Shown here piece by piece: positions 1 to 64,000 of a DNA stretch of 64,000 nt. Location: NCBI GenBank assembly GCA_964019415.1, contig OZ025868.1, positions 2,701,961 through 2,765,960 on the forward strand, written 5' to 3'. Made by a program: the position numbers and the translations under genes. Each line of letters begins with the position of its first letter. Position 1 is the first letter of the stretch. The notes under the pieces were generated by a model. The model saw only the letters and a program-made list of their open reading frames with translations. It was not told the origin of the DNA and did no database searches. The stretch is from Ianthella basta. Its lineage: Eukaryota; Porifera; Demospongiae; Verongiida; Ianthellidae.

Positions 1-308
1 ACTGTCCTCTCCTCCACCAGTCAATGGCAGGAAGCATGTGAAAGAGACAGAGTCACCAGTGAAGTTGGCTGGGTCAACCCTCACTCTGAGTCTTGAGGCT
101 GTCTGGTTTATAATGACAACATCCAATATGTCCTCATCAGGGAAGAGGCGTTTTCCATTCATTCTCCAACTGGGTACAGTAACAATGTACTTTGGCTGTC
201 CATTCACCATCTCCATCACATCAGGGTAGTAGCAGATGAGGTCAACAGTGTCACCAAAACAAGGAGTGGGGTTGGTGGAGGAGAGGCGGAACACTTGCTG
301 GGCAGCAC
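1..308 (-). CDS. Ig-like domain exon of a receptor gene (M3), cut by the window edge
   Basis: Read on the minus strand, this encodes the same Ig-like module as 14497-14826 and 37762-38091. It starts AAQQVFRLSSTNPTPCFGD, has the first Ig cysteine in DLICYYPDV and the second in SFTCFLPL, and includes the shared stretch ASRLRVRVDPANFTGDPVSF. The acceptor AG lies at 309-310 on this strand. The exon is phase 1 at its start, and about 25 bases at its far end fall outside the window. The partner leader-like exon is probably 6033-6107. The rest of the gene lies beyond position 1. The Ig-like call rests on the cysteine spacing and on repeated occurrence in receptor-like units; the ligand is unknown. 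Confidence 0.75.
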
Positions 309-945
309 CTGTGCAATACGTAGTATATAAGCACAATTACATCATGCATGTCAAATACCATCACATGGAGAGTGCAATAACATAATTATTGTAAGTCTGT
401 AGACTGCATGCACTGCATGCATGGGATCATCACATTTTAGTGGTATAGTAATCATCACACATATAACTATAATCAATAGTATTATCAATACATGTACAAT
501 ACATGGGAGTGCATTAATGCAATTGAGTCAGTTATATTACTCATAGTTGTGGTAGCCAGAAGAGCTTTTCATGCAGTGCAGCAGTAAGTATAAAGAAAAA
601 CTATGAACTAGCCAACGAACAGGTGTGCAATATAAACATAATTATGCATTTGCTTCCGCTTACATGCATTGTGCACATGCTATTGATTCAAAGCAACCTG
701 TATATAGCTAGCTATAGTACCAATGCAATTCACATCAAATCCTGGAATTTGCTTATTGAAAAATCACAGCTTAATGGGGAATAATTGGTACCAATATGGT
801 ATGTACTATACTAAAGTAATATAACTATACTATAAAATATTAGTATACTGTACGAGTCATGTAGTATACTAGTTGTACATATGTAGATAATACTGGAGAC
901 ATTTAAGGGAATAACTGGTAGGATAATTCAATGGAGCAATAGAAT
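309..945. other. AT-rich intron or spacer
   Basis: I see no coding or structured element here. If the Ig exon at 1-308 joins the leader at 6033-6107, this is intron sequence interrupted by the element at 946-5976. Confidence 0.4.
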
Positions 946-1812
946 CAGGCCCGTACGCAACTCTGAGACTGGGGAGGGGGGGGGGGGGGGTTCTTCTGCT
1001 GTCAAAGTGGAACTCATCATATACTTTAACATGTAGCACAATTCTGGTGTCTGCAAGGAGAATGTTGAACTTGTGCTCACTAGCAGCTAAGCTGGTCTTT
1101 TTCCTACTTAACAGGGTTTTGAGTGGCTCTGTCCCTTGTAAGACTACTGTATAGGGTGTGTAAAAATGTTTCCTCCAAAAACAAGGGCAGATGTAGGGAT
1201 GGTGCTGTGTGTCTCAAGGGCATAGCAAACCATCTGGCAGAAAAACCGTAGGAACAAGGAGGAGGGCCGGTCCATGCAAAGAGGGGGGCCAGCCGGTACA
1301 TGCAAAACCGAGGTCATTAACATTCGCTAACTTTGAATACATTTGCACCATCTCTACATCTGGCAACATTTTGCTGCACTTGCGGTCTTGATACCATCCT
1401 CTACTTCTCCACCTGCATATTGATGTGCAATTGTGAGTGTGCAATAACAAGGCTTGCCACACGCGGCTAAAATTACATTTCCATTCCAGCTATGCGTCTT
1501 CCCATGTACATATCACCAATTAGCTGCATGCCTACACCCATGTACATGCATGACTAAAGCACTGATGAGGAAGGCTGTACAGCTATATAGCAATTGCAGG
1601 GTCTGGTGTACTGTGGCGCATGCATGTACAGGTGCATTCTGATATGCTGTAAGACACTAGCTACCTGGATGTACGTATTGCCTTGGAAGGGAAATGTATA
1701 ATGAGAAAAATAGGAAAAAGGAAACAAAAGGTCATATAATACTAAATTTACAACAAGTTGCATTGCCTAAATACATAATTATGTTACTGCAGTCACACAC
1801 ACATTGGCTATA

Positions 1813-4470
1813 TCACAGTTGGCCTTCCGTGATGGCACGGTCAAAATCAATGCCACAGTCATCTGGCCGTCTGGATGATCTCGATCCTCTGATTGCCCTG
1901 ACTGCAGAACGTAAGAGGGCAAATGAGATGCGGCACCTAATCAGGTACATGATCTGTGAAAAAGGGATCTGTTTCTTGTCAGAGAGAGTATCGGCAATTC
2001 TTTTGAAAAAGATGGTACACTCCCTTGCCATACCTCCAGTGGAAGCAAAGACCAAAGGTGTGAAGACTCCGTGTTCGACTTCTCTCACCCTTTCAGCATA
2101 TTGTCTCTTCTTCTCTTGCTCATGCATGCGGTACAGAGCAGTAAGATCCTTCTGGCGATAAGAGGGGGCAATTGGGTAGAAAACCCTAATGTCAAAAAAG
2201 GCCTCCTGTCCCTTACACCAGAAGTCACTTGCTCTCACATCAAGTCTTGCTTCATCCTCTCTATTTGCTGACCTGAACTGGAATCTCTCATCATGTAGTG
2301 GCTGTAGTCTTGGCTCGGTTGAGACATTTGATGCTTGCTCTTTCAATAACTCAGCTGTCAGGTCATGGATCTCGTTGTGCCTTAAGGTGGGTATACCACC
2401 TTTATGACATGTCATAGCATGCTCCACCGAGAAAGCTGTGCCACAGGCACACCTCGAGCTGACATCGACGATAGGCCATCCATATCTCAGGCATAGTGAA
2501 TCTCTGAAGGATCCCTTAGAGAGGCAGAAGCCATGCTCCTCCAGAGGTAGCGCCGTGAGCCATGCTGAAGCTCCAGGTTCTGATGCGCAGTCGATCAGCC
2601 TCTGGCTTGAGGGTTCAAGCTCGTTGCGAATCTCCTCATGGTTTCGTTTCTGTTCTTCCACTTTTCTTTTCTTCACAACATTCACACTGGGGTTCGCCTG
2701 AGTGGGATCATTCTCAAAGGATGTTCTTTGTTCGATAATCGACTGCACCAAGGATGCTGTTATCTTCTCTGAAGCCTCAAACTCTGTTTGGGCTGCAGTA
2801 GTTGGATTTGATAAGCTCAATCCGCCAAGCTTTGCTGGGAGCGCTAGTAGACCTCTTTCAACCTGCGAGCATGATGGTCTACCGGAAATGGCAGGAATCA
2901 GCTTCCGGTGGATGGCATCTTCCAGCGGCTGCAGCAGATGGCTGCAATTGGGAGTGGTTCTGCATAAGTAGTTCCACTTGTGTTTGGTGCCATGTACAAA
3001 GGCTGCATAAGCAGCCTGAGGTTGACTTCCAGCCACGGCAGCTAGCTTCTCCACTTCATCTGTCCACTCTTTCACCTTGAGTGAAAAGAAGTCTTCAACA
3101 AAGGTTGGTGACCCTATTGCAGCCCCCAGATGCTTCTTTCCTTCTGTGGTAATGACGACATCTGTGTTGTCAAAGATTTGCCTAGCCACCTCTTCTTGCT
3201 CATCCCGCACTACCAGGCAAGTCTTGGCTGCATTCGAATAGTATCCGAAGAGTGGACCAATGGTAGACAGGCCATCCCACCATTGTTTGAGGTTCTGGAG
3301 CGATCCCACACCTGTTGCATCATCTGCAAACCAAGCTTGAATGGTAGATTCAGATTGCTCCATTAGCTTGATTATGAGAGGGACCATAGCAAGTGAGAAC
3401 ATGGCCATGCCTAAAGGGTCCCCTTGAGTGGTTCCCTCTCTTGAGAGAATCTCTCCTCCTCCGGACACAAACAAGCGTGATGGGTTTTGATAGCAGTTAG
3501 TTAGTGCTACTTCCAGAGCAGGGCAGACATGCTTCATATTCAGGAGAGCGACCTTCCTATTCAGGGAGTTAAAGGCATTTGAGGCATCTACTAAGAGAAC
3601 ACCTTCCATGTCAGGTCTCTCCCAAGTCTCTCTCACTGCATGAACTGCTGCTTCACCCCCACTAGGAATGCCAGAGCATGTCTGCAGAGGACCAGCTGCA
3701 AGCATGACATCCTTCTTCAGTACTTTCATAACAGCTTTGCCGATGATGCGTCTCACAACTTCCCCAACCCCAATTGGGCGAACCCCTGGGTTTTTGTTGA
3801 GTGGAACTAGTCGACAGGCTAGTAGGGCACTCAAAGCCTCGGGAGCAACACGAGCAGTACACATCCTCCTGGCAACTCCTGCAATGGCATCACACAGATT
3901 AGAGGAAGCCTCTTTGAACGACGAGCACATCTTGCGCCAAGCAGCTGCGTCAATGCCCGATGGTCCAGCTGTTCCAGTTGAATGCAAAGCAATGTCCTTA
4001 ATCATGAGACCATTGATGGATGTAAACATGACTGGGTCAACTGGAAGTGCATTTTCTAAAGTATTCTCCAATAAGGCAGCACTATCAACTGACTTGGCTT
4101 CAGGATGGAGGGACAAAAGAGCCTCTTCAACGGTGACAGAACTTCCATTGCTGATAGTTATGACATCATCGATTTTCAAAGGGGAGCCAGTGGATTTCCG
4201 CGACAGGTAATTGAGAGCTCCATGTACATTCCCAGCAAACATCATCTTACTGAACGTGCGGGAGACAGATTCATCTTCTGGTGAGGGAGTTCTCCTTGGG
4301 AGGTGGGCTTGAATGCATCTTCCTTCTGCAAGTAGGGCTTCAATGTCTCCCTCTTTCCAGCTTTCAAACCGTCTTTTTAGATGGTTAACCTGGTCTTTGG
4401 CCTTACTCTTTGCACCGGGCTTTTGCAAAGCAGGGTTTGCATTAGGAAGCACGCTTTCAGAGCAATGCAT
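1813..4470 (-). CDS. Non-LTR-like reverse transcriptase with C-terminal zinc-knuckle and nuclease-like region
   Basis: This is an uninterrupted 885-codon frame. Polymerase blocks occur in order: GPSGIDAAAW (about residue 170), RPIGVGEVVRRI (about 233), motif A LLVDASNAFNSL (about 292), motif B GTTQGDPLGMAMF (about 345) and motif C with FADD (about 382). Near residue 695, CACGTAFSVEHAMTCHKGG has a C-C-H-C pattern like the zinc knuckle next to the restriction-like endonuclease of R2-type retrotransposons. The following LDVRAS and FFDIRV stretch could be the nuclease core. I recognise the overall architecture as a repeated mobile-element protein of sponges and cnidarians, from memory only. The Met used here is probably not the true start, because an upstream frame (4377-4925) carries the expected N-terminus. 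All visible RT motifs are intact. Confidence 0.85.
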   Translation of the reverse strand: MHCSESVLPNANPALQKPGAKSKAKDQVNHLKRRFESWKEGDIEALLAEGRCIQAHLPRRTPSPEDESVSRTFSKMMFAGNVHGALNYLSRKSTGSPLKIDDVITISNGSSVTVEEALLSLHPEAKSVDSAALLENTLENALPVDPVMFTSINGLMIKDIALHSTGTAGPSGIDAAAWRKMCSSFKEASSNLCDAIAGVARRMCTARVAPEALSALLACRLVPLNKNPGVRPIGVGEVVRRIIGKAVMKVLKKDVMLAAGPLQTCSGIPSGGEAAVHAVRETWERPDMEGVLLVDASNAFNSLNRKVALLNMKHVCPALEVALTNCYQNPSRLFVSGGGEILSREGTTQGDPLGMAMFSLAMVPLIIKLMEQSESTIQAWFADDATGVGSLQNLKQWWDGLSTIGPLFGYYSNAAKTCLVVRDEQEEVARQIFDNTDVVITTEGKKHLGAAIGSPTFVEDFFSLKVKEWTDEVEKLAAVAGSQPQAAYAAFVHGTKHKWNYLCRTTPNCSHLLQPLEDAIHRKLIPAISGRPSCSQVERGLLALPAKLGGLSLSNPTTAAQTEFEASEKITASLVQSIIEQRTSFENDPTQANPSVNVVKKRKVEEQKRNHEEIRNELEPSSQRLIDCASEPGASAWLTALPLEEHGFCLSKGSFRDSLCLRYGWPIVDVSSRCACGTAFSVEHAMTCHKGGIPTLRHNEIHDLTAELLKEQASNVSTEPRLQPLHDERFQFRSANREDEARLDVRASDFWCKGQEAFFDIRVFYPIAPSYRQKDLTALYRMHEQEKKRQYAERVREVEHGVFTPLVFASTGGMARECTIFFKRIADTLSDKKQIPFSQIMYLIRCRISFALLRSAVRAIRGSRSSRRPDDCGIDFDRAITEGQL

Positions 4471-4925
4471 TCCAAGCTGGTCTTCTGCGCAAAAGCTTGC
4501 ATTAGGTCAGCTACTTCTTGTACAAAGGCCTTAGACACTTTTCCAAAGGGTAATAGAAAGACATTCCTTCGCCAATGGACAACCTCCTCATAAGCTTTGT
4601 TAACTCTGTCGCAGAATATGTCACCAGGCAGATCGTTTCCCCAAACAAAGTTAGGTTCTTCAGGTTCTGGCAGCCTTTCAAGACAATCCAGTCGTTCGTT
4701 TGGTTCGACTTCTCTGCCGCGTCTACCACCGAGTGGAAGGCCAGCCTCTTCATTCTCTGGGCCGCCTAAACTCTCCTGCATCTCCAGCGACGTTGGATGA
4801 TTTGATCGATCTCTGTTCTGACAGTTATTCAGTTTCATCGGCAAACAACTCGTACACCTTTTGGTCGATTTGGCGCATTTGCATCCTGCACAGGTACCAT
4901 TTCTGTTACATTTACAGCAGGACAT
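4377..4925 (-). CDS. N-terminal Cys-rich part of the reverse-transcriptase protein, frame-shifted
   Basis: This frame opens with a cluster of cysteines (MSCCKCNRNGTCAGCKCAKS, then CTSCLP), likely a metal-binding or nucleic-acid-binding region. It runs through an acidic stretch and a helical segment ending near SLECIALKA. It overlaps the start of the 885-codon frame by 94 bp in a different frame. The two look like halves of one protein of about 1,030 residues, with the frame change between about 4440 and 4470. Whether this is a decay mutation or a programmed frameshift cannot be told here. Confidence 0.6.
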   Translation of the reverse strand: MSCCKCNRNGTCAGCKCAKSTKRCTSCLPMKLNNCQNRDRSNHPTSLEMQESLGGPENEEAGLPLGGRRGREVEPNERLDCLERLPEPEEPNFVWGNDLPGDIFCDRVNKAYEEVVHWRRNVFLLPFGKVSKAFVQEVADLMQAFAQKTSLECIALKACFLMQTLLCKSPVQRVRPKTRLTI

Positions 4926-5756
4926 GATCGACTTGAAACAGATAACAGATAAGAGATTTGTACAGTCTCCTGAATCAAATACGATCAGCTGCTCTAGACC
5001 ACGCTGTGTCCGCCATTTTTCTGTTTAGTCAGCATGTGCCCTCTATCCTAATCATATTTCACTGCCACTCTGACTCCCTGTTAAGAGGGCTCTACATATA
5101 TGCCCACACCACAGGCGATCTAGATGTACGGCCCCTACCTGCATGCAAGAGAGTTGCACCTACATCGTTGAATGCGGAGTGATTGTGGAGTGGAACGGGA
5201 AGTGACAGCTACTCTGCACCACCAAACGAACGACGGCCGGAAGCAATCACGCAGTAATTGAAAATGGCTGCTAAATGGCACGACCGCGGATAACCTCCGA
5301 AACGGCGCGCGGGCGAATGTCGGTCGAAGCATGTCCAGTCTGAAAAGTCAGCTGACCGCGTTGACGAACTATTGAATAGCAACTGTAAGAGGATTAGGTC
5401 GAAAACCGTGTCTAAAACGTGTATGTACGTCAGCGTAAGATGGCGTCTTTCTCTCAGGGCCACCTACCCAAGGTCTGGAAACCTCCATTTGTGGACTTGT
5501 TCGCGGAGTCATCAAACCTACAAAAGGAACTTACCTGTCAAAAGCGCTGTAGAACTGTGGGTAAATTATTCTCTTACTCCCTACGGTTGGTGAGTTACAG
5601 CTGACGGAGAAGAAGATGAATAAGAAGACGATACACAGAAAAAGGCTTCGACGCTTTCTACACGACGGCGCGCTTGCGCGTCAAAGTAAGGCTAGCTCTG
5701 TATACTGTACAGCCTACCTTCCTTGTAGACGGTTTCATGTGCCGGTTCTTTCTACT

Positions 5757-5848
5757 GTTCAGGAATAGCGCTACTTTCCGTTTGTATTACAGCATACAAA
5801 CAACCACCACCATCCCTACATAGACAGCACTACCGTGCTGTCTGATAT
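5757..5848. repeat. Dispersed repeat shared with 26218-26311
   Basis: The segment from TTCAGGAATAGCGC to ACCGTGCTGTCTGATAT recurs at 26218-26311 with few differences, including the short palindrome ACAGCACTACCGTGCTGT. Weaker similarity extends to both left flanks. No coding function is visible. Confidence 0.7.
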
Positions 5849-6032
5849 AGTAGTACAACTCAAATTCTGTGTAGCTAAAATGTTATAGGAGTTGTTTCTC
5901 ATGTGGAACTCCTAGGCATGGGGGGGGGGGGGGGGGTTCTTTTGAACCCCCCGACCCCCCCTTGTGTACGGGCCTGAGAATCATACAAAGCATACAGAGT
6001 ATGTATAAAATTATAACAACTCAGTTAGCTAC

Positions 6033-6107
6033 CTTCTCCTCCAGTAGAGCACTCCAGTACTAGTACAACAGTGACAGCCAACAGGGAGACTGTGTGACCA
6101 CTCGCAC
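6033..6107 (-). CDS. Hydrophobic leader-like exon (M3)
   Basis: This 75-bp exon is phase 1-1, with acceptor CATCTAG and donor GTAGCT on the minus strand. It encodes GASGHTVSLLAVTVVLVLEC followed by STGGEG. The hydrophobic core followed by a small, acidic segment looks like a secretion signal that would join directly to an Ig exon. Near-identical exons lie at 14989-15061 (minus) and 60348-60422 (plus). No initiator Met is in frame, so an upstream first exon is expected. A TM segment is the alternative reading. Confidence 0.6.
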
Positions 6108-6504
6108 CTAGATGGGGGGAGGGGGGGGAAGGTGAGGTATACAACTGAACAACTGAATGAGAAGTAGACTGAGGATGAAATAAATCCACTAACTAAATGG
6201 AACGGCCATTTTGAAGCTGCATACACATAATTATACAATGGGACTGTCCCTTATTAGCAGTCCTGCATATGCATGCTTCAGAGCAGGACTAAAGTCTCAA
6301 CTGTAGTGCATGGATTACTATACAGTAGACACTATTAAGTATAAGCTATAAACATTAAATGGGCCATGTATAGTAAAGATACATCATATTATCCAGAAGA
6401 CACCCATATAATCAAGATTTCTTTCTCAGTCCTCTACACACAGCTAGCTCTGGCTGCTGTTAGTCCAACATGTTCACATTGACACCTTTACAGCAAGCTA
6501 CAGT

Positions 6505-6835
6505 GCAGTGCTAACACATGAATACAAATTTAATGAATAAGAATAATTTTATAAGCACAAGTGTCAGACCAGTGATTAAGGAAGAAATGCGCACTGTCCA
6601 TACAACAGTGAATAGTGAAACATTACAAATTGACATAAGTACTTAGGTTCATTCCCCAGCCGGCTGCTCATTAGCTGTTGATGGCTCATTTCTCTGAACA
6701 GTAACTTGGGTTGGGTTGGAGCTGGATGCTGGTGGGGTCACCAGAAAAGGTGGGGTCATCTGATGGGGTGGGATCACTGGTGAGGGTGAGGTTGCACTGG
6801 CGATCCTCAAATAATGAGGTTATAGTGTAGCTCTC
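6505..6835 (-). CDS. Proline-rich C-terminal exon of a receptor copy plus its 3' flank
   Basis: On the minus strand, a frame reads a Pro/Thr-rich run (VIPPHQMTPPFLVTPPASSS, then NPTQVTVQRNEPSTANEQPAGE) and stops at TGA near 6655. The same tail and its 3' flank recur at about 11540-11880, where the frame stops early. A third, more diverged copy lies near 15080-15230. The upstream exon boundary is unclear. Function is unknown; it is probably a cytoplasmic or stalk tail. Confidence 0.5.
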
Positions 6836-7854
6836 CAAGGGTATCAATTAGTGGTGAAAAGGTAGGCAGTCAATCACCTCTGCCTCAGTAAGATGGTCCA
6901 CAGGGTGGCCTGATAACAGTGTGTGCTCTGCAAGGACAGAGGTGACCACATGTAGCAAAATAGACTGAATCCAGCTACTTTGCAGTTTTGCAGATTAGCT
7001 AATTTCTGTACTTGAATGGTGGATTCCCAGTGAGATCATCCCACATGGAAGAAAGAATGTGCTGTTCTAGATACTGTACAGTATATATGTAGGTATTCTT
7101 CTGATTTATTGCGGAGTGCTACTGGCAACTGCGTATATTATACTTAAACTAAACAAAGCAGAATTATTGCGCTTTTGAGTTGCTGCAGACACTGTTGCTA
7201 CTTGTACCTTGCTACGTATAAAGCTATACGGGAGTACATAGCATGCATCATACCACCCAAACAGGCAGACAACGTTAACATATATAGGTATATACGAGGC
7301 TGCACCTGAGAGTATTCCAAACACTGCTACATAAGTAAGTTATGTTGTCTTTGCACCCTTCAGTGGTATTGCGCCATTAGGGACATAGCATGCCACATAC
7401 ATGACCTTTTACATTATAGGTTAGTCATGTGCTTGGCAGCCTTGTGACTGTAGCTGCATGTCAATGGATGCATCATGAGTGGGTGTTGAAGGTGAATCCT
7501 TATAACAATGGGAGCAGAAATGGCTTGCTTTCATAACCGAGTCATGTTCGCAAAATAGACACATATGTGCAGTCGTATGGTTATCCTATTAATTGTTGAC
7601 CGAACTACATATTTATAACGAAAGTTATGCACACATGTGACATAATAGCACTATGCACAAGTTGATAGGTACATAATTTATGGTTAAACTCAATTGGAAT
7701 AAGCCATGCATGACTAAAGTACAACAATCATGCTTGTAAAAGTGGTTCTTGCAGCTGCAGTACATGCAGAAAATATAAATTAGCCGCAACATGCCAGCCA
7801 ATTCATGCATATGGCCAGTATATAAGGGGAAGGATGAATGGTCACTGCTGGGAT
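6836..7854. repeat. Non-coding block duplicated further right
   Basis: I see no gene here. Three segments recur in the window: about 7105-7205 resembles 8570-8635 plus 9520-9590, about 7228-7420 resembles 10804-10990, and about 7800-7850 resembles 11285-11340. Together with the duplicated tail exons, this points to an old segmental duplication of 6.5-7.8 kb against 8.4-11.9 kb. Confidence 0.6.
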
Positions 7855-8345
7855 GATATCCGTCCCAGTCAACCCAAGACACCTAGATTGCGCAATAGCT
7901 CGCTGTTCTCCGCAGGCGCTCACGACAACAAAACGCTCTACTTGGCCACCGTTAGCTACAAAACTGTTCAACACTCCACTTCATCGCTGTACGCTGCGTT
8001 CAGATTGCTCTTAACGTCGCCCATTGCTCCAGCGAGGGCTACACGCCTGTTGGCGAGTCCGCCATATTGGCTGACGTCATTTGCCCGGCGTGGCCGGGAA
8101 CACTTTCATTGTTCGCTCGGGTGAAGCGTAAAACGCGCATGTGGTTAGCTAAGCAGGGACGGGCTTCCCTGCAGCTCCAAATATGTAGGTGTCGATTGCT
8201 CAGCTGCCATCCAGTGCTTCGTATGGCTTGCTATCCCTTCTTTTTGACAGCCAGTGAAAGCAGATTGCAGTTCTGTTATTGCCCAAAATGTACTTGCCCT
8301 GGTCGAGTTACGCTCATGCACTGTACTTTACTGAAATAGCTAGCT
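7855..8345 (+). repeat. Dispersed repeat family R1, copy 1
   Basis: The element begins near ATCCGTCCCAGTCAACCC and continues to ACTTTACTGAAATAGC. Related copies lie at about 9594-10100 (+), 10120-10680 (-) and 19195-19730 (-). It includes the recurring inverted segments GGGCTTCCCTGC and GGCTGACGTCATTTG. No intact long frame is shared by the copies, so it is probably a non-autonomous mobile element. Confidence 0.65.
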
Positions 8346-8635
8346 ATATACATTCAAGCGAGGTTGGTTGCATTTTAATGCATGCCCTAGTTTAATGTCG
8401 CGCTTCCCTAAATTTTGTAATACAGCTGATGAAGATCCACGGATCAAAATGTTCTGTACCCTATTGAAGTTAATACTGCGCTTGAAGCTCATAAACTTCC
8501 ATTGCAGTATAAATGAGATTGCCAAACAGTCAAATGAAAATCGCACCCAATTTTCATTTAAGCATTCACCTGATGTATTGCGGAGTACTACTGACAACTG
8601 TGTATATAATTATGCTTAAACTATAGGGTAAAGCG

Positions 8636-9519
8636 GGGTAATTTGAAATATGGGGTAATTTGGAAAGTCAGCTCGCATTCAACGAAGATTGGCACAAACC
8701 GCCTGATAATCCATCACAACCAAGCCCAGTATACGACGGTTCCCTGCATTCAAAATCTTTGCTAGAAGACATTGGTATCACAGGGTTATCAGAAAGTTTA
8801 TGGTAATTCACAGCTTAAATTATATACACTGAAAACTCACCTTCACCAAGATCAGAGCTTAGTTAATATCCTGAGGTAGCATACTCAGTGAGGGAGGCTT
8901 GGTGCAAAGAAGATCGACTAAAGTGCTCAAACTGCCGGGCAGCGTTGCGAAGAATTACGGGGTCCATTGACATTATTCGTTAAAATTAATGCAGGTATTT
9001 CGGCCAAGGAATGACTTTCAAACTATCACGAAGTACAAAGTTGAGCTTAGGAGATGGATTACAAGGGTCTGGATGCCAGAGGTCTGTCAATGATGCACGC
9101 TGAAAGACGTGTGCCAAGCGAAACGCACAGTATCACAAATATTTAATTCCTTTGAAGGAAATCCTCCAATTCGAAAGTGTGTCCAATAGTTCTACAATGT
9201 CTAGAACCAGCATTCCCACATCTTTGACTGCCATTTCAATGCACTGTAGCGGTTCAATTTCACTTCGGCCGTTCCAAACACATGGCATTTCAAATTACCC
9301 CGTCGTCCATTTTGCTGTAAAAAATTTCTAAGAAAATGAATTAGGCTACCGTGCATTCCCTGTCATAGCCGTTTTGAGATTATTTGTGTACAATATGAAA
9401 GAGCCATGTCTTTTCCGACTTCTTAGAGAAATTTGTTCTAGTACCCTTTGTAGTTTTCGTAAAATGTAATATCTTAGTTACCACGATGAAATTATATCCC
9501 GAATTCCCCCGCTTTACCC
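8636..9519. mobile_element. 0.88-kb inverted-repeat element with TA target-site duplication
   Basis: The ends are GGGTAAAGCGGGGTAATTTG and, inverted, a sequence ending CCCCCGCTTTACCC, flanked by TA on both sides. The paralogous segment near 7150 reads straight from CTTAAACTA into GCAGAATTATTGC, so it is an empty site that defines the insertion. There is no coding capacity. The ends resemble those of 21227-22122 (AGGTAAACTGGGGTAATT). TA duplication fits a Tc1/mariner-type mover. Confidence 0.75.
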
Positions 9520-9593
9520 TACATAGTACGTAGAATTATTGCACTTCAGAGTTGCTGTAGACACGTTTTTGCTACCTAACATGTATATAGTCG

Positions 9594-10680
9594 CTGAGCC
9601 GAAAGGCGAGGCAAGTAATCGTGATGCGTTGTCGTCCCCCGTTTGTATATATGTATGCATGTATATATGTGTATATATGTATATCCGTCCCAGTCAACCC
9701 GAGACTCCTAGATTGTGCAATAGACCGGTGTTCTCCGCAGGCGCTCACGACAACAAAACGCTCTACTTGACCACTATCGGCCACGAAACAGCCCAACACT
9801 CCACTTCGTGGCTGCACGCTGCGTTCAGATTTCTCTAACGTCGCTCCTTGCTCCAGCGAGGGCTACACGCCTGTTGGCGATTCCGCCATATTGGCTGACG
9901 TCATTTGTCCCGCGTGGCCGGGAACACTTTCACTGTTCCCTCGGGTGAAGCGCACAGCGTGCATTGTGTTAGCTCAGCAGGGACTGGCTTCCCTGCGCAG
10001 CTCCAAATGGCAGGAGTCGATGGGTCTGCTGCCATTCAGTGCTTCGTCTAGCTTGCTATCCCTTCTTTCTGCCAACCAGTGAAAGCAGATTGCAGTTCTA
10101 CTAGGGCATACATTAAAATGCAGCCTCGCTTGAATGTAAAAAGTTAGCTGTTTCAGTAAAGTACAGTCCATGAGCATAACTCGGCCAGGGCAAGTACATT
10201 TTGGGCAATAGAACTGTAATCTGCTTTCACTGGCTGTCAGAAAGAAGGGATAGCAAGCCAGACCAAGCACTGGATGGCAGCTGGGCAATCGACACCTACA
10301 TATTTGGAGCTGCGCAGGGAAGCCCGTCCGTGCTGTGCTAACACAGTGCAAGTTACCGCTTCACCCGAGTGAACAGTGAAAGCGTTCCCGGCCACGCGGG
10401 GCAAATGACGTCAGCCAATATGGCGGAATGGCCAACAGGCGTGTAGCCCTCGCTGAAGCAATGGGCAACGTTAACAACAATCTGAACGCAGCGTGCAGCG
10501 ATAAAATGGAGTGTTGAGCTGTTTCGTAGCCGATGGTGGCCAAGTAGAGCGTTTTGTTGTCTATTGCGCAATCTAGGTGTCTCGGTTGACTGGGACGGAT
10601 ATACATATATACATACATACACATACAAACGGGGGACGACAACGCGTCACGATTACTTGCCTCGCCTTTCGGCTCGGCAA
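9594..10680. repeat. Large imperfect palindrome of two R1 copies
   Basis: The left arm (about 9594-10100) starts GAGCCGAAAGGCGAGGCAAG and includes the R1 body. The right arm (about 10120-10680) is the reverse complement of the same sequence, ending CTTGCCTCGCCTTTCGGCTC. The arms share around 500 bp with a short centre. The same terminal sequence occurs alone at about 20866-20922. Confidence 0.7.
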
Positions 10681-10724
10681 TTATTGCCCAAATGTACTTG
10701 CCCTGGTCGAGTTGCGCTCACGCA

Positions 10725-11540
10725 CTATACTTCACTGGAATAGCTAGCTATATACATTTAAGCGAGGTTGGTTGCATTTTAATGTATGCCCTAGTTATAT
10801 TGTACGTAGCATGCATCATACCATCTCAAACAGCATCACAGGCAACGTTAGCATAGGCTGCACTTGAAAGTATTTCACACCCTGCTAAATAGATTATGTA
10901 TGCATATATGTCTGTGCACCCTTCAAAGGTATCATCCCATTATGAACATATCATGCCCCATATGTATTATACCTTCTGTTGTACCACCACCACCACACAA
11001 TGCAAGTTACATTCTGCACATGCTTCTATGAACAAGGCCACCAGTGCAAGTTGCCGAGGGTAACCCCTCTGAGTGCAAGTAGAGTGTTTGCGCTAGTTGA
11101 TGGATGGAAAAACACCACCAGTGCAAGTTGCTGAAGGTCAGGCAGACAGGGTACTAGCATTGATTAGCATGCAGTGGGGGACCACTATGAATGCAAGTAC
11201 AGTGTTGGTGCTAGTCAAACGGCACAAGTTGGAGCAGGATATAGCAACAGGTATGCAACTTGCAGTCATAGCAGCCACTCTAGGGCAGTACATACATATG
11301 TAAGGAGTGGAAGGACAAATGGTCACAGCTGGGATATGAGGAGCTGGGTAGCTGAAGGTCTGGATCAGTGATAGAGAGTGTCATGTGTAGTTACACAATG
11401 TGCAACATGTGCTGTCATCCATGACATTTAATAAAAGGAATGTAATTGAGACTGCCAAACAGTAGAATATCAACTCATACCCAATTTTCAGCTACGTAAC
11501 TGAAAAAACAATGACAACAGGTTTATGTGTCATTAACACA
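10725..11540. other. Non-coding duplicated spacer with a short tandem repeat
   Basis: I see no gene here. About 10804-10990 and 11285-11340 match the 7.2-7.85 kb block. At about 11038-11215 two diverged copies of a unit share CCACCAGTGCAAGTTGC and GTGCAAGTAGAGTGTT-like segments. Confidence 0.5.
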
Positions 11541-11890
11541 AGCACTAACACATGGACACAAAGGAATAGGTATATATACATAAGTACAAGCTTCAGACCA
11601 GTGATTTAGTAAGAAATGCACACTGCATGTCCATACAACAACAATTAGTGGAACATTACAAGTTGACATATTTAGAGCCATTCCCCAGCCGGCTGTTCAT
11701 TAGCTGTTGATGGCTCATTTCCACTAAACAGTAACTTGGGTTGGGTTGGAGCTGAATGCTGGTTGGATTACCAGAGGTGAGGTCATCAGAGGGGGTGGGG
11801 TCATCAGAGGGGGTGGGTTTACCTGAGGGGGCTGGATCACTGAGGTTAAGTGGGAGTTTGATACTCTTGAGCCATCAAAACCACTGAAGT
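11541..11890 (-). pseudogene. Proline-rich tail exon copy with an early stop (M2)
   Basis: The minus-strand frame reads GFDGSRVSNSHLTSVIQPPQ, a Pro-rich run, then SSNPTQVTV and a TAG. The copy at 6655-6835 reads through this point (QVTVQRNEPS) because it has CAG there, and the following base spacing also differs. The 3' flank to about 11541 matches 6505-6655. This is the probable end of the gene with exons at 14497-14826 and 12296-12742, shortened by about 16 residues. Confidence 0.5.
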
Positions 11891-11998
11891 GTGAGACTGA
11901 AATGAAAACGAGAGCAATGAAAATATAGTGGTGAATGCAGCAACAAACAAAACATTCATGCAAATACATTCATAATTACATATTCACACAAAATAGAT

Positions 11999-12117
<119 letters not shown>

Positions 12118-12295
12118 CATGCACACACATACACACAACTGTCACACACACACAGCTGCATTTGATGGTGCATATGTTGGAGGGGGGGGGGGCATACAGG
12201 TACAGTAATTGACTAAAAATACAGCATGGTAATCTGTGATCACCGTACATACATGTATACTATATAAGGACAGTTACACACATATACATACACAC

Positions 12296-12742
12296 CTTCT
12301 GCTGTGAAGTTCACTGTAGCTACATCACTGTACACATGCAACTGGGTTACTTGAAGTGAACCCAAACAACTCCACTTGGTATAGTCTGTGTCATTCATCA
12401 GGTTGGTGATGGTGTACTCTGTTGCACCTGGTCCAGTCACACCACTCTGCCCCTCCCTACTAATTGGGACCCCACCCACCACAGAGTACCAGGTGATGTT
12501 GTAGGAGAAGGTGAGGTTGTTAAAGCAGGGTCCATGGTCAGTGTGGTTCCACATCAGTGTGGCAGTCAGTCCATTTGCAACAAAAAGGAGGCTGCTTTGC
12601 AATTTTGGTTTCATAGCTTTATGTAGCTGTATATCACAGAATAGAAGAAACACAGAACAAGGAAGCCCTATATATATACTGTAACACTTTCTGGTAGCAT
12701 TCACTGCAATACATGCAAAAAATGTAGGTTGTGCAGCAGTGT
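12296..12742 (-). CDS. FN3-like domain exon of receptor M2, with 39 extra codons
   Basis: On the minus strand the frame contains WNHTDHGPCFNNLTFSYNIT, then VVGGVPISREGQSGVTGPG and ATEYTITNLMNDTDY, matching the FN3-like exons at 40363-40692 and 61381-61702. The acceptor is TTTTAG and the donor GTGTGT, with phase 1-1. It is 447 bp against 330 bp for the P1 exon. The extra 117 bp sit in the first strand region and give two candidate domain starts (AQPTFFACIAVNA and KPKLQSSLLFVANG), as if the start had been partly duplicated or a second acceptor captured. The reading frame stays open. Confidence 0.7.
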
Positions 12743-13387
12743 CTAAAATAAACAAAGAGATTAAAAATGCATGTGATATATCTGAAGTAGACCACTCAGG
12801 TATGCAGCATACATAATTTTGCATCAGTAAAATATGCAGTGGCAATTGGATTACAGCTTATATATAGGACACTGCACCGTATATGCAGATACTATACCGT
12901 AGATGTCAGTAAAATGCAATGCTTGTCCATACATTGCTCTCGAGCTGCCCATTGTTACAGAGTGGACTGATAAAATGAAGAGAGGGAGAAAGCAGTGGCC
13001 TAAACAATCACTTGTTGCACACTGCATGATAGTGTATGCACACCTCAGAAGCACGGGCAATTTATTTTGTGTCCCCCAAAGATGCAGTGTGCATTTTGGA
13101 AGAGATTGGCAAAACAAACCACATTCGTTGACATTGTATAGCTATCCTCTGCTTTAAGTCAAGAAAGAATAGTGGGGAGGTTTGTTATAGTCCATGATGC
13201 AACCATTTCTGCACTGACAGATGTGCTTTCTCATGATACAACCTTAAAGGAAATGAAATTGTGGTTCTTCCATCCATCAAGCCAACCATATAATGCATGG
13301 AAAACTTCAATTTCTAACTCCTTGATATACTGACAAGCCTTTTCTTGGATTACCCTGCTGTTTGTGTGAACCATTTTAGTAAAGCAG

Positions 13388-13790
13388 CATGTATACCTCT
13401 GAAATAAAGACACTCTCTACTGAGTGGGGTGCCTACTGTTCCAGCTGCATACATTGAGTTGTATACAAAGCTACCTCTGAAATAAGGACACCTCTCTGAT
13501 GAGAGCAGTGCCTACTGTTCCAACTACATAGAGCAGTGAACAAGGCTTCCTATGAAATAAGGACACTCTCTAATAAGGATAGTGCCTACTGTTCAGCTAC
13601 ATAGAGATATGTCTAAACTAATTCTGAATATGGACATGCACCCTCAAATAAGGGCAATGCTTACTGCGTGTACAAAACTAATTCTGAAATATGGACACCT
13701 CTCTGATGAGGATATATTTTGGCTAGTCTCAAACTGTATATCAAAGGTGTCCAGAACAGAGAAGTGTCACTGTACCACAATCGGCTGGAG
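13388..13790. repeat. Tandem repeat, about 75-80 bp unit, about five copies
   Basis: Successive units share 'CTCTGAAATAAGGACAC', 'CTCTCTGATGAG' and 'AGTGCCTACTGTTC' in the same order, each diverged from its neighbours. The unit contains motifs typical of the ends of the TACAGTGG-type elements at 26575 and 50121. It is non-coding. Confidence 0.7.
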
Positions 13791-13885
13791 TGGAGAACTA
13801 GTAACAAGAAAATAAATGATATAAAAGGTGAGAAGACGGTTCATTGCAGTAAGCCACTGCAACGGCCAGGCCGGGCTAGGTTGAA

Positions 13886-14175
13886 CAAAGGCTAATCACT
13901 GGATATTACACCTACCAGCCTTCTACACCGTAGTATCTCAGGAGGCTGGGGGGCCGGAGCCTTATTGATGGCACCAACATTCCATCAGTACGCCACACTG
14001 ATGAGCCCAATCAGGGTGAAACAGCTGTTTGTGGCTCTTCCATCTTTGTAGGATGACTAATGGGGGAAGGCGATCACTGGTTGCCATCAATATAATAGGG
14101 CTCCGCCCCCCAGCCTCCTGAGACATTTCAGTGTAGAAGATTGGTAGTCGTAATATCCAGTGATTAACCCTTGTT
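13886..14175. mobile_element. Short inverted-repeat element with about 75-bp arms
   Basis: The left arm runs from about 13886 (AACAAAGGCTAATCACTGG) to CAGGAGGCTGGGGGG. The right arm (about 14093-14175) is its reverse complement with scattered changes. There is no coding capacity. It lies inside the presumed M2 intron. Confidence 0.75.
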
Positions 14176-14496
14176 CGTATATAAAAGGTGTCAGCAAACA
14201 CACTATCTGCATGCAATGCTACAGTATAATATTATATGTAGCAAATACAGTCATACAACATATGTACATCTATATATTATTGTACTGTCCTCTATGTCAC
14301 ACATTGTTGTGACAGCACACATGGAAGCACCACTATCACTGTCAGAGCATGTCCTTTAGACAGTTGCTTTGACAAACGCCATATGGTAGCTTCAGTATAC
14401 ACATACGTTGTACTGTATGTACTGCACATAGGATTATGCAAGATATTGCGTCATTGCATTGCTACAAGCTATGTATATCTGTATACATAGAACTAC

Positions 14497-14826
14497 CTTG
14501 TGGGTCCACCACTGTGGTGTCACTGTCTTCTCCTCCAACAGTCAATGGTAGGAAGCAAGTGAAGGAGACAGGGTCACCAGTGAAGTTGGCTGGGTCAATC
14601 CTCACTCTGAGTCTTGAGGCTGTCTGGTTTACAGTTCTTTGATCAAAAACATCCTCATCAGGGAAGAGACGTTTTCTACCCACTCTCCAGTTGGGTGCAG
14701 CAACTCTGTACCTGAATGTTCCATTCACGCTCTCCATCACATCAGGGTAGTAGCAGATGAGGCCAACAGTGTCACCAAAACAGGGAGTGATGTTGTTGGA
14801 GGAGAGGAACACTCGCTGGGCAGCAA
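14497..14826 (-). CDS. Ig-like domain exon of receptor M2
   Basis: This 330-bp exon is phase 1-1, with acceptor CTAG and donor GTAGTT on the minus strand. It encodes AAQRVFLSSNNITPCFGD, then GLICYYPDVMESVNG, ASRLRVRIDPANFTGDP and SFTCFLPLTVGGED, ending VVDPQG. The frame is intact. Two Ig cysteines and an N-glycosylation site (NQT) are visible. It would splice in phase to the FN3 exon at 12296-12742. The neighbouring leader copy at 14989-15061 appears to have lost its donor, so expression is doubtful. Confidence 0.8.
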
Positions 14827-14988
14827 CTAGTTGAAGATATACAAACAGGAACATTTGACATAATTATAGTCCACAAAGGCAAGTCAGTGGTCAATTATAT
14901 ATATACTGTACAACACACATTTTTATCAGGCACATTCCTAAATAAATATCACGAGCGTGACTTCTGATTACACCAATTCATTTATATG

Positions 14989-15061
14989 CCTCCTCCTCCA
15001 GTAGAGCACTCTAGTACGACAACAGTAACAGTCAACAGGGAGACTGTGTGACCACTTGCAC
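14989..15061 (-). pseudogene. Leader-like exon copy with damaged donor (M2)
   Basis: The sequence matches 6033-6107 and 60348-60422 (GASGHTVSLLTVTVVVLECS). However, the 3' end reads GGAGGAGGAGGCATATAA, where the other copies have GGAGGAGAAG followed by GTAACT or GTAGCT. With no GT in place, normal splicing to the Ig exon at 14826 looks broken. Confidence 0.55.
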
Positions 15062-15079
15062 CTACATGGGGTGGGAGAG

Positions 15080-15230
15080 TTGGCTGCTCATTAGCTGTTA
15101 ACATTGATTGCACATTTTCATTGAGTAGTATACAACTTCGGTTGTGTTGGAGCTGGATGCTGTAGGATCATTGGAGGGTGGGATTACCAGAGGAGGCAAG
15201 GTTACCAGGGGTAGGATCACCATGACCAGA
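15080..15230 (-). pseudogene. Diverged proline-rich tail copy (M1)
   Basis: Minus-strand frame fragments read PLVTLPPLVIPPSNDPTASS and a relic of SSSNPTQVTV. This parallels the tails at 6.7 and 11.8 kb. It would be the end of the unit whose TM exon is at about 15553-15690. Confidence 0.4.
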
Positions 15231-15552
15231 ATTAGGATGTAGTCACCGCATGGAAACTGTGTGATCACCAAAGCGGGAACAAATTAGTAGGAACACTTCA
15301 GCAGAGTTGGACTGGAGCTGGGCAATCATATTAAAGTATATTCATATTCACAAAGTCATTCATAGCTTAGGAGGAACAGATATGCGAGTCTCAGAGTGAA
15401 TTCGAAACAGAAATTTAATTTGTGACACAATTGGTAGGCAAAGCATAATATAGGTATAGTCTCCATTCATTATCAATAAGTTTAACAACCTGAACACTAG
15501 TATAGCAACAATTACTAGTGCATACATGTGTACAATGTGATCAATGGGTTAC

Positions 15553-15690
15553 CTTTCTGTTTCAAAGTGTGTACCTTCCAACACAACACAGCAGTGATGC
15601 CTCCAAATATGGTCATACTGACAATGTACAGTGCAGTGAGAGAATACACCACACCTGTGAAGACCTCCTGTGACACTGACAGAGGTATAT
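15553..15690 (-). CDS. Transmembrane exon of receptor M1
   Basis: On the minus strand the frame reads QEVFTGVVYSLTALYIVSMT then IFGGITAVLCWKVHTLKQK. This is one hydrophobic segment followed by a basic stop-transfer stretch. The donor is AAAG then GTAACC (phase 1). The acceptor is uncertain: CAG occurs at three close positions. It is the only M1 exon I recognise apart from the tail relic. Confidence 0.6.
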
Positions 15691-15694
15691 AAGG

Positions 15695-17430
15695 AAGGGT
15701 TTGGAGTCTCATATAGATGGATACAGTAAATATACACACATAATATTGTAATTGCATGTATTATTGTAGTTAGACACACTCGTCTAGCACTATTATGCAG
15801 ATTAATCAAGTTATCAGTCTCATTTCAATAAATTAAATTTAATGGTTTCATTGTACAGTGTATTGTATATAGAAAATATAGATTCCTCAGATGTGCACGT
15901 GAGTGAATTCTAGGAAACAATCACATGAGCTGTTTATGAATATGGATGAATTCTGAGAAATCTCAATGATGGTTATGTAAACTATGAATATATGGATGAA
16001 TTCAAAGAAATCTCCTCCTATTTACATTTGTGTTCATAGGTGTATTACAGCTGCAGTATACAAATACAATTTATGGGGTGTCACTGCATTGAAACTATAT
16101 GCACAAAAATGAGATGCGAAAATTGTATTTTACTATCATCATTCGAGATATTATATCATGTACATCTGGATCTATACTTTTGTATGTAGTGCACATGCAT
16201 ACATTAGGATCTGTAATATATACGTATACTGTACTTTGTCTATAGATTATCAATAAGCAACAGCGTAACTTACCTGGAACTGATGCATATGTATCTGATA
16301 CATATGCATCTGGGTAAGTTATGCTGTATATAAGCTCTATCACATGATGCCGTAATTATTATGCAATGCTGATAATCTTATGCCAAACAATTGCATTATA
16401 ATGTATCAGAGAATTATGAGCACATGATTTCATATAAAGTGGTCTGGATACGCTAATCCCTAATTATAGAAGGCCAAGAGTGGAACTTCATCCATGGCCG
16501 TGTTTAATTACAGCTCAGTTGCTATTCTGTAGGTTAACCAACTTACTGAACTAGCTAATTTAATCAGTGCTGTGCAGTGCTATTTCTTACTTCCAGCTGA
16601 GTACTCTCAGCTAGATCAATATATCTAGACTGGACATTTATACTTGACCATTTTGAAGTAAACGTATATAATACACAGCAAATTTAATATAACCTGTGAA
16701 GATGTGTGTGAGATGAGTAGCTAGGCTGCATGCAAACTTCAGATCCCGAGATGTATATACATGGCAGTGTACAGAACATGTGGTAACCCACGTGTGAGAA
16801 AGAATGCAACTCAGGTGCATTAGGACTGCATGCCTTGCAGCTGCGGGAGCTTCATTGATTCCAGATGGTTAGCTGGACACAGTACCTAATGTTTGCGTCA
16901 GTCCATAGGTAGGGGTTCAATGTAATTAGCACAGCTGATCTATTAGCGGGATTGTGGGTCTTCTAATTCCATTAGTATCCCCATGAGTCACATTCAAGGC
17001 TTGCAGCTGCTGCATGGGCTCAAAACTGTTTTACACTATACAGCACTAGCATGTATCATTTATCAGTTTCTCATGAATGGTCAACATTGTGCATGTGCAT
17101 GCACACAAATATGTGCATATATACATGCATGCACATACACACACCATCCATCGATTCATGCTCTGCTTTCATTTTTCCAGTGGTGCAGGCCACATCCAGT
17201 AGAACAGATTGACTGGGGTGGGAGGGAGGGTGCGGTGATACACCCCGAACAATTGGTTGAGCAAAATGGATTCTATAGAACGTCACGTTATTCTTGATGA
17301 AGGATTGCTGCTTGTGCTTCACGTAACTCTAGCTACTTCCCTTCATTGCTTGCGTCCATCCTTTCTTTGCTTCTCCACTTCCATTCTTCTGACATCCTAC
17401 ATGTTCAGATCCTTCAGTTTGTCAACAATA
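15695..17430. other. Intergenic, one small palindrome
   Basis: I see no gene. At about 16262-16330, CAGCGTAACTTACC and GGGTAAGTTATGCTG flank the self-complementary core GATGCATATGTATC / GATACATATGCATC, a foldback of about 70 bp. Confidence 0.5.
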
Positions 17431-17431
17431 G

Positions 17432-17870
<439 letters not shown>

Positions 17871-18197
17871 ACACCACGCACAATCACACACACCCACACA
17901 CACATTCCTACAGTCGTACACAAACATTCCTGCACTCCAGACTCCTACCTACACAAACAGGTACCACAGCATCCCCTACCTGTCAACACAACAGCATATA
18001 CTGCTCCCACACATACACAAACACTATTGTATATCCACACACAACTATACCAACAATACTGCTCCCACACAAACAAATATGTACCTACAGTATAAGCAAA
18101 CAGCAATGCACACACACTACCCATACATGCCATGTCAACATCCATTTCAAAATATTAAGATAGCTATAGCTAAAGACACATTGCTAAGTAGGGTTAT

Positions 18198-18392
18198 AGC
18201 TAGTGAGTATATAGTTATTGAGCACTTGCGTAGCTGAAATTCGCAGTAACTCAGGATGTTTCAGCCACGTAGGCCTTTATCAGCTGTAGCTGATGAACTA
18301 TTTATCAGCTGACAAAGGTCTATTTGGTCAAAACATCCTGAGTTACAGTGGATCTCTATTACGCAAGTGCTCGAACAACTACCCACTAGCTA
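18198..18392. mobile_element. Palindromic element H1, copy 1, with hammerhead-like cores
   Basis: The inverted arms begin AGCTAGTGAGTA on the left and, reverse-complemented, AGCTAGTGGGTAG on the right, followed by GAGCACTTGCGTA in both. The centre carries CTGATAAAGGCC / GGCTGAAACATCC on the minus strand and a weaker CTGACAAAGG / TCAAAACATCC on the plus strand. Its sister is 43796-43955. Confidence 0.7.
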
Positions 18393-18399
18393 CAAAATA

Positions 18400-18950
18400 C
18401 TATACTCCTATGACTGTTTATAATATCCTCCCCCGTGTATGTGCTAACCAGTGTGCATGCAAGGCAATCGATCATGTGAATAAAGTAGATTCACATATAT
18501 GCAGCATGTGCTTTCGTGATTAAGATGATCATGGACAGTCTGCATGGGTATAAGGCTGTGGTGCACATGAGACTAAGTTAACTCCAAATTCAACTGAGTA
18601 ATTATAAGTTATAGAAAGTTTCTTCTTTCGATGGTGTCACGTGTCCTACAATGCCGTGGTTATCATGCTGTGTATATGACCTTTTGTTGTAGCTATATCA
18701 GTCAGGCGGGCCTGCATGTGACTAGCTATACATCACAGGACGTACGTATAGCTAAGTAGCTATTCGGGACATATTTTCGACGCCTCTTATAGCAGTACCG
18801 AGATTACTAGCCTTCATTTCTGGTAAATAGCGACTTATGTTTATGCTACATCGATCTGAGCATCTGCCAGTCGTTTGGATGTCGCGCCGCCGTGAATAAG
18901 CGTCAAAGGCGGTGACCAACGATAAATGTGGCATTCTGCAGCCTCCCGCC
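18400..18950. other. No recognisable feature
   Basis: Low-complexity intergenic sequence. I found no exon-like frame, RNA gene or clear repeat. Confidence 0.4.
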
Positions 18951-18957
18951 AGCTTGG

Positions 18958-19200
18958 AAGGAGTGTCTCAAAGCCCATGCATGCACGGTCCAGTGCACAT
19001 GTGTGCCACCATAGTGCCACGGAGTATCTGCGCGAATGTGGCGGTTGTACTTGTAGCTCAGAATTGAAGTTACCAACATCCATATAAAATACCGTATAGC
19101 CGGTAATTTTGGCGGGGGATTTATTTTGGCGGACTTGAGAGAAATCCGCCAATATTCTGGCTATACGGTATATAGGCAGTAGTATAACTAGGGCATACAT
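18958..19200. repeat. Repeat family R2, copy 1, ending in a CCGTATAGCCGG palindrome
   Basis: The segment GGAGTGTCTCAAAGCCCATG to the foldback ATACCGTATAGCCGG ... CTATACGGTATA matches 22981-23220 closely. The foldback contains TTTTGGCGG / CCGCC repeats also found at both ends of 40813-41491. Confidence 0.7.
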
Positions 19201-19735
19201 TAAAATGCAACCAGCCTCGCTTGAATGTATATAGGTAGCTATTTCAGTAAAGTACAGTCCATGAGCATAACTCGGCCAGGGCAAGTACATTTTGGGTAAT
19301 ACAACTGTAATCTGCTTTCACTGGCTGTCAGAAAGAAGGGATAGCAAGCCAGACCAAGCACTGGATGGCAGCTGGGCAATCGACACCTACATATTTGGAG
19401 CTGCGCAGGGAAGCCCGTCCGTGCTGTGCTAACACAGTGCAAGTTATCGCTTCACCCGAGTGAACAGTGAAAATGCCCCCGGCCACGCGGGGCAAATGAC
19501 GTCAGCCAATATGGCGGAATGGCCAACAGGCGTGTAGCCCTCGCTGAAGCAATGGGCGACGTTAACAACAATCTGAACGCAGCGTGCAGCGATGAAGTGG
19601 AGTTTTGAGCAGTTTCGTAGCCGATGGTGGCCAAGTAGATCGTTTTGTTGTCGTGAGCGCCTGCGGAGAACGCCGGGCTATTGCGCAATCTAGGTGTCTC
19701 GGGTTGACTGGGACGGATATACATATATACAGTGC
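19195..19735 (-). repeat. R1 repeat, copy 4
   Basis: This minus-orientation copy is closest to the right arm of the 9.6-10.7 kb palindrome, ending at GGGTTGACTGGGACGGATAT. Open frames within it differ between copies and are not conserved. Confidence 0.65.
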
Positions 19736-20046
19736 AAGATATACATATATCTCTATATATATTTTGGTAGAGCTCAAATCCTTTGTTCGCAAACTCCTTA
19801 CGCAGTTTGCACGTGATCGACGCGAAACTCGGGATTATTACAGAGCACCGCATGGTGATGGTTATAAGCGGGTAGACGGAAGATGAATCGCTGCGCCTGC
19901 GAAAAGCGCCGCACGTTTTCCCTCCGTTACGGAAAATGACGCCATGTTTTTCGTCGGGGTACGGTCTGCGTATACGGGATTCCGGTTACTTAACCTTTTC
20001 CAACGCTGCACCATGCCAAAGGGAGAGCGTTCGCGCTCTGCCATGC

Positions 20047-20260
20047 TACAGCGCTGCAGCTAACACTATCTATGGCACCATACTGATGTAAATCAGATGC
20101 AATATGAGACTAAAATGCGGCAACATGGGATACCTCTTTCTTCTGTGAAGCATCAGAGCTGCAGCCAACACTATCTATGGCACCATTCTGATATACATCA
20201 GCTACAATATCAGTCTACATTGCAGCAACATCATATAGACCTCTTTCTTCTGTGAGCATG
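20047..20260. repeat. Tandem duplication, two copies of about 107 bp
   Basis: Both copies contain CTGCAGC(T/C)AACACTATC, TATGGCACCAT and ACCTCTTTCTTCTGTGA in the same order and spacing. Confidence 0.7.
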
Positions 20261-20813
20261 TTGCTGCTTTTGCATCAAGTCAATGATAGCTAACAATCTG
20301 TAGGCAACATTTTGCACCTTCTACCCATGCACCGTTGTATATCTGTGTGGGCACATCAAGTCTTGGAGCTTAAGTACACTCAGGTGAGCAACATGTCTTG
20401 AGGGTTTTGGACAGTACATGCATGGTACTATTCCAAGCCAAAGTGGGATATAATAGCTCAATCAGTGACTTTTCATCACACTTTGACCTGGAACATTACC
20501 ATGCATGACGTATCCAAAACCATCTTAAGACGTGGTGTTCCCCTGTGCATACATAAGCTTCCAATTTACTTGATGTGCCCACATACATTGTTCTTCAGTT
20601 CCATTTTTGATGTCATCTCCATTGTCAGTGCATGCATGATTCCACTTATTCTGAGCGATTCTCTGTCCACATCATGCTACACACAGCATTGCCTGCAACA
20701 CGCATGCATAGCTATGAATGCAGCCTACCAGCTGGCATACCCACACAATCATAAGCCACACTGTCGTAGAGTAGCTATTGTGCAGCAGCCGTCGTGGAGG
20801 CGCCGGAGCAGGG

Positions 20814-20846
20814 AAGCCCGCCGAAGGCGGGCTTCCCTGCTAGTAC
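20814..20846. repeat. Perfect GC-rich hairpin
   Basis: GCAGGGAAGCCCGCC and its exact reverse complement GGCGGGCTTCCCTGC are separated only by GAA. Part of the arm (GGGCTTCCCTGC) recurs in every R1 copy. It lies beside the R1-type terminal sequence at 20866-20922. Confidence 0.8.
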
Positions 20847-21226
20847 ATACATACATACATATATACAAACGGGGGACGACAACGCGTCACGATATACTTG
20901 CCTCGCCTTTCGGCTCGGCAATGATATTCATGGCAGATATAATGAAATTCATGATAGTGGCATCCTAGTCTTGTATTCATTAAAACTGGCTTAGGGCGGT
21001 CAATCCGGTTATCGTCTGACAAGCTTCACCTGGATAAAGTACCTTGGCAGGTGAGTTATTATAGGTTGTCGAGGAATTACGGGTAGCTAATTTGAAAAGA
21101 GTTTACTCGCCCCATTCATCGTGGTTAGAATACGCAAACCTCCTAATGACGGACTATAGCACAACCAAGCATAGGATCACACAAACTGTAGCCCCCGCTC
21201 AAGTTAGCTACCCGTAAGGTAAACTG

Positions 21227-22122
21227 GGGTAATTCCGGAAACACTTCACAGGAATCGTACGTAGCACCACAACTATTGTACCAAACTTTCTGAAAGTCTC
21301 ACCATATATGTACCAACCTGTTGTCTCAAGACGCACAGCGTTTCAAGGGAGCTGCTCGGTCGACGACGAAATGCCCTCCATTTCCTCACTTACTCCGAAA
21401 ATCCATACTTCCGATAATTCCGGAAATTCAACGTTTCGCGAGTGTTGGAGGCAGCAGGGGACTTTTGCAGAAGATTTGCAGGTGTCTCTGCAAAGCCACA
21501 GGACAGCCCTGTAACTGAGAGTGCCTCCCTAAGAGAAATTTCAGTAACAGGGAGCGCAGTAGCAGGAAGTCGTTGACAATAGAACACTAACCCCGCAATT
21601 CCTCTGCTGGCACAAACCTAACATCCTGGAGCACCTAGCAGCAGTACCTGGTGTCCTCTGCTTCTAAACATGTCGATATGGCTGGTACTTTGCTCTTTCT
21701 TCACTTTATCGTCACATCGTGTGATGTGGATGCTGAAAAGGCTGCCATATTTCTTCACATCAAACTCCCTACCTCCATCAATTTCGCATCTAGCTGCTGT
21801 TTGCTCCCTTGTACATGTTGCAAGGATGATAAGGTAGCTACAGTGTCGTTCTCGTTGAAATATTCTAACATTCCCGCCAACGCGGACGAAGTTTCTGACG
21901 AAGTCATTATCCGAGCGTAAATGATTCGCTATACATTAATGGTGGCGGAAACCGTCTTGTAGCGATTTTCGTTCCCCTGAAAGCTTTGTAGTAGAAGGTG
22001 GGGTGGTGGTAAGTTAGAAAATCGAAGCAAAATCTGTGTTTATCCTGCAGTGCTTGGCCGACAAGCGCAGAAGTTTCACGTTTCCGGAATTACCCTGTTT
22101 CCGGAAATACCCTGAATTACCT
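21227..22122. mobile_element. 0.9-kb inverted-repeat element with TA target-site duplication
   Basis: The left end is AGGTAAACTGGGGTAATTCC and the right end, inverted, closes AATTACCT; both flanks are TA. Inner CCGGAA motifs repeat at both ends. No transposase frame is visible. The end sequence resembles that of 8636-9519, suggesting one superfamily. Confidence 0.7.
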
Positions 22123-22136
22123 TACTACTAATTTAA

Positions 22137-22372
22137 CCATAGATAGAGGAAGAAACGGGATTGGTAGCGCTGGCTGGAAGTTGTATAGGGGTCCAAACAG
22201 GTCACATTATCTGTTGATGTGAGGAGGGAGAAACTACAGACGTTTCTATACAAAAAGGCTAACTCTCCTCAATGACAGCTTGGATGACTTACATGTTGCC
22301 CTTCACTTGCCCAAACCTGATCCTGTGTGGACATAGATAGAGGAAGAACCTTCTTCCTCTATCTATGGTGTG
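22137..22372. repeat. Segment bounded by CATAGATAGAGGAAGAA, with a perfect hairpin at its right end
   Basis: CATAGATAGAGGAAGAA occurs at about 22138. At about 22334 it is followed after only CC by its exact reverse complement, giving a 17-bp-arm foldback. The interior has no coding signal. Confidence 0.6.
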
Positions 22373-22410
22373 GACAAACTGTCAACAGGCTGTTGTTTAG
22401 TCGACTGCTA

Positions 22411-22835
22411 GAGAAGGAAAGGATAATAAGCGTAAGCACAGCAAGGCTCGATGGAAGGAGCCACATCCGAAGACCTTAAAGGCAACCGTCGAAACAAGTC
22501 ACGATCAGCGACATCTTTTAATCTAGCAACAATCACCTCAAGCATGGTTTTTATGGACTGCGAAGCGAGTGGCTGCTGGCAGGGTGTCGTAGCTCAATGG
22601 CTAGAGGACTGGCAGCTAAAGCCAGACGTCCTGGGTTCGATTCCCGGCAGCGCCACTTTCTTTGCAGCCCTAAGTCGTTTCAAAGGTCTACGGACAGTAA
22701 CAACGCCGATCGTGACTTGCTTCGACAGGTTGCCTTTAAGGTCTTTGAACATAGCTCCTTCCATCAGCCTTGTCTTCGGACATGGCTCCTTCCATCAGGC
22801 TTTGCTGTGCTTACACTTATTATCCTTTCCTTCTC
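22411..22835. mobile_element. Inverted-repeat element carrying a tRNA-like gene
   Basis: The left arm from GAGAAGGAAAGGATAATAAG through GATGGAAGGAGCCA and GACCTTAAAGGCAACC to AAGTCACGATC (about 22411-22507) is mirrored by the right arm at about 22709-22835. The right arm has a local duplication of the CTCCTTCCATCAG segment. The 73-nt tRNA-like sequence lies between the arms. Confidence 0.7.
22583..22655 (+). tRNA. tRNA-like gene with CTA anticodon (amber type)
   Basis: It folds as a complete 73-nt tRNA. The acceptor is GGTGTCG with CAGCGCC (one C-A mismatch, two G-U) and discriminator A. The D-arm is GCTC/GAGG with loop AATGGCTA. The anticodon stem is CTGGC/GCCAG, perfect. The variable loop is ACGTC, and the T-arm is CTGGG-TTCGATT-CCCGG. 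A box TAGCTCAATGG and B box GGTTCGATTCC match the Pol III consensus. The anticodon loop is AGCTAAA: positions 34-36 are CTA, and position 33 is G instead of the near-universal U. No intron or encoded CCA. It may be a SINE-like relic rather than a translating tRNA. Confidence 0.65.
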
Positions 22836-22976
22836 AACCATTTCTACGCAGCAATGATCCTTTAATCTAGCAATAATCAACTGCTAGTTGCAGCCATACA
22901 GCATGATGAGAAGCCAAAAGGACAGACCTCAAATATTATTAGTGATGCCACCTTCATATTTTCGCTATTTGGATGT

Positions 22977-23280
22977 ACTTCAGGAGTGTCTCAAAGCCCA
23001 TGCATGCATGGGCCAGTGCATACGTGTGCCACCATAGTGCCACGGAGTGTCTGTGCGAATGTGGCGGTTGTACTTGTAGCTCAGAATTGAAGTTACCAAC
23101 ATCCATATAAAATACCGTATAGCCGGAAATTTTGGCGGGGAATTTATTTTGGCGGATTGGCGGTTTTGAGAGAAATCCGCCAATATTCCGGCCATACGGT
23201 ATATAGTCAGTAGTATAATGATATTCATGGCAGATATAATGAAATTCATGATAGTGGCATCCTATTATTGAATTCATGGG
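22977..23280. repeat. R2 repeat, copy 2
   Basis: Matches 18958-19200, then continues with TAATGATATTCATGGCAGAT, a sequence also present at about 20921-20970. The foldback CCGTATAGCCGGAAATTTTG ... GGCCATACGG lies at about 23114-23201. Confidence 0.7.
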
Positions 23281-24403
23281 GAGTATATACAACCTCAACA
23301 CCTGTTGCTTGGGAAGGGGCATAACAAAGAAGGCTATTCTAATGGATAAGGGTGCAGATTTGGGTTGATTTGTCTGTAACCATACAAGCAAGCTGGACAC
23401 CAATAACAATGTACTCACCCAAAATGATGGTGCCTAACTCCATAGCTTGCAGGGATTCTTCAGAAACCTGGCGACTGTCTACCCCAGCTAGCTCTTTCAA
23501 CCATTGACTAGAAGTACCTTCTTTATGGAAACGATTCTAGCCTCTCCACAGTCCAGAGACACAGTGAAAGATCTGATCTGTCAACGCGGTAGAAGCACCT
23601 GAGTTTTTTTTATATTTATGGATTACAGTCTTGTGTACCATTCACCGATGAAAGTCACTTCTGCAAGTGGGCAGAGCTGATGAGCTCCATGAAAGTCATG
23701 GAGGTAAATAGAGAATGGAGTCAATGACAGTGCATGGGTAATAGAGGATGGAATCGATGATAAGTAGGGCAATGAGGAGGCTTTGTGTGACAGCGGACAA
23801 CTAAAGCGTTGCAACTAGTTACGTATCTGTTGATCATGTCTCTGAAATACGGTACATGTCACAAGTAACTTGAATGCATACGCGGGCTTGCCACGCTAGG
23901 TAGCCGCGGATAGCAGAGCGGCAAGATGTTGGTATGCATGCTCGTCCTGCGGAGCGGTGATCCAGCACCTGCGGAGACCGTACATAACTACGTAGTTCGC
24001 CATAGTCAGGGTGTTCACGATGATAATGGTTCCAAGCAGTTTCGCCCGCGAATCGATTCAGTGACTTCGCTTCGACAGTACGCTCTCAGAATCTCAAGTC
24101 TTGAGTAAAGTAGTTGTTTCGGCGCCGCCGTTTCTCTCGCCGCCATTTTCGACTACGAGCTACGTACATACGTAGTATCTACTATGAATCGTCAGGTATT
24201 GCGGTTACTGCAATGTTTATTTAACGACACAAAGTTTGTTTAGCAGCGTAAAAGGTCAAGTGTCACACAATGAAGTCATAACAGTCGATCACTGAAACAA
24301 TGCAATCATTTATACAGGGCAAGTTAAATGACAGTTACACTAGTAAACACAATAAACTGTTCTCCATACGTATATCCTGAGCCAGTTGTTTCCATCATCC
24401 GAC

Positions 24404-24790
24404 GTTGCGATTTAGCTATGTTCTGAACCCTCACTCCAGCTGTCGCTGTTGAACTCTTCGCCTTCTGTAGAAGCCTCTCAAAGTATGTAATTCCCCTTTG
24501 CGCATACGTACATACGTAAATACAAGCTACATACGTACCTCGCACGCTCGTATGCTCATGTTGTCTCAGCCTTCTGAGGACGCATACTACGCACACACGT
24601 TGCAATTTAGCTATGTTCTGAACCCTCACTCCAGCTGTCTCTGTTGACTCTTCGCTTTCTGCAGAAGCCTCGCAAAGTATATTACAAATTATACGTACGT
24701 ATACGAACCTCGCACGCTCGACAACGTAAGTACGTACGTATCCTCATATTGTCTCTGCCTTCTGAGGACGCAGACTACGCACAAACGCTC
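24404..24790. repeat. Direct tandem duplication, about 190-bp unit, two copies
   Basis: Both halves run CGTTGC(G/A)ATTTAGC, TATGTTCTGAACCCTCACTC, CAGCTGTC, GAAGCCTC and end in CTTCTGAGGACGCA. A short 22-bp repeat, CAGACTACGCACACA(C/T)GCTC, follows to about 24840. Confidence 0.75.
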
Positions 24791-25389
24791 CGCAGACTAC
24801 GCACACATGCTCTGCAGACTACGCACACACGCTCTGCAGTTAATTGAACGGAAATTTAACAGTTACTGCAATGGCTAACTGCAGATTTCAGCGCAGAAAT
24901 TCAAGTTACTTGTGTCACGTACCGTATCTAACGTCATTTACTTTGAACAACAATTCTGAAATCCTCTGTAAATCCATAAATAGGAAGTAATTTGGACAAT
25001 TCACAAATATCCTGTTCAGCGCAAAGTGCGAAACCAAGCAGAGCTTATATTAGCTATAGACTCCGAATGGCCAGAAATATGTTGATGAGGTACGTATGAA
25101 ACCTGTGATAATTGCAACTCATGCTATCACGGTAATGTTATTGCTCTGCAGTGAAACCCTCAGATTCAAAGGTCCAGTGTGACGTCTGACATCAGAGCAC
25201 AGTTTTTCACCAATTTCTGCTCTAGTGGTTGGCAGCAGCAATTGCGAAGCGCTTGTACTGTACCATCTCGCCCGACATATGGCTCGGCCCAAATTGCGCA
25301 GATCATTTTACCGTATGGTATATATTGCTTATGAATTGCACAATACAATAGGTGTGAGTTTGATAATGCAAAGGTGCGAACTAATCGTG

Positions 25390-25452
25390 ACTGCCGCTAG
25401 ACCGTCCCTCCCATTCATCATCCCAGCGTGTAGATGGGACGGTCTAGCAAGC
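25390..25452. repeat. Small foldback, family shared with 49425-49530
   Basis: CTAGACCGTCCCTCCCATTC pairs with GATGGGACGGTCTAG a short distance away. At 49429-49525 the same ends (ATCATCCCATCT ... AGATGGGATGGTCTAGCAAG) flank a longer centre. Confidence 0.6.
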
Positions 25453-25459
25453 CAGACTA

Positions 25460-25555
25460 GTTACACAGTGGAGCATTAACCATCGTCCCTACATGCAAGA
25501 ATGTTGTCCTACATCCTTGAATGTAAGGACAATGGTTAATGCTCCACTGTGTAAC
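25460..25555. mobile_element. Short foldback element, about 95 bp
   Basis: GTTACACAGTGGAGCATTAA and its inverted partner TTAATGCTCCACTGTGTAAC enclose a small centre that also folds (ACATGCAAGAATGT / ACATCCTTGAATGT). It is non-coding. Confidence 0.7.
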
Positions 25556-25759
25556 AGCCTTTATTTGTTTCTGTCCTTTTTATGCCATCCCTACATCCTT
25601 ACAATTTCTGTAGAAAATTTTTATTATTTCTAGTTTCTGTACTTTTAATAGTGGGCAGCTAAGCTGAAGCAACATGCTTAGTCTCAACCATAGGGCATTG
25701 GTGCAGGCATTATACCTCATTTCTGTAATCTTGGAGCTCAACCTGTGGGCTAGCACCTA

Positions 25760-26311
25760 GGTTCCCAGCGAGGAACGGTGACCGGAAGCCAACAATGGCT
25801 GGGAAATGCACGCACGACCACGAAAGTCCTTCAAACAGCGCACAAGCTAACTATGGCACCAGTCACTTCGGTTTCATCCAGTTTAATTATGTAATTTGAA
25901 AATGGTGTCCGTCCCGCTTGCCAAGCAACACGGCAGGAGTTGTGGCAAGCACTGTCTTCCGCACTAACTCGCGCCGCCTTCTAACCTACAAAGCAATGCA
26001 GCCAGCCAAAAATGGTGCAATATGGTGCAAGAAATGTTTTCCTGGTCCCTCTGGTTCATGGGCTATGGCTGTCAAAGAAGAAGAAGAAGACGAAACATGG
26101 GAAATGTCGAGGGCGCTAGCTACGTGTAGGCGCACCTTCGCTGTTAAGTAAGGTTATATATGTGCACTGTTTAGTCCCTGCTTCGTCATGGTAAGCTTCG
26201 TTTGCTGGTTTTCGCTCCTATTCAGGAGTAGCGCAACTTTTCATTTGTATTACAGCATACAAACAACCAATGCCATCCCTACATAGACAGCACTACCGTG
26301 CTGTCTGATAT
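25760..26311. repeat. Dispersed repeat related to the 5.2-5.85 kb region
   Basis: The right part (26218-26311) is a close match to 5757-5848. The remainder is weakly similar to the left flank of that copy. An open frame at 25918-26151 is not conserved and is not called. Confidence 0.5.
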
Positions 26312-26574
26312 GCCACATGAAAATGTCAATTTGAAAACAATATACGTAACCTTAAAAAGGTTTGCTTTATTGCTCTTTAATGAGGAAGACCACTGGCATT
26401 TGCTTGTCTCCACATTTTTCTATGATCATTATGAAATTGCAACTGAATCTGTTGTTTACTTTTCATTATAGCCAGACCGCCATTTTGCAGAGACACTGCC
26501 CTCCCAAAATTTCCCTCCCAGGCTGTCTTTTGGGGCACGGAGTTTGAATGAAATGGCAAGACTATGTATATATG

Positions 26575-26754
26575 TACAGTGGAGTCTGTCTAATATGGGC
26601 ACTGTGTTAGGCTGTCACGTCTCTAAAACAGCCACCCTTCTTGGCCCCAAATAGCACTAAAGCATTGCATTCTACCTCTATAGAGCAGCCACCTCTCCAT
26701 TAAGGCCAGTTAAAACTGACCTACAGGTGGCTGTCCTAGACAGGTTCCACTGTA
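26575..26754. mobile_element. TACAGTGG-type short inverted-repeat element
   Basis: The ends are TACAGTGGAGTCTGTCTAAT and, inverted, CTAGACAGGTTCCACTGTA. The interior holds no frame. A second member sits at 50121-50283. CAGTGG(A/T)ACC ends with TA duplication are typical of pogo/Tigger-type non-autonomous elements. Confidence 0.7.
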
Positions 26755-27636
26755 TGACCAATGTCTTGTACCCTATATACATGTACTTACCCTGCAGGAA
26801 ATGTCTTTATCCTTGTCAGCAATCATAGTCTTCCTCATCTGGGTCAGCATGGCCTTCAGTGAGTTCGCTGCTGTGTGTAGTTTGCTTTCTTGTTATACCT
26901 ATGCACAACACTATATGAACGTTGTATAGGTCCCATTGCCATGGAAACAATTGTCTAAATGCATATATATTCAATAGGCACACAACAAGCATAAATTGGG
27001 TATGATTTTTAAATTCATAGATGTGACAGTCGAGATTAGAAATCAAAAATTAGGTCACACAACCGAAAATGTGATTTTTGCATTAATGTGTAGAATGGAT
27101 CTTAAGCTAGCTGTACCAAGTGCTAGAGCTGAATTCCTCTCCACAAAGGAGATATGGCCTGTAGAAGATCATTACGTGGCACAATATTTGACATTTTGAA
27201 TATTAAGGCAAAAAATGGCCACCCAGGAAGACAACCGGTGTGTATTTTGTTAAATTTCAAGCATTTGCTCCACTGCATCCACGGTTACAACGCTGTTCCA
27301 TCCCTTCTGTGCCTTTCTCTTTTGTTGCTGAGCTTACTGAGCTAGATATACTTGTCTCCGGTGTATGCGATAGGCCATAAGCCAATCCTGACTTCCCCAC
27401 GAAGAAATTCTCCAGTTGGTGACGTTTTCTTCCTTGCGGCGACCTTGACACCAGGTCAGTGAGGTTCTGTGTTGCACTAACGACCACTTCAGTAGTGCAG
27501 TGAGTGCTGCAGATGGTTTCCGAAGCCATAAACTCACTGTTATGCAGCGACTCTACCAACATTCAAGTTCAAAGCTTGTTCTCTGTGGTGCAAGCTCGTA
27601 TGGCTTTCAAATAAGGGTCGAACGAATACTCTATAT

Positions 27637-27715
27637 TAGGGGTGGGCGGTATTGACCAATATAGTACCACGGTATTTCTGGTAAAAATATTGCGGTATAA
27701 CTACATACCTAGTAT
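27637..27715. other. Likely terminal region of the hAT element
   Basis: The sequence AGGGGTGGGCGGTATTGACC followed by repeated GGTAT / ATACC motifs resembles the ends of animal hAT transposons. It lies 100 bp beyond the transposase stop. The matching far end is not clear (candidate about 29640-29700). Confidence 0.4.
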
Positions 27716-27814
27716 TCAATGGCTGACTTGCAGGATGATCTCAATAGCATGCTGTTATCTAATCTGATAAGCACCTTACACATCATGACACATTTTGATT
27801 GCTGCCATGATGTG

Positions 27815-29617
27815 TTACTGTAGTGTTCTAATGATGATGATGATGATGATGATAGCATGCTGAATATCAATAATGGAAAGATTTTTATAATAAACTATAA
27901 ATGTAAAGCAAGCATCACAATAAAAGGTCATGAAATGCGTATTAAACTCAAGTTTGCATAGACAAAGTGAAGTGCGTACATAAGCAGTACATAAGTTTTT
28001 AGCAAGAAAAACAAGCATGTCAACTTTGTCAGGTTTAAGAGAAGCTCTCTGGGGTGTGACAATGTTGCCCGAGGTGCTGAACAGGCGTTCAGATGAAGAG
28101 CTCGTTGCGCAAACAGATAGATACGATTGTGCAAGTTTGCACAAAGCTGGAAACCTAGGACTCTGCACTTTCCACCACTGCAACGGATCTTCCTCTGGGT
28201 CCAACTTTGGAAAGGCTTCGTATGCTGCTACTTCTGCTTTGACTTGCTGCTCTGGTGATAAAACTGGTTGAGTTTCTATAGCAGCATCCTTGAAAAGGGA
28301 GCCAAGGCTACTCTTCTTGGTGGGTGGAGGACCTGCAATAGCAGAAGAGCTTGACGAATCTTCCACTGTTGAAGGCTGAGGACTCAAAGCACGTTGAATG
28401 ATCTTAGCACCCTCTTCATGTAGAGTCTCCTTGATGTCTTCGACATCAGCATCGTCACTGAAATGACACTTTAACCGTGGGTCCAAGAAAGTGGCTATTT
28501 TAGGAATCTTCAAAACCATTGCAGTGATCTTTGGAATGGTGTAACAGCTGCTAAGGTCCTGCTTTATCTGACGTCTGATGTCTTTAGTGAGCTGTGTGTC
28601 ACTGGCCTCATCTTTCAGCAGCTTTGTTTCGAAAAGGTGCAACATGGGCAGAATGGCAGACACGGTGACATACTCCTCACCCGAGAGTATGTCAGTGAGA
28701 GCAGAGAGGGGGGAGAGGGCCTGGTGAATGGCTGTTAGCACATGAATATCCTGCCAGGTAGGAACTAAATGGCTTGCTTTTCTGTCAGCACTGAGGACTG
28801 TGCGGATGGCATTCTCCTGCTCCAAAATCCGGGCTACCATCTTTGCCATTGAGCCCCATCTGGTAGGACTATCTGCCACAAGAGCATGCACTGGTAGTTG
28901 GAGATTCATCTGTGCCTTAGTAAGACCCCTCTTCCGCTTCCAGCTCATCGAAAAAGCACTGACTATCTTACGGCACAGTGCTAGACATCGTTCGCATCGC
29001 TGGTCGGATTTGATTGCTTTGGTGATGGCTAGATGCAAATTGTGGCTGAAGCAGGAGAGGTGACACCACTGGAGCTGCTCTGCAGCATTGACAAGGTTTG
29101 CTGCATTGTCTGTAGTCAAACAGACCTGACGTGAAGCCCTCAAGTCCCATGCTGCAAGGGTTGCTTCCATCGCCTCTGCCAGGTTTTCTCCAGTGTGGTC
29201 TTCAGGAAGGAAATGGGTCTGCAGGCACCTGTTCTCCAGTTTCCAGTCATCACTTACGTAATGCACCGTGTAGCTCATGTATGGACGCATCCCAACACTC
29301 GACCACAGATCGGAAGTGGCAGAAAAGAAGAACACCCCATCAAGATCCTGCTTCACTCTCTTTCTCACTGATTCATACAGAGCAGGAATGGCTGTTCTTG
29401 AGAAGTATGAGCAAGAAGGCAGCTGGTATCTGGCATCAAACGTCCTCAGCAAGCGCTTAAACCCGCTTTTCTCAACCGTATAGATGGGAAGAGAGTCTTT
29501 GGCAATGAAATAGGTAACCGCGTTTGTTAGCTCCTTCCATTTCGCTCCTTTCCGCTCGTACGCTTGGGCCGTTGTCAGCGTCTCTTGCAGGGTTGGTTGG
29601 CTGCTCGCTGTCACCAA
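27815..29617 (-). CDS. hAT-superfamily transposase, N-terminally truncated
   Basis: A 600-codon frame with hallmarks of the ZBED-type hAT transposases. TSDLWSS and TTDNAANLVNA carry the two catalytic aspartates. HNLHLA precedes the helical insertion and SPTRWGSM the conserved RW. SSSSERLFSTSGNIVTPQRA with LKPDKV is the C-terminal dimerisation region, holding the catalytic glutamate. The N-terminus begins at MVTASSQPTLQET, past where a BED zinc finger would be; no finger is found upstream. The tail after LVFLAKNL (about the last 50 codons) looks like read-through into non-coding sequence, including an ATC run. With intact catalytic residues but no DNA-binding finger, it is either a relic or a second exon. 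Confidence 0.85.
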   Translation of the reverse strand: MVTASSQPTLQETLTTAQAYERKGAKWKELTNAVTYFIAKDSLPIYTVEKSGFKRLLRTFDARYQLPSCSYFSRTAIPALYESVRKRVKQDLDGVFFFSATSDLWSSVGMRPYMSYTVHYVSDDWKLENRCLQTHFLPEDHTGENLAEAMEATLAAWDLRASRQVCLTTDNAANLVNAAEQLQWCHLSCFSHNLHLAITKAIKSDQRCERCLALCRKIVSAFSMSWKRKRGLTKAQMNLQLPVHALVADSPTRWGSMAKMVARILEQENAIRTVLSADRKASHLVPTWQDIHVLTAIHQALSPLSALTDILSGEEYVTVSAILPMLHLFETKLLKDEASDTQLTKDIRRQIKQDLSSCYTIPKITAMVLKIPKIATFLDPRLKCHFSDDADVEDIKETLHEEGAKIIQRALSPQPSTVEDSSSSSAIAGPPPTKKSSLGSLFKDAAIETQPVLSPEQQVKAEVAAYEAFPKLDPEEDPLQWWKVQSPRFPALCKLAQSYLSVCATSSSSERLFSTSGNIVTPQRASLKPDKVDMLVFLAKNLCTAYVRTSLCLCKLEFNTHFMTFYCDACFTFIVYYKNLSIIDIQHAIIIIIIIIRTLQ

Positions 29618-30444
29618 TATCCAAACGAATAAAATTATTCTTCGAATATTAGGCTACCGAACGAATATTTGACTATTCAGTTATTCATTCGAGCAATATA
29701 TAATGCAGTAAATAAGTTATGCTGTAGCACACTACATAATAGACAAAAAGAAAAACTATCAAATGATAATTATAATTAGCCCTACTTTCAAATAAACACT
29801 GATAGATAGCCAAAAGAGCCCCAAAGACGTTCGTATCAGCCAATCATAGGCACGATGCACCATTCCCGCTGCATTCGGTCACGAATCTTTTGACGCCATT
29901 TTCTGAAAACTTACGCATTGCATAAGTTTTGATTTCTATTCTCGACTGCCACAGAAGCACTGAATAGTCCTTCACATGGATGTATAGAGCCTAGTGAGCT
30001 AGACAAGGTCGCATCTAAATTCCATAGATTTACTGACAGGCACTCTGCTGGGTATAGGGATTTAACACACTAGTGATTCTAGCAAGAATCAGCTTGTTGG
30101 CTTGGTGTGGAATAATTGTACATGAATTTCGCTTAATAGCGTTCCAGAAACGTCGATTCGTTCTATGTGGTCCTATCCCTTGGGTCTAGCTCCATAGAAA
30201 TGAGGGTGTCAAAGTCTTGAGCTACTAATTCACGTGTCTATACTTTTGCCGCTGACCAGTTGTAAATATCTAGTTTGTATATTTTTGCATGTCCGAAGGA
30301 CATCTTAACTTTTGGAACTGACTAATACCCATTTCTAAAACTTAACAATGTACAGAATATTGAGTACTATATGGGTACCCATCTTCAGCAGGCTTTCTGC
30401 TACATTTTGAAATATCTGCACTCATGCAGCAGCGGCAGTAGCCC

Positions 30445-30568
30445 GACGTAGCCCAGACCCACTTCCCAGACCCGGGAGTATTGAACATCGACACCTGGCA
30501 AATCTACCAGACCCACTTCCTGCCCTTTCCGCAATATAAAATGGCTGGAAGTGGGTCTGGGCTACGTC
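30445..30568. repeat. Foldback of about 124 bp
   Basis: GACGTAGCCCAGACCCACTT and its inverse AAGTGGGTCTGGGCTACGTC close the element. A further CAGACCCACTTCC sits inside. Confidence 0.75.
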
Positions 30569-30629
30569 AGACTACAGCGGCAGCTGCTATAACAAATGGG
30601 GAAATTGAAATTCAATGGTTGGACGAAGA

Positions 30630-32020
30630 CAGTCAAGTCGCCCATAACCAGAAGTCCTATGGTGCACTAATTAAAAAAGGCCGACAGCCACAAATGAAAA
30701 CTGGAAATCAAAGGATATCCTCCCAGGAACAGCAAGATGAGCCATCATAATCCCTGAGACTTTGGTTGCACCCTGTACAGTAGTTTTTGGCCAAGTTGCA
30801 AGCAATTAAGCAAACAACTGAATTATATATACAGTATGCCACTCTATAGATGAAATTACACAGTACTGTATCAATATACCTATTTTATGTATGCATGAAA
30901 ACAAAAAGGTGGCTGTTCTGAGGTGTGTTACTACCCAGGAGCATAATTGTTGGTAAAAGTATAATTGCTGTGTGAAAGGTACGAAGCAATGATAAGCATA
31001 ATTTTTAGGGGTTGCCAGCAACCCCTCTATTGTTTTCGTTTTGCCATTTTGTTATATGGCTTTGTGTCATGTTTCCGGTGGTATATATGTTGGTATGTAT
31101 GTATGTATGTTTATATAGTACTTAAACCAGTTAGTATAACTGTGCTTGCATTTATGTATTGACGGAAGTACTGAAGTTAGGGAATTTCTATTGTCGGCCA
31201 TTTTGTTTGCCTCTCTCACACCGGAAGGACCGAGGGAAGACAATGTTTTTGCTTGCATACAAATAGTTTTGTGTGCAATTTCAACAAATTCCACCAAAGT
31301 CAGTTTTCTTAGTAATTTATATCACTTCACTCTGTGAGCTAGTTCATAAATCAGTTGACACTGGTCACTGCTGTACAGTATGTATGAGTGAGTCCAACAC
31401 TGAGCTGTGTCAAGTTACACAGGCTGTGAGGAATGCTTTGTGGGGGTCATACTGTGCAGGCAGCTGTTTCAGCTATTGTATGCAGCCTTGGCTTTTAGTT
31501 GTTTTGGAGTGCATAGCATTGAGCGCATGGACATGTCAGACTAATACATGTTGTTGCTGTAGTTGTCCTGTTCTGATGGAGCCCACACATGCTTTAGTCA
31601 CTACTAACACCACCTAGCAACCCCTCTATTGTTTTCGTTTTGACATTTTGTTATATGGCTTTCTGTCATGCTTCCGGTGGTATACATGTTGGTATGTATG
31701 TATTATGTTTATATAGTACTCGCTGTCGTGCGAATCGCTGAAGCAAAACAGGCCTGTGAGTTTAAATTCAATCGTTGAACGACAGCGAATCAAACCACCC
31801 AATAACCAGAAGTCAAGGAGTGATAATTATTTAAATGGCCGTAGACCTTGAACAAAAACCGGAAATGGAAGGATAGCTCTTCAAGAACTGCAAGACGGGC
31901 GATTTCAACCCGTGGAGGACACTTCTGGAGCCCCAATTTATAACCACTGAGAGTTTGGTGGTGCCCTGTGCAGTAGTTATATTCCTGAATCGTGAACAAA
32001 CAAACAAACGAACTGACTTT
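30630..32020. repeat. Paired direct repeats A-B-B-A
   Basis: Block A (about 30630-30830) recurs at about 31780-32020, sharing CATAACCAGAAGTC, GAACTGCAAGA-like and ACTGAGAGTTTGG-like segments. Block B (31016-31132, from GCAACCCCTCTATTG to TTTATATAGTACT) recurs at 31614-31720 with few differences. All are in direct orientation. The 480 bp between the B copies has no convincing gene. Confidence 0.6.
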
Positions 32021-32039
32021 TATATCAGACGTCACATTC

Positions 32040-34599
32040 GTGACGTCTATTTAGGAATGTGCCCGGTTCAAAATGGCGTCCCAATCTTAATGTATTAGGT
32101 CGCTTCAGTGAAACTAGCCAAACGGAAGTGGCAAAGAACAATTAAAGGCCATAGATAGGCTTCTTTTGATGTATTGATGATGGCAGCGTGCCCAAAGGCA
32201 ACCTGGAGTGCAGTTTGAAGTCAGAGACTTGGAATTGTGCATGCAATATCTTTAGAGTTTTCTGAATGGAATTTATAGTGTGTAAGAAGGTCCCTCCACT
32301 CTCCAAGCTCTACAGACCTTCCAATCCCATGCAGTATGCATCCTGCAGGGAAGTTCTGAGTTCATATGCCGTTAGCAGGTCTTCAAATCATCTGCCATAG
32401 CGCCGACTCAAACACTGCTGTCACCTTAGAGAGGCCACTGACAGCCTTTACCCCTCACTATGCTTAGCCCTTCACCTTTCTTCGTCAAGAGGAGCGTGTT
32501 CTCCGTTTTCTGTAGTAATTACAGTGTAGTTCATTCAGTAAAATGATTCAACGGCAAGGGAATTCAAGCACAAGTTGTTTCTGTTCGAACTGTAACAAGC
32601 CAGTTATCACATGGCCCCTCAGGCGTTTTGCTAATTTATTGAACTTGGGCACTTCGCACCCTCGTGTGATAAATTATCGAACGCCCTCGCGGCCATGTGA
32701 TAACTAGTACATATTGTTGAAGCTCAAATAGACAGCGTTTATTGGCCTCGCTTCACTCGCTTACGCTCACCACTCGGCAACAATACTAGGCAGATGATAA
32801 TCATCAGTGGGCCGAGCCTGAGCAAGGAATAAAGCAATAACATCGCACACACTCAGCAGACTGCAGAGATGGTAGCTACAGGCCAGGAAATGCCTCACAG
32901 CAAGTGATACATTGCACCACCTCCAGTTTAGATAGGTGTCTATGGAAGGCACCCATTTTGTGACAAACCACAAGCTGTTCAAGCAGTGAAGGTTGCGGCT
33001 GCACACGACGTTGTGCTCTATGCCTTTCTGTGTCACGGTCTAATCGTGCTTCTGTCTCTGCAACAGTTTCAGCAGGATATCGTTTGCTCTGGGCAGCACT
33101 TATCTGCAGCAGTCGGCCCGCCCCTGGCCTGCACTTTCTGCAGAGCGTCGTGCCCTCTGGGCAGCACTTAACTGCTGCATGCAGGCCTGTGTCGCATCAG
33201 CAGTTGCGTTGGCCACCCAGATAGCGCGCCTGGCCCTGTTCCGTTCTCTTCACACTCTCAACCGTTCTTCTCCGCGTTCAGGTGTTTCGGAGGCACATTT
33301 GTCTCTATCCCTCTCTCGCCTCTGCCGTAGGCGCTCCGCGTGGGCCGAATCCATGTCGTTGTCCCTGAAACATGTACACTGTGCAGTATGTAGGGTATGT
33401 ATAATTGTTTGTACATGCACAATAGTGCAACCACAATGTTCGTGAAGCCAAAAGCGGCTAGTACAAATGCGATTCGCAAATAGAACTATACGATGAGACG
33501 TACGGTTACAAACAGACAAAGTCACCGCTGATCTCCTAACTGTGGGGCTCACTCAGGCTCGCCCCAAATATATAGCTATGTCTACACAGTCTCCACACGC
33601 ACGGGGTATGGTCTCTATGAGGCCTTGTATATAGATATTTCTGTCATTGCAAATGGTGGCGCTCATGTTCATTACAAAGCTTTAAATCATCTCTAATGGT
33701 ATTTCGCCATCTTTGAATCGAATGAAATGTGGTCATGAACATGTGTTAATAGAGTGATACTATTAAAATGCCCAAGGAACGTCTCTTCTGCGAGATACAG
33801 CTCCAATTATCACTGACAGACATTGTAAAATGTCCACACGCTCGACGCTCACGGTTTGCTAGGCTCAAAATCATCTTTCTTTATATTTCACAGTGTATCC
33901 AAAGAACGCAAAGTGTTTCTAGAACATGTTTAAGTAATATTATTGTAATAGGAAGCTTACCTAACTGTTCTCCTGCGAGCTACAACCACAAATACAACAG
34001 AAGTCTAATGACCCGTTGGCCAATAATGGCAGACTAGCGAATCATGACATATATAGCTAGCCATGATTCGCTCATAGAGTCATCATAGTGTAGCCTTTCT
34101 GCCAGCACACTCCTCCTCCTGGCACAAAGTAACAATTACATTCTCATTCAGAATGTCATATAGATCAAAAAGCAGTTAGCAAACTTTGACAGTTTGGTAG
34201 GGGTGCTTTCACTGGATGACTGGCTGCTCTGGAGACTTGAAACTCTTGCGAACCCAATAGCCTAGTATATCTTGATGTATGTTTCAGGCCAACAACAATG
34301 CTGTACCCCCAACTATCTGATTTACTGAACATACATGGGGAAATTGCTAGCAAGTAGTTTGAGTTCAGGGGTGCCCGGCGCCCCACGAGTTTTTAACTCG
34401 GAATACGTGTTCTCCAGATGGTACACGTACGTAGTGCGGTCGAGTGAACTGCCATCTGCCACAACAGAACCCTAGCGCTGTAATGACTGCGGGTATGCTG
34501 TAAAGCACTTGCAGCTATCTGTGTGCCCTCCATCCATGTCTTTTGGAGAGCATGTACGTATGTTTGTACATATGTTTGCATGTGAGTGTTTAGCTACAT

Positions 34600-34600
<1 letters not shown>
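32040..34600. other. No recognisable gene
   Basis: Mixed-composition sequence. Short open frames overlap on both strands without domains. A small foldback (AGCGAATCATGA / CATGATTCGCT) occurs near 34035-34073. Confidence 0.4.

Positions 34601-34633
<33 letters not shown>
34601..34633. repeat. (GT)n microsatellite
   Basis: About 32 bp of GT dinucleotide. Confidence 0.9.
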
Positions 34634-34752
34634 CGTCATCGAAAATGGCGGCTCAGAGACCACGCGGTCGCAGAGGGGTCAGAGAATCTTGCTCTTTCAT
34701 ACGGAGTTGTCTCATCAGCTTCTGCTGCACAGTGTCCATGATGCCTAATGGA

Positions 34753-36150
34753 CACAGGGTAGTTATAACATGAAACCTCCACTTTGGGTGAAAGGTGTAG
34801 ATAACCACTAAATTTTGATCGTTAGCACATTTTGAGGAAGAAGTATGTGATGTCATCAGTGACATCAACAGTGATGTCATATGATGTCATCATGTACATA
34901 CACCAACCTCACACAATCACAGAAGCAGCAGGGCTACCCACATTCACATTTTGCAGTAGCAGTATTACAGGAAAGGAAGAAGGATGAGAAGATGACTAGC
35001 ACTCAGTTAGAGTGCTTATACACAGACTAGTGCTCACACAACAGTCTTTGCCTAATGAAGTTATTCTCTGTGTTCCAGTATTTATCTACAGCAATTATCG
35101 AGTTGGTACTGAGTACGCATGGAGCGAGACAGCGTGTGGAATGAGAAAACGTTTGTAGAGTGAAGGAACGCGTCGAATGAGACTGCGTGTTGAGTTACAT
35201 ACGAAGCGCGTAGAGTGAGACAGTGCGTGGAGAGAGGCCGCGCGTAGTCAGGCGTATCCGTTAGGCAGCGTGTAGAGAGAGGCCATGCGCGGGGTGAGAC
35301 AGCGCGTGGAGAGAGGCCATGCGCAGACTGAGGCTGCGTGTGGAGTTAGGCATCGCGTGGAGTGAGACAGAGCGTGGATTGAGGCTGTGCGATGAGTTAG
35401 GGAGCGTGTAGTGCGGCACACATGGATGCACCCCAACGTACCTTCACTAAATCATACTCTTCCAGTTCTGTGGGCCTGACAACAATAACAGATACTGTCC
35501 TCGATCTGCTGCACTTCAGTTGATGAGCCGAATCCTAACATCCCTTTAACACATTGCTAGTCGATAACTTATAGTGACGTTTGTTGACGTCATCACAATG
35601 GCCGGCTTGTTGCTCAGGGAATTTTGTATAAAAAAACGGCATACCTAGAGCTCCTTCTCGGTGAGTGTGCTGCACATCATCGTGTTTAGTTGTAAATATA
35701 CCTTCATATTCGACTGAGAACAGAAGTGTACCGTAGTCTGTTTCAGAGAAAATTGCATTCGAACGTGTGAATTGTGGCAAAATTTCTACCGAAAAGGTGT
35801 TTTTCTTTATATTCTCTGCAAACAGACGCGTATATCTCCAGTTCTCAGTCGATTCTGAAGCTTTACATTCCCCTACACCTAACCAGCACAACTACGCGTG
35901 TTTCAGGTGTCGTCTAGATATGCCGGTTTTGCTCTGAATGTCGGCGAGTATACCATTTTCAACACTATCAAACATCGTCATCCAAGCTTTTGCCGGTGCG
36001 GTGATCGACTTTTCTGATAAAGCTAAGATCATACTTTATTATCCTGCCAATCTCCACCCTTAGAGTCATTCAGAGAGCGAAAATATAACGTTTCAAAAAG
36101 GTGCAAAGTTAGCGGCTATATTAGCGGTTTCATGTTATAACTACCCTGTG
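34753..36150. mobile_element. 1.4-kb element with 25-bp terminal inverted repeats
   Basis: The left end CACAGGGTAGTTATAACATG AAACC is matched by GGTTTCATGTTATAACTACC CTGTG at the right end. Inside lie a minisatellite (35115-35410) and a 118-codon minus-strand frame (35535-35891) with no domain I recognise. No transposase is visible, so it is probably non-autonomous. Confidence 0.65.
35115..35410. repeat. Degenerate minisatellite, unit about 17-20 bp
   Basis: Units such as GCGTGGAGTGAGACAG, GCGTGGAGAGAGGCCATG and GCGTGTGGAGTTAGGCAT follow one another for about 300 bp inside the 34753-36150 element. Confidence 0.7.
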
Positions 36151-36169
36151 GAGTGGACGTGTGCGCGTC

Positions 36170-36223
36170 ATGGCTTCTTGTCAGCGGAAAGCGCCACTCA
36201 CGTTGCAAGCAGAGATCGATCAT
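36170..36223 (+). CDS. Possible isolated first exon of a transposase
   Basis: ATG is followed by MASCQRKAPLTLQAEIDH and a consensus donor GTAAGT. The residues recall the start of the helix-turn-helix of pogo/CENP-B-type proteins (basic residues, then LTL and a helix). No downstream exon was identified. It is weak evidence and could be chance. Confidence 0.2.
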
Positions 36224-36849
36224 TGTAAGTTCAGCGAAACACATACTGTGGCCTTCGGCCATCAACCATCTTCCACCGCACCCCCTAGGCCTGAGTCGGC
36301 TGAGGAATGGGAGGCCATCTACGGCCATCAATGGCCAGGCACCCAGCAGCCCTCAAGTCCAGGGTAATGTCTGGCATGAGGCTTGCTACCTCACCTACGG
36401 AAGACTTCGACTGGCTGTAAACAGGTTTCAGGCCTTTGGCCTGGACCTGCCCTAAGTCTGCGAGGACAAGGTACACAGCGACTGGAGGGAGCAAGTACTT
36501 CGAGTTGGGGCGGCACGCTTGTAGGTTATGGCAGTTATTGTTTACATAAGGCAAATCATAACATAAAGGTGTGAATTCCTCTGTTACCATGGCTACTTGC
36601 ACAATGTCATGTGATGTGCGCATGATCTGCGATTATTTTAGAAAAGAAATCGCCCTAGAACGTCGTATCTGGCAGCTAGCTATGTACCTAAGGACAAAAA
36701 CAAGCCTTACAGAGCAGATTTGATCTAATCGTTCGAGCGAAAATGCCTAACTGCGCGATGTGCTATAATGCCGTCAGCCATTTTTTGAAAATATCACAAG
36801 GACGTCACGAGACATTGCCCTTGTAGGCGGGCTGTTACGGTTGTTCGCG

Positions 36850-37150
36850 AAAATATCTTTCTGGCTATCGGTATTGCTAGGTAGAGGCACGTTGATGGCT
36901 CGTTTCACATGCTAAGGAAATTATCTAACTTTTCCATGCATGCATTGTTTGTGCTCGCTTCCTGTGAGGATTTACAAGGCACAGAAGTTGGCCAAAGAGA
37001 AACGAAAGTTAGTTTTCTTGCTGTAACTTTGGATAGGATTCGTTTAACAACAATGCATGCATGCAAAAGTTAGATTGCATGTGTATGAACAGATTAATGT
37101 TCGTTTTGTTCCGTTTAGACGTTCCTCCGATAGCCAGAAAGATATTTCCC
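36850..37150. repeat. Foldback element with two paired blocks
   Basis: AAATATCTTTCTGGCTATCGG pairs with its inverse near 37128-37150. Inside, AACTTTTCCATGCATGCATTG pairs with CAATGCATGCATGCAAAAGT near 37051. It is non-coding. Confidence 0.65.
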
Positions 37151-37761
37151 GCTACTTTGATGGCTTCGTTAGCGGCGACATTGCTCAGTGAGGCAAGGCG
37201 CCATCAGCACATATCGTACGTAGACGTAAAGAGCGGAAGTTGTTCTTTCTACTGGTACTCGCCTGACGTCGATTGAACAAAGCTTGCAGGAGATATAAGC
37301 AATTATACGGAGGTAAAAAATCGGCCGCGAACACGCCCCATTGTTTACATAGTGCCATAACCCACATGCGCAGCTACTTGAAATACTTGTTTTACTTCTT
37401 CTCATGCGGGAGGCCTTTTAAGCAATTTATAACAGTCTTGCATCATGCAATTGGAGCACAGAACAATGAGTAGATAGTTGGAATATTAAAAGACGAAATG
37501 AGGTAAGAGCATATGATGATGTTGCTCATATGTGACTCCAGGCTGGCTTTGGGTACACTGCTGTCTTTAATGCATCAAAAGCATAACAAGGCATTCAATT
37601 GTTCTTTATTGCCACTGTTTAGCTAGTTTTGCTGAAGTGCATTTTTGACCACATGAGTAAGTAGACTGTGTGACACCTGCTATTACATGCATGTTATACA
37701 ACAAATGTCCTGGCTTGTGGAATACTTGTCACATGTTCCTATTTTGTATATTGTGTACTAG

Positions 37762-38091
37762 GTTCTGCCCAACAGTTTTTCCTCTCCTCCACCAACTCCA
37801 CTCCCTGTTTTGGTGACACTGTTGATCTCATCTGCTACTACCCTGATGTGATGAAGATGGTGAATGGTCAGCCAAGGTACATTGTTACTATACCCAGTTG
37901 GAGAATGAATGGAAAACGCCTCTTCCCCGATGAGGACATATTGGATGTTGTCATTGTAAATGAGACAGCCTCAAGACTCAGAGTGAGGTTTGACCCAGCC
38001 AACTTCACTGGTGACCCCGTCTCCTTTACTTGCTTCCTGCCATTGACTGGTGGAGGAGAGGACAGTGCTAGCAGAGTGGTGGACCCACAAG
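37762..38091 (+). CDS. P1 Ig-like exon
   Basis: 330 bp, phase 1-1, acceptor TACTAG, donor GTAACT. It encodes SAQQFFLSSTNSTPCFGD, then DLICYYPDVMKMVNGQ, ASRLRVRFDPANFTGDP and SFTCFLPLTGGGED, ending RVVDPQG. Both Ig cysteines are present and the frame is open throughout. It is closest to the partial exon at 1-308. Confidence 0.82.
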
Positions 38092-41000
38092 GTAACTATA
38101 TTTGCACCCTATTTATGCATGCACTGATTAATGCAACTGAACACATGTGGAACAGTACCATGAATGTTAGTGTTGTGCTGAATTGGGCCCACCTCTAATG
38201 AGCCCTCCACAGAATAGAGGATATGCAACAGTTTTGCGGTACCGGAAGGTCAAAAGGTCGACTGTGAACAAGTATGCAGCTAGCCATATGTAAGCATAGA
38301 GGAATACTTTGGAATCATCTTGTTTCACCTTCGCCACTGTTCTGCGCCGTAAATCTGCCACTCGAACAGTATATGGTGAGTCGGTCGACGCCCAGAAGAG
38401 GTTCAAGGCCATAGGTAACTTGCAAAGAGGTACATGCAGTTTCGTCTAAAATGGGACACATCACTCACACTTCACAGCACTGGAAGATGCCCTAGAGTGT
38501 CACCAAGGCTCCTGGTGGCGTCCTGTGGAAGCCTTTGAGTTAGAGCCCTTCATCTGGAACTCCTGCTGCAAAGAATTACAGGGGCCATTGTGTACGAAGC
38601 TAAGCATGCTACCAACACTATTCTGATACAGTAGTCTCAGCAACAAGACATAGCTCTGTACAAAAGTAAAAGGCAGTGGCGCCTTCTTGAAGTATCCGAA
38701 CTAACTGCTGCACGTATGATTTGAATGTTTAATAATGTAGAAGAAGAGGCTCATTGCTACGTTGTTCAATGTAGGTGAATAGTTTTGTATGCAGCTGACG
38801 AAGGCCTTCAGGCCGAAACGTCCTGCATTCAGTTGTTGAATAATCTGCTACGTGTTGCCCAAAAAAGAAAAACTATTCACCTACATTGAATGTTCAATTG
38901 CAAAAACAGTTCTTCCTGCGAATTGGCACATGCCTTAAAATGAGATTCAAATTACCTGTTCACTAATAATAGGCAACACTTAGCATGAAAATGCATACAA
39001 CTACCCGAAGCAGTTACTTTCATGTTGTACAGTATATTCATGCCCACACTACCATGTCAGTGGCACAAGTGTACTCCCGTACATAACTAATTGCACCCCC
39101 CACACACCCACCTTCAGATTTCCACTGGAATTCTTTGTATACATATCCAATAGTCAGTTTAGAACCATAAAGAACACACAATAATTGGTACAGAGAATGA
39201 ACTCTGCTGTGTGTTCAGACAACCAGTGTGTACTGTAACTCTGTTCTTTATGCAGCTTGCTCCCTCCAGTTCACTGTCATGTATTATATTCTTTGTTTGC
39301 AATACAAATACACAATTTAAATACCAAAGTCAAAATTTATATGCTTAGGTAGGTGCTCGCTGCCAACTGGAAATGTGGAAATGTTGCTTGTCCATGTCAG
39401 TAACCGGTGATGTAGCTAGCAGCTGAGTGGACTTCACCATGCAGGTGTGGTGTGAAATGTATTCCCGTTACAATACTCTTTCTACTTGTTCAGACGCTGT
39501 TTCATAACCCTTATTCACTGATGCTTCATTCTTGGAAGGATCACATCTCCAGAGTGCGTCAGAAATGTTTTGGGGCACTCTCTAAGCTACAAAGATACCG
39601 GAAAGTTCTGCCTATCACCTTAAAGAGGAAGCTCTTTCAGGCTTTTGTACTGCCTCATGTAGACTACTGTGCAGTTATTTGGCAAGAGTGTACTAAAGAG
39701 CTACAGACTAAAGTAGAGAGGATCCTAAACTATGGCATGCGACTGATCCTATCACAACCACCCAGGACACCTAGTGGGGAGATGAGGCGTACTCTGCATT
39801 GGATGCCCCTAGAAAGACGTAGAGTTATGTTTCGGCTTATCCTTCTACACAGATGCTTGAACAATCTGGCCCCGGCCTACCTTACTCAATCATTTCACAG
39901 AAATTGTTCCTTGGGCTATGCCAGGACAAGGGGCTCTGACAACCCCCACATCTTCCCTGTTAAGTCTGAGTGGGGAAGGAGATCTTCCTTTTTTAGAGCA
40001 CCGCTAGACTGGTCAAATCTTCCTCCAGAGATCAGAAGTATCAGTCCGTTCCACTTTTCAAGAATGCATTAAAATCCTATCTTATGAATTAACCTTCAAT
40101 TACAGACCATTTTTGTTAATCACAATTACACTCTATTCTTACCATCATTAGCTAGAAATACAACATTGCTATCACTTGTGTGTATTGTATTGTATTGTTT
40201 TCAGGACTCCCAGGCAGACCAGCCATATGAGCTGATGGGACTATCCTGTTTTAATAAAAATAACCTAACCTAACCATGTGCTTAATGGAGGCAAGTGTGT
40301 TACAATATGTGAATGGATACCTTTACAGTATTTTGTTATGTATTTCTGCTATTTAATAATAGAGACAGCCAAGCAACCTGTATTTCAAAGCCGGCCCCTT
40401 TTTGGTGAAAATGGAAGCAGTGCCACAGTGACATGGGATCACACTGACCAAGGACCCTGTTTCACCAACCTCACCTTCTCCTACAACATCACCTGGTACC
40501 CTGTGGTGGGTGGGGTAGTCCAGTGGGGGGAGAGACAGAGTGCTGTGACTGGACCAGGTGCCACAGAGTATACCATCACCAACCTGATGAATGGCACTGA
40601 CTACCAAGTGAAGTTGTTTGGGTTCACTTCAAGTGACCCAGTTGTGTACAGTGAGGTGGCTACAGTTAACATCACTGATGAACCCTTTGAAGGTAACTTT
40701 GGTCAAGGTTCTTGAACATTTCCTGTGTCCACTATGATTGATTTGTATGCGTCAGCATGCAAAGTAGCTATGCATGCCAATACTGTAAATCGTTATCACA
40801 CCATGGGACATATACCGTATGGCTGGAAATTTTGGTGGGAATTTATTTTGGCGGTTTGCTTAATTTCTGTATTTGGCGGAATTTACTTTGGCGGTTTGGC
40901 AAAAGCCTGTGCCATAATGATATGCATAGCAAAATGGCTAACCCAGACGAACAGTGCTAGATTGCTGAAGAGTCTCTGAGGAGTACACATGCTGTTGTTT

Positions 41001-44000
41001 GACCATAATTGGATTATTCTAGCTCCAATCCTTAGCTTTTCGCACGAGTGCTGCAATGTACAAAGGCTTTTAAGCCTTCTTTTGGCCGATCTGCTGACGC
41101 TCGCCCCAAGCCTGTGACTTCGCACACAATTGTAACGCAGAAACAGAGAACAGGCTGTCGAAATCTGCCGCAGTAAGTTACCGACAATGATCTCAACGTC
41201 AGTCTTCACTGTGACCGCATATACGACGCCATTCGGATTGCCTTTGGCTTCCTCGCGCTCTTCTTCCACCTCCGGTGTGCAAAACTCTTTAGAAACGTAA
41301 TGTCCTCGCGCTGCTGTCAGTTGTGAACTCCATGCTGACGATTAATCTATAGACCTGGCACAATCAGGTTTGTTAAGCGGAAAATAACTTATGATTGCAC
41401 AAATTTTGGCGGAAGAAATATTGGCGGATTCCTCTCAAAACCGCCAATCCGCCAAAATAAATTCCCCACCAAAATTTCCGGCCATACGGTATACTGAGCT
41501 GCATGCAATACATGCACAAAAATGAATATCCCAGCATGTCAGCTCAAGACACGTTCTAATTTATAATGAGTTGAACAGCACATTTAAAATGCACTTTTGT
41601 TCTGTCTCCTCCTGCAGAGAATCCACCTAAAAATGAAGTCCCTAGTAGAGGTAGTGTTCTTGACCCTGTAGCTATAGCAGGTAAGGCAGCTACATGTGTC
41701 CATGTTCCATCTTTTCATTGAAGCCCAGCAGTAAATGACATAGTTATATATGCATGCATCTTCAGGAAGACCCTTCTATTCTATTTGCAGTTGCTATCCC
41801 TATAGGGATTATAGCCTGCTTCGTGGTTTCTATCGCCATCCTGGTTACAGTGTTCTCATGTACAAAACAGAGAGGTAGGCATGATGCATACCTGTCCTTC
41901 CATTCATGCGTACACTGTGCCAGCTCTGTGTAATAGCATTATTCTTGGTCTTGTTATTAGGGAGTTATCCTGTAACTGAACATAGTGGAACAACAGTGCC
42001 TGCAGCAAGTGCAAGTATAGGTAACGTTGAGAAGCAAAGGCACAGGAGGAAGAAAACAGCTGGTGCCTCTGTACTAGATAATACTGGAGATGATGTGTCA
42101 GTAACTTTATCTTCTGACGAGCTAGCAGATACTGTAACAAGTGATGATATGGATGCATATGAGTCCAGTACAGAGCACCAAAGTGACCAGTTCCAGGTTA
42201 GCACATACTCTGAGTCATTTGTCCTACAACTACTACTGTAGGCTGTGTTGCAGTTACATAGTAATGCCTCCTCTTATGAAACAGTCGCACTATGCAGAGT
42301 TAGACAGAAAATGGCTTTCCGAGAAGCGCTACAATCACCCTGAGCAGGAGATGTTCAATGTGCCTTATGCTGTTGTTGATAGAGCTGCCACGGCTTCAGG
42401 AGCACCACCACTTGTGAAGGTACAACCCCAAGGGGATCGGGCAAGGTCCCAGGGTTGTGCAATGCCTTTTCAATCTACATTCCTGACCTTCCAAAGGTGT
42501 CTTTGCACATTGGATTTCTCTCCTCTAAACCCAAACCTGTCTACCCTGGGCCATGGTGGCTTTCTGTTTCTTTCATAACCCATCTGTACTATAGGTAATC
42601 CACGAACCAGATAATAGATTAGTTATGTCATTGAGTTGCTCTTCAATGCTGTGACATTCCAAGTAATGATGAGATAATCTGGGACTGGCAGATCCTTCAA
42701 TAGCAGCAATTGCATGGTCACTCAGATGTGTACCAGCCCTGCACCAGTGAATGCTGACATAGCTGTTGTGGTATTAAATTGCTTGCAAATCACCCTAGTA
42801 CTTGATGCAAGGATCATTTTCTGGCTGCTTTTGCCCAAGCTGCATTTTTGTGTGAGCCAGTTTTCAAAAGCACATGGTTTTGTCCAACCCCTTGAGACAA
42901 CCAGTTACAACACACATCATAGGACTAGGATATATACGAATGTGAGATGACTGATGTGTATTATTTGCATGTAGTTTTCCATGCTATGTATGTACATGTA
43001 GCCTATTGCGTACCCTAAGGATGATATCACCCACTAATACTGACTTTCTGTTGACTACAGGAAACACCTGTTCCATCAGAAGTGACAAGGATGGGTCAGG
43101 TGAGCTAATGTTTGAGTATGTACTGTATAAATACAAAAACTATTCATCAGCACTACAATTTGCTCATCTTTTCAGTGCAACTCTGACTTTGATGATCCTC
43201 CAATTCCAGGTGTCTTGATCTCAGCCATAACACAGGTTTGCATTACTGATTGTCCTGATGCCTTTATTTCCAACACCCTGTTATGTGTCAGCTTGTATCA
43301 TAGGCCACTCAAATCAAATGTTGGGGGTTGGAGGAGTCTGAACTGGTTGTGGGCACTGCGAAGATATCACAACCAGTAAGCTTATCTCATTATTGTGGTG
43401 TATGCCATACATGTACTATGTACTCCATACCCAGGAAATGTTAAGATGGGAGCAGCTTGTGTGTGTGTGTGTGGTGATGTGTATGTCACTTACGCCATAG
43501 TACATAATGTGCTCCATGAACACATACCTATATAAATTATGTATTCCTTCCCATTGCAAATTTATATGTGCATATTGCTTAACACTGGTCCAAATTTATC
43601 TCCTTAGAGTGTGGGTCTGCCTTTGTTGTCGTGTGGTTTAGTTGCAGAGGAAACCAGTGCTGACTCAGCAGGAGGACTGTCCATCATTAACTACAAGGTA
43701 CGTATCCCCTTGCACAATGTCATGCCTGCTACATACGTAGGTGTCAACTTTCCAGTATTAATTTTCAGAGATACTTACGTATAAATACCTATTGTAGCTA
43801 GTGGATAGTTGTTTGAGCACTTTTGTAGCAGAAATTGACGGCAACTCAGGACATTTCGGCCATGTAGGCCTTCATCAGCTGATAAACTGGCGAAACATCC
43901 TGAGTTACCATGAATTTCTGCTACGCAAGTGCTCGAACAGCTACCCACTAGTTACGTCCCACATAGCAAAGAGTCTCTACACTATTATATATACCTACAC

Positions 44001-47000
44001 ATGTGTATGGGTTTTACACTGGACGAATTGTGTTTGGGAACTTGGTAGAGAATGAACACATAGCGTTTGAGTACTAAGTCTCTCATGGCCAGACCACCAT
44101 TTTCTTATGCAGAGTCTGAGCAAAATGGCGGTCTGGCTTTGCAAGGGATTATTATTCATAATTATCTAGTCCTCTTTTAGAATCATTCTTTGTGCTAAAA
44201 GTTGCTAGTGAAGTAAGTAACATAATGGTGATAATAGGGCCGTAGCACCGGTTTCTATTCTTGCGCTACGGCTCTGGATAAGTATCCTAATGCAACAGAC
44301 AATTCATTAAATTATACAGGAGGCTAATATACTAGTACTTTTCTGTAAGGGGTTACAAGCTGTTAGCTATTATCCAGGACGCAGGCATCACTCTGAAAAC
44401 TAATTGCTTATCTGTTGCTGTTCTCATCTCTAGGTCAATGCTTATTTCAAGCCAAAGAAGTCCTCACAGAAGGATGACACCATAACACAGGAGGCATACA
44501 CCACACCAGATGATGGACAGGCTGCACCAAATGCCAGAAAGGCTGCACCAGATGAGGTAGTCACCACAACACAGGAGATAAAAGCTTCAGGACAGCCCGA
44601 AGATGCATCACCACTGGAGGAAGCTGCTGCACTACAGGACGTGGAGCCTTTTATCTCTGATCATGAACCCGGTCAAGACCATCTCAAGGCCTGGGGCTGG
44701 TTCTGTCGATTGCTGTTGTTCTGTGTACAGGTGAGAATCCCAATTGCATTCATTGCTATTGGTCTGGGGTGCGAGAGTCTGAGTCATCCAGGGAATGTGG
44801 TGCAGTGGTTACGTATGTACATACATATGCACAATTATATGGTGGATTGAGGAGAAATGACCAAGTTTGGTAACAACAGCCCATATCCAAATTCTATCAA
44901 ATTCACTGTCAGCTGTCATGCCTACAGGGGTTCTTACACTCAAGAGCTTTGTGATCATCCCAGGACCGATGGAAGGTACCATTGAAAACAGTGTCATTCT
45001 CGGCTTTCTGTTGATACACTCCTTAATGACATCCAAACTCTGACTTCTTGAATACTTCATGCTGGATCGTAGGTTTCTGAGACGTCTGAGATAAAAAGTT
45101 CATAGTGTTTAAGTAGCCCATAGTTTCTTCCTTTCAAGGGATGCACTTGTTTACATCTCCCCCAGTGTGTAATGCTTTAGACCAAGGGTAAGTTTGCAAA
45201 TGTTCCCTAAGTCACAGATTTGTCATAATATCATCCCGTTGTAAATTTGTATGTATTTAGTATTGAATCCAAGTCTCTCATAAAAGACTCAGCAAGTCTA
45301 GAAGCTATATGCTTTTGCTTTTGTTGCCATTTTTTGACATAGCCTGATATAGTCCCTATGCAGACACATACTCTTTCTTTGCCTGATGTGTGTCCTCCGA
45401 TAGTCGCACGTGACCAAAATGGCGGTCTGGCTACGCGAGACTAGTCCTCTGTAGCCGAGAGCTATATAGATTACTCGTACTTTAAGACTAACTGACTTTA
45501 TTGTGCTTGCTGTGACATGCTGATTCTCTTTCTAATTACCTGCAGTCTGAATACGAAAGTGATTGGTTGCTGCTTTTTAAGTTTTGCTTTTTTTCTACTG
45601 AGCAATTCTTACATATTTGGCTATAATATTATGTATGCCATGGACTTAGTTAATCCCTATGGGATGATAGCATGCCGCAGCAGATGATTTGGACGTGCTA
45701 ATACACTAGGTGGTTTTGTATTTTATACATACGTAGCCACAGAACTAATAGTTGCTTAATACACCCTACATCTTTGCTAACAGTGTGGGTTCTTTAGTAG
45801 ATCTTACTGACGCTTGTGCACTAGTACTCATGTTTGTCATTGAGTGTTGTTCACCCACTTCAAGGACCTATATAACTAGAGAATTGCCAATTTTGAGCCA
45901 ACATCCTGAACTGCTTGTGTCAACACAAGCAAAAACTGTGGTTGAAAACAGGTGCACACAGCGATCATTCATGCCACACGAGGCACACAGTATTTTCACC
46001 AGTTACTGCATTTAATGGCAATAGACGGTCTTTGTCATAATATGTGTGTTACACTGGTACTGTTCGGACTTCCTAGGTATAATAGTTTGTGTGTGTACAG
46101 TACGTGGTCAGATGTTGTGTGACCCCAGCCCAAAAGTGGGAAGAGCTTAGTTTATCCTTAGACTTATAATTAATTCTAATTGATGGTGGCGGCGCTTATA
46201 TCCCTCACCCTGCACTAGCTTCCCTAGCCAGCTATAGGCATAGGCCTACCTGCATGCATGTGTCAAGTGATTATCACGAGAGGTCTAAATCAGATTCAGA
46301 AATAAAAGCATCTGTTCCAATTGTTATCCATAATTATTATTACACCTGTCTTTAGCTACACTTGTACAATTTTCACCCAATCCTTCTTCATCTTCTCTGA
46401 TGGACTAACTAGCTGGTGCCATCTGTAGTGCCCCTCACGTGGCAATTGACTGCAAACTCATGATCATCCATGATGCATGTACATTTCTTGTTCCCAGACT
46501 GTAGCTGCATGGGAGGCTGCTTGCAGACGGGGGTGGGTGTGGGTGGGTCACAAATACATGCAGCTACCTTTCGAAGGTGTATGCCAGTGCCAATTACAAT
46601 TGCTTATACATATCACCCTAATGCACTTGGTGGTTCACTTTCTGACTGCCATTTTAACCATAATAATCGTTATGTTCACTCGAGTCCACTTACGTAACAC
46701 ACTAAAATGAGTAATTCTCATGAAATATCTATCTTAAAAAGCATAATCACAGCTTCATCACTGTCTGATGTCTATTAGATGAATGACATTTCCATGCTAC
46801 GTGTACAGTATTGTGTTGTTAATTGCATGACATTGTGTATAATAATGTATGCATGGAGAGTACAACCCACTGATTATTTTCTTTACTACTATCACAGGGA
46901 GAACATGTGGAAGCTGATACAAGAATGATTACTGTGAGTCTAATGTTTGTGTATAATAGATACATGCAACTGTATGAATTTAATACAATTATTCGTTTAC

Positions 47001-47951
47001 TCTCGTGCAGTACAAGTCTTTCTTGGATTACGCACACAAAGAATCCTCAATTCCAGCTGTCAAGACCGAAGCACAGGTTTGCAAACCTGCAAGATTGTCT
47101 CTGTTCATGCATGTCCATTTTCCCAACACCATGCATGTTATGTGCCAGCCTATACCTTAGGCTAATGTGCGGGACTACCAGAACCTGGAAGACTCTGAGT
47201 GTGTTCAGGCCGTGAGCACGTTTGAGATGTCACAGCAAGTGAGTTTGGTTGTGTATGAACTGCGTATGTATAGCATGCACTCAATGCCAAGGGAAGGTAG
47301 GATGGAGCAGCTTGTTGTTGCATTTCACAGCATGTTTCAGGGTAGCATGCCCTCTGCTATGAATCATGTGAATACAGGATCGTTGGAACAGTGGATTCTC
47401 ACATGCTTATGTATATCATAGATTGACAGCATCCCAAGCATACTGGGGAGTGTACATGTGCTGCTCCAAATGCTGTATTCACGTAACTGATTGCAGAGTG
47501 ATAATGGTATACAGTAATGCAGGACAGGAACCCTCAAGACAACTGTATTGTACATGCATTGTCTTACCCTTAGAGTGGTACGCCTGCCTTGTCATATGGT
47601 ACAGAGAAGACAGATGCTGACTCAATGGGGGGACTGGTTATCAGCAACTATGATAAGGTACAGTAAAATTATGCTCTTGCAAAACAGTAGCATTTGTTGA
47701 ATGTTTTCACACCTTTGGCCTGAGAGTTGATTGATCTGTCTAGTGCTGTTTCTTGTGAAGGCTGGTGAATTATTACTCACACTGAGCCAAACACCACACC
47801 AGTGGAGGAAGACATTGCAGCAGATGAAGAATGCACCGTGCCACAAGAGGAAGATGCTGTACAGCATGAAATGGCACCACTCATATGTGGGCCCATTCAA
47901 GAGTACCGTGATAACTACCTCGACAACTGGGGGTATCAAAGGTTTTCCTAA
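37762..47951 (+). CDS. P1: Ig-FN3 single-pass receptor with ITIM-like tail (multi-exon model)
   Basis: The exons join in phase: 37762-38091 (Ig), 40363-40692 (FN3), 41618-41680 (linker), 41791-41874 (TM), 41961-42196, 42285-42419 (ITIM-like), 43061-43099, 43176-43235, 43304-43375, 43608-43697, 44434-44730, 46898-46933, 47011-47076, 47161-47238, 47574-47657, 47787-47951 (stop TAA). Extracellular exons and linker are phase 1-1; exons after 41961 are phase 0. The cytoplasmic part would be about 450 residues. No signal-peptide exon was found upstream of the Ig exon, so the 5' end is missing. Two transposon insertions lie in introns. The likely role is a cell-surface receptor signalling through phosphotyrosine; ligand unknown. 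Exons 43061-44730 and 46898-47951 are paralogous and could instead be alternative C-termini. Confidence 0.65.
38100..38760. other. P1 intron, no recognisable element
   Basis: I found no exon or repeat with clear ends. Confidence 0.4.
38764..38890. mobile_element. Small inverted-repeat element with hammerhead-like core
   Basis: The arms TTCAATGTAGGTGAATAGTT and, inverted, AACTATTCACCTACATTGAA enclose about 80 bp. At 38795-38825 the centre reads CTGACGAAGGCC, TTCA, GGCCGAAACGTCCTG, the pattern CUGANGA - stem II - GAAA of hammerhead ribozymes. Confidence 0.65.
39452..40275 (+). pseudogene. 5'-truncated LINE reverse transcriptase in a P1 intron
   Basis: The frame to 40072 encodes the thumb and C-terminal region of a non-LTR reverse transcriptase: SWKDHISRVRQKCFGALSKL, LFQAFVLPHVDYCAVIW, RMRLILSQPPRTP-like and LHWMPLERRR. 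It lacks the palm motifs, and a frame change near 40050 separates the last residues (FKNALKSYLMN in another frame). The 3' end has a TTAATAAAAATAACCTAACC tail with short CTAAC repeats. It is a typical dead-on-arrival insertion, in the same orientation as the host gene. Confidence 0.8.
40363..40692 (+). CDS. P1 FN3-like exon
   Basis: 330 bp, phase 1-1 (acceptor ATAATAG, donor GTAACT). It contains TVTWDHTDQGPCFTNLTFSY, NITWYPVVGGVVQWGERQ, GATEYTITNLMNGTDYQVKL and VYSEVATVNITDEP. The tryptophan early in the domain, the late NGTDYQV block and the closing VATVNIT strand fit a fibronectin type III fold. Several N-glycosylation sites are present. Confidence 0.8.
40813..41491. mobile_element. 0.68-kb inverted-repeat element with TA flanks
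   Basis: The ends are TACCGTATGGCTGGAAATTT and, inverted, GGCCATACGGTA, each flanked by TA. Both ends carry repeated TTTGGCGG / CCGCCAA motifs shared with the R2 repeats. A 128-codon minus-strand frame (40883-41269) lies inside but has no domain I recognise. It sits in the P1 intron between FN3 and linker exons. Confidence 0.75.
41618..41874 (+). CDS. P1 linker exon and transmembrane exon
   Basis: Exon 41618-41680 encodes NPPKNEVPSRGSVLDPVAIA. Exon 41791-41874 encodes VAIPIGIIACFVVSIAILVT then VFSCTKQR, one hydrophobic helix and a basic stop. Both are phase 1-1 with good splice sites (TCCTGCAG / GTAAGG; TTTGCAG / GTAGGC). The topology is therefore Ig-FN3 outside and tail inside. Confidence 0.8.
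41961..42196 (+). CDS. P1 juxtamembrane tail exon
   Basis: 78 codons enter at phase 1 and leave at phase 0: SYPVTEHSGTTVPAASASIG, a basic patch KQRHRRKK, then an acidic Ser/Asp/Thr stretch with MDAYESSTE. No folded domain is evident; it is likely a disordered cytoplasmic segment. Confidence 0.7.
42285..42419 (+). CDS. P1 tail exon with two ITIM-like motifs
   Basis: 45 codons, phase 0-0 (acceptor AAACAG, donor GTACAA). SHYAEL (42285-42302) and VPYAVV (42360-42377) both fit (S/I/V/L)xYxx(I/V/L). The two tyrosines are 25 residues apart, a spacing usual for tandem ITIMs that bind SHP-type phosphatases. The segment between them (KRYNHPEQEMFN) holds a third tyrosine. Confidence 0.75.
43061..44730 (+). 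CDS. P1 tail cassette A (five small exons)
   Basis: Exons 43061-43099 (ETPVPSEVTRMGQ), 43176-43235 (CNSDFDDPPIPGVLISAITQ), 43304-43375 (ATQIKCWGLEESELVV...), 43608-43697 (SVGLPLLSCGLVAEETSADS...INYK) and 44434-44730 (VNAYFKPKK, then acidic, Pro-rich, ending DHLKAWGWFCRLLLFCVQ). All are phase 0. Each has a counterpart in cassette B in the same order. No catalytic domain is seen; these look like docking segments. Confidence 0.65.
43445..43600. other. P1 intron without special features
   Basis: A short GT run near 43457-43474; nothing else noted. Confidence 0.4.
43796..43955. mobile_element. Palindromic element H1, copy 2, with hammerhead-like cores
   Basis: The same arms as 18198-18392 (GAGCACTT, GAAATT, CTCAGGA; inverted on the right). 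On the minus strand at about 43845-43878: CTGATGAAGGCC, TACAT, GGCCGAAATGTCC, a complete hammerhead-type core. The plus strand has a shortened one (CTGATAAACTGGCGAAACATCC split by a minimal stem). Confidence 0.75.
44740..46180. other. P1 intron, nothing recognised
   Basis: Only short dispersed motifs: CAAAATGGCGGTCTGGCT near 45416, also at 44125 and inverted at about 26467. Confidence 0.4.
46190..46600. repeat. Paralogous block shared with 49890-50390
   Basis: Segments such as TTCTCTGATGGACTA, ATAGTGCC-like ends and GTTCCCAGACTG occur in the same order in both blocks. The right copy precedes the P2 start exon; the left copy precedes P1 cassette B. The element at 50121-50283 is absent here. 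Confidence 0.6.
46898..47951 (+). CDS. P1 tail cassette B (five small exons, ends the gene)
   Basis: Exons 46898-46933 (GEHVEADTRMIT), 47011-47076 (YKSFLDYAHKESSIPAVKTE AQ), 47161-47238 (ANVRDYQNLEDSECVQAVST...), 47574-47657 (SGTPALSYGTEKTDADSMGG...), 47787-47951 (PNTTPVEEDIAADEE ... IQEYRDNYLDNWGYQRFS, stop). All are phase 0. DYQNL (47173-47187) has the YxN pattern bound by Grb2-type SH2 domains. The last acceptor (CACTGAG) is weak; an upstream AG (GTGAAG at about 47760) would read a different frame to 47979. Confidence 0.6.
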
Positions 47952-49880
47952 ATCAAATGGTGAGAGCCCCAGTGCATGAGGCAAAGCAGGAGAGAGTGGC
48001 TGAGTGTTTTTGGGACTGATTTGGAGTACGTGTGTATGTATGAACATGCAGGTAGGACATGCTTAGGTTATATATAATTCTTTGGGGGAGTTACAATGCA
48101 TGCTCAGTACTTGTATGGCATTGTATGTATGTATGTTGTGCGCAAACTTCTATTTCTGCGCAACCACATGTATACTACACAGTGTATATGGCAATGTATT
48201 CGTGTGCCCCTTCTTATCTGCCAAATCTTAAGTCTAAACTAAACAGTGGTTATTGGGGTAAGCGAAGCCCCTCTCTTGTGGGTTGTGTGAAGCTGAAAGT
48301 GCTATAGGTTATAGTTCGTCTGTCTATATACATTGCACAATTGGAAGGCAACATCCCAAGCCTGCCTGGTGTTGTGCACATGAGCATATGGCAAAGATGA
48401 CGATGACTAATGGCTGCCACTTGTGAATCTTTGCATGGTTAAATTACCACGAATAGCTTCCACGGAATGATTCCATCAATGAAAAGAAGGCAATTTACCT
48501 AACTAATTCCCAACACTTGCATGGAAAGCCTATAACTATGGTATATATAGTACTAGCCTCGCAGCCTCTGAGTTGCAGCCTTCACCTTAGGAATAATGAA
48601 TTGCATACCTAAGTTTACTCAACCATCATAGCCACACATGTCTGCTTCCTGTACATTCATGCATACGTTTTCTCACTCCTTGACACATGCGCACACCCAC
48701 TCATGCTTGCCCCACAGTGCTTTGCATCGTTTAGTTGTATAGATACAACTGAGTATGTTTAGCCTTTAACAGTACCATGCAGTATGTTACTGTACTTGGA
48801 ATTTGAAGGCTCGTGCAGTGAAAGTGAGCATTCACTTGCTACCATATTTGTGGTTGTATATATAGCAATAGTGCTCATTCAAACATATATAACCTTTGTA
48901 TTATGACGTGCAAGTCTTAGACCAGACATTTAATTGCCCATTGCAGCTATATGTAAGTGAGCTGCATGGAGTGGTTGTATGCCGTGATTCTGTGTGCTGG
49001 CTGTAAATATGACTGCTGATTCTTGTTCTAATTATGCACAGGGCTGTCTGTTGGAGAAGATAAGAGTAAAGTTGTAGTTAACCTTTAACCTGTCAAGTAA
49101 ACTTTATGTTCTTTATTGTAAAGGCCTTGTAAAGGCCCATGTACACGTATTTCCCCCGTGCACAGACATGCATCCACGACTGGGTATAGGCACTAATCAC
49201 TGGACAGTATTAAACATGCATAGCTAATACACGTACATGACATTGTACAGTGTTTGAAATTTAGCTATGCATTGAGAGCAGGCAGATGTGTGTTTGCAAG
49301 TACATATCTGTGTGAGAGTGGTTAATTACCGCGAGAGCTTGGTAAACTTATATTTTAATAATTATAATTTTACCTAGCTACAGGTATAGCACCAGTCCTG
49401 ATTATCTTTGTATCTATAGTGTGGCTTCCTAGATCATCCCATCTAAGTGCTAGGGGTGATGAAGTGGTACCTTCCTTGCCTTGCTAAGTGCCAGCATTCA
49501 GATGGGATGGTCTAGCAAGCCTACTAGCTATGTGTGTATATATGGCATGTAGGCACAGAGTGTTTGCTTCAGGGCTTTCCCTACAGACAAAGATGGCTTC
49601 TAACACTATTCAGAATACTCCATTCTCTATAGTCACTTCTCTTCCTTGTCCTAATAATTGATTTGCTCAAGTTGACTGTGGTATGAAAGATGATTAATAT
49701 TAATTGCCGAATTCAGTAGCGGGATAGAGCCATGTGCATGAGTCAATTGCAGCAGAGTCCAATAGAGCTAGGGACTACAGTAGCTATTATGAGGACAGTG
49801 GCAATTCCAAGCATGCATATGATTATGCATAATTTATACAAATGTACAGGACATTGTTTATTGACTTTAGTACTATAGTT
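47952..49880. other. P1 3' flank and intergenic sequence
   Basis: No gene seen. The foldback at about 49429-49525 (CATCCCATCT ... AGATGGGATG) is the second member of the 25390 family. Confidence 0.5.
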
Positions 49881-50120
49881 AGATGGCACAGCGCATATTG
49901 CTCACCCTGTGCTTGCTTACAACTAGCTAGCTATAAGCTTAATTAGGCCTGCATGCACATATTGACAGGGGCCGGTCAAACAGATTTCAGAAAGCAGCTG
50001 TCATTGTCCATATCAACTCTTGCGTAGCTACATCTTTACACTTTTGTAAGTTTCTCAATCCCCTCTTTGCCTTCTCTGATGGACTAGCTAGTTGGTGCTA
50101 GCTATAGTGCCTTTGCATGG

Positions 50121-50283
50121 TACAGTGGAAATAAAATCGACGTCCGGGCCATGAGAAGTGCATGTCCTTATTTTTGAGGTGGTCTTAATTCTGAGTATAC
50201 AAGGATTTGGGACTAAACCAAAGCGGTCTTATTTCTAAGGTGGTCGTTTTATAGAGGTGGTCGTTTAGCGTGGTTCCACTGTA
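50121..50283. mobile_element. TACAGTGG-type short inverted-repeat element, copy 2
   Basis: The ends TACAGTGGA and TGGTTCCACTGTA flank about 160 bp with TA on both sides. The paralogous block at 46.43 kb lacks it, which identifies the insertion. Confidence 0.75.
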
Positions 50284-50456
50284 ACTGGCTACAACTCATC
50301 CATGGATGCTCTTTTCTCGTTCCCAGACTGGGAGGTTGCCAGGGGCGGGGGCGGGACACATATACACACAGCTGCAGTTCGAAGTAGCCTCATTTTTATC
50401 GAAGGATTGTCTGGGTACGAGGCTACAGTTCGAAGGATTATTCGTACCCTGTGAAC

Positions 50457-50545
50457 ATGGCTACGCAAATGAGCAAGAAGCCTTACGCCATTGCCAGAGT
50501 TATCTTTTCTTTTGGTTTACCGATCATTCTGCTTGCCAATGGGCA
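50457..50545 (+). CDS. P2 candidate first exon with signal peptide
   Basis: ATG opens MATQMSKKPYAIARVIFSFG then LPIILLANGQ: a basic start, a hydrophobic core and small residues, as in a secretion signal. It lies 250 bp before the P2 Ig exon. The donor is unclear: a phase-1 GT is needed, and only weak candidates occur just downstream (near 50556). The end given is approximate. Confidence 0.5.
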
Positions 50546-50789
50546 AGTTAACGATTCTTGTTGGTGTTGTTTGGAACTCGCTACAGCAGCTAGCTATACA
50601 TTTTACGTAGCTAGTTACCAGCTTAGCCATGCTAGATAGACGGCTATTGTTACTGCTGCGGGTTTGTGCTTGTATGAACACATGTAGTCATAGCATCATA
50701 ATTATTATAGCTATTATTGACTTAGATTGGCTTAATGTGTATCAAAACTAAAGGTATTAGCTAGATGGCACGATCTACGTATCCTTCAG

Positions 50790-51129
50790 GTGCTGCCCAG
50801 CGAGTGTTCCTCTCCGGATCCTCCACCAACCCCACTCCCTGTTTTGGTGACACTGTTGACCTCATCTGCTACTACCCTGATGTGATGGAGAGGGTGAATG
50901 GACAACTGAGGTACAGTGCTACTACAGCCAGCTACAGAATGAATGGGGAACTTGTTTTCCCTGATGATGACGTCTTTGATCAGAGCATCATAAACCAGAT
51001 GGCCTCAAGACTCAGAGTGAGCATTGACCCAGCCACCTTCACTGGTGACCCTGTCTCCTTCACTTGCTTCTTATCTTTGACTGGTGGAGGAGATCGAGGA
51101 CAACACCAGCGTTACCACAGACCCACAAG
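50790..51129 (+). pseudogene. P2 Ig-like exon with a 4-bp frameshift
   Basis: The homologous frame starts AAQRVFLSGSSTNPTPCFGD and keeps both Ig cysteines (DLICYYPDV, SFTCFLSL). At about 51089-51095 the sequence GGAGGAGATCGAGGACAAC has four extra bases compared with GGAGGAGAGGACA in the paralogues. This shifts the frame so that the expected ending EDNTSVTTDPQG is out of frame at the intact donor (GTACAC at 51130). The exon is 340 bp, not a multiple of three. It could be a pseudo-exon, a polymorphism or an assembly error. Confidence 0.7.
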
Positions 51130-51134
51130 GTACA

Positions 51135-52755
51135 CTGCAACCTTTCGCCTGTAGCTACCAGCATTCATGGCTGTAGCCCAAGTAGCTGAATATACTGCTT
51201 ATAGTGTACGCACACATTGTGTAGCCACCTTTGCAGTAATATGGTGCATTTTATTTTTTGAGTGCCATGTATGTGTGATAGCGTCTACCATTACCGCGTG
51301 CATGCACAGTAGAGAGTCACCAATGCAGTGATATATATACATACTTTTTGTGCCTCTTTTGCTAACTATAGGGTTGTCATTTGGTGTGTTGTGCTGTAAT
51401 AGCATTACATAGTCATTAAATGTGAGAGTTTGGTTAGTGGTACCGGTGGTGGTGTTTGGTGCCTGTTAATTACAGCGATTTGAAGAAGTGTGCACGTGTG
51501 TGGGGGGAGGGTGCTAACTGGCATATAATTATTTTAAAAATATATAGTGCATGGCTGGTGGTTTTGTCATGGTTTGATCCTTTTGAGTTTGATGTATGTA
51601 GTTTTGAATAATAATGTTTATGGATGCATGGTTTATTGGCACATGGTTGTCAGGTGCAGATGTAGTATAATTATGTGTGTAGGCTTGAACTGCCTAGCTA
51701 TGTATACTGGTAGTCCCAGATCAATGCATATGCATGCATGAGTATAAAATGCATGGTTTGGCATCTCCTGTCAGGCTATTTTATTTCCTTTGTCCATGGG
51801 GAGCCCATACCAACAGCAGCAAGTTCTAACAGTAAACATGCATTATTGCTTAGTTAAGGTATAGGGGTGGTGGCTTTGGGTTATGGTTCCCTCCTTTCAC
51901 AGTGTTAGCATAAGTACTGTTGCTATCACTAAAATTTCAACTCTTCCACTGATATATACTGTCTTATCGACACCCAACATGCACATAGATTAACAATGTC
52001 ATCATTAAATTCTATTTCAAAGTGCTTGTGTACTGCCATGTATGGTACTTGCATGATGGTGTAGAGTGTTTTTCTGCAGTTTCAATTTAATTGTGAGTCT
52101 TTTATATTGGTACACTCACAGTGTATCACAAGGTATATATGACACCAGACATTAATATAACAATTGCAATACAAATAAATATCTAGTGTAGTATATATAG
52201 AGAGAATGGTAAAATTATATGCATGCATGTGCAGTAGCAACACGCGCATGCACAGCTGTGGTAACAGGAAGTGCCATCACTGTCTCTTCCTGTCAAGCAG
52301 CAATTTCAAAAGCGTACGTACATGCCCTTTGGCAATAATTCCGTGAAGTATATAGGGAACAAATATTTATACAAGTGTTGATGCTGAAGAGAAAAGATTT
52401 TGGATCATGATCAGCCAACGAGTGCAGAGTTGGCATTGTGTGGTGACAGTTGCTAGTTGCATGGTCATCTTCAGCTGGCCAGGGCAGGTACTTGCAGGTA
52501 AACTGAACGATAATGCCCCCCCTAAACCATCACTATATTAGTACAATCATGTCTACCTATATAACATGTCATTGTCCCACATATTGTAGAGTGCAACTAA
52601 TAAACAGAGTAACAATGGCCCATTACTGTCTTAATATGTACTAGCACACTCGAACAACAGTAGATTATGCATACCTTCACCCTGTGTCAGTTTGCCTATG
52701 TATCAACTATATAGCTACCATGCAAGATAGACATTGGGCAGCATTAGCCATGAAC
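51135..52755. other. P2 intron, nothing recognised
   Basis: AT-rich sequence with no clear element. Confidence 0.4.
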
Positions 52756-52760
52756 CACCA

Positions 52761-52966
52761 GTACAGTGGTTTCACGATTTCTAGTCCAGATTGACATTTG
52801 CGCATTGCACTTGATCACGTGAGTAAAGTATTGGAAGGATAGGCTCGCATGAGATAAGCATGTGCTTTAATTTACACGTGAGCCTAGCATTCCAATACTT
52901 TACCCACGTAATGGAGTGCAATGCGCAATGTCAATCTAGATTAGATATCATGAAACCACTGTGTAC
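52761..52966. mobile_element. 206-bp inverted-repeat element in a P2 intron
   Basis: GTACAGTGGTTTCACGAT and, inverted, ATCATGAAACCACTGTGTAC close arms of about 70 bp that also share GACATTG(C)GCATTGCACT and TACTTTAC. It is non-coding. Confidence 0.75.
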
Positions 52967-52969
52967 ATG

Positions 52970-54290
52970 ATAAAGTGATATGACTGTGGTCAACGTGATT
53001 AGATAATGAGTTATTGAATTATACTAATTGGCATGTGTTTACCAATGTGGTCTATAAACCCAATGTACTTCCAACCACTGTGCACTTGCGGTCAGTAGGT
53101 CTTTTGTTCGAGAAAAATGGGGAATGAGAGGATGTATGGTGTCTTGTGTATGTATATCTTACGTATATGCTCGCGTGCGTATAACTATCTTTATGCCAGC
53201 AAGTGGGGAACTTCTTAAGCACTGAACATGGCAAGGTAAGATCATTCAACTTAATCGGGATGTTTTGGCTGCGTAGGCCTTCATCAGCTGAAACTGAAGT
53301 TGCGATCGATTACATATTGTTATGCCACTTTCTGTGTCTACAACAATAGGTGTGACTTGTAATTGTACTCTGCTTTAAATCCAGAGTAATGTGAGTCATT
53401 GTTATAGTCATACAATGGGCACAATTGGCTATCACAGATGGTACATCTTCCTTGAACCCAGACAATAGTGTTGCCTACTGGTACAATGCATTAAGGTGGC
53501 TTTCAGTATAATTGACAATTGACTTACTTTCTCCTCAATTATCATGTTTACACTGTTCCTGGCCAGCAATGCAGTACACTTCTTAGGGCTGTGCTGAAAA
53601 TGTGCTGGCCAACATTATACAAGCTGCAGTACGTTATACTGCACATCTATTTCTGTGTTTTAATGATGGTGTCCAGTGGAGTTCTATAGCTTGCTCCTTA
53701 TCAGCTCCTGCAGTCCACCGTGAAGGCTGCCATCTTACTCTATCTTTGGGAGAGCTCCCTGTAGATTGAGAGTATGCAGGAGAAGGTAAAATCGGTTTGC
53801 AAAGATATTCTGTGCATGCACGCTCTTCTCGAGAGCGCAGTTCTAGTGCAGCTCCATTTATATTTGCCCGACAACCTGAGCTGAAGAGAGCCAGAATGGT
53901 TGTGTTCTGTGTCAGGCCAGCACAGTTTGTCACAGGTCAATTTGCTACTTTACACTTTTTATTGCGTTGACATGGTTATGATTGCCAGACTGAGTAAAAA
54001 CAATAATTTGTATAATGGGACTCACAACAGCTAGCCGCCGATTTCCTCTACACTGGTTTCACAATGTTTTGCCCCGTTCGCATGGTGCACAGCACGTGCA
54101 CATGAGGCTAGCAGCTGAGACTGATTGGTGCTTAAGTCAGAGGTACATGATCAATGTGATGATGTTGCAAATCACATGACTTCTTACACTGCTGTGGTGA
54201 TGAACCACCATGTACACACTGTACATACACGTGTCTGTGTGCCTAGAGCAAATCTACTACAGTAAACTTCCTATCATATTTCACACTACA
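52970..54290. other. P2 intron with a hammerhead-like fragment
   Basis: At about 53255-53287, minus strand, CTGATGAAGGCC, TACGC, AGCCAAAACATCCC resembles the H1 core. No other feature was seen. Confidence 0.45.
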
Positions 54291-54295
54291 TGCAG

Positions 54296-54580
54296 GTTAC
54301 CCAGCCATAAGTGTACAGGCTCCCCACTGTTTTGGAAGACCTTTCAAACTCACCTGTCACTATCAGTATGAGACCACTAGGCCACCGGTGTGGTTGATGG
54401 ATGGCAAGCAAGTGGAGCATGATGGAAGTCAATTTGACATCAGTGACATAGATGGCTCACTTACTCTCCTGGATGTCAGTCAAATTGGATCTAACTTAAT
54501 AAAGAGCGTTTTTCAGTGTTGTGTGGAACTGACAAGTGGTCCACAAGTTTGTGGAGAACGCTACATGCTTGAATCACTTG
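54296..54580 (+). CDS. P2 second Ig-like exon
   Basis: 285 bp, phase 1-1 (acceptor CATGCAG, donor GTAAGA). It reads YPAISVQAPHCFGRPFKLTC, HYQYETTRPPVWLMDGKQ, SLTLLDVSQIGSN, then SVFQCCVELTSGPQ. The order of cysteine (KLTC), tryptophan (VWLM), a LxL strand and a second cysteine (FQCC) is the classic Ig arrangement. Confidence 0.75.
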
Positions 54581-54652
54581 GTAAGATGCATGTTACTGAT
54601 TTAATTATATCCATCCCATTTAATCCCCTGCTGTTTTGTGCTTTTTCCCTAG

Positions 54653-54913
54653 AAGAGCAACCTGACCCCCCATCGGTTACTTTAGTATCAATGACTACCA
54701 TTGTCCTGACTTGGAATATTTCCAAGAGCTGCTCTGGTTCTAAGGTGAACATATTTTGGCAGTCCAACAGAGGTGGTGGGCAGGCTATGAATGTGTCAGG
54801 GAACAGATTCACCATCACTGGCCTTACCTCTGGTGTGACCTATAACATCACTTTGGTTATCATTGGAGATGGAATTCAAAATGACTCAATATCCATCACT
54901 GCTACCACTAGAA
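54653..54913 (+). CDS. P2 FN3-like exon
   Basis: 261 bp, phase 1-1 (acceptor CCCTAG, donor GTAAGT). It reads EQPDPPSVTLVSMTTIVLTW, then VNIFWQSNRGGGQAMNVSGN and FTITGLTSGVTYNITLVIIG. The PPSV start, the VLTW tryptophan and LTSGVTYNI are typical of FN3. It is closely paralogous to 61785-62039. Confidence 0.8.
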
Positions 54914-55015
54914 GTAAGTGCTTACCTTGCATGTACTCACACTCAGTATGTAATCTGTTTTATAGCTTCTAATCTAAAATTCATTTTATTTCATGTTCTG
55001 TATGACATTGTGTAG

Positions 55016-55164
55016 GGGTAGAGGAGTTAACTCCAGCAGAGATGGCTGGGATTGGAGTTGGAGCTGAATTTGGAGTTCTGCTCTTGCTTATTTTTGTTGT
55101 CCATGCAACAGTGATAGTAATTATAACCATAACTATTAAGAAAGCATCTCAAGCACAGAAATAG
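55016..55164 (+). CDS. P2 transmembrane exon ending in a short tail
   Basis: It enters at phase 1 (acceptor TGTAG) and reads VEELTPAEMAGIGVGAEFGV then LLLLIFVVHATVIVIITITI KKASQAQK, followed by TAG. A TGA follows at once in the same frame. In the paralogous P4 exon (62137-62291) the frame stays open to a GTATGT donor; the matching position here reads GCATGTGG. As written, P2 would end with an 8-residue basic tail. Confidence 0.7.
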
Positions 55165-55445
55165 TGATCAGTGCAGTTTACACGATGAAATAGTAATAGT
55201 AAGTCTGCACAGCATGTGGTGCCAAGAGGAAGTATGTACTAGTATGTGTGTTAACTTTAAAGATTGTATAAGTATATGTGTGTGTGGGTGGATGCATGTG
55301 TGAATGTGTGTGTATGGTGTGCATGTGTGTAAATGTGAATGGCATTCCTTTAATGATGAAAATTGAGGAAATGAGAAAATTGTTTGTGGTGCAGCAATGT
55401 GTTTTGTGGCACTCTTTACAAAATCTACCTGAGCAAACATCCCAG

Positions 55446-55776
55446 CTGAGACCTGGACAGGACTCAGTATCTGGCAGCAAGGTAATGATTGAAGTAAAGG
55501 CCTCCATAAATGGACATAACGCTTTACCTTTGTTACTCTATTGCGTACTATGCTGAGATCTATATAGTGGATACTCCATGGACTTACAAGCTTCAGTGTT
55601 ATCAAGTCTCATGTTTTTCATTGACTCCTGTGTATTGTATGTAGCAACGAAACGTGCAAGATCTCAATTACATTACAGTTGCTCATGCGCAACCAAGACC
55701 TATTCATGTTCCCAATGAAAACTTGGATGTGCAGTACACAGGTGTAACATTTGAAACTGAAGGATCTACAGTGTAG
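55446..55776 (+). CDS. P2 tail exons with two ITIM-like motifs, beyond the stop
   Basis: Exon 55446-55481 (LRPGQDSVSGSK; an earlier acceptor at 55394 is possible) and exon 55645-55776 are both phase 0. The second reads QRNVQDLNYITVAHAQPRPI HVPNENLDVQYTGVTFETEG STV and stops. LNYITV (55663-55680) and VQYTGV (55729-55746) fit the ITIM consensus with tyrosines 22 residues apart. The reading frames are intact although the TM exon stops before them. An unseen splice form, or recent loss, would explain that. Confidence 0.6.
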
Positions 55777-55779
55777 CAG

Positions 55780-57115
55780 TAAGTTGTCACTGACTTCTTA
55801 AACTGGTGTGGTGCATCACACCAAGTGTCAACCAAACAATCTATTTTAGATGGAAATGTTAGTGCCATTATAAACTGACACACAGGTGGATCGGAGCAGT
55901 GAATGTGGTTCGCATGATATGATTATGGTGGAAAATGTAGGTCAATCTGGTATTGATGTTACTTTAACTATAAAGTATTGAAGATTAAAGAGATTGAGAC
56001 TAGGATGTTGAAGGCCCTTGCCATAAGTGATTGAGGCTCAGCTTCTGCAAGAATCGTGAAGACAAGCATGATTCAGATCCATCTTGCAAACATAAAGCAT
56101 ATTGGTGTGGAAACATGGAAAGCACTCTTCCTTTATCAGTGGCAACAATTTGAGTAGGCAATTTTGCACAATAGGTATGCCGTCAACCAGTGCCAAGTCC
56201 ATGGAGAATTCTCACACAACTTCGCAAGGTCTTCAAACTACAAAATTCCTACGGATTCATTCTCACTCCTTCCCCAGCTACTGATTATCCTCTAAACAGT
56301 AGTAGTATAAGCATCAGTTGGTTTTTAACCAGTGAGAAATGTATATTTACATCATGTGCATGCTATTGCACTACATAGAGTATTAAGCGGCTAACATCTT
56401 GGTCAAATGGTATTTGTACGTAGTACTATGATGTGCCTTATTGTATTGCTGGGACTGTCGCCATACCTCCTATACATTCCAGTGGCAGTAATTACCCCAC
56501 TTGCAAATGCGTAAGGGCCGAGGCTTAAGTGATTGCTTCAGTCTGTCTGTCTGTCAGCTTTTTGAGTGACTCCATGCTTGATCTGCACCGACACGCCAGA
56601 TAAATCACTGAACATCAACATTTGGTGGTGTAGGTGTATCGGGCTGCAACCAACACAGTGCATGTGGAGTGCAATCCCATGTTTAGCAGCGCTTCATATG
56701 ACCTGCCAATTTGTTCACCCCATTGTAGACATGGCTGATATAGCAATCACATGCACTTGCAAAAATGCACTTTCTAGCATCACTTCCACCGCTGCATGGG
56801 GTATAATTAACTATAGGTGCCATCTTATTTGTGTAATCCTGAGTGAACCACACATACACGCATATTACATTCACTGCTTGGAGCATATGCAGCTCACTTG
56901 AATCAAATGGGCTGACTCTCTGTAACAGCAGTGTGTATCTTGCTTAGGTCAGTCGTTTTAGTACCAAGGTTTGTTCTGCTTCCCAAATTGTCTGAACGGA
57001 TTTGGGACAGCCTGTTACAGGCTATCATTTATGTAATGTGTCCAACTGCTTACATTTGTGCTGTGGATTGGTTCAGAATTTGCAGGATTTCACCGTGTAT
57101 GTTCATTGTCATCAT
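55780..57115. other. Intergenic between P2 and P3
   Basis: No clear exon or repeat. Confidence 0.4.
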
Positions 57116-57221
57116 CTGTTGCTGCTTCTTGTGTTTCCTTTCAGGAATGCTAGCTCTTCAGTTCCGTAGACCTAGACGCACACCACAGTTGTTGAATGTC
57201 TCTTATATAACACATCAATAA
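57090..57221 (+). CDS. Possible TM plus short tail exon
   Basis: An open frame reads MFIVIICCCFLCFLSGMLAL then QFRRPRRTPQLLNVSYITHQ and stops. The hydrophobic run followed by arginines and a tyrosine motif (NVSYITHQ, recalling LNYITV of P2) suggests a receptor C-terminus. No connecting extracellular exon is evident; borders are guesses. Confidence 0.35.
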   Translation, partial: SPCMFIVIICCCFLCFLSGMLALQFRRPRRTPQLLNVSYITHQ

Positions 57222-57339
57222 CAGATATTTGTGTTTAGCTACATTTATTATGTTAGTTTGTTGATTTAGCTACATGTGTGCACACTCGCTTACTTGGTAT
57301 TTTTGTACACATTCAGTGGTGCAGATTCACTATAATGAT

Positions 57340-57711
57340 TAAAAGGGTGATTTAGAAGGCATGATTTGCTCATGGAGAAGGCATAACTTTGGTGCTACAT
57401 ACAAAGCCACAAATTACACCATTGCCATATCAGTAACTGAAACAGGCTCGGCTATTAATCATAAATGCTACAAGTGTTCTGGCCCATTGCACATGGCAAC
57501 ACCTCACACTCCAAGCAACAGGTGTGCAGACTAATTATAAGCTAGAGGAGAAATACCAAACCTACAAGATGAGGTGGAGCTAGTGGTTAATGTGTCAGCT
57601 GCCAACAGGAATAAAGGAATGATGAATGCACAGTTTCATGTCATGGTAACATGTGAAAAGTCACAAGGAAGATCTACAGCAACCTCCAATATTATAGGCA
57701 AGCAGAATGAA
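57340..57711 (+). pseudogene. Diverged receptor-like exon remnants
   Basis: One frame (about 57355-57525) reads SWRRHNFGATYKATNYTIAI SVTETGSAINHKCY and then stops. A later frame (about 57550-57711) reads DEVELVVNVSAANRNKGM and HVMVTCEKSQGRS. Patterns such as NYTIAISV resemble FN3 strands, but I cannot align them with confidence. Confidence 0.25.
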
Positions 57712-58037
57712 CCCATTATATGAACACATCACACATGCACTCTTACAGTATATACATACATACATAATAGTATTATGTACCATGTACCATATAAACATAT
57801 TATAATTACGTATGTTTGCATGTATGTGTGAGAGTGTGTATGGATACATTCTAGTGCACTTCTATGTGCTGATTCTACTGGTACTGGAGATCAAGGTGGG
57901 CTAGCTAAATTATAACAGTAGCCAGGCCACCTCGAATACATAGGTTTTGTACTGCATCATTTGTCAATGTATAATCATCAATTCATCTACATGCATTTGT
58001 GCTATTACTTTCCTACACCTTCACCACTGACTGCAGG

Positions 58038-58385
58038 TACAACAAGAGTTGCCACACACAACGCACAAGGTAAATTGAGCCAAATCACAATGCAGTACAA
58101 TACATCCCGGTATGTACATAATGGTATGTGCACATACTCACACAATAATTGGGTCCCATTACTGAAGCTGAATTGGCTAAACTTATAATTATGCCAACTG
58201 TCTCTCAGTTTCATGCTTCAATAGCTGTTCAACTTGCTCTCCCGCCCACAGAAAACGTCCTCATTTTGACTGTCCTAGTGCCTTTATTGGTGATAACGAT
58301 TGTCTCTGGTTCAATAGTGGCCATGTGTGTAATAGCTGTGAAGATAATGAAGGATAGGAATACAGAAAAATGCAAGGAAAATGAG
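58038..58385 (+). CDS. P3 linker exon and transmembrane exon
   Basis: The mini-exon at about 58038-58069 (TTRVATHNAQ, phase 1-1, acceptor CTGCAG, donor GTAAAT) leads to the TM exon from about 58252: ENVLILTVLVPLLVITIVSG then SIVAMCVIAVKIMKDRNTEK CKENE. The donor after ENE is uncertain (GTACAC or GTGCAC; neither gives the phase the next tail exon needs), and the frame otherwise reads through a CA run to a stop at 58461. An inverted copy of this TM exon is at 62981-63121. Confidence 0.65.
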
Positions 58386-58439
58386 TACACACACACACAT
58401 GCATGCACGTGCACACATGCACACACACACTTCTTCAGC

Positions 58440-58760
58440 TCTCCTTGTCCTGGATGGACGTAGGGCGGGATCTAGGCCCCGTTTCGAAAGCCAGTTAAAT
58501 GTCGGGGTGAGTTGGCTGGACTCACGCCCCTAACCCTGGGTAGGGTAGCTGCTGGGCGCCGTGGCCCTTCAAGGCCGTGGCTGGTCGCTCATTCATTGGG
58601 GTGCCGTGACCATGAGAGGTTGTTACTGGTCGCCTGTCCAAGTGACAACTGACCCACACAGGAGCCCAGGGGGTGCGGCGGAAAGTTAGTACTTGTGGTG
58701 AGAGGCCACTTTTCGGGTTCGAGAGGCTTCGTTGGTCCTGAGTTTGTTGGTCCTGAGCTT
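58440..58760. other. GC-rich insert of unknown nature in P3
   Basis: About 320 bp markedly richer in G and C than its surroundings, including GGGCGCCGTGGCCCTTCAAG and two copies of GTTGGTCCTGAG. It lies between the P3 TM and tail exons, just before the CA repeat. It looks like a SINE-type insertion, but I cannot assign a source. Confidence 0.4.

Positions 58761-58761
<1 letters not shown>

Positions 58762-58824
<63 letters not shown>
58762..58824. repeat. (CA)n microsatellite forming a splice acceptor
   Basis: The 63-bp CA run ends in CACAG directly before the P3 tail exon, so the repeat itself supplies the 3' splice site. Confidence 0.9.
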
Positions 58825-58825
<1 letters not shown>

Positions 58826-58827
<2 letters not shown>

Positions 58828-58989
58828 ATTAAGCCACACATATACGACACAGTCACCCCCTCACGCTCCACAAGGCCTGAAGCAGAAGACCCAGCAACTG
58901 CAGTGACAGCAAACCAGGCAAACCCAAGTTACATCCCCTTGGAGCAATTGCTGACGTCACACACAATGCATCAGCTGGGCCAAGTGTGA
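58826..58989 (+). CDS. P3 C-terminal tail exon
   Basis: Entering at phase 1, it reads IKPHIYDTVTPSRSTRPEAE, then TAVTANQANPSYIPLEQLLT and SHTMHQLGQV, and stops at TGA. HIYDTV and NPSY are candidate tyrosine signals; NPxY is the motif recognised by PTB domains and endocytic adaptors. NPSY recurs in the P4 tail. Confidence 0.6.
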
Positions 58990-60340
58990 AGCGTGCAGAG
59001 TCACAGATGTACAAACCCATTGTAATTAAGTCACAATTATTTCAACCAGTTCCTATTGACTTTAGTAGTAATTACACACTTCCTTTACCTTGTAATCCAC
59101 CATTAGTCATGTGATATGTACCCTAGAGTGCTGTTGCTTTAGGAAATAACATGACTTGATGATAATGAGCGTCAGGTGCTGAAATAGTAGGAAAGAAAGT
59201 GTGCACATTTATGCACACAGAACATTCTGCCATAGCATTCTTACATCCATTCAGGTAATTTTGGAGTAATGCAAATATCTACCCAATTGCAATCTTCACA
59301 TCTCCATTCCTGTACACCTACCAGAGCACGTCCTCCTTCTATGCCCACTCCATACTTCACCGCCTCTCCTCCCTCTACACCAACCTGAAGGAATTTGGAC
59401 ATGATCTGTTGTCATGACTTCTTATGAATACCACATTCTCAAACATCTTGAAGAATGGCCTCTCATCACCAGGTGGAAGTTTACAGAAAGGATGAGGCAG
59501 AGCTCAAAGAGTCTCACGGTTCCATCTGAGACCAGAGTAGGCATGGGTGTAAGGAATGCTACTTAACGGCCATTAATACCATGATGAGTGCACACACACT
59601 CATGTATGTACATGCACAGCACACACAGGCATATACCACACATTGCTATTGGCAGGCATTGGACTGTCATCACTGCACACCTATACTGTACACTGGTAGC
59701 GTTACAAAGGCACATCTAAATGTACAGCTGCCCTTCATTAGAGAAAGGAAACAGCTGTGCACTGACTCAATGTACCTACATACTAGCAGATACACAAATC
59801 TCACATAATCCTACTCATAGAACTGGCACACAATCGTCAACAGCTTTTGTACAGCACAGTAGCTTGCTGTGTATTATGATTAATGTGATCATCTGTGTCC
59901 ACATTCACATGATGGACTGACAGAGCCAGAGCTAGCTGTGCATGCATGGAGGGTGAGGAAGAGTCTTGACTATAGATTATGATTGGATACCTCCTGATTG
60001 AATAGTGTATATATCTTTACTAGCAGAGTGACCCTCCTTCGGCGAGCTACGCGCACGACGCCAGTCCCCCCCCATGCCCTAAGCAACCATATTACTGCTA
60101 CAGTTAAAACTGATGATTATAGGCTTAAATTCGAACGTGGAACAGCAGCGAATATTGGATAGAATTGCATGCGCTGCATTTTGAGACTATTAACCTGCTC
60201 TGAAGAATGCGGACTACTAATTAAGGGACAGTCCCCTGTTGTGTGTATACAACTTTAAAATGGCCGTTACATTTGGTTAGCGGATTTACTTCTACTTCTC
60301 CTTCAGTTGTTCAGTTGTGTACCTCACCTCTCTCCCACCC
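58990..60340. other. Intergenic and P4 upstream region
   Basis: No gene was recognised. From about 60220 to 60347 the sequence matches, in inverse orientation, the upstream flank of the leader exon at 6033-6107 (AAAATGGCCGTT, GTTCAGTTGT, ACCTCACC), so the promoter-side region was duplicated along with the exon. Confidence 0.5.
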
Positions 60341-60347
60341 CATGTAG

Positions 60348-60422
60348 GTGCAAGTGGTCACACAATCTCCCTGTTGGCTGTCACTGTTGTGTTAGTACTG
60401 GAGAGCTCTACTGGAGGAGAAG
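60348..60422 (+). CDS. P4 hydrophobic leader-like exon
   Basis: 75 bp, phase 1-1, acceptor CATGTAG, donor GTAACT. It encodes GASGHTISLLAVTVVLVLES then STGGEG, almost the same as 6033-6107. It would join to the Ig exon at 60722 in phase. The initiator Met must lie in an unseen upstream exon. Confidence 0.65.
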
Positions 60423-60721
60423 GTAACTAGGTACTCTACTGGAGGTAAATGAGCTTGTACATTGTATGTATGCTCTGTGTGCTCTGCATGCTTCTAACTC
60501 CACTGACAACATTATACTACTTTACAGCTCCACTACTACACAGTAAGCTGTGTTTGTTATGTATGCAGAATAGGTAGCGCCACTGACTCAGATAAGGGAA
60601 ATTGTAGTAGTAGCTATACGTATATGCTACGTATAGTGCAAGGACTGTATATAGCTGTATAGCTATATACATGGCAGCTCTTTTGTGCATGGATTATATG
60701 CGCATTCATTCCATCTCACAG

Positions 60722-61030
60722 CTGACTTAAATGTCTCCCTGGAGCTCCGAGGGGACTGTTCAGACGAACTCAACCTCATCTGCAGACATGATGCTGTTCC
60801 CACTGACCCAGCCTGGATACACAATGGGACAGCGGGGGCTGGTGAACTCCTTGTCACTGCCTTCCCTGGGTTGACAATGTACTCTTTCCAGAACAGCACA
60901 GAACACAGAGTGACAGTCACTGAAGAGGATAGTGTAACAGCTCTGGATGGATATGTTTTCCAGTGTGCATACAGCATACAGGGCACCCCCATCAAGAGCA
61001 ATGCAGTCCAGTTCACTTTTGTTCCTAATG
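60722..61030 (+). CDS. P4 Ig-like exon
   Basis: 309 bp, phase 1-1 (acceptor TCACAG, donor GTCAGT). It reads DLNVSLELRGDCSDELNLIC, AWIHNGTAGAGELLVT, STEHRVTVTEEDSVTALDGY and VFQCAYSIQGTPIKSN. Cysteine (LIC), tryptophan (AWI), and DGYVFQC near the end are textbook Ig features (the D-x-Y-x-C block). It differs in sequence from the CYYPDV-type Ig exons. Confidence 0.82.
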
Positions 61031-61380
61031 GTCAGTCACACACAACACATTGCCCCAAATGTCTTACATGTATTGCCACTACAAACTGCATGTTTACTGT
61101 ATGCCGTGCATGACATTGTGCAGTGCTACTGGAGTCATTATCCATGGACAAATATTGAACCATACTGTATTGTATGTGTCCAATCTGTGCCAGAGTAGCT
61201 AGGGGCTTGCTATATTAGCTATGATGTAATCAATTTGCAGCGCTGTTACCTGTACATGTACTCTAATGTGGACACTAACTTACAGTCTGTATCGATCGGT
61301 GCTGTAATACCTGAGTGGGCTGCACTGTATGTACTGAATACATCTCCTTTTTATCTCCTTGAATTGGTCAATTTGTTCAG

Positions 61381-61702
61381 ACATTGCTGCACCACCAACA
61401 TTCACATGTGTTGTGGTGAATGGTACCATGGCAACGGCATCATGGCACCACACTGACAAAGGACCCCGCTTCACTAACCTCACCTTCTCCTACAACGTTA
61501 CTTGGTACCCTGTGGTGGGAGGGGTCCCACTGAGGGGGGAGGGGCAGAGTGGGGCAGAGTGGTGTGACTGGACCAGGTGCAAAAGCATACACCATCACCA
61601 ACCTGATGAATGGCACAGACTACCAAGTGGAGTTGTTTGGGTTCACTTCAAGTGACCCAGTTGTGTACAGTGAGGTGGCTACAGTGAACATCACAGCAGA
61701 AG
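61381..61702 (+). pseudogene. P4 first FN3-like exon with a 10-bp duplication
   Basis: The frame starts IAAPPTFTCVVVNGTMATAS, then HHTDKGPRFTNLTFSYNVTW. At 61541-61560 GGGGCAGAGT is present twice in tandem; other copies have it once. The duplication shifts the frame, so the homologous second half (YTITNLMNGTDYQVELFGFT, VYSEVATVNITAE) is read only in another frame. Acceptor (TTCAG) and donor (GTGTGT) remain. Length is 322 bp; without the duplication it would be 312, phase 1-1. Confidence 0.75.
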
Positions 61703-61784
61703 GTGTGTGCATTAGTTATACCACATACACAAGTGTAGCCAGACCATTTGAATCCCCTTATGCTTCATGCAGTCGTCCTGGCAG

Positions 61785-62039
61785 AGCAGCTTGACGCTTC
61801 AGTAGCTGCTTCAGCATCAATGACTTCTATTGTCCTGACTTGGGGTTTTTCCTTGACTTTCACTATATCCACCATTAACATATTCTGGCATTCAAACAGA
61901 GGTGTTGGACAAGCTATGAATGTGTCAGGGAACAGTTTCACCATCACTGGCCTTACCTCTGGTGTGTCCTATAACATCACTTTGGTCATGGTTGGAGATG
62001 GAATAAGTGATTCGGTATCCATCTCTGTTGAGACTGCTA
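61785..62039 (+). CDS. P4 second FN3-like exon
   Basis: 255 bp from the inner acceptor (GGCAG); an alternative acceptor 12 bp upstream (61773) keeps the frame. It reads SMTSIVLTWGFSLTFTISTI, NIFWHSNRGVGQAMNVSGN, FTITGLTSGVSYNITLVMVG, then donor GTAAGT. It parallels P2 54653-54913. The reading frame is intact. Confidence 0.78.
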
Positions 62040-62136
62040 GTAAGTGCTTCACTTGCATGTACTTGGCGTGTGATCTTTATATGGCTGTAGGAAGATGTTC
62101 AGAATGTATTGTATTTTATGCTCTGTATATGTACAG

Positions 62137-62291
62137 GTGTAGAAGGCGTATCTGTGGCATTTGCATCTGTTACACTTGTGATGAGTGCATTGGTATTGAG
62201 CATACTGGCAGTCATAATTACAATCATAAACAGCATTCGGAAAAGAAGAAATTTTTACAACTTTCTCGCGGAAGAAGCAATTCCTCTAAAT
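62137..62291 (+). CDS. P4 transmembrane exon
   Basis: It enters at phase 1 and leaves at phase 0 (donor GTATGT). It reads VEGVSVAFASVTLVMSALVL then SILAVIITIINSIRKRRNFY and NFLAEEAIPLN. One long hydrophobic helix is followed by RKRR, which fixes the topology as N-terminus outside. Confidence 0.78.
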
Positions 62292-62476
62292 GTATGTGGT
62301 GCTAAGATGAAGTGCTAATGTGTGTGTGTTTCTGGGTAGTAAGCACACACATGTATGTGTGCATGTGTCTGTGTATGCATGTGGTACAGTATGTCTGTGT
62401 ATGCATGTGTGTACAGTATGTGTGTGTTGGGAGTACCTTACTTTTGGAAGAAAGGCTGCTGTATCTTCTACTTCAG

Positions 62477-62749
62477 GTGCCTCAAAACACTACAGGTTCA
62501 TCTGCTGAAGGGAATAGCATGGAGGAGGCAGAGGTGGAGGAGGTATGTTTAAAGCTTCATGTTACTGGTATGCAGTACATTCATAACATTACCCTGTAGC
62601 ATTATAATGTACACAAGTTGTATAACTGTGTGCAGGCTGTGGGTCAGGGTACACAGACACCGCTAGCTGGTGGTGAAGTTGAGAGTGCAGGCAACAGTAC
62701 TTCACCAGCTACTCCTGCAGTTGGGGGTGAGGCCATGGAAGAGAGTAAA
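62477..62749 (+). CDS. P4 tail exons 1 and 2
   Basis: Exon 62477-62542 (VPQNTTGSSAEGNSMEEAEV EE) and exon 62636-62749 (AVGQGTQTPLAGGEVESAGN ... GGEAMEESK) are both phase 0 with clear AG/GT borders. They are low-complexity and acidic, with no tyrosine motif. The donor of the second (GTAAGT) is followed directly by the long GT repeat. Confidence 0.65.
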
Positions 62750-62754
62750 GTAAG

Positions 62755-62980
<226 letters not shown>

Positions 62981-63121
62981 ATTCATTTGTCTGTACTCAT
63001 TTTCCTTGCATTTTTCTGTATTCCTATCCTTCATCTTCACAGCCATCACACATATGGCCACTATTGAACCAGAGACAATCATTATCACCAATAAAGGCAC
63101 AAGGACAGCCAAAATGAGGAC
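62981..63121 (-). pseudogene. Inverted copy of the P3 transmembrane exon
   Basis: On the minus strand it reads VLILAVLVPLLVIMIVSGSI VAICVMAVKMKDRNTEKCKE NEYRQM, about 85-90% like 58252-58385. Similarity starts inside the exon: the acceptor and first codons are replaced by a GT/CA junction at 63121. It lies between the GT repeat (62759-62980) and a CA repeat (63122-63160), inverse to the surrounding P4 gene. Confidence 0.75.
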
Positions 63122-63159
<38 letters not shown>

Positions 63160-63162
63160 CAG
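63122..63162. repeat. (CA)n microsatellite
   Basis: About 40 bp ending in CACACACAG, the right-hand partner of the GT repeat around the inverted TM exon. Confidence 0.9.
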
Positions 63163-63209
63163 TCAAGCATATGTACTACTGTAAGGGTGACTGTCTACAC
63201 ACTGTGCAG

Positions 63210-63760
63210 TGAAGAGACCGGCAACAAAGAAGGACATAGAAGCTGAGTGGCATGCTAACCCATCCTACCTGGCAGTGGCACCAAAATTGCAGGAGGAAGG
63301 AGGAGAGCCAGAGAGATCTGAAAAAATACATGAATACATGAATATTAATGTCATGCGCTTGGAGATAAATGGCAGGCCATTGCACAAGCTATCGTTACCA
63401 ATGGCGCATGGGGAAAATGAGGGACTGGAGATATCTGAAGAAGTGCACATGCAAGAAGAAGAAGGGGTGGAGAGATCTGAAAAAGTGCGTGTGCAGGAGG
63501 AAGAAGGAGGGCCGGAGGGATCTGAAAAAGTGCTTGTGCAGAAGGAAAGAAGAGGGCCGGAAAGATCGGTAAAAGTGCATGTGCAGAAGGAAGGAGGAGG
63601 GCCAGAGAGATGTGAAAAAGTGCAATACAAGAATGTCATGCGTGTTGATGTAAAAGTTAAAGGCAGTCCATTGCACAAGCCAACAGTACCAGTAGTGCAA
63701 AGTGATAAAGAGAGACAGGAGAGGTCTGGAGAGAGAGGATATATGAATGTGTGGAACTAG
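63210..63760 (+). CDS. P4-side C-terminal tail exon with repeats, NPSY and YMN motifs
   Basis: An open frame enters at phase 1 after TGTGCAG and stops at TAG. It reads KRPATKKDIEAEWHANPSYL, then EYMNINVMRLEI. From about 63420 to 63625 a unit of about 17 residues (ERSEKV(R/L/H)VQ(E/K)E..GGP) occurs four to five times. It ends with a second VMRVDV...PLHK block and GYMNVWN. NPSY suits PTB or endocytic adaptors; YMN(I/V) suits Grb2/PI3K-type SH2 domains. The preceding P4 exon ends in phase 0, which does not match, so the joining exon is unknown; the P3-type TM exon is a candidate partner. Confidence 0.6.
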
Positions 63761-64000
63761 TGCACTGATTATATTGAAACAGAATTGCATTTATGAGCTG
63801 TATTGAACCTAATCTCATATACATATGAGCATGCTGACACTGTTTGATGGTGTGCACATTGTAGCATTTGCATTGAAAGACAAAAATTCCAGATCTCTTT
63901 CCTCACAATTGCATGTGGACTAAATCTTCAGACCTACACAGAACTTAAACTGAAAGAGCCATATACGGATTCCATTGACTTTAATTCATATCTATCCACA
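63761..64000. other. 3' flank of P4
   Basis: AT-rich sequence without features to the window end. Confidence 0.4.

Follow-up and report, generated by a model that had tools for sequence, protein, structure and literature searches.

The gene at 37762–47951 (+ strand) of the 64,000-nucleotide window, i.e., the whole stretch of DNA that was analysed, is best explained as a clustered sponge Ig-FN3 type I receptor with an optional ITIM cassette recruiting an SHP-type phosphatase, a reading that is given a probability of about one half. Such a receptor would expose one Ig-like and one FN3 domain outside the cell, span the membrane with a single helix, and end in a long tail built of modules. The preliminary description had placed the DNA in an early-branching animal, and this was borne out, since it is that of a sponge, as indicated by mitochondrial atp9, which lies with cox1 on one contig.

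Exon organization of the receptor gene

The exons were earlier claimed to join in phase from an Ig domain through FN3 and a membrane helix to the tail, and the model now comprises 16 exons that join in phase to encode 720 residues followed by a stop codon, the first (5′) exon being missing from it. Each of the 16 exons is preceded by AG and followed by GT, except that the last ends in the stop codon instead. The order is Ig-like exon (37762..38091), fibronectin type III domain exon (40363..40692), stalk (41618..41680), transmembrane helix (41791..41874), all four of phase 1-1, and a 451-residue tail. The single transmembrane exon, called by hydropathy as the most hydrophobic of the phase 1-1 exons that follow FN3, is followed by basic residues and ends in CTKQR. 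The tail begins with a phase 1-0 exon (41961..42196), and all exons from 42285 onward are of phase 0-0, namely, the ITIM exon (42285..42419; 135 nt, 45 codons), five in-phase exons at 43061–43099, 43176–43235, 43304–43375, 43608–43697, and 44434–44730, and the last five at 46898–46933, 47011–47076, 47161–47238, 47574–47657, and 47787–47951 (stop). The last tail exons (46898..47951) partly repeat the preceding tail module, the exon at 47574 showing 59% identity over 27 amino acids to that at 43608–43697.

The transmembrane exon had been taken to join the ITIM exon directly, and this splice was ruled out. As 41791–41874 ends in phase 1 and 42285–42419 begins in phase 0, the direct join breaks the frame; therefore, exon 41961–42196 is required between them, and in-frame access to the ITIM exon depends on it. 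No signal-peptide (5′) exon was found upstream of 37762; the best-scoring candidate, near 31.7 kb of the window, was without a paralogue match in the compared upstream regions and was omitted.

The joined model could be partly wrong, the tail exons belonging to other transcripts or the locus decaying without a full-length protein, as the model was built from DNA, its signal exon was not found, and copies nearby at 50.8 and 61.4 kb have broken frames. This reading is considered very improbable. All 16 exons are open and in phase, whereas only 2.8–3.7% of random window stretches are open when taken at lengths and phases similar to the Ig-like, FN3, and 44434–44730 exons. Moreover, a paralogue on an unlinked contig (C3) carries Ig-like, FN3, transmembrane, tail, and ITIM exons in matching order; the phases agree for the transmembrane exon, the ITIM exon, and the candidate tail, the last including a candidate counterpart (1-0) of 41961–42196. 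The transmembrane region and the last exon (67% DNA identity) also align to another paralogue, g2781. We infer that the gene is transcribed and spliced as modeled.

Extracellular domains and the gene cluster

The designation Ig-FN3 receptor holds for its FN3 part. Profile search of the FN3 exon matched Pfam fn3 (E = 1.6e-07; 31.8 bits against a curated cut-off of 25), and the exon is matched 30 times across the genome, counting its own locus. The Ig-like exon, however, was not recognised by sequence search of Pfam or PDB: no Pfam family was returned at E ≤ 10 for any of the four window copies, none of the PDB chains was significant in sequence/profile search (best E 0.11, polymeric Ig receptor), and hhalign against five human V-type domains gave 17% probability over 16 columns. 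Alignment of 14 copies showed invariant C24 and C90, which would pair with each other, and a B-strand-like pattern, while position 48, the candidate for the Trp of strand C, is W in seven copies, Y in six, and L in one. The predicted fold is of low confidence and mostly beta, and its weak best matches, among those listed, are mostly Ig domains. The Ig domain assignment, which rests on the conserved cysteines, the B-strand-like pattern, and the low-confidence beta model, is thus tentative.

The alignment included 14 of 20 extracted loci, four of them taken by window coordinates; L015, L016, L017, and L018 (broken or partial frames), L019 and L020 (short pieces), and the matches without loci at C1:1967876 and C1:1990060 were left out. 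The Ig-like exon gave no support for strong diversifying selection, its mean dN/dS being 0.65 over the 14 copies. Sliding windows ranged from 0.36 to 1.08, and the two exceeding 1 coincide with the lowest dS.

At the protein level, the genome holds 53 matches to the Ig-like exon, counting the exon itself, and 44 of them lie within 1.7 Mb around the window. Within the window, a neighboring paralogue on the minus strand (12297..14824) carries Ig-like (14498–14824) and FN3 (12297–12617) exons with 74% and 63% amino acid identity by tblastn. A further paralogue is represented by an Ig-like exon that the edge of the window truncates (1..306, minus strand) and that shows 89–90% identity, and one at 50792..51094 (plus strand) shows 70–72% with a frame shift near its end. 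Outside the sponge genome, no relative turned up in the viral_contigs and genome_contigs collections, where sponge genes are hardly to be expected. Scanning nine other family copies for a transmembrane exon after FN3 yielded a plausible phase 1-1 exon in four (g2781, g2772, g2646, and the C3 copy). In the remaining five a convincing one was not found, with only GT-microsatellite frames on top in four and none in the fifth.

Paired ITIM-type motifs and a candidate SHP partner

The motifs SHYAEL (42285–42302) and VPYAVV (42360–42377), reported earlier to fit (S/I/V/L)xYxx(I/V/L) with a spacing of 25 residues, do so, their tyrosines being 25 residues apart on the one 135-nt exon of phase 0-0. Among the 16 tyrosines of the 451-residue tail, these are exactly the two that fit the consensus, which is also given in PMC8631942; a third fit, VVYSEV, lies inside the FN3 domain. 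Both motifs carry alanine at pY+1. According to the same paper, this residue is conserved across the ITIMs of numerous receptors and, when introduced into PD-1, was sufficient for SHP1 association (PMC8631942). Alanine at this position is typical of SHP1-recruiting ITIMs.

The pair may be coincidental in a fast-evolving tail; the protein would then be an Ig-FN3 receptor for recognition or adhesion, with a tail that works in another way or barely. Shuffling the tail produced at least two ITIM-type motifs in 14% of cases. A pair 18–35 residues apart occurred in 2,924 of 200,000 full-tail shuffles (1.5%), in 0.6% of 20,000 shuffles of the first 309 tail residues, and in 26 of the 2,666 six-frame segments that are open for ≥40 amino acids in the surrounding 250 kb, the ITIM exon's own included. 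By these counts, the pair taken by itself is only slightly out of the ordinary. By the criterion of alanine at pY+1 in both motifs, which is post hoc as it was adopted after PMC8631942, the pair was found in 29 of 200,000 tail shuffles and in one of 2,666 segments, the SHYAEL/VPYAVV exon itself, which argues against coincidence.

The copies of the exon bear on the same question. Seven were found, of which two retain the motif pair and five have lost it. The second retaining copy, which also speaks against coincidence, is the intact, unlinked exon at C3:10588875–10589009, with 78% amino acid identity and the motifs SHYAEI and VTYAVV; the g2781 copy is intact in length and frame but without either motif tyrosine, and the four others are cut short, reduced to fragments, or not in frame. 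DNA identity to the C3 copy is 88% in the ITIM exon, as against 57% where the coding exon before it can be aligned and 73–77% in flanking intron, and this similarity running into the introns beside the exon would fit a recent duplication or conversion. The comparison gave a dN/dS of 0.49 from only 16 changes, and frame and both motifs survived in 15% of runs of a neutral simulation. The conservation therefore lies within neutral expectation, and selection on the motifs was not demonstrated. Taken with the evidence on both sides, coincidence is regarded as decidedly unlikely.

The tyrosines may alternatively serve sorting or other phosphotyrosine roles, with YAEL and YAVV acting as YxxΦ signals for clathrin adaptors and endocytosis, or docking SH2 adaptors or kinases, so that the receptor would be endocytic, adhesive, or activating rather than inhibitory. 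To our knowledge, all ITIMs of the SHYAEL/VPYAVV kind fit YxxΦ as well. Candidate tails of other family members contain NPSYQSV (g2772) and NPSYLAV (frame at 63.2 kb), and SH2-domain matches are abundant in the genome. However, the C3 copy retains both motifs, and we know of no need of an endocytic signal for S/V at pY-2, alanine at pY+1, or pairing at 25 residues. These are traits of ITIMs as given in PMC8631942. The sorting or docking role is considered rather unlikely.

The genome appears to encode an SHP-type tandem-SH2 phosphatase. Human PTPN11 is matched piecewise and in order at C16:704751–713369 (residues 5–514, with gaps) and again at C16:693280–698427 (residues 45–525, with gaps), and contig C16 was the only place with SH2 and phosphatase parts within 25 kb among the 82 matches listed. 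The locus is recognized by translated match, and three of the SHP pieces on C16 each contain one TGA. A search for the activating partner, a SYK-type tandem SH2, gave 18 matches with no clear in-order tandem among them. SH2-domain matches are numerous in the genome. One strict silicatein motif pattern, used as a sponge marker, had no match, which is uninformative, and cathepsin/silicatein-like pieces gave 29 matches.

For the inhibitory receptor, we infer the following course. Once a ligand is bound, a Src-type kinase would add phosphate to the model's Y350 and Y375 (codons 42291 and 42366), the doubly phosphorylated segment would recruit the SHP-type tandem-SH2 phosphatase, and the latter would dephosphorylate nearby signaling proteins and dampen the cell response. 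The two motifs have a symmetric phase 0-0 exon to themselves, so that including or skipping it could render the receptor inhibitory or neutral with the frame unchanged.

Comparison with known receptor systems

Vertebrate ITIM receptors cross the membrane once, as the sponge protein is predicted to do. Those described in PMC8631942 (PD-1, BTLA, Siglecs, SIRPα, and others) resemble the sponge gene in the ITIM consensus and in an Ig ectodomain, which is putative in the sponge; alanine at pY+1 is common to the sponge motifs and those of BTLA, Siglec6, Siglec9, and SIRPα, and Y223 and Y248 of PD-1 are 25 apart, as are the sponge tyrosines (PMC8631942). In contrast, the sponge protein is without a significant PDB match and has a membrane-adjacent FN3 and a long multi-exon tail. 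The vertebrate likeness is one of working parts and not necessarily of descent. The layout of vertebrate inhibitory receptors attributed to the gene thus holds for gene layout and ITIM-type motifs, while the Ig domain is tentative and SHP binding and inhibition are conjectural; the earlier observation is confirmed, and its interpretation is partly supported.

The Alr complex of Hydractinia, with 41 family members (PMC11999971), is likewise a cluster of receptor genes, there of the IgSF, in an early-branching animal, and candidate members carry ITIM and ITAM motifs, as described in PMC12065747. The sponge gene differs in its FN3 and its Pfam-unrecognised Ig-like exon; the two were compared by description only, and the allorecognition role is that of Alr. 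The FcoR receptors of the chordate Botryllus are type I transmembrane Ig-superfamily receptors whose long tail bears a canonical ITIM or hemITAM; they are encoded at a polymorphic locus where splicing can swap motifs (PMC12065747). They are described there with a variable-type Ig, sushi, and two C2-type Ig domains, and FN3 is unmentioned in the available text, whereas the sponge gene has FN3. Sponge adhesion molecules and aggregation factors share surface recognition and, in some, Ig-like domains with the present gene, although ITIM is unmentioned for them in the available text of PMC11999971. According to the review PMC12065747, no conservation is seen among the proteins proposed for allorecognition in sponges, cnidarians, and ascidians. 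No ITIM receptor in sponges is reported in the titles and abstracts found in the open-access literature on ITIM in sponges, invertebrates, and cnidarians.

It may be speculated, as an idea more doubtful than probable, that the 1.7-Mb sponge complex of ∼40 Ig-like exons (fewer genes) combines common recognition modules with exchangeable tails (tandem ITIM, tyrosine-less, NPxY-type) into paired inhibitory and non-inhibitory self/non-self receptors, in which inhibition would also be switchable by skipping of the symmetric ITIM cassette exon. If true, such a paired-receptor complex would place ITIM/SHP-controlled recognition as far back as sponges. According to PMC12065747, candidate recognition receptors bearing ITIM-type motifs are reported both in the cnidarian Hydractinia (Alr) and in the chordate Botryllus (FcoR). 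A sponge Ig-FN3 cluster in which tandem ITIMs go together with an SHP locus would bring sponges into this ITIM recognition logic, offering defined exons and peptides.

Exon structure of the predicted receptor

The receptor gene was modeled at 37762–47951 (+) as 16 exons, which join without a break into 720 residues and a stop codon. AG stands before each exon and GT after it, except that the last exon closes with the stop. The Ig-like (37762–38091, +), FN3 (40363–40692, +) and short stalk (41618–41680, +) exons are of phase 1-1 with AG..GT borders, phase 1-1 being usual for extracellular modules. The transmembrane (TM) exon (41791–41874, +), with basic residues at its end, is also of phase 1-1. 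Exon 41961–42196 (+) passes from phase 1 to 0, and all exons after it are of phase 0-0. The splice-site and phase check upheld the exon coordinates of the preliminary description, which had also joined 41791–41874 directly to the ITIM exon, 42285–42419. That direct splice was rejected as out of frame, and hence the intervening exon 41961–42196 is needed.

A wrong gene model or a decayed locus was considered as a rival explanation. Among random window stretches matched for length and phase (4,000 draws per exon), the frame was open by chance in 3.0% for the Ig-like exon, 2.8% for the FN3 exon and 3.7% for 44434–44730, and more often, up to 57%, for the shorter exons. A signal-peptide exon of the model was looked for and not found.

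The Ig-like/FN3 intron holds an open frame (39416–40072, +) that by eye resembles the end of a retroelement protein and had no Pfam match at E ≤ 0.01. Another intron contains an element of inverted-repeat character (43787–43979); several relatives of it occur elsewhere in the surrounding 250 kb.

Tail motifs and copies of the ITIM exon

The tail comprises 451 residues with 16 tyrosines and contains exactly two fits to (S/I/V/L)xYxx(I/V/L), SHYAEL and VPYAVV, both on the 135-nt exon 42285–42419. The two motifs and their 25-residue spacing, as claimed earlier, were thus recovered in the in-frame tail of the 16-exon model. The pair could be a coincidence: in 200,000 tail shuffles, at least two fits arose in 14.4% and a pair 18–35 apart in 1.5%, and of 2,666 open segments of ≥40 aa from six-frame translation of the 250 kb surrounding it, 26 carry such a pair, the receptor's own counted. 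As both shuffles and surrounding segments yield such pairs, the ITIM pair by itself does not make a strong case. Alanine follows the tyrosine (pY+1) in both motifs; by this criterion, set post hoc after PMC8631942, a pair with alanine in both appeared in 29 of 200,000 shuffles and in one of the 2,666 segments, the receptor's own. Passages of that paper describe alanine at pY+1 as conserved among ITIMs of many receptors, and its placement in PD-1 as enough for SHP1 association (PMC8631942). The PD-1 tyrosines Y223/Y248 are likewise 25 residues apart (PMC8631942, in part).

The ITIM exon was found at six places in the genome by DNA search, itself included, and at three by protein search. An unlinked paralogue at C3:10587364–10592806 has the Ig-like, FN3, TM, candidate first tail and ITIM exons in the same order; the TM, candidate tail and ITIM exons share phases with those of the receptor (its FN3 limits are provisional). 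The ITIM exon of this paralogue has 78% amino acid identity and retains the motifs as SHYAEI and VTYAVV. At the DNA level the ITIM exon is 88% identical; the intron 5′ of it reaches 73%, and the exon ahead of that intron, where it aligns, 57%. Identity is 77% over the first 141 bases 3′ of the ITIM exon, falling to 41% further on; no counterparts of later tail exons were recognised in 1.5 kb of C3 DNA past it. The dN/dS of the exon pair was 0.49 from 16 changes, and in neutral simulation the frame and both motifs survived in 15% of runs. This divergence is compatible with constraint without proving it. Elsewhere, copy g2781 (C1:2786248–2786382) is in frame and of equal length with none of the motif tyrosines; among the remainder, one copy is truncated (C1:2768287), two are out of frame (C3:12866745, C3:12819499) and one is a fragment (C1:2909640). 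The pair is kept in two of the seven exon copies found. Beside the degenerate copy at C3:12819499, frames at ∼2217–3150 of that region (L024) repeat a short SYLA/CHILP-rich unit, a tandem satellite.

A clustered family of Ig-like exons

The Ig-like exon had 53 protein-level matches in the 209.09-Mb, 96-contig genome (E ≤ 0.01; C1 45, C9 4, C5 3, C3 1), and 44 of the 45 on C1 lie between 1.96 and 3.70 Mb (C1:1960582–3699588, 1.7 Mb), with the window (C1:2701961–2765960) inside. Genes are fewer than matches, as in at least two cases one exon gives two matches, some copies are broken, and several matches are paired ∼1 kb apart; the weakest matches are 24–35% identical. The FN3 exon had 30 matches (C1 21, C9 7, C3 1, C23 1). 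Thus, the window sits inside an extensive cluster of related Ig-like exons. Mean dN/dS was 0.65 over 37764–38090 and 13 aligned copies, and dS was 0.11–0.22 in most windows of columns 1–40 and 66–100, with 0.11–0.19 in several of those before column 35 and after 66, up to 0.79 at 51–70, and rose to 0.34 at the end, a pattern suggestive of conversion evening out some stretches and of divergence in the middle. The exon appears to have a mosaic history, with no clear diversifying selection.

A plausible TM exon lies 3′ of FN3 in four of nine other family copies scanned. Candidate tails, all with provisional exon limits, include NPSYQSV after the TM in g2772, NPSYLAV in a frame at 63.2 kb of the window, and, in g2646, SSYCSV, which fits the ITIM pattern once. 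The window holds a second Ig/FN3-type gene or genes (54247–54972, 60655–61113, 61739–62305, 63191–63760), with fn3 matches under the Pfam cut-off in two frames, a hydrophobic segment near 62.1 kb, and the frame with NPSYLAV.

Also in the window are an 897-aa frame (1816–4506, −) matching reverse transcriptase (RVT_1, E = 6.9e-07), presumably a retrotransposon; a 612-aa hAT transposase frame (27818–29653, −; Dimer_Tnp_hAT, E = 5.7e-20); and a tRNA call at 22583–22656, which ARAGORN, with bacterial settings, labels Pyl (anticodon cta) and which is probably artefactual or a tRNA-like repeat.

The early-branching animal of the preliminary description is concluded to be a sponge, from a 78-residue atp9 frame on contig C96, which also carries cox1 with nine in-frame TGA; to our knowledge, mitochondrial atp9 is absent from other animals. 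Part of PMC2444032 reports it as an extra mitochondrial gene in all demosponges analysed except Amphimedon queenslandica.

Candidate phosphatase partner and possible function

Human PTPN11 (query identity confirmed by PDB search) had 82 matches listed in the genome, and among these SH2 and phosphatase parts lie ≤25 kb apart only at C16:693280–713369. One set covers, in order, PTPN11 residues 5–46, 42–111, 104–161, 174–286 (55% identity), 326–370 (71%), 412–460 and 464–514; the other covers 45–113, 105–152, 176–232, 229–288, 323–367, 410–485 and 482–525, with one additional SH2 piece (110–155) between them. Pieces 42–111, 104–161 and 110–155 each contain a single TGA. The adjoining sets, both of SHP-type phosphatase pieces, outwardly resemble the vertebrate SHP1/SHP2 pair. 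No clear in-order set for SYK-type tandem SH2 was seen in the genome.

In the most likely mechanism, ligand binding would cluster the receptor, a Src-type kinase would phosphorylate both motif tyrosines, and a tandem-SH2 phosphatase would dock across them, dampening signalling; every step beyond two motifs in the tail is inference. Alternatively, the same two tyrosines may be used for endocytosis or another phosphotyrosine function. Skipping of the ITIM exon would keep the frame intact owing to its symmetric phase 0-0. In Botryllus FcoR, splicing swaps ITIM and hemITAM motifs (PMC12065747, in part).

The receptor had no significant match among PDB sequences, and no ITIM receptor in sponges was reported in the titles and abstracts of the papers listed by literature searches, which extended to passages of PMC11999971, PMC12065747 and PMC9505182. 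According to passages of PMC12065747, which come nearest among the published statements found, allorecognition candidates carry ITIM and ITAM motifs in Hydractinia and ITIM and hemITAM in Botryllus, with no conservation among the candidates of sponge, cnidarian and ascidian. Descent aside, the receptor resembles vertebrate ITIM receptors, Hydractinia Alr and Botryllus FcoR in its working parts; a bolder reading would be that of paired sponge recognition receptors.
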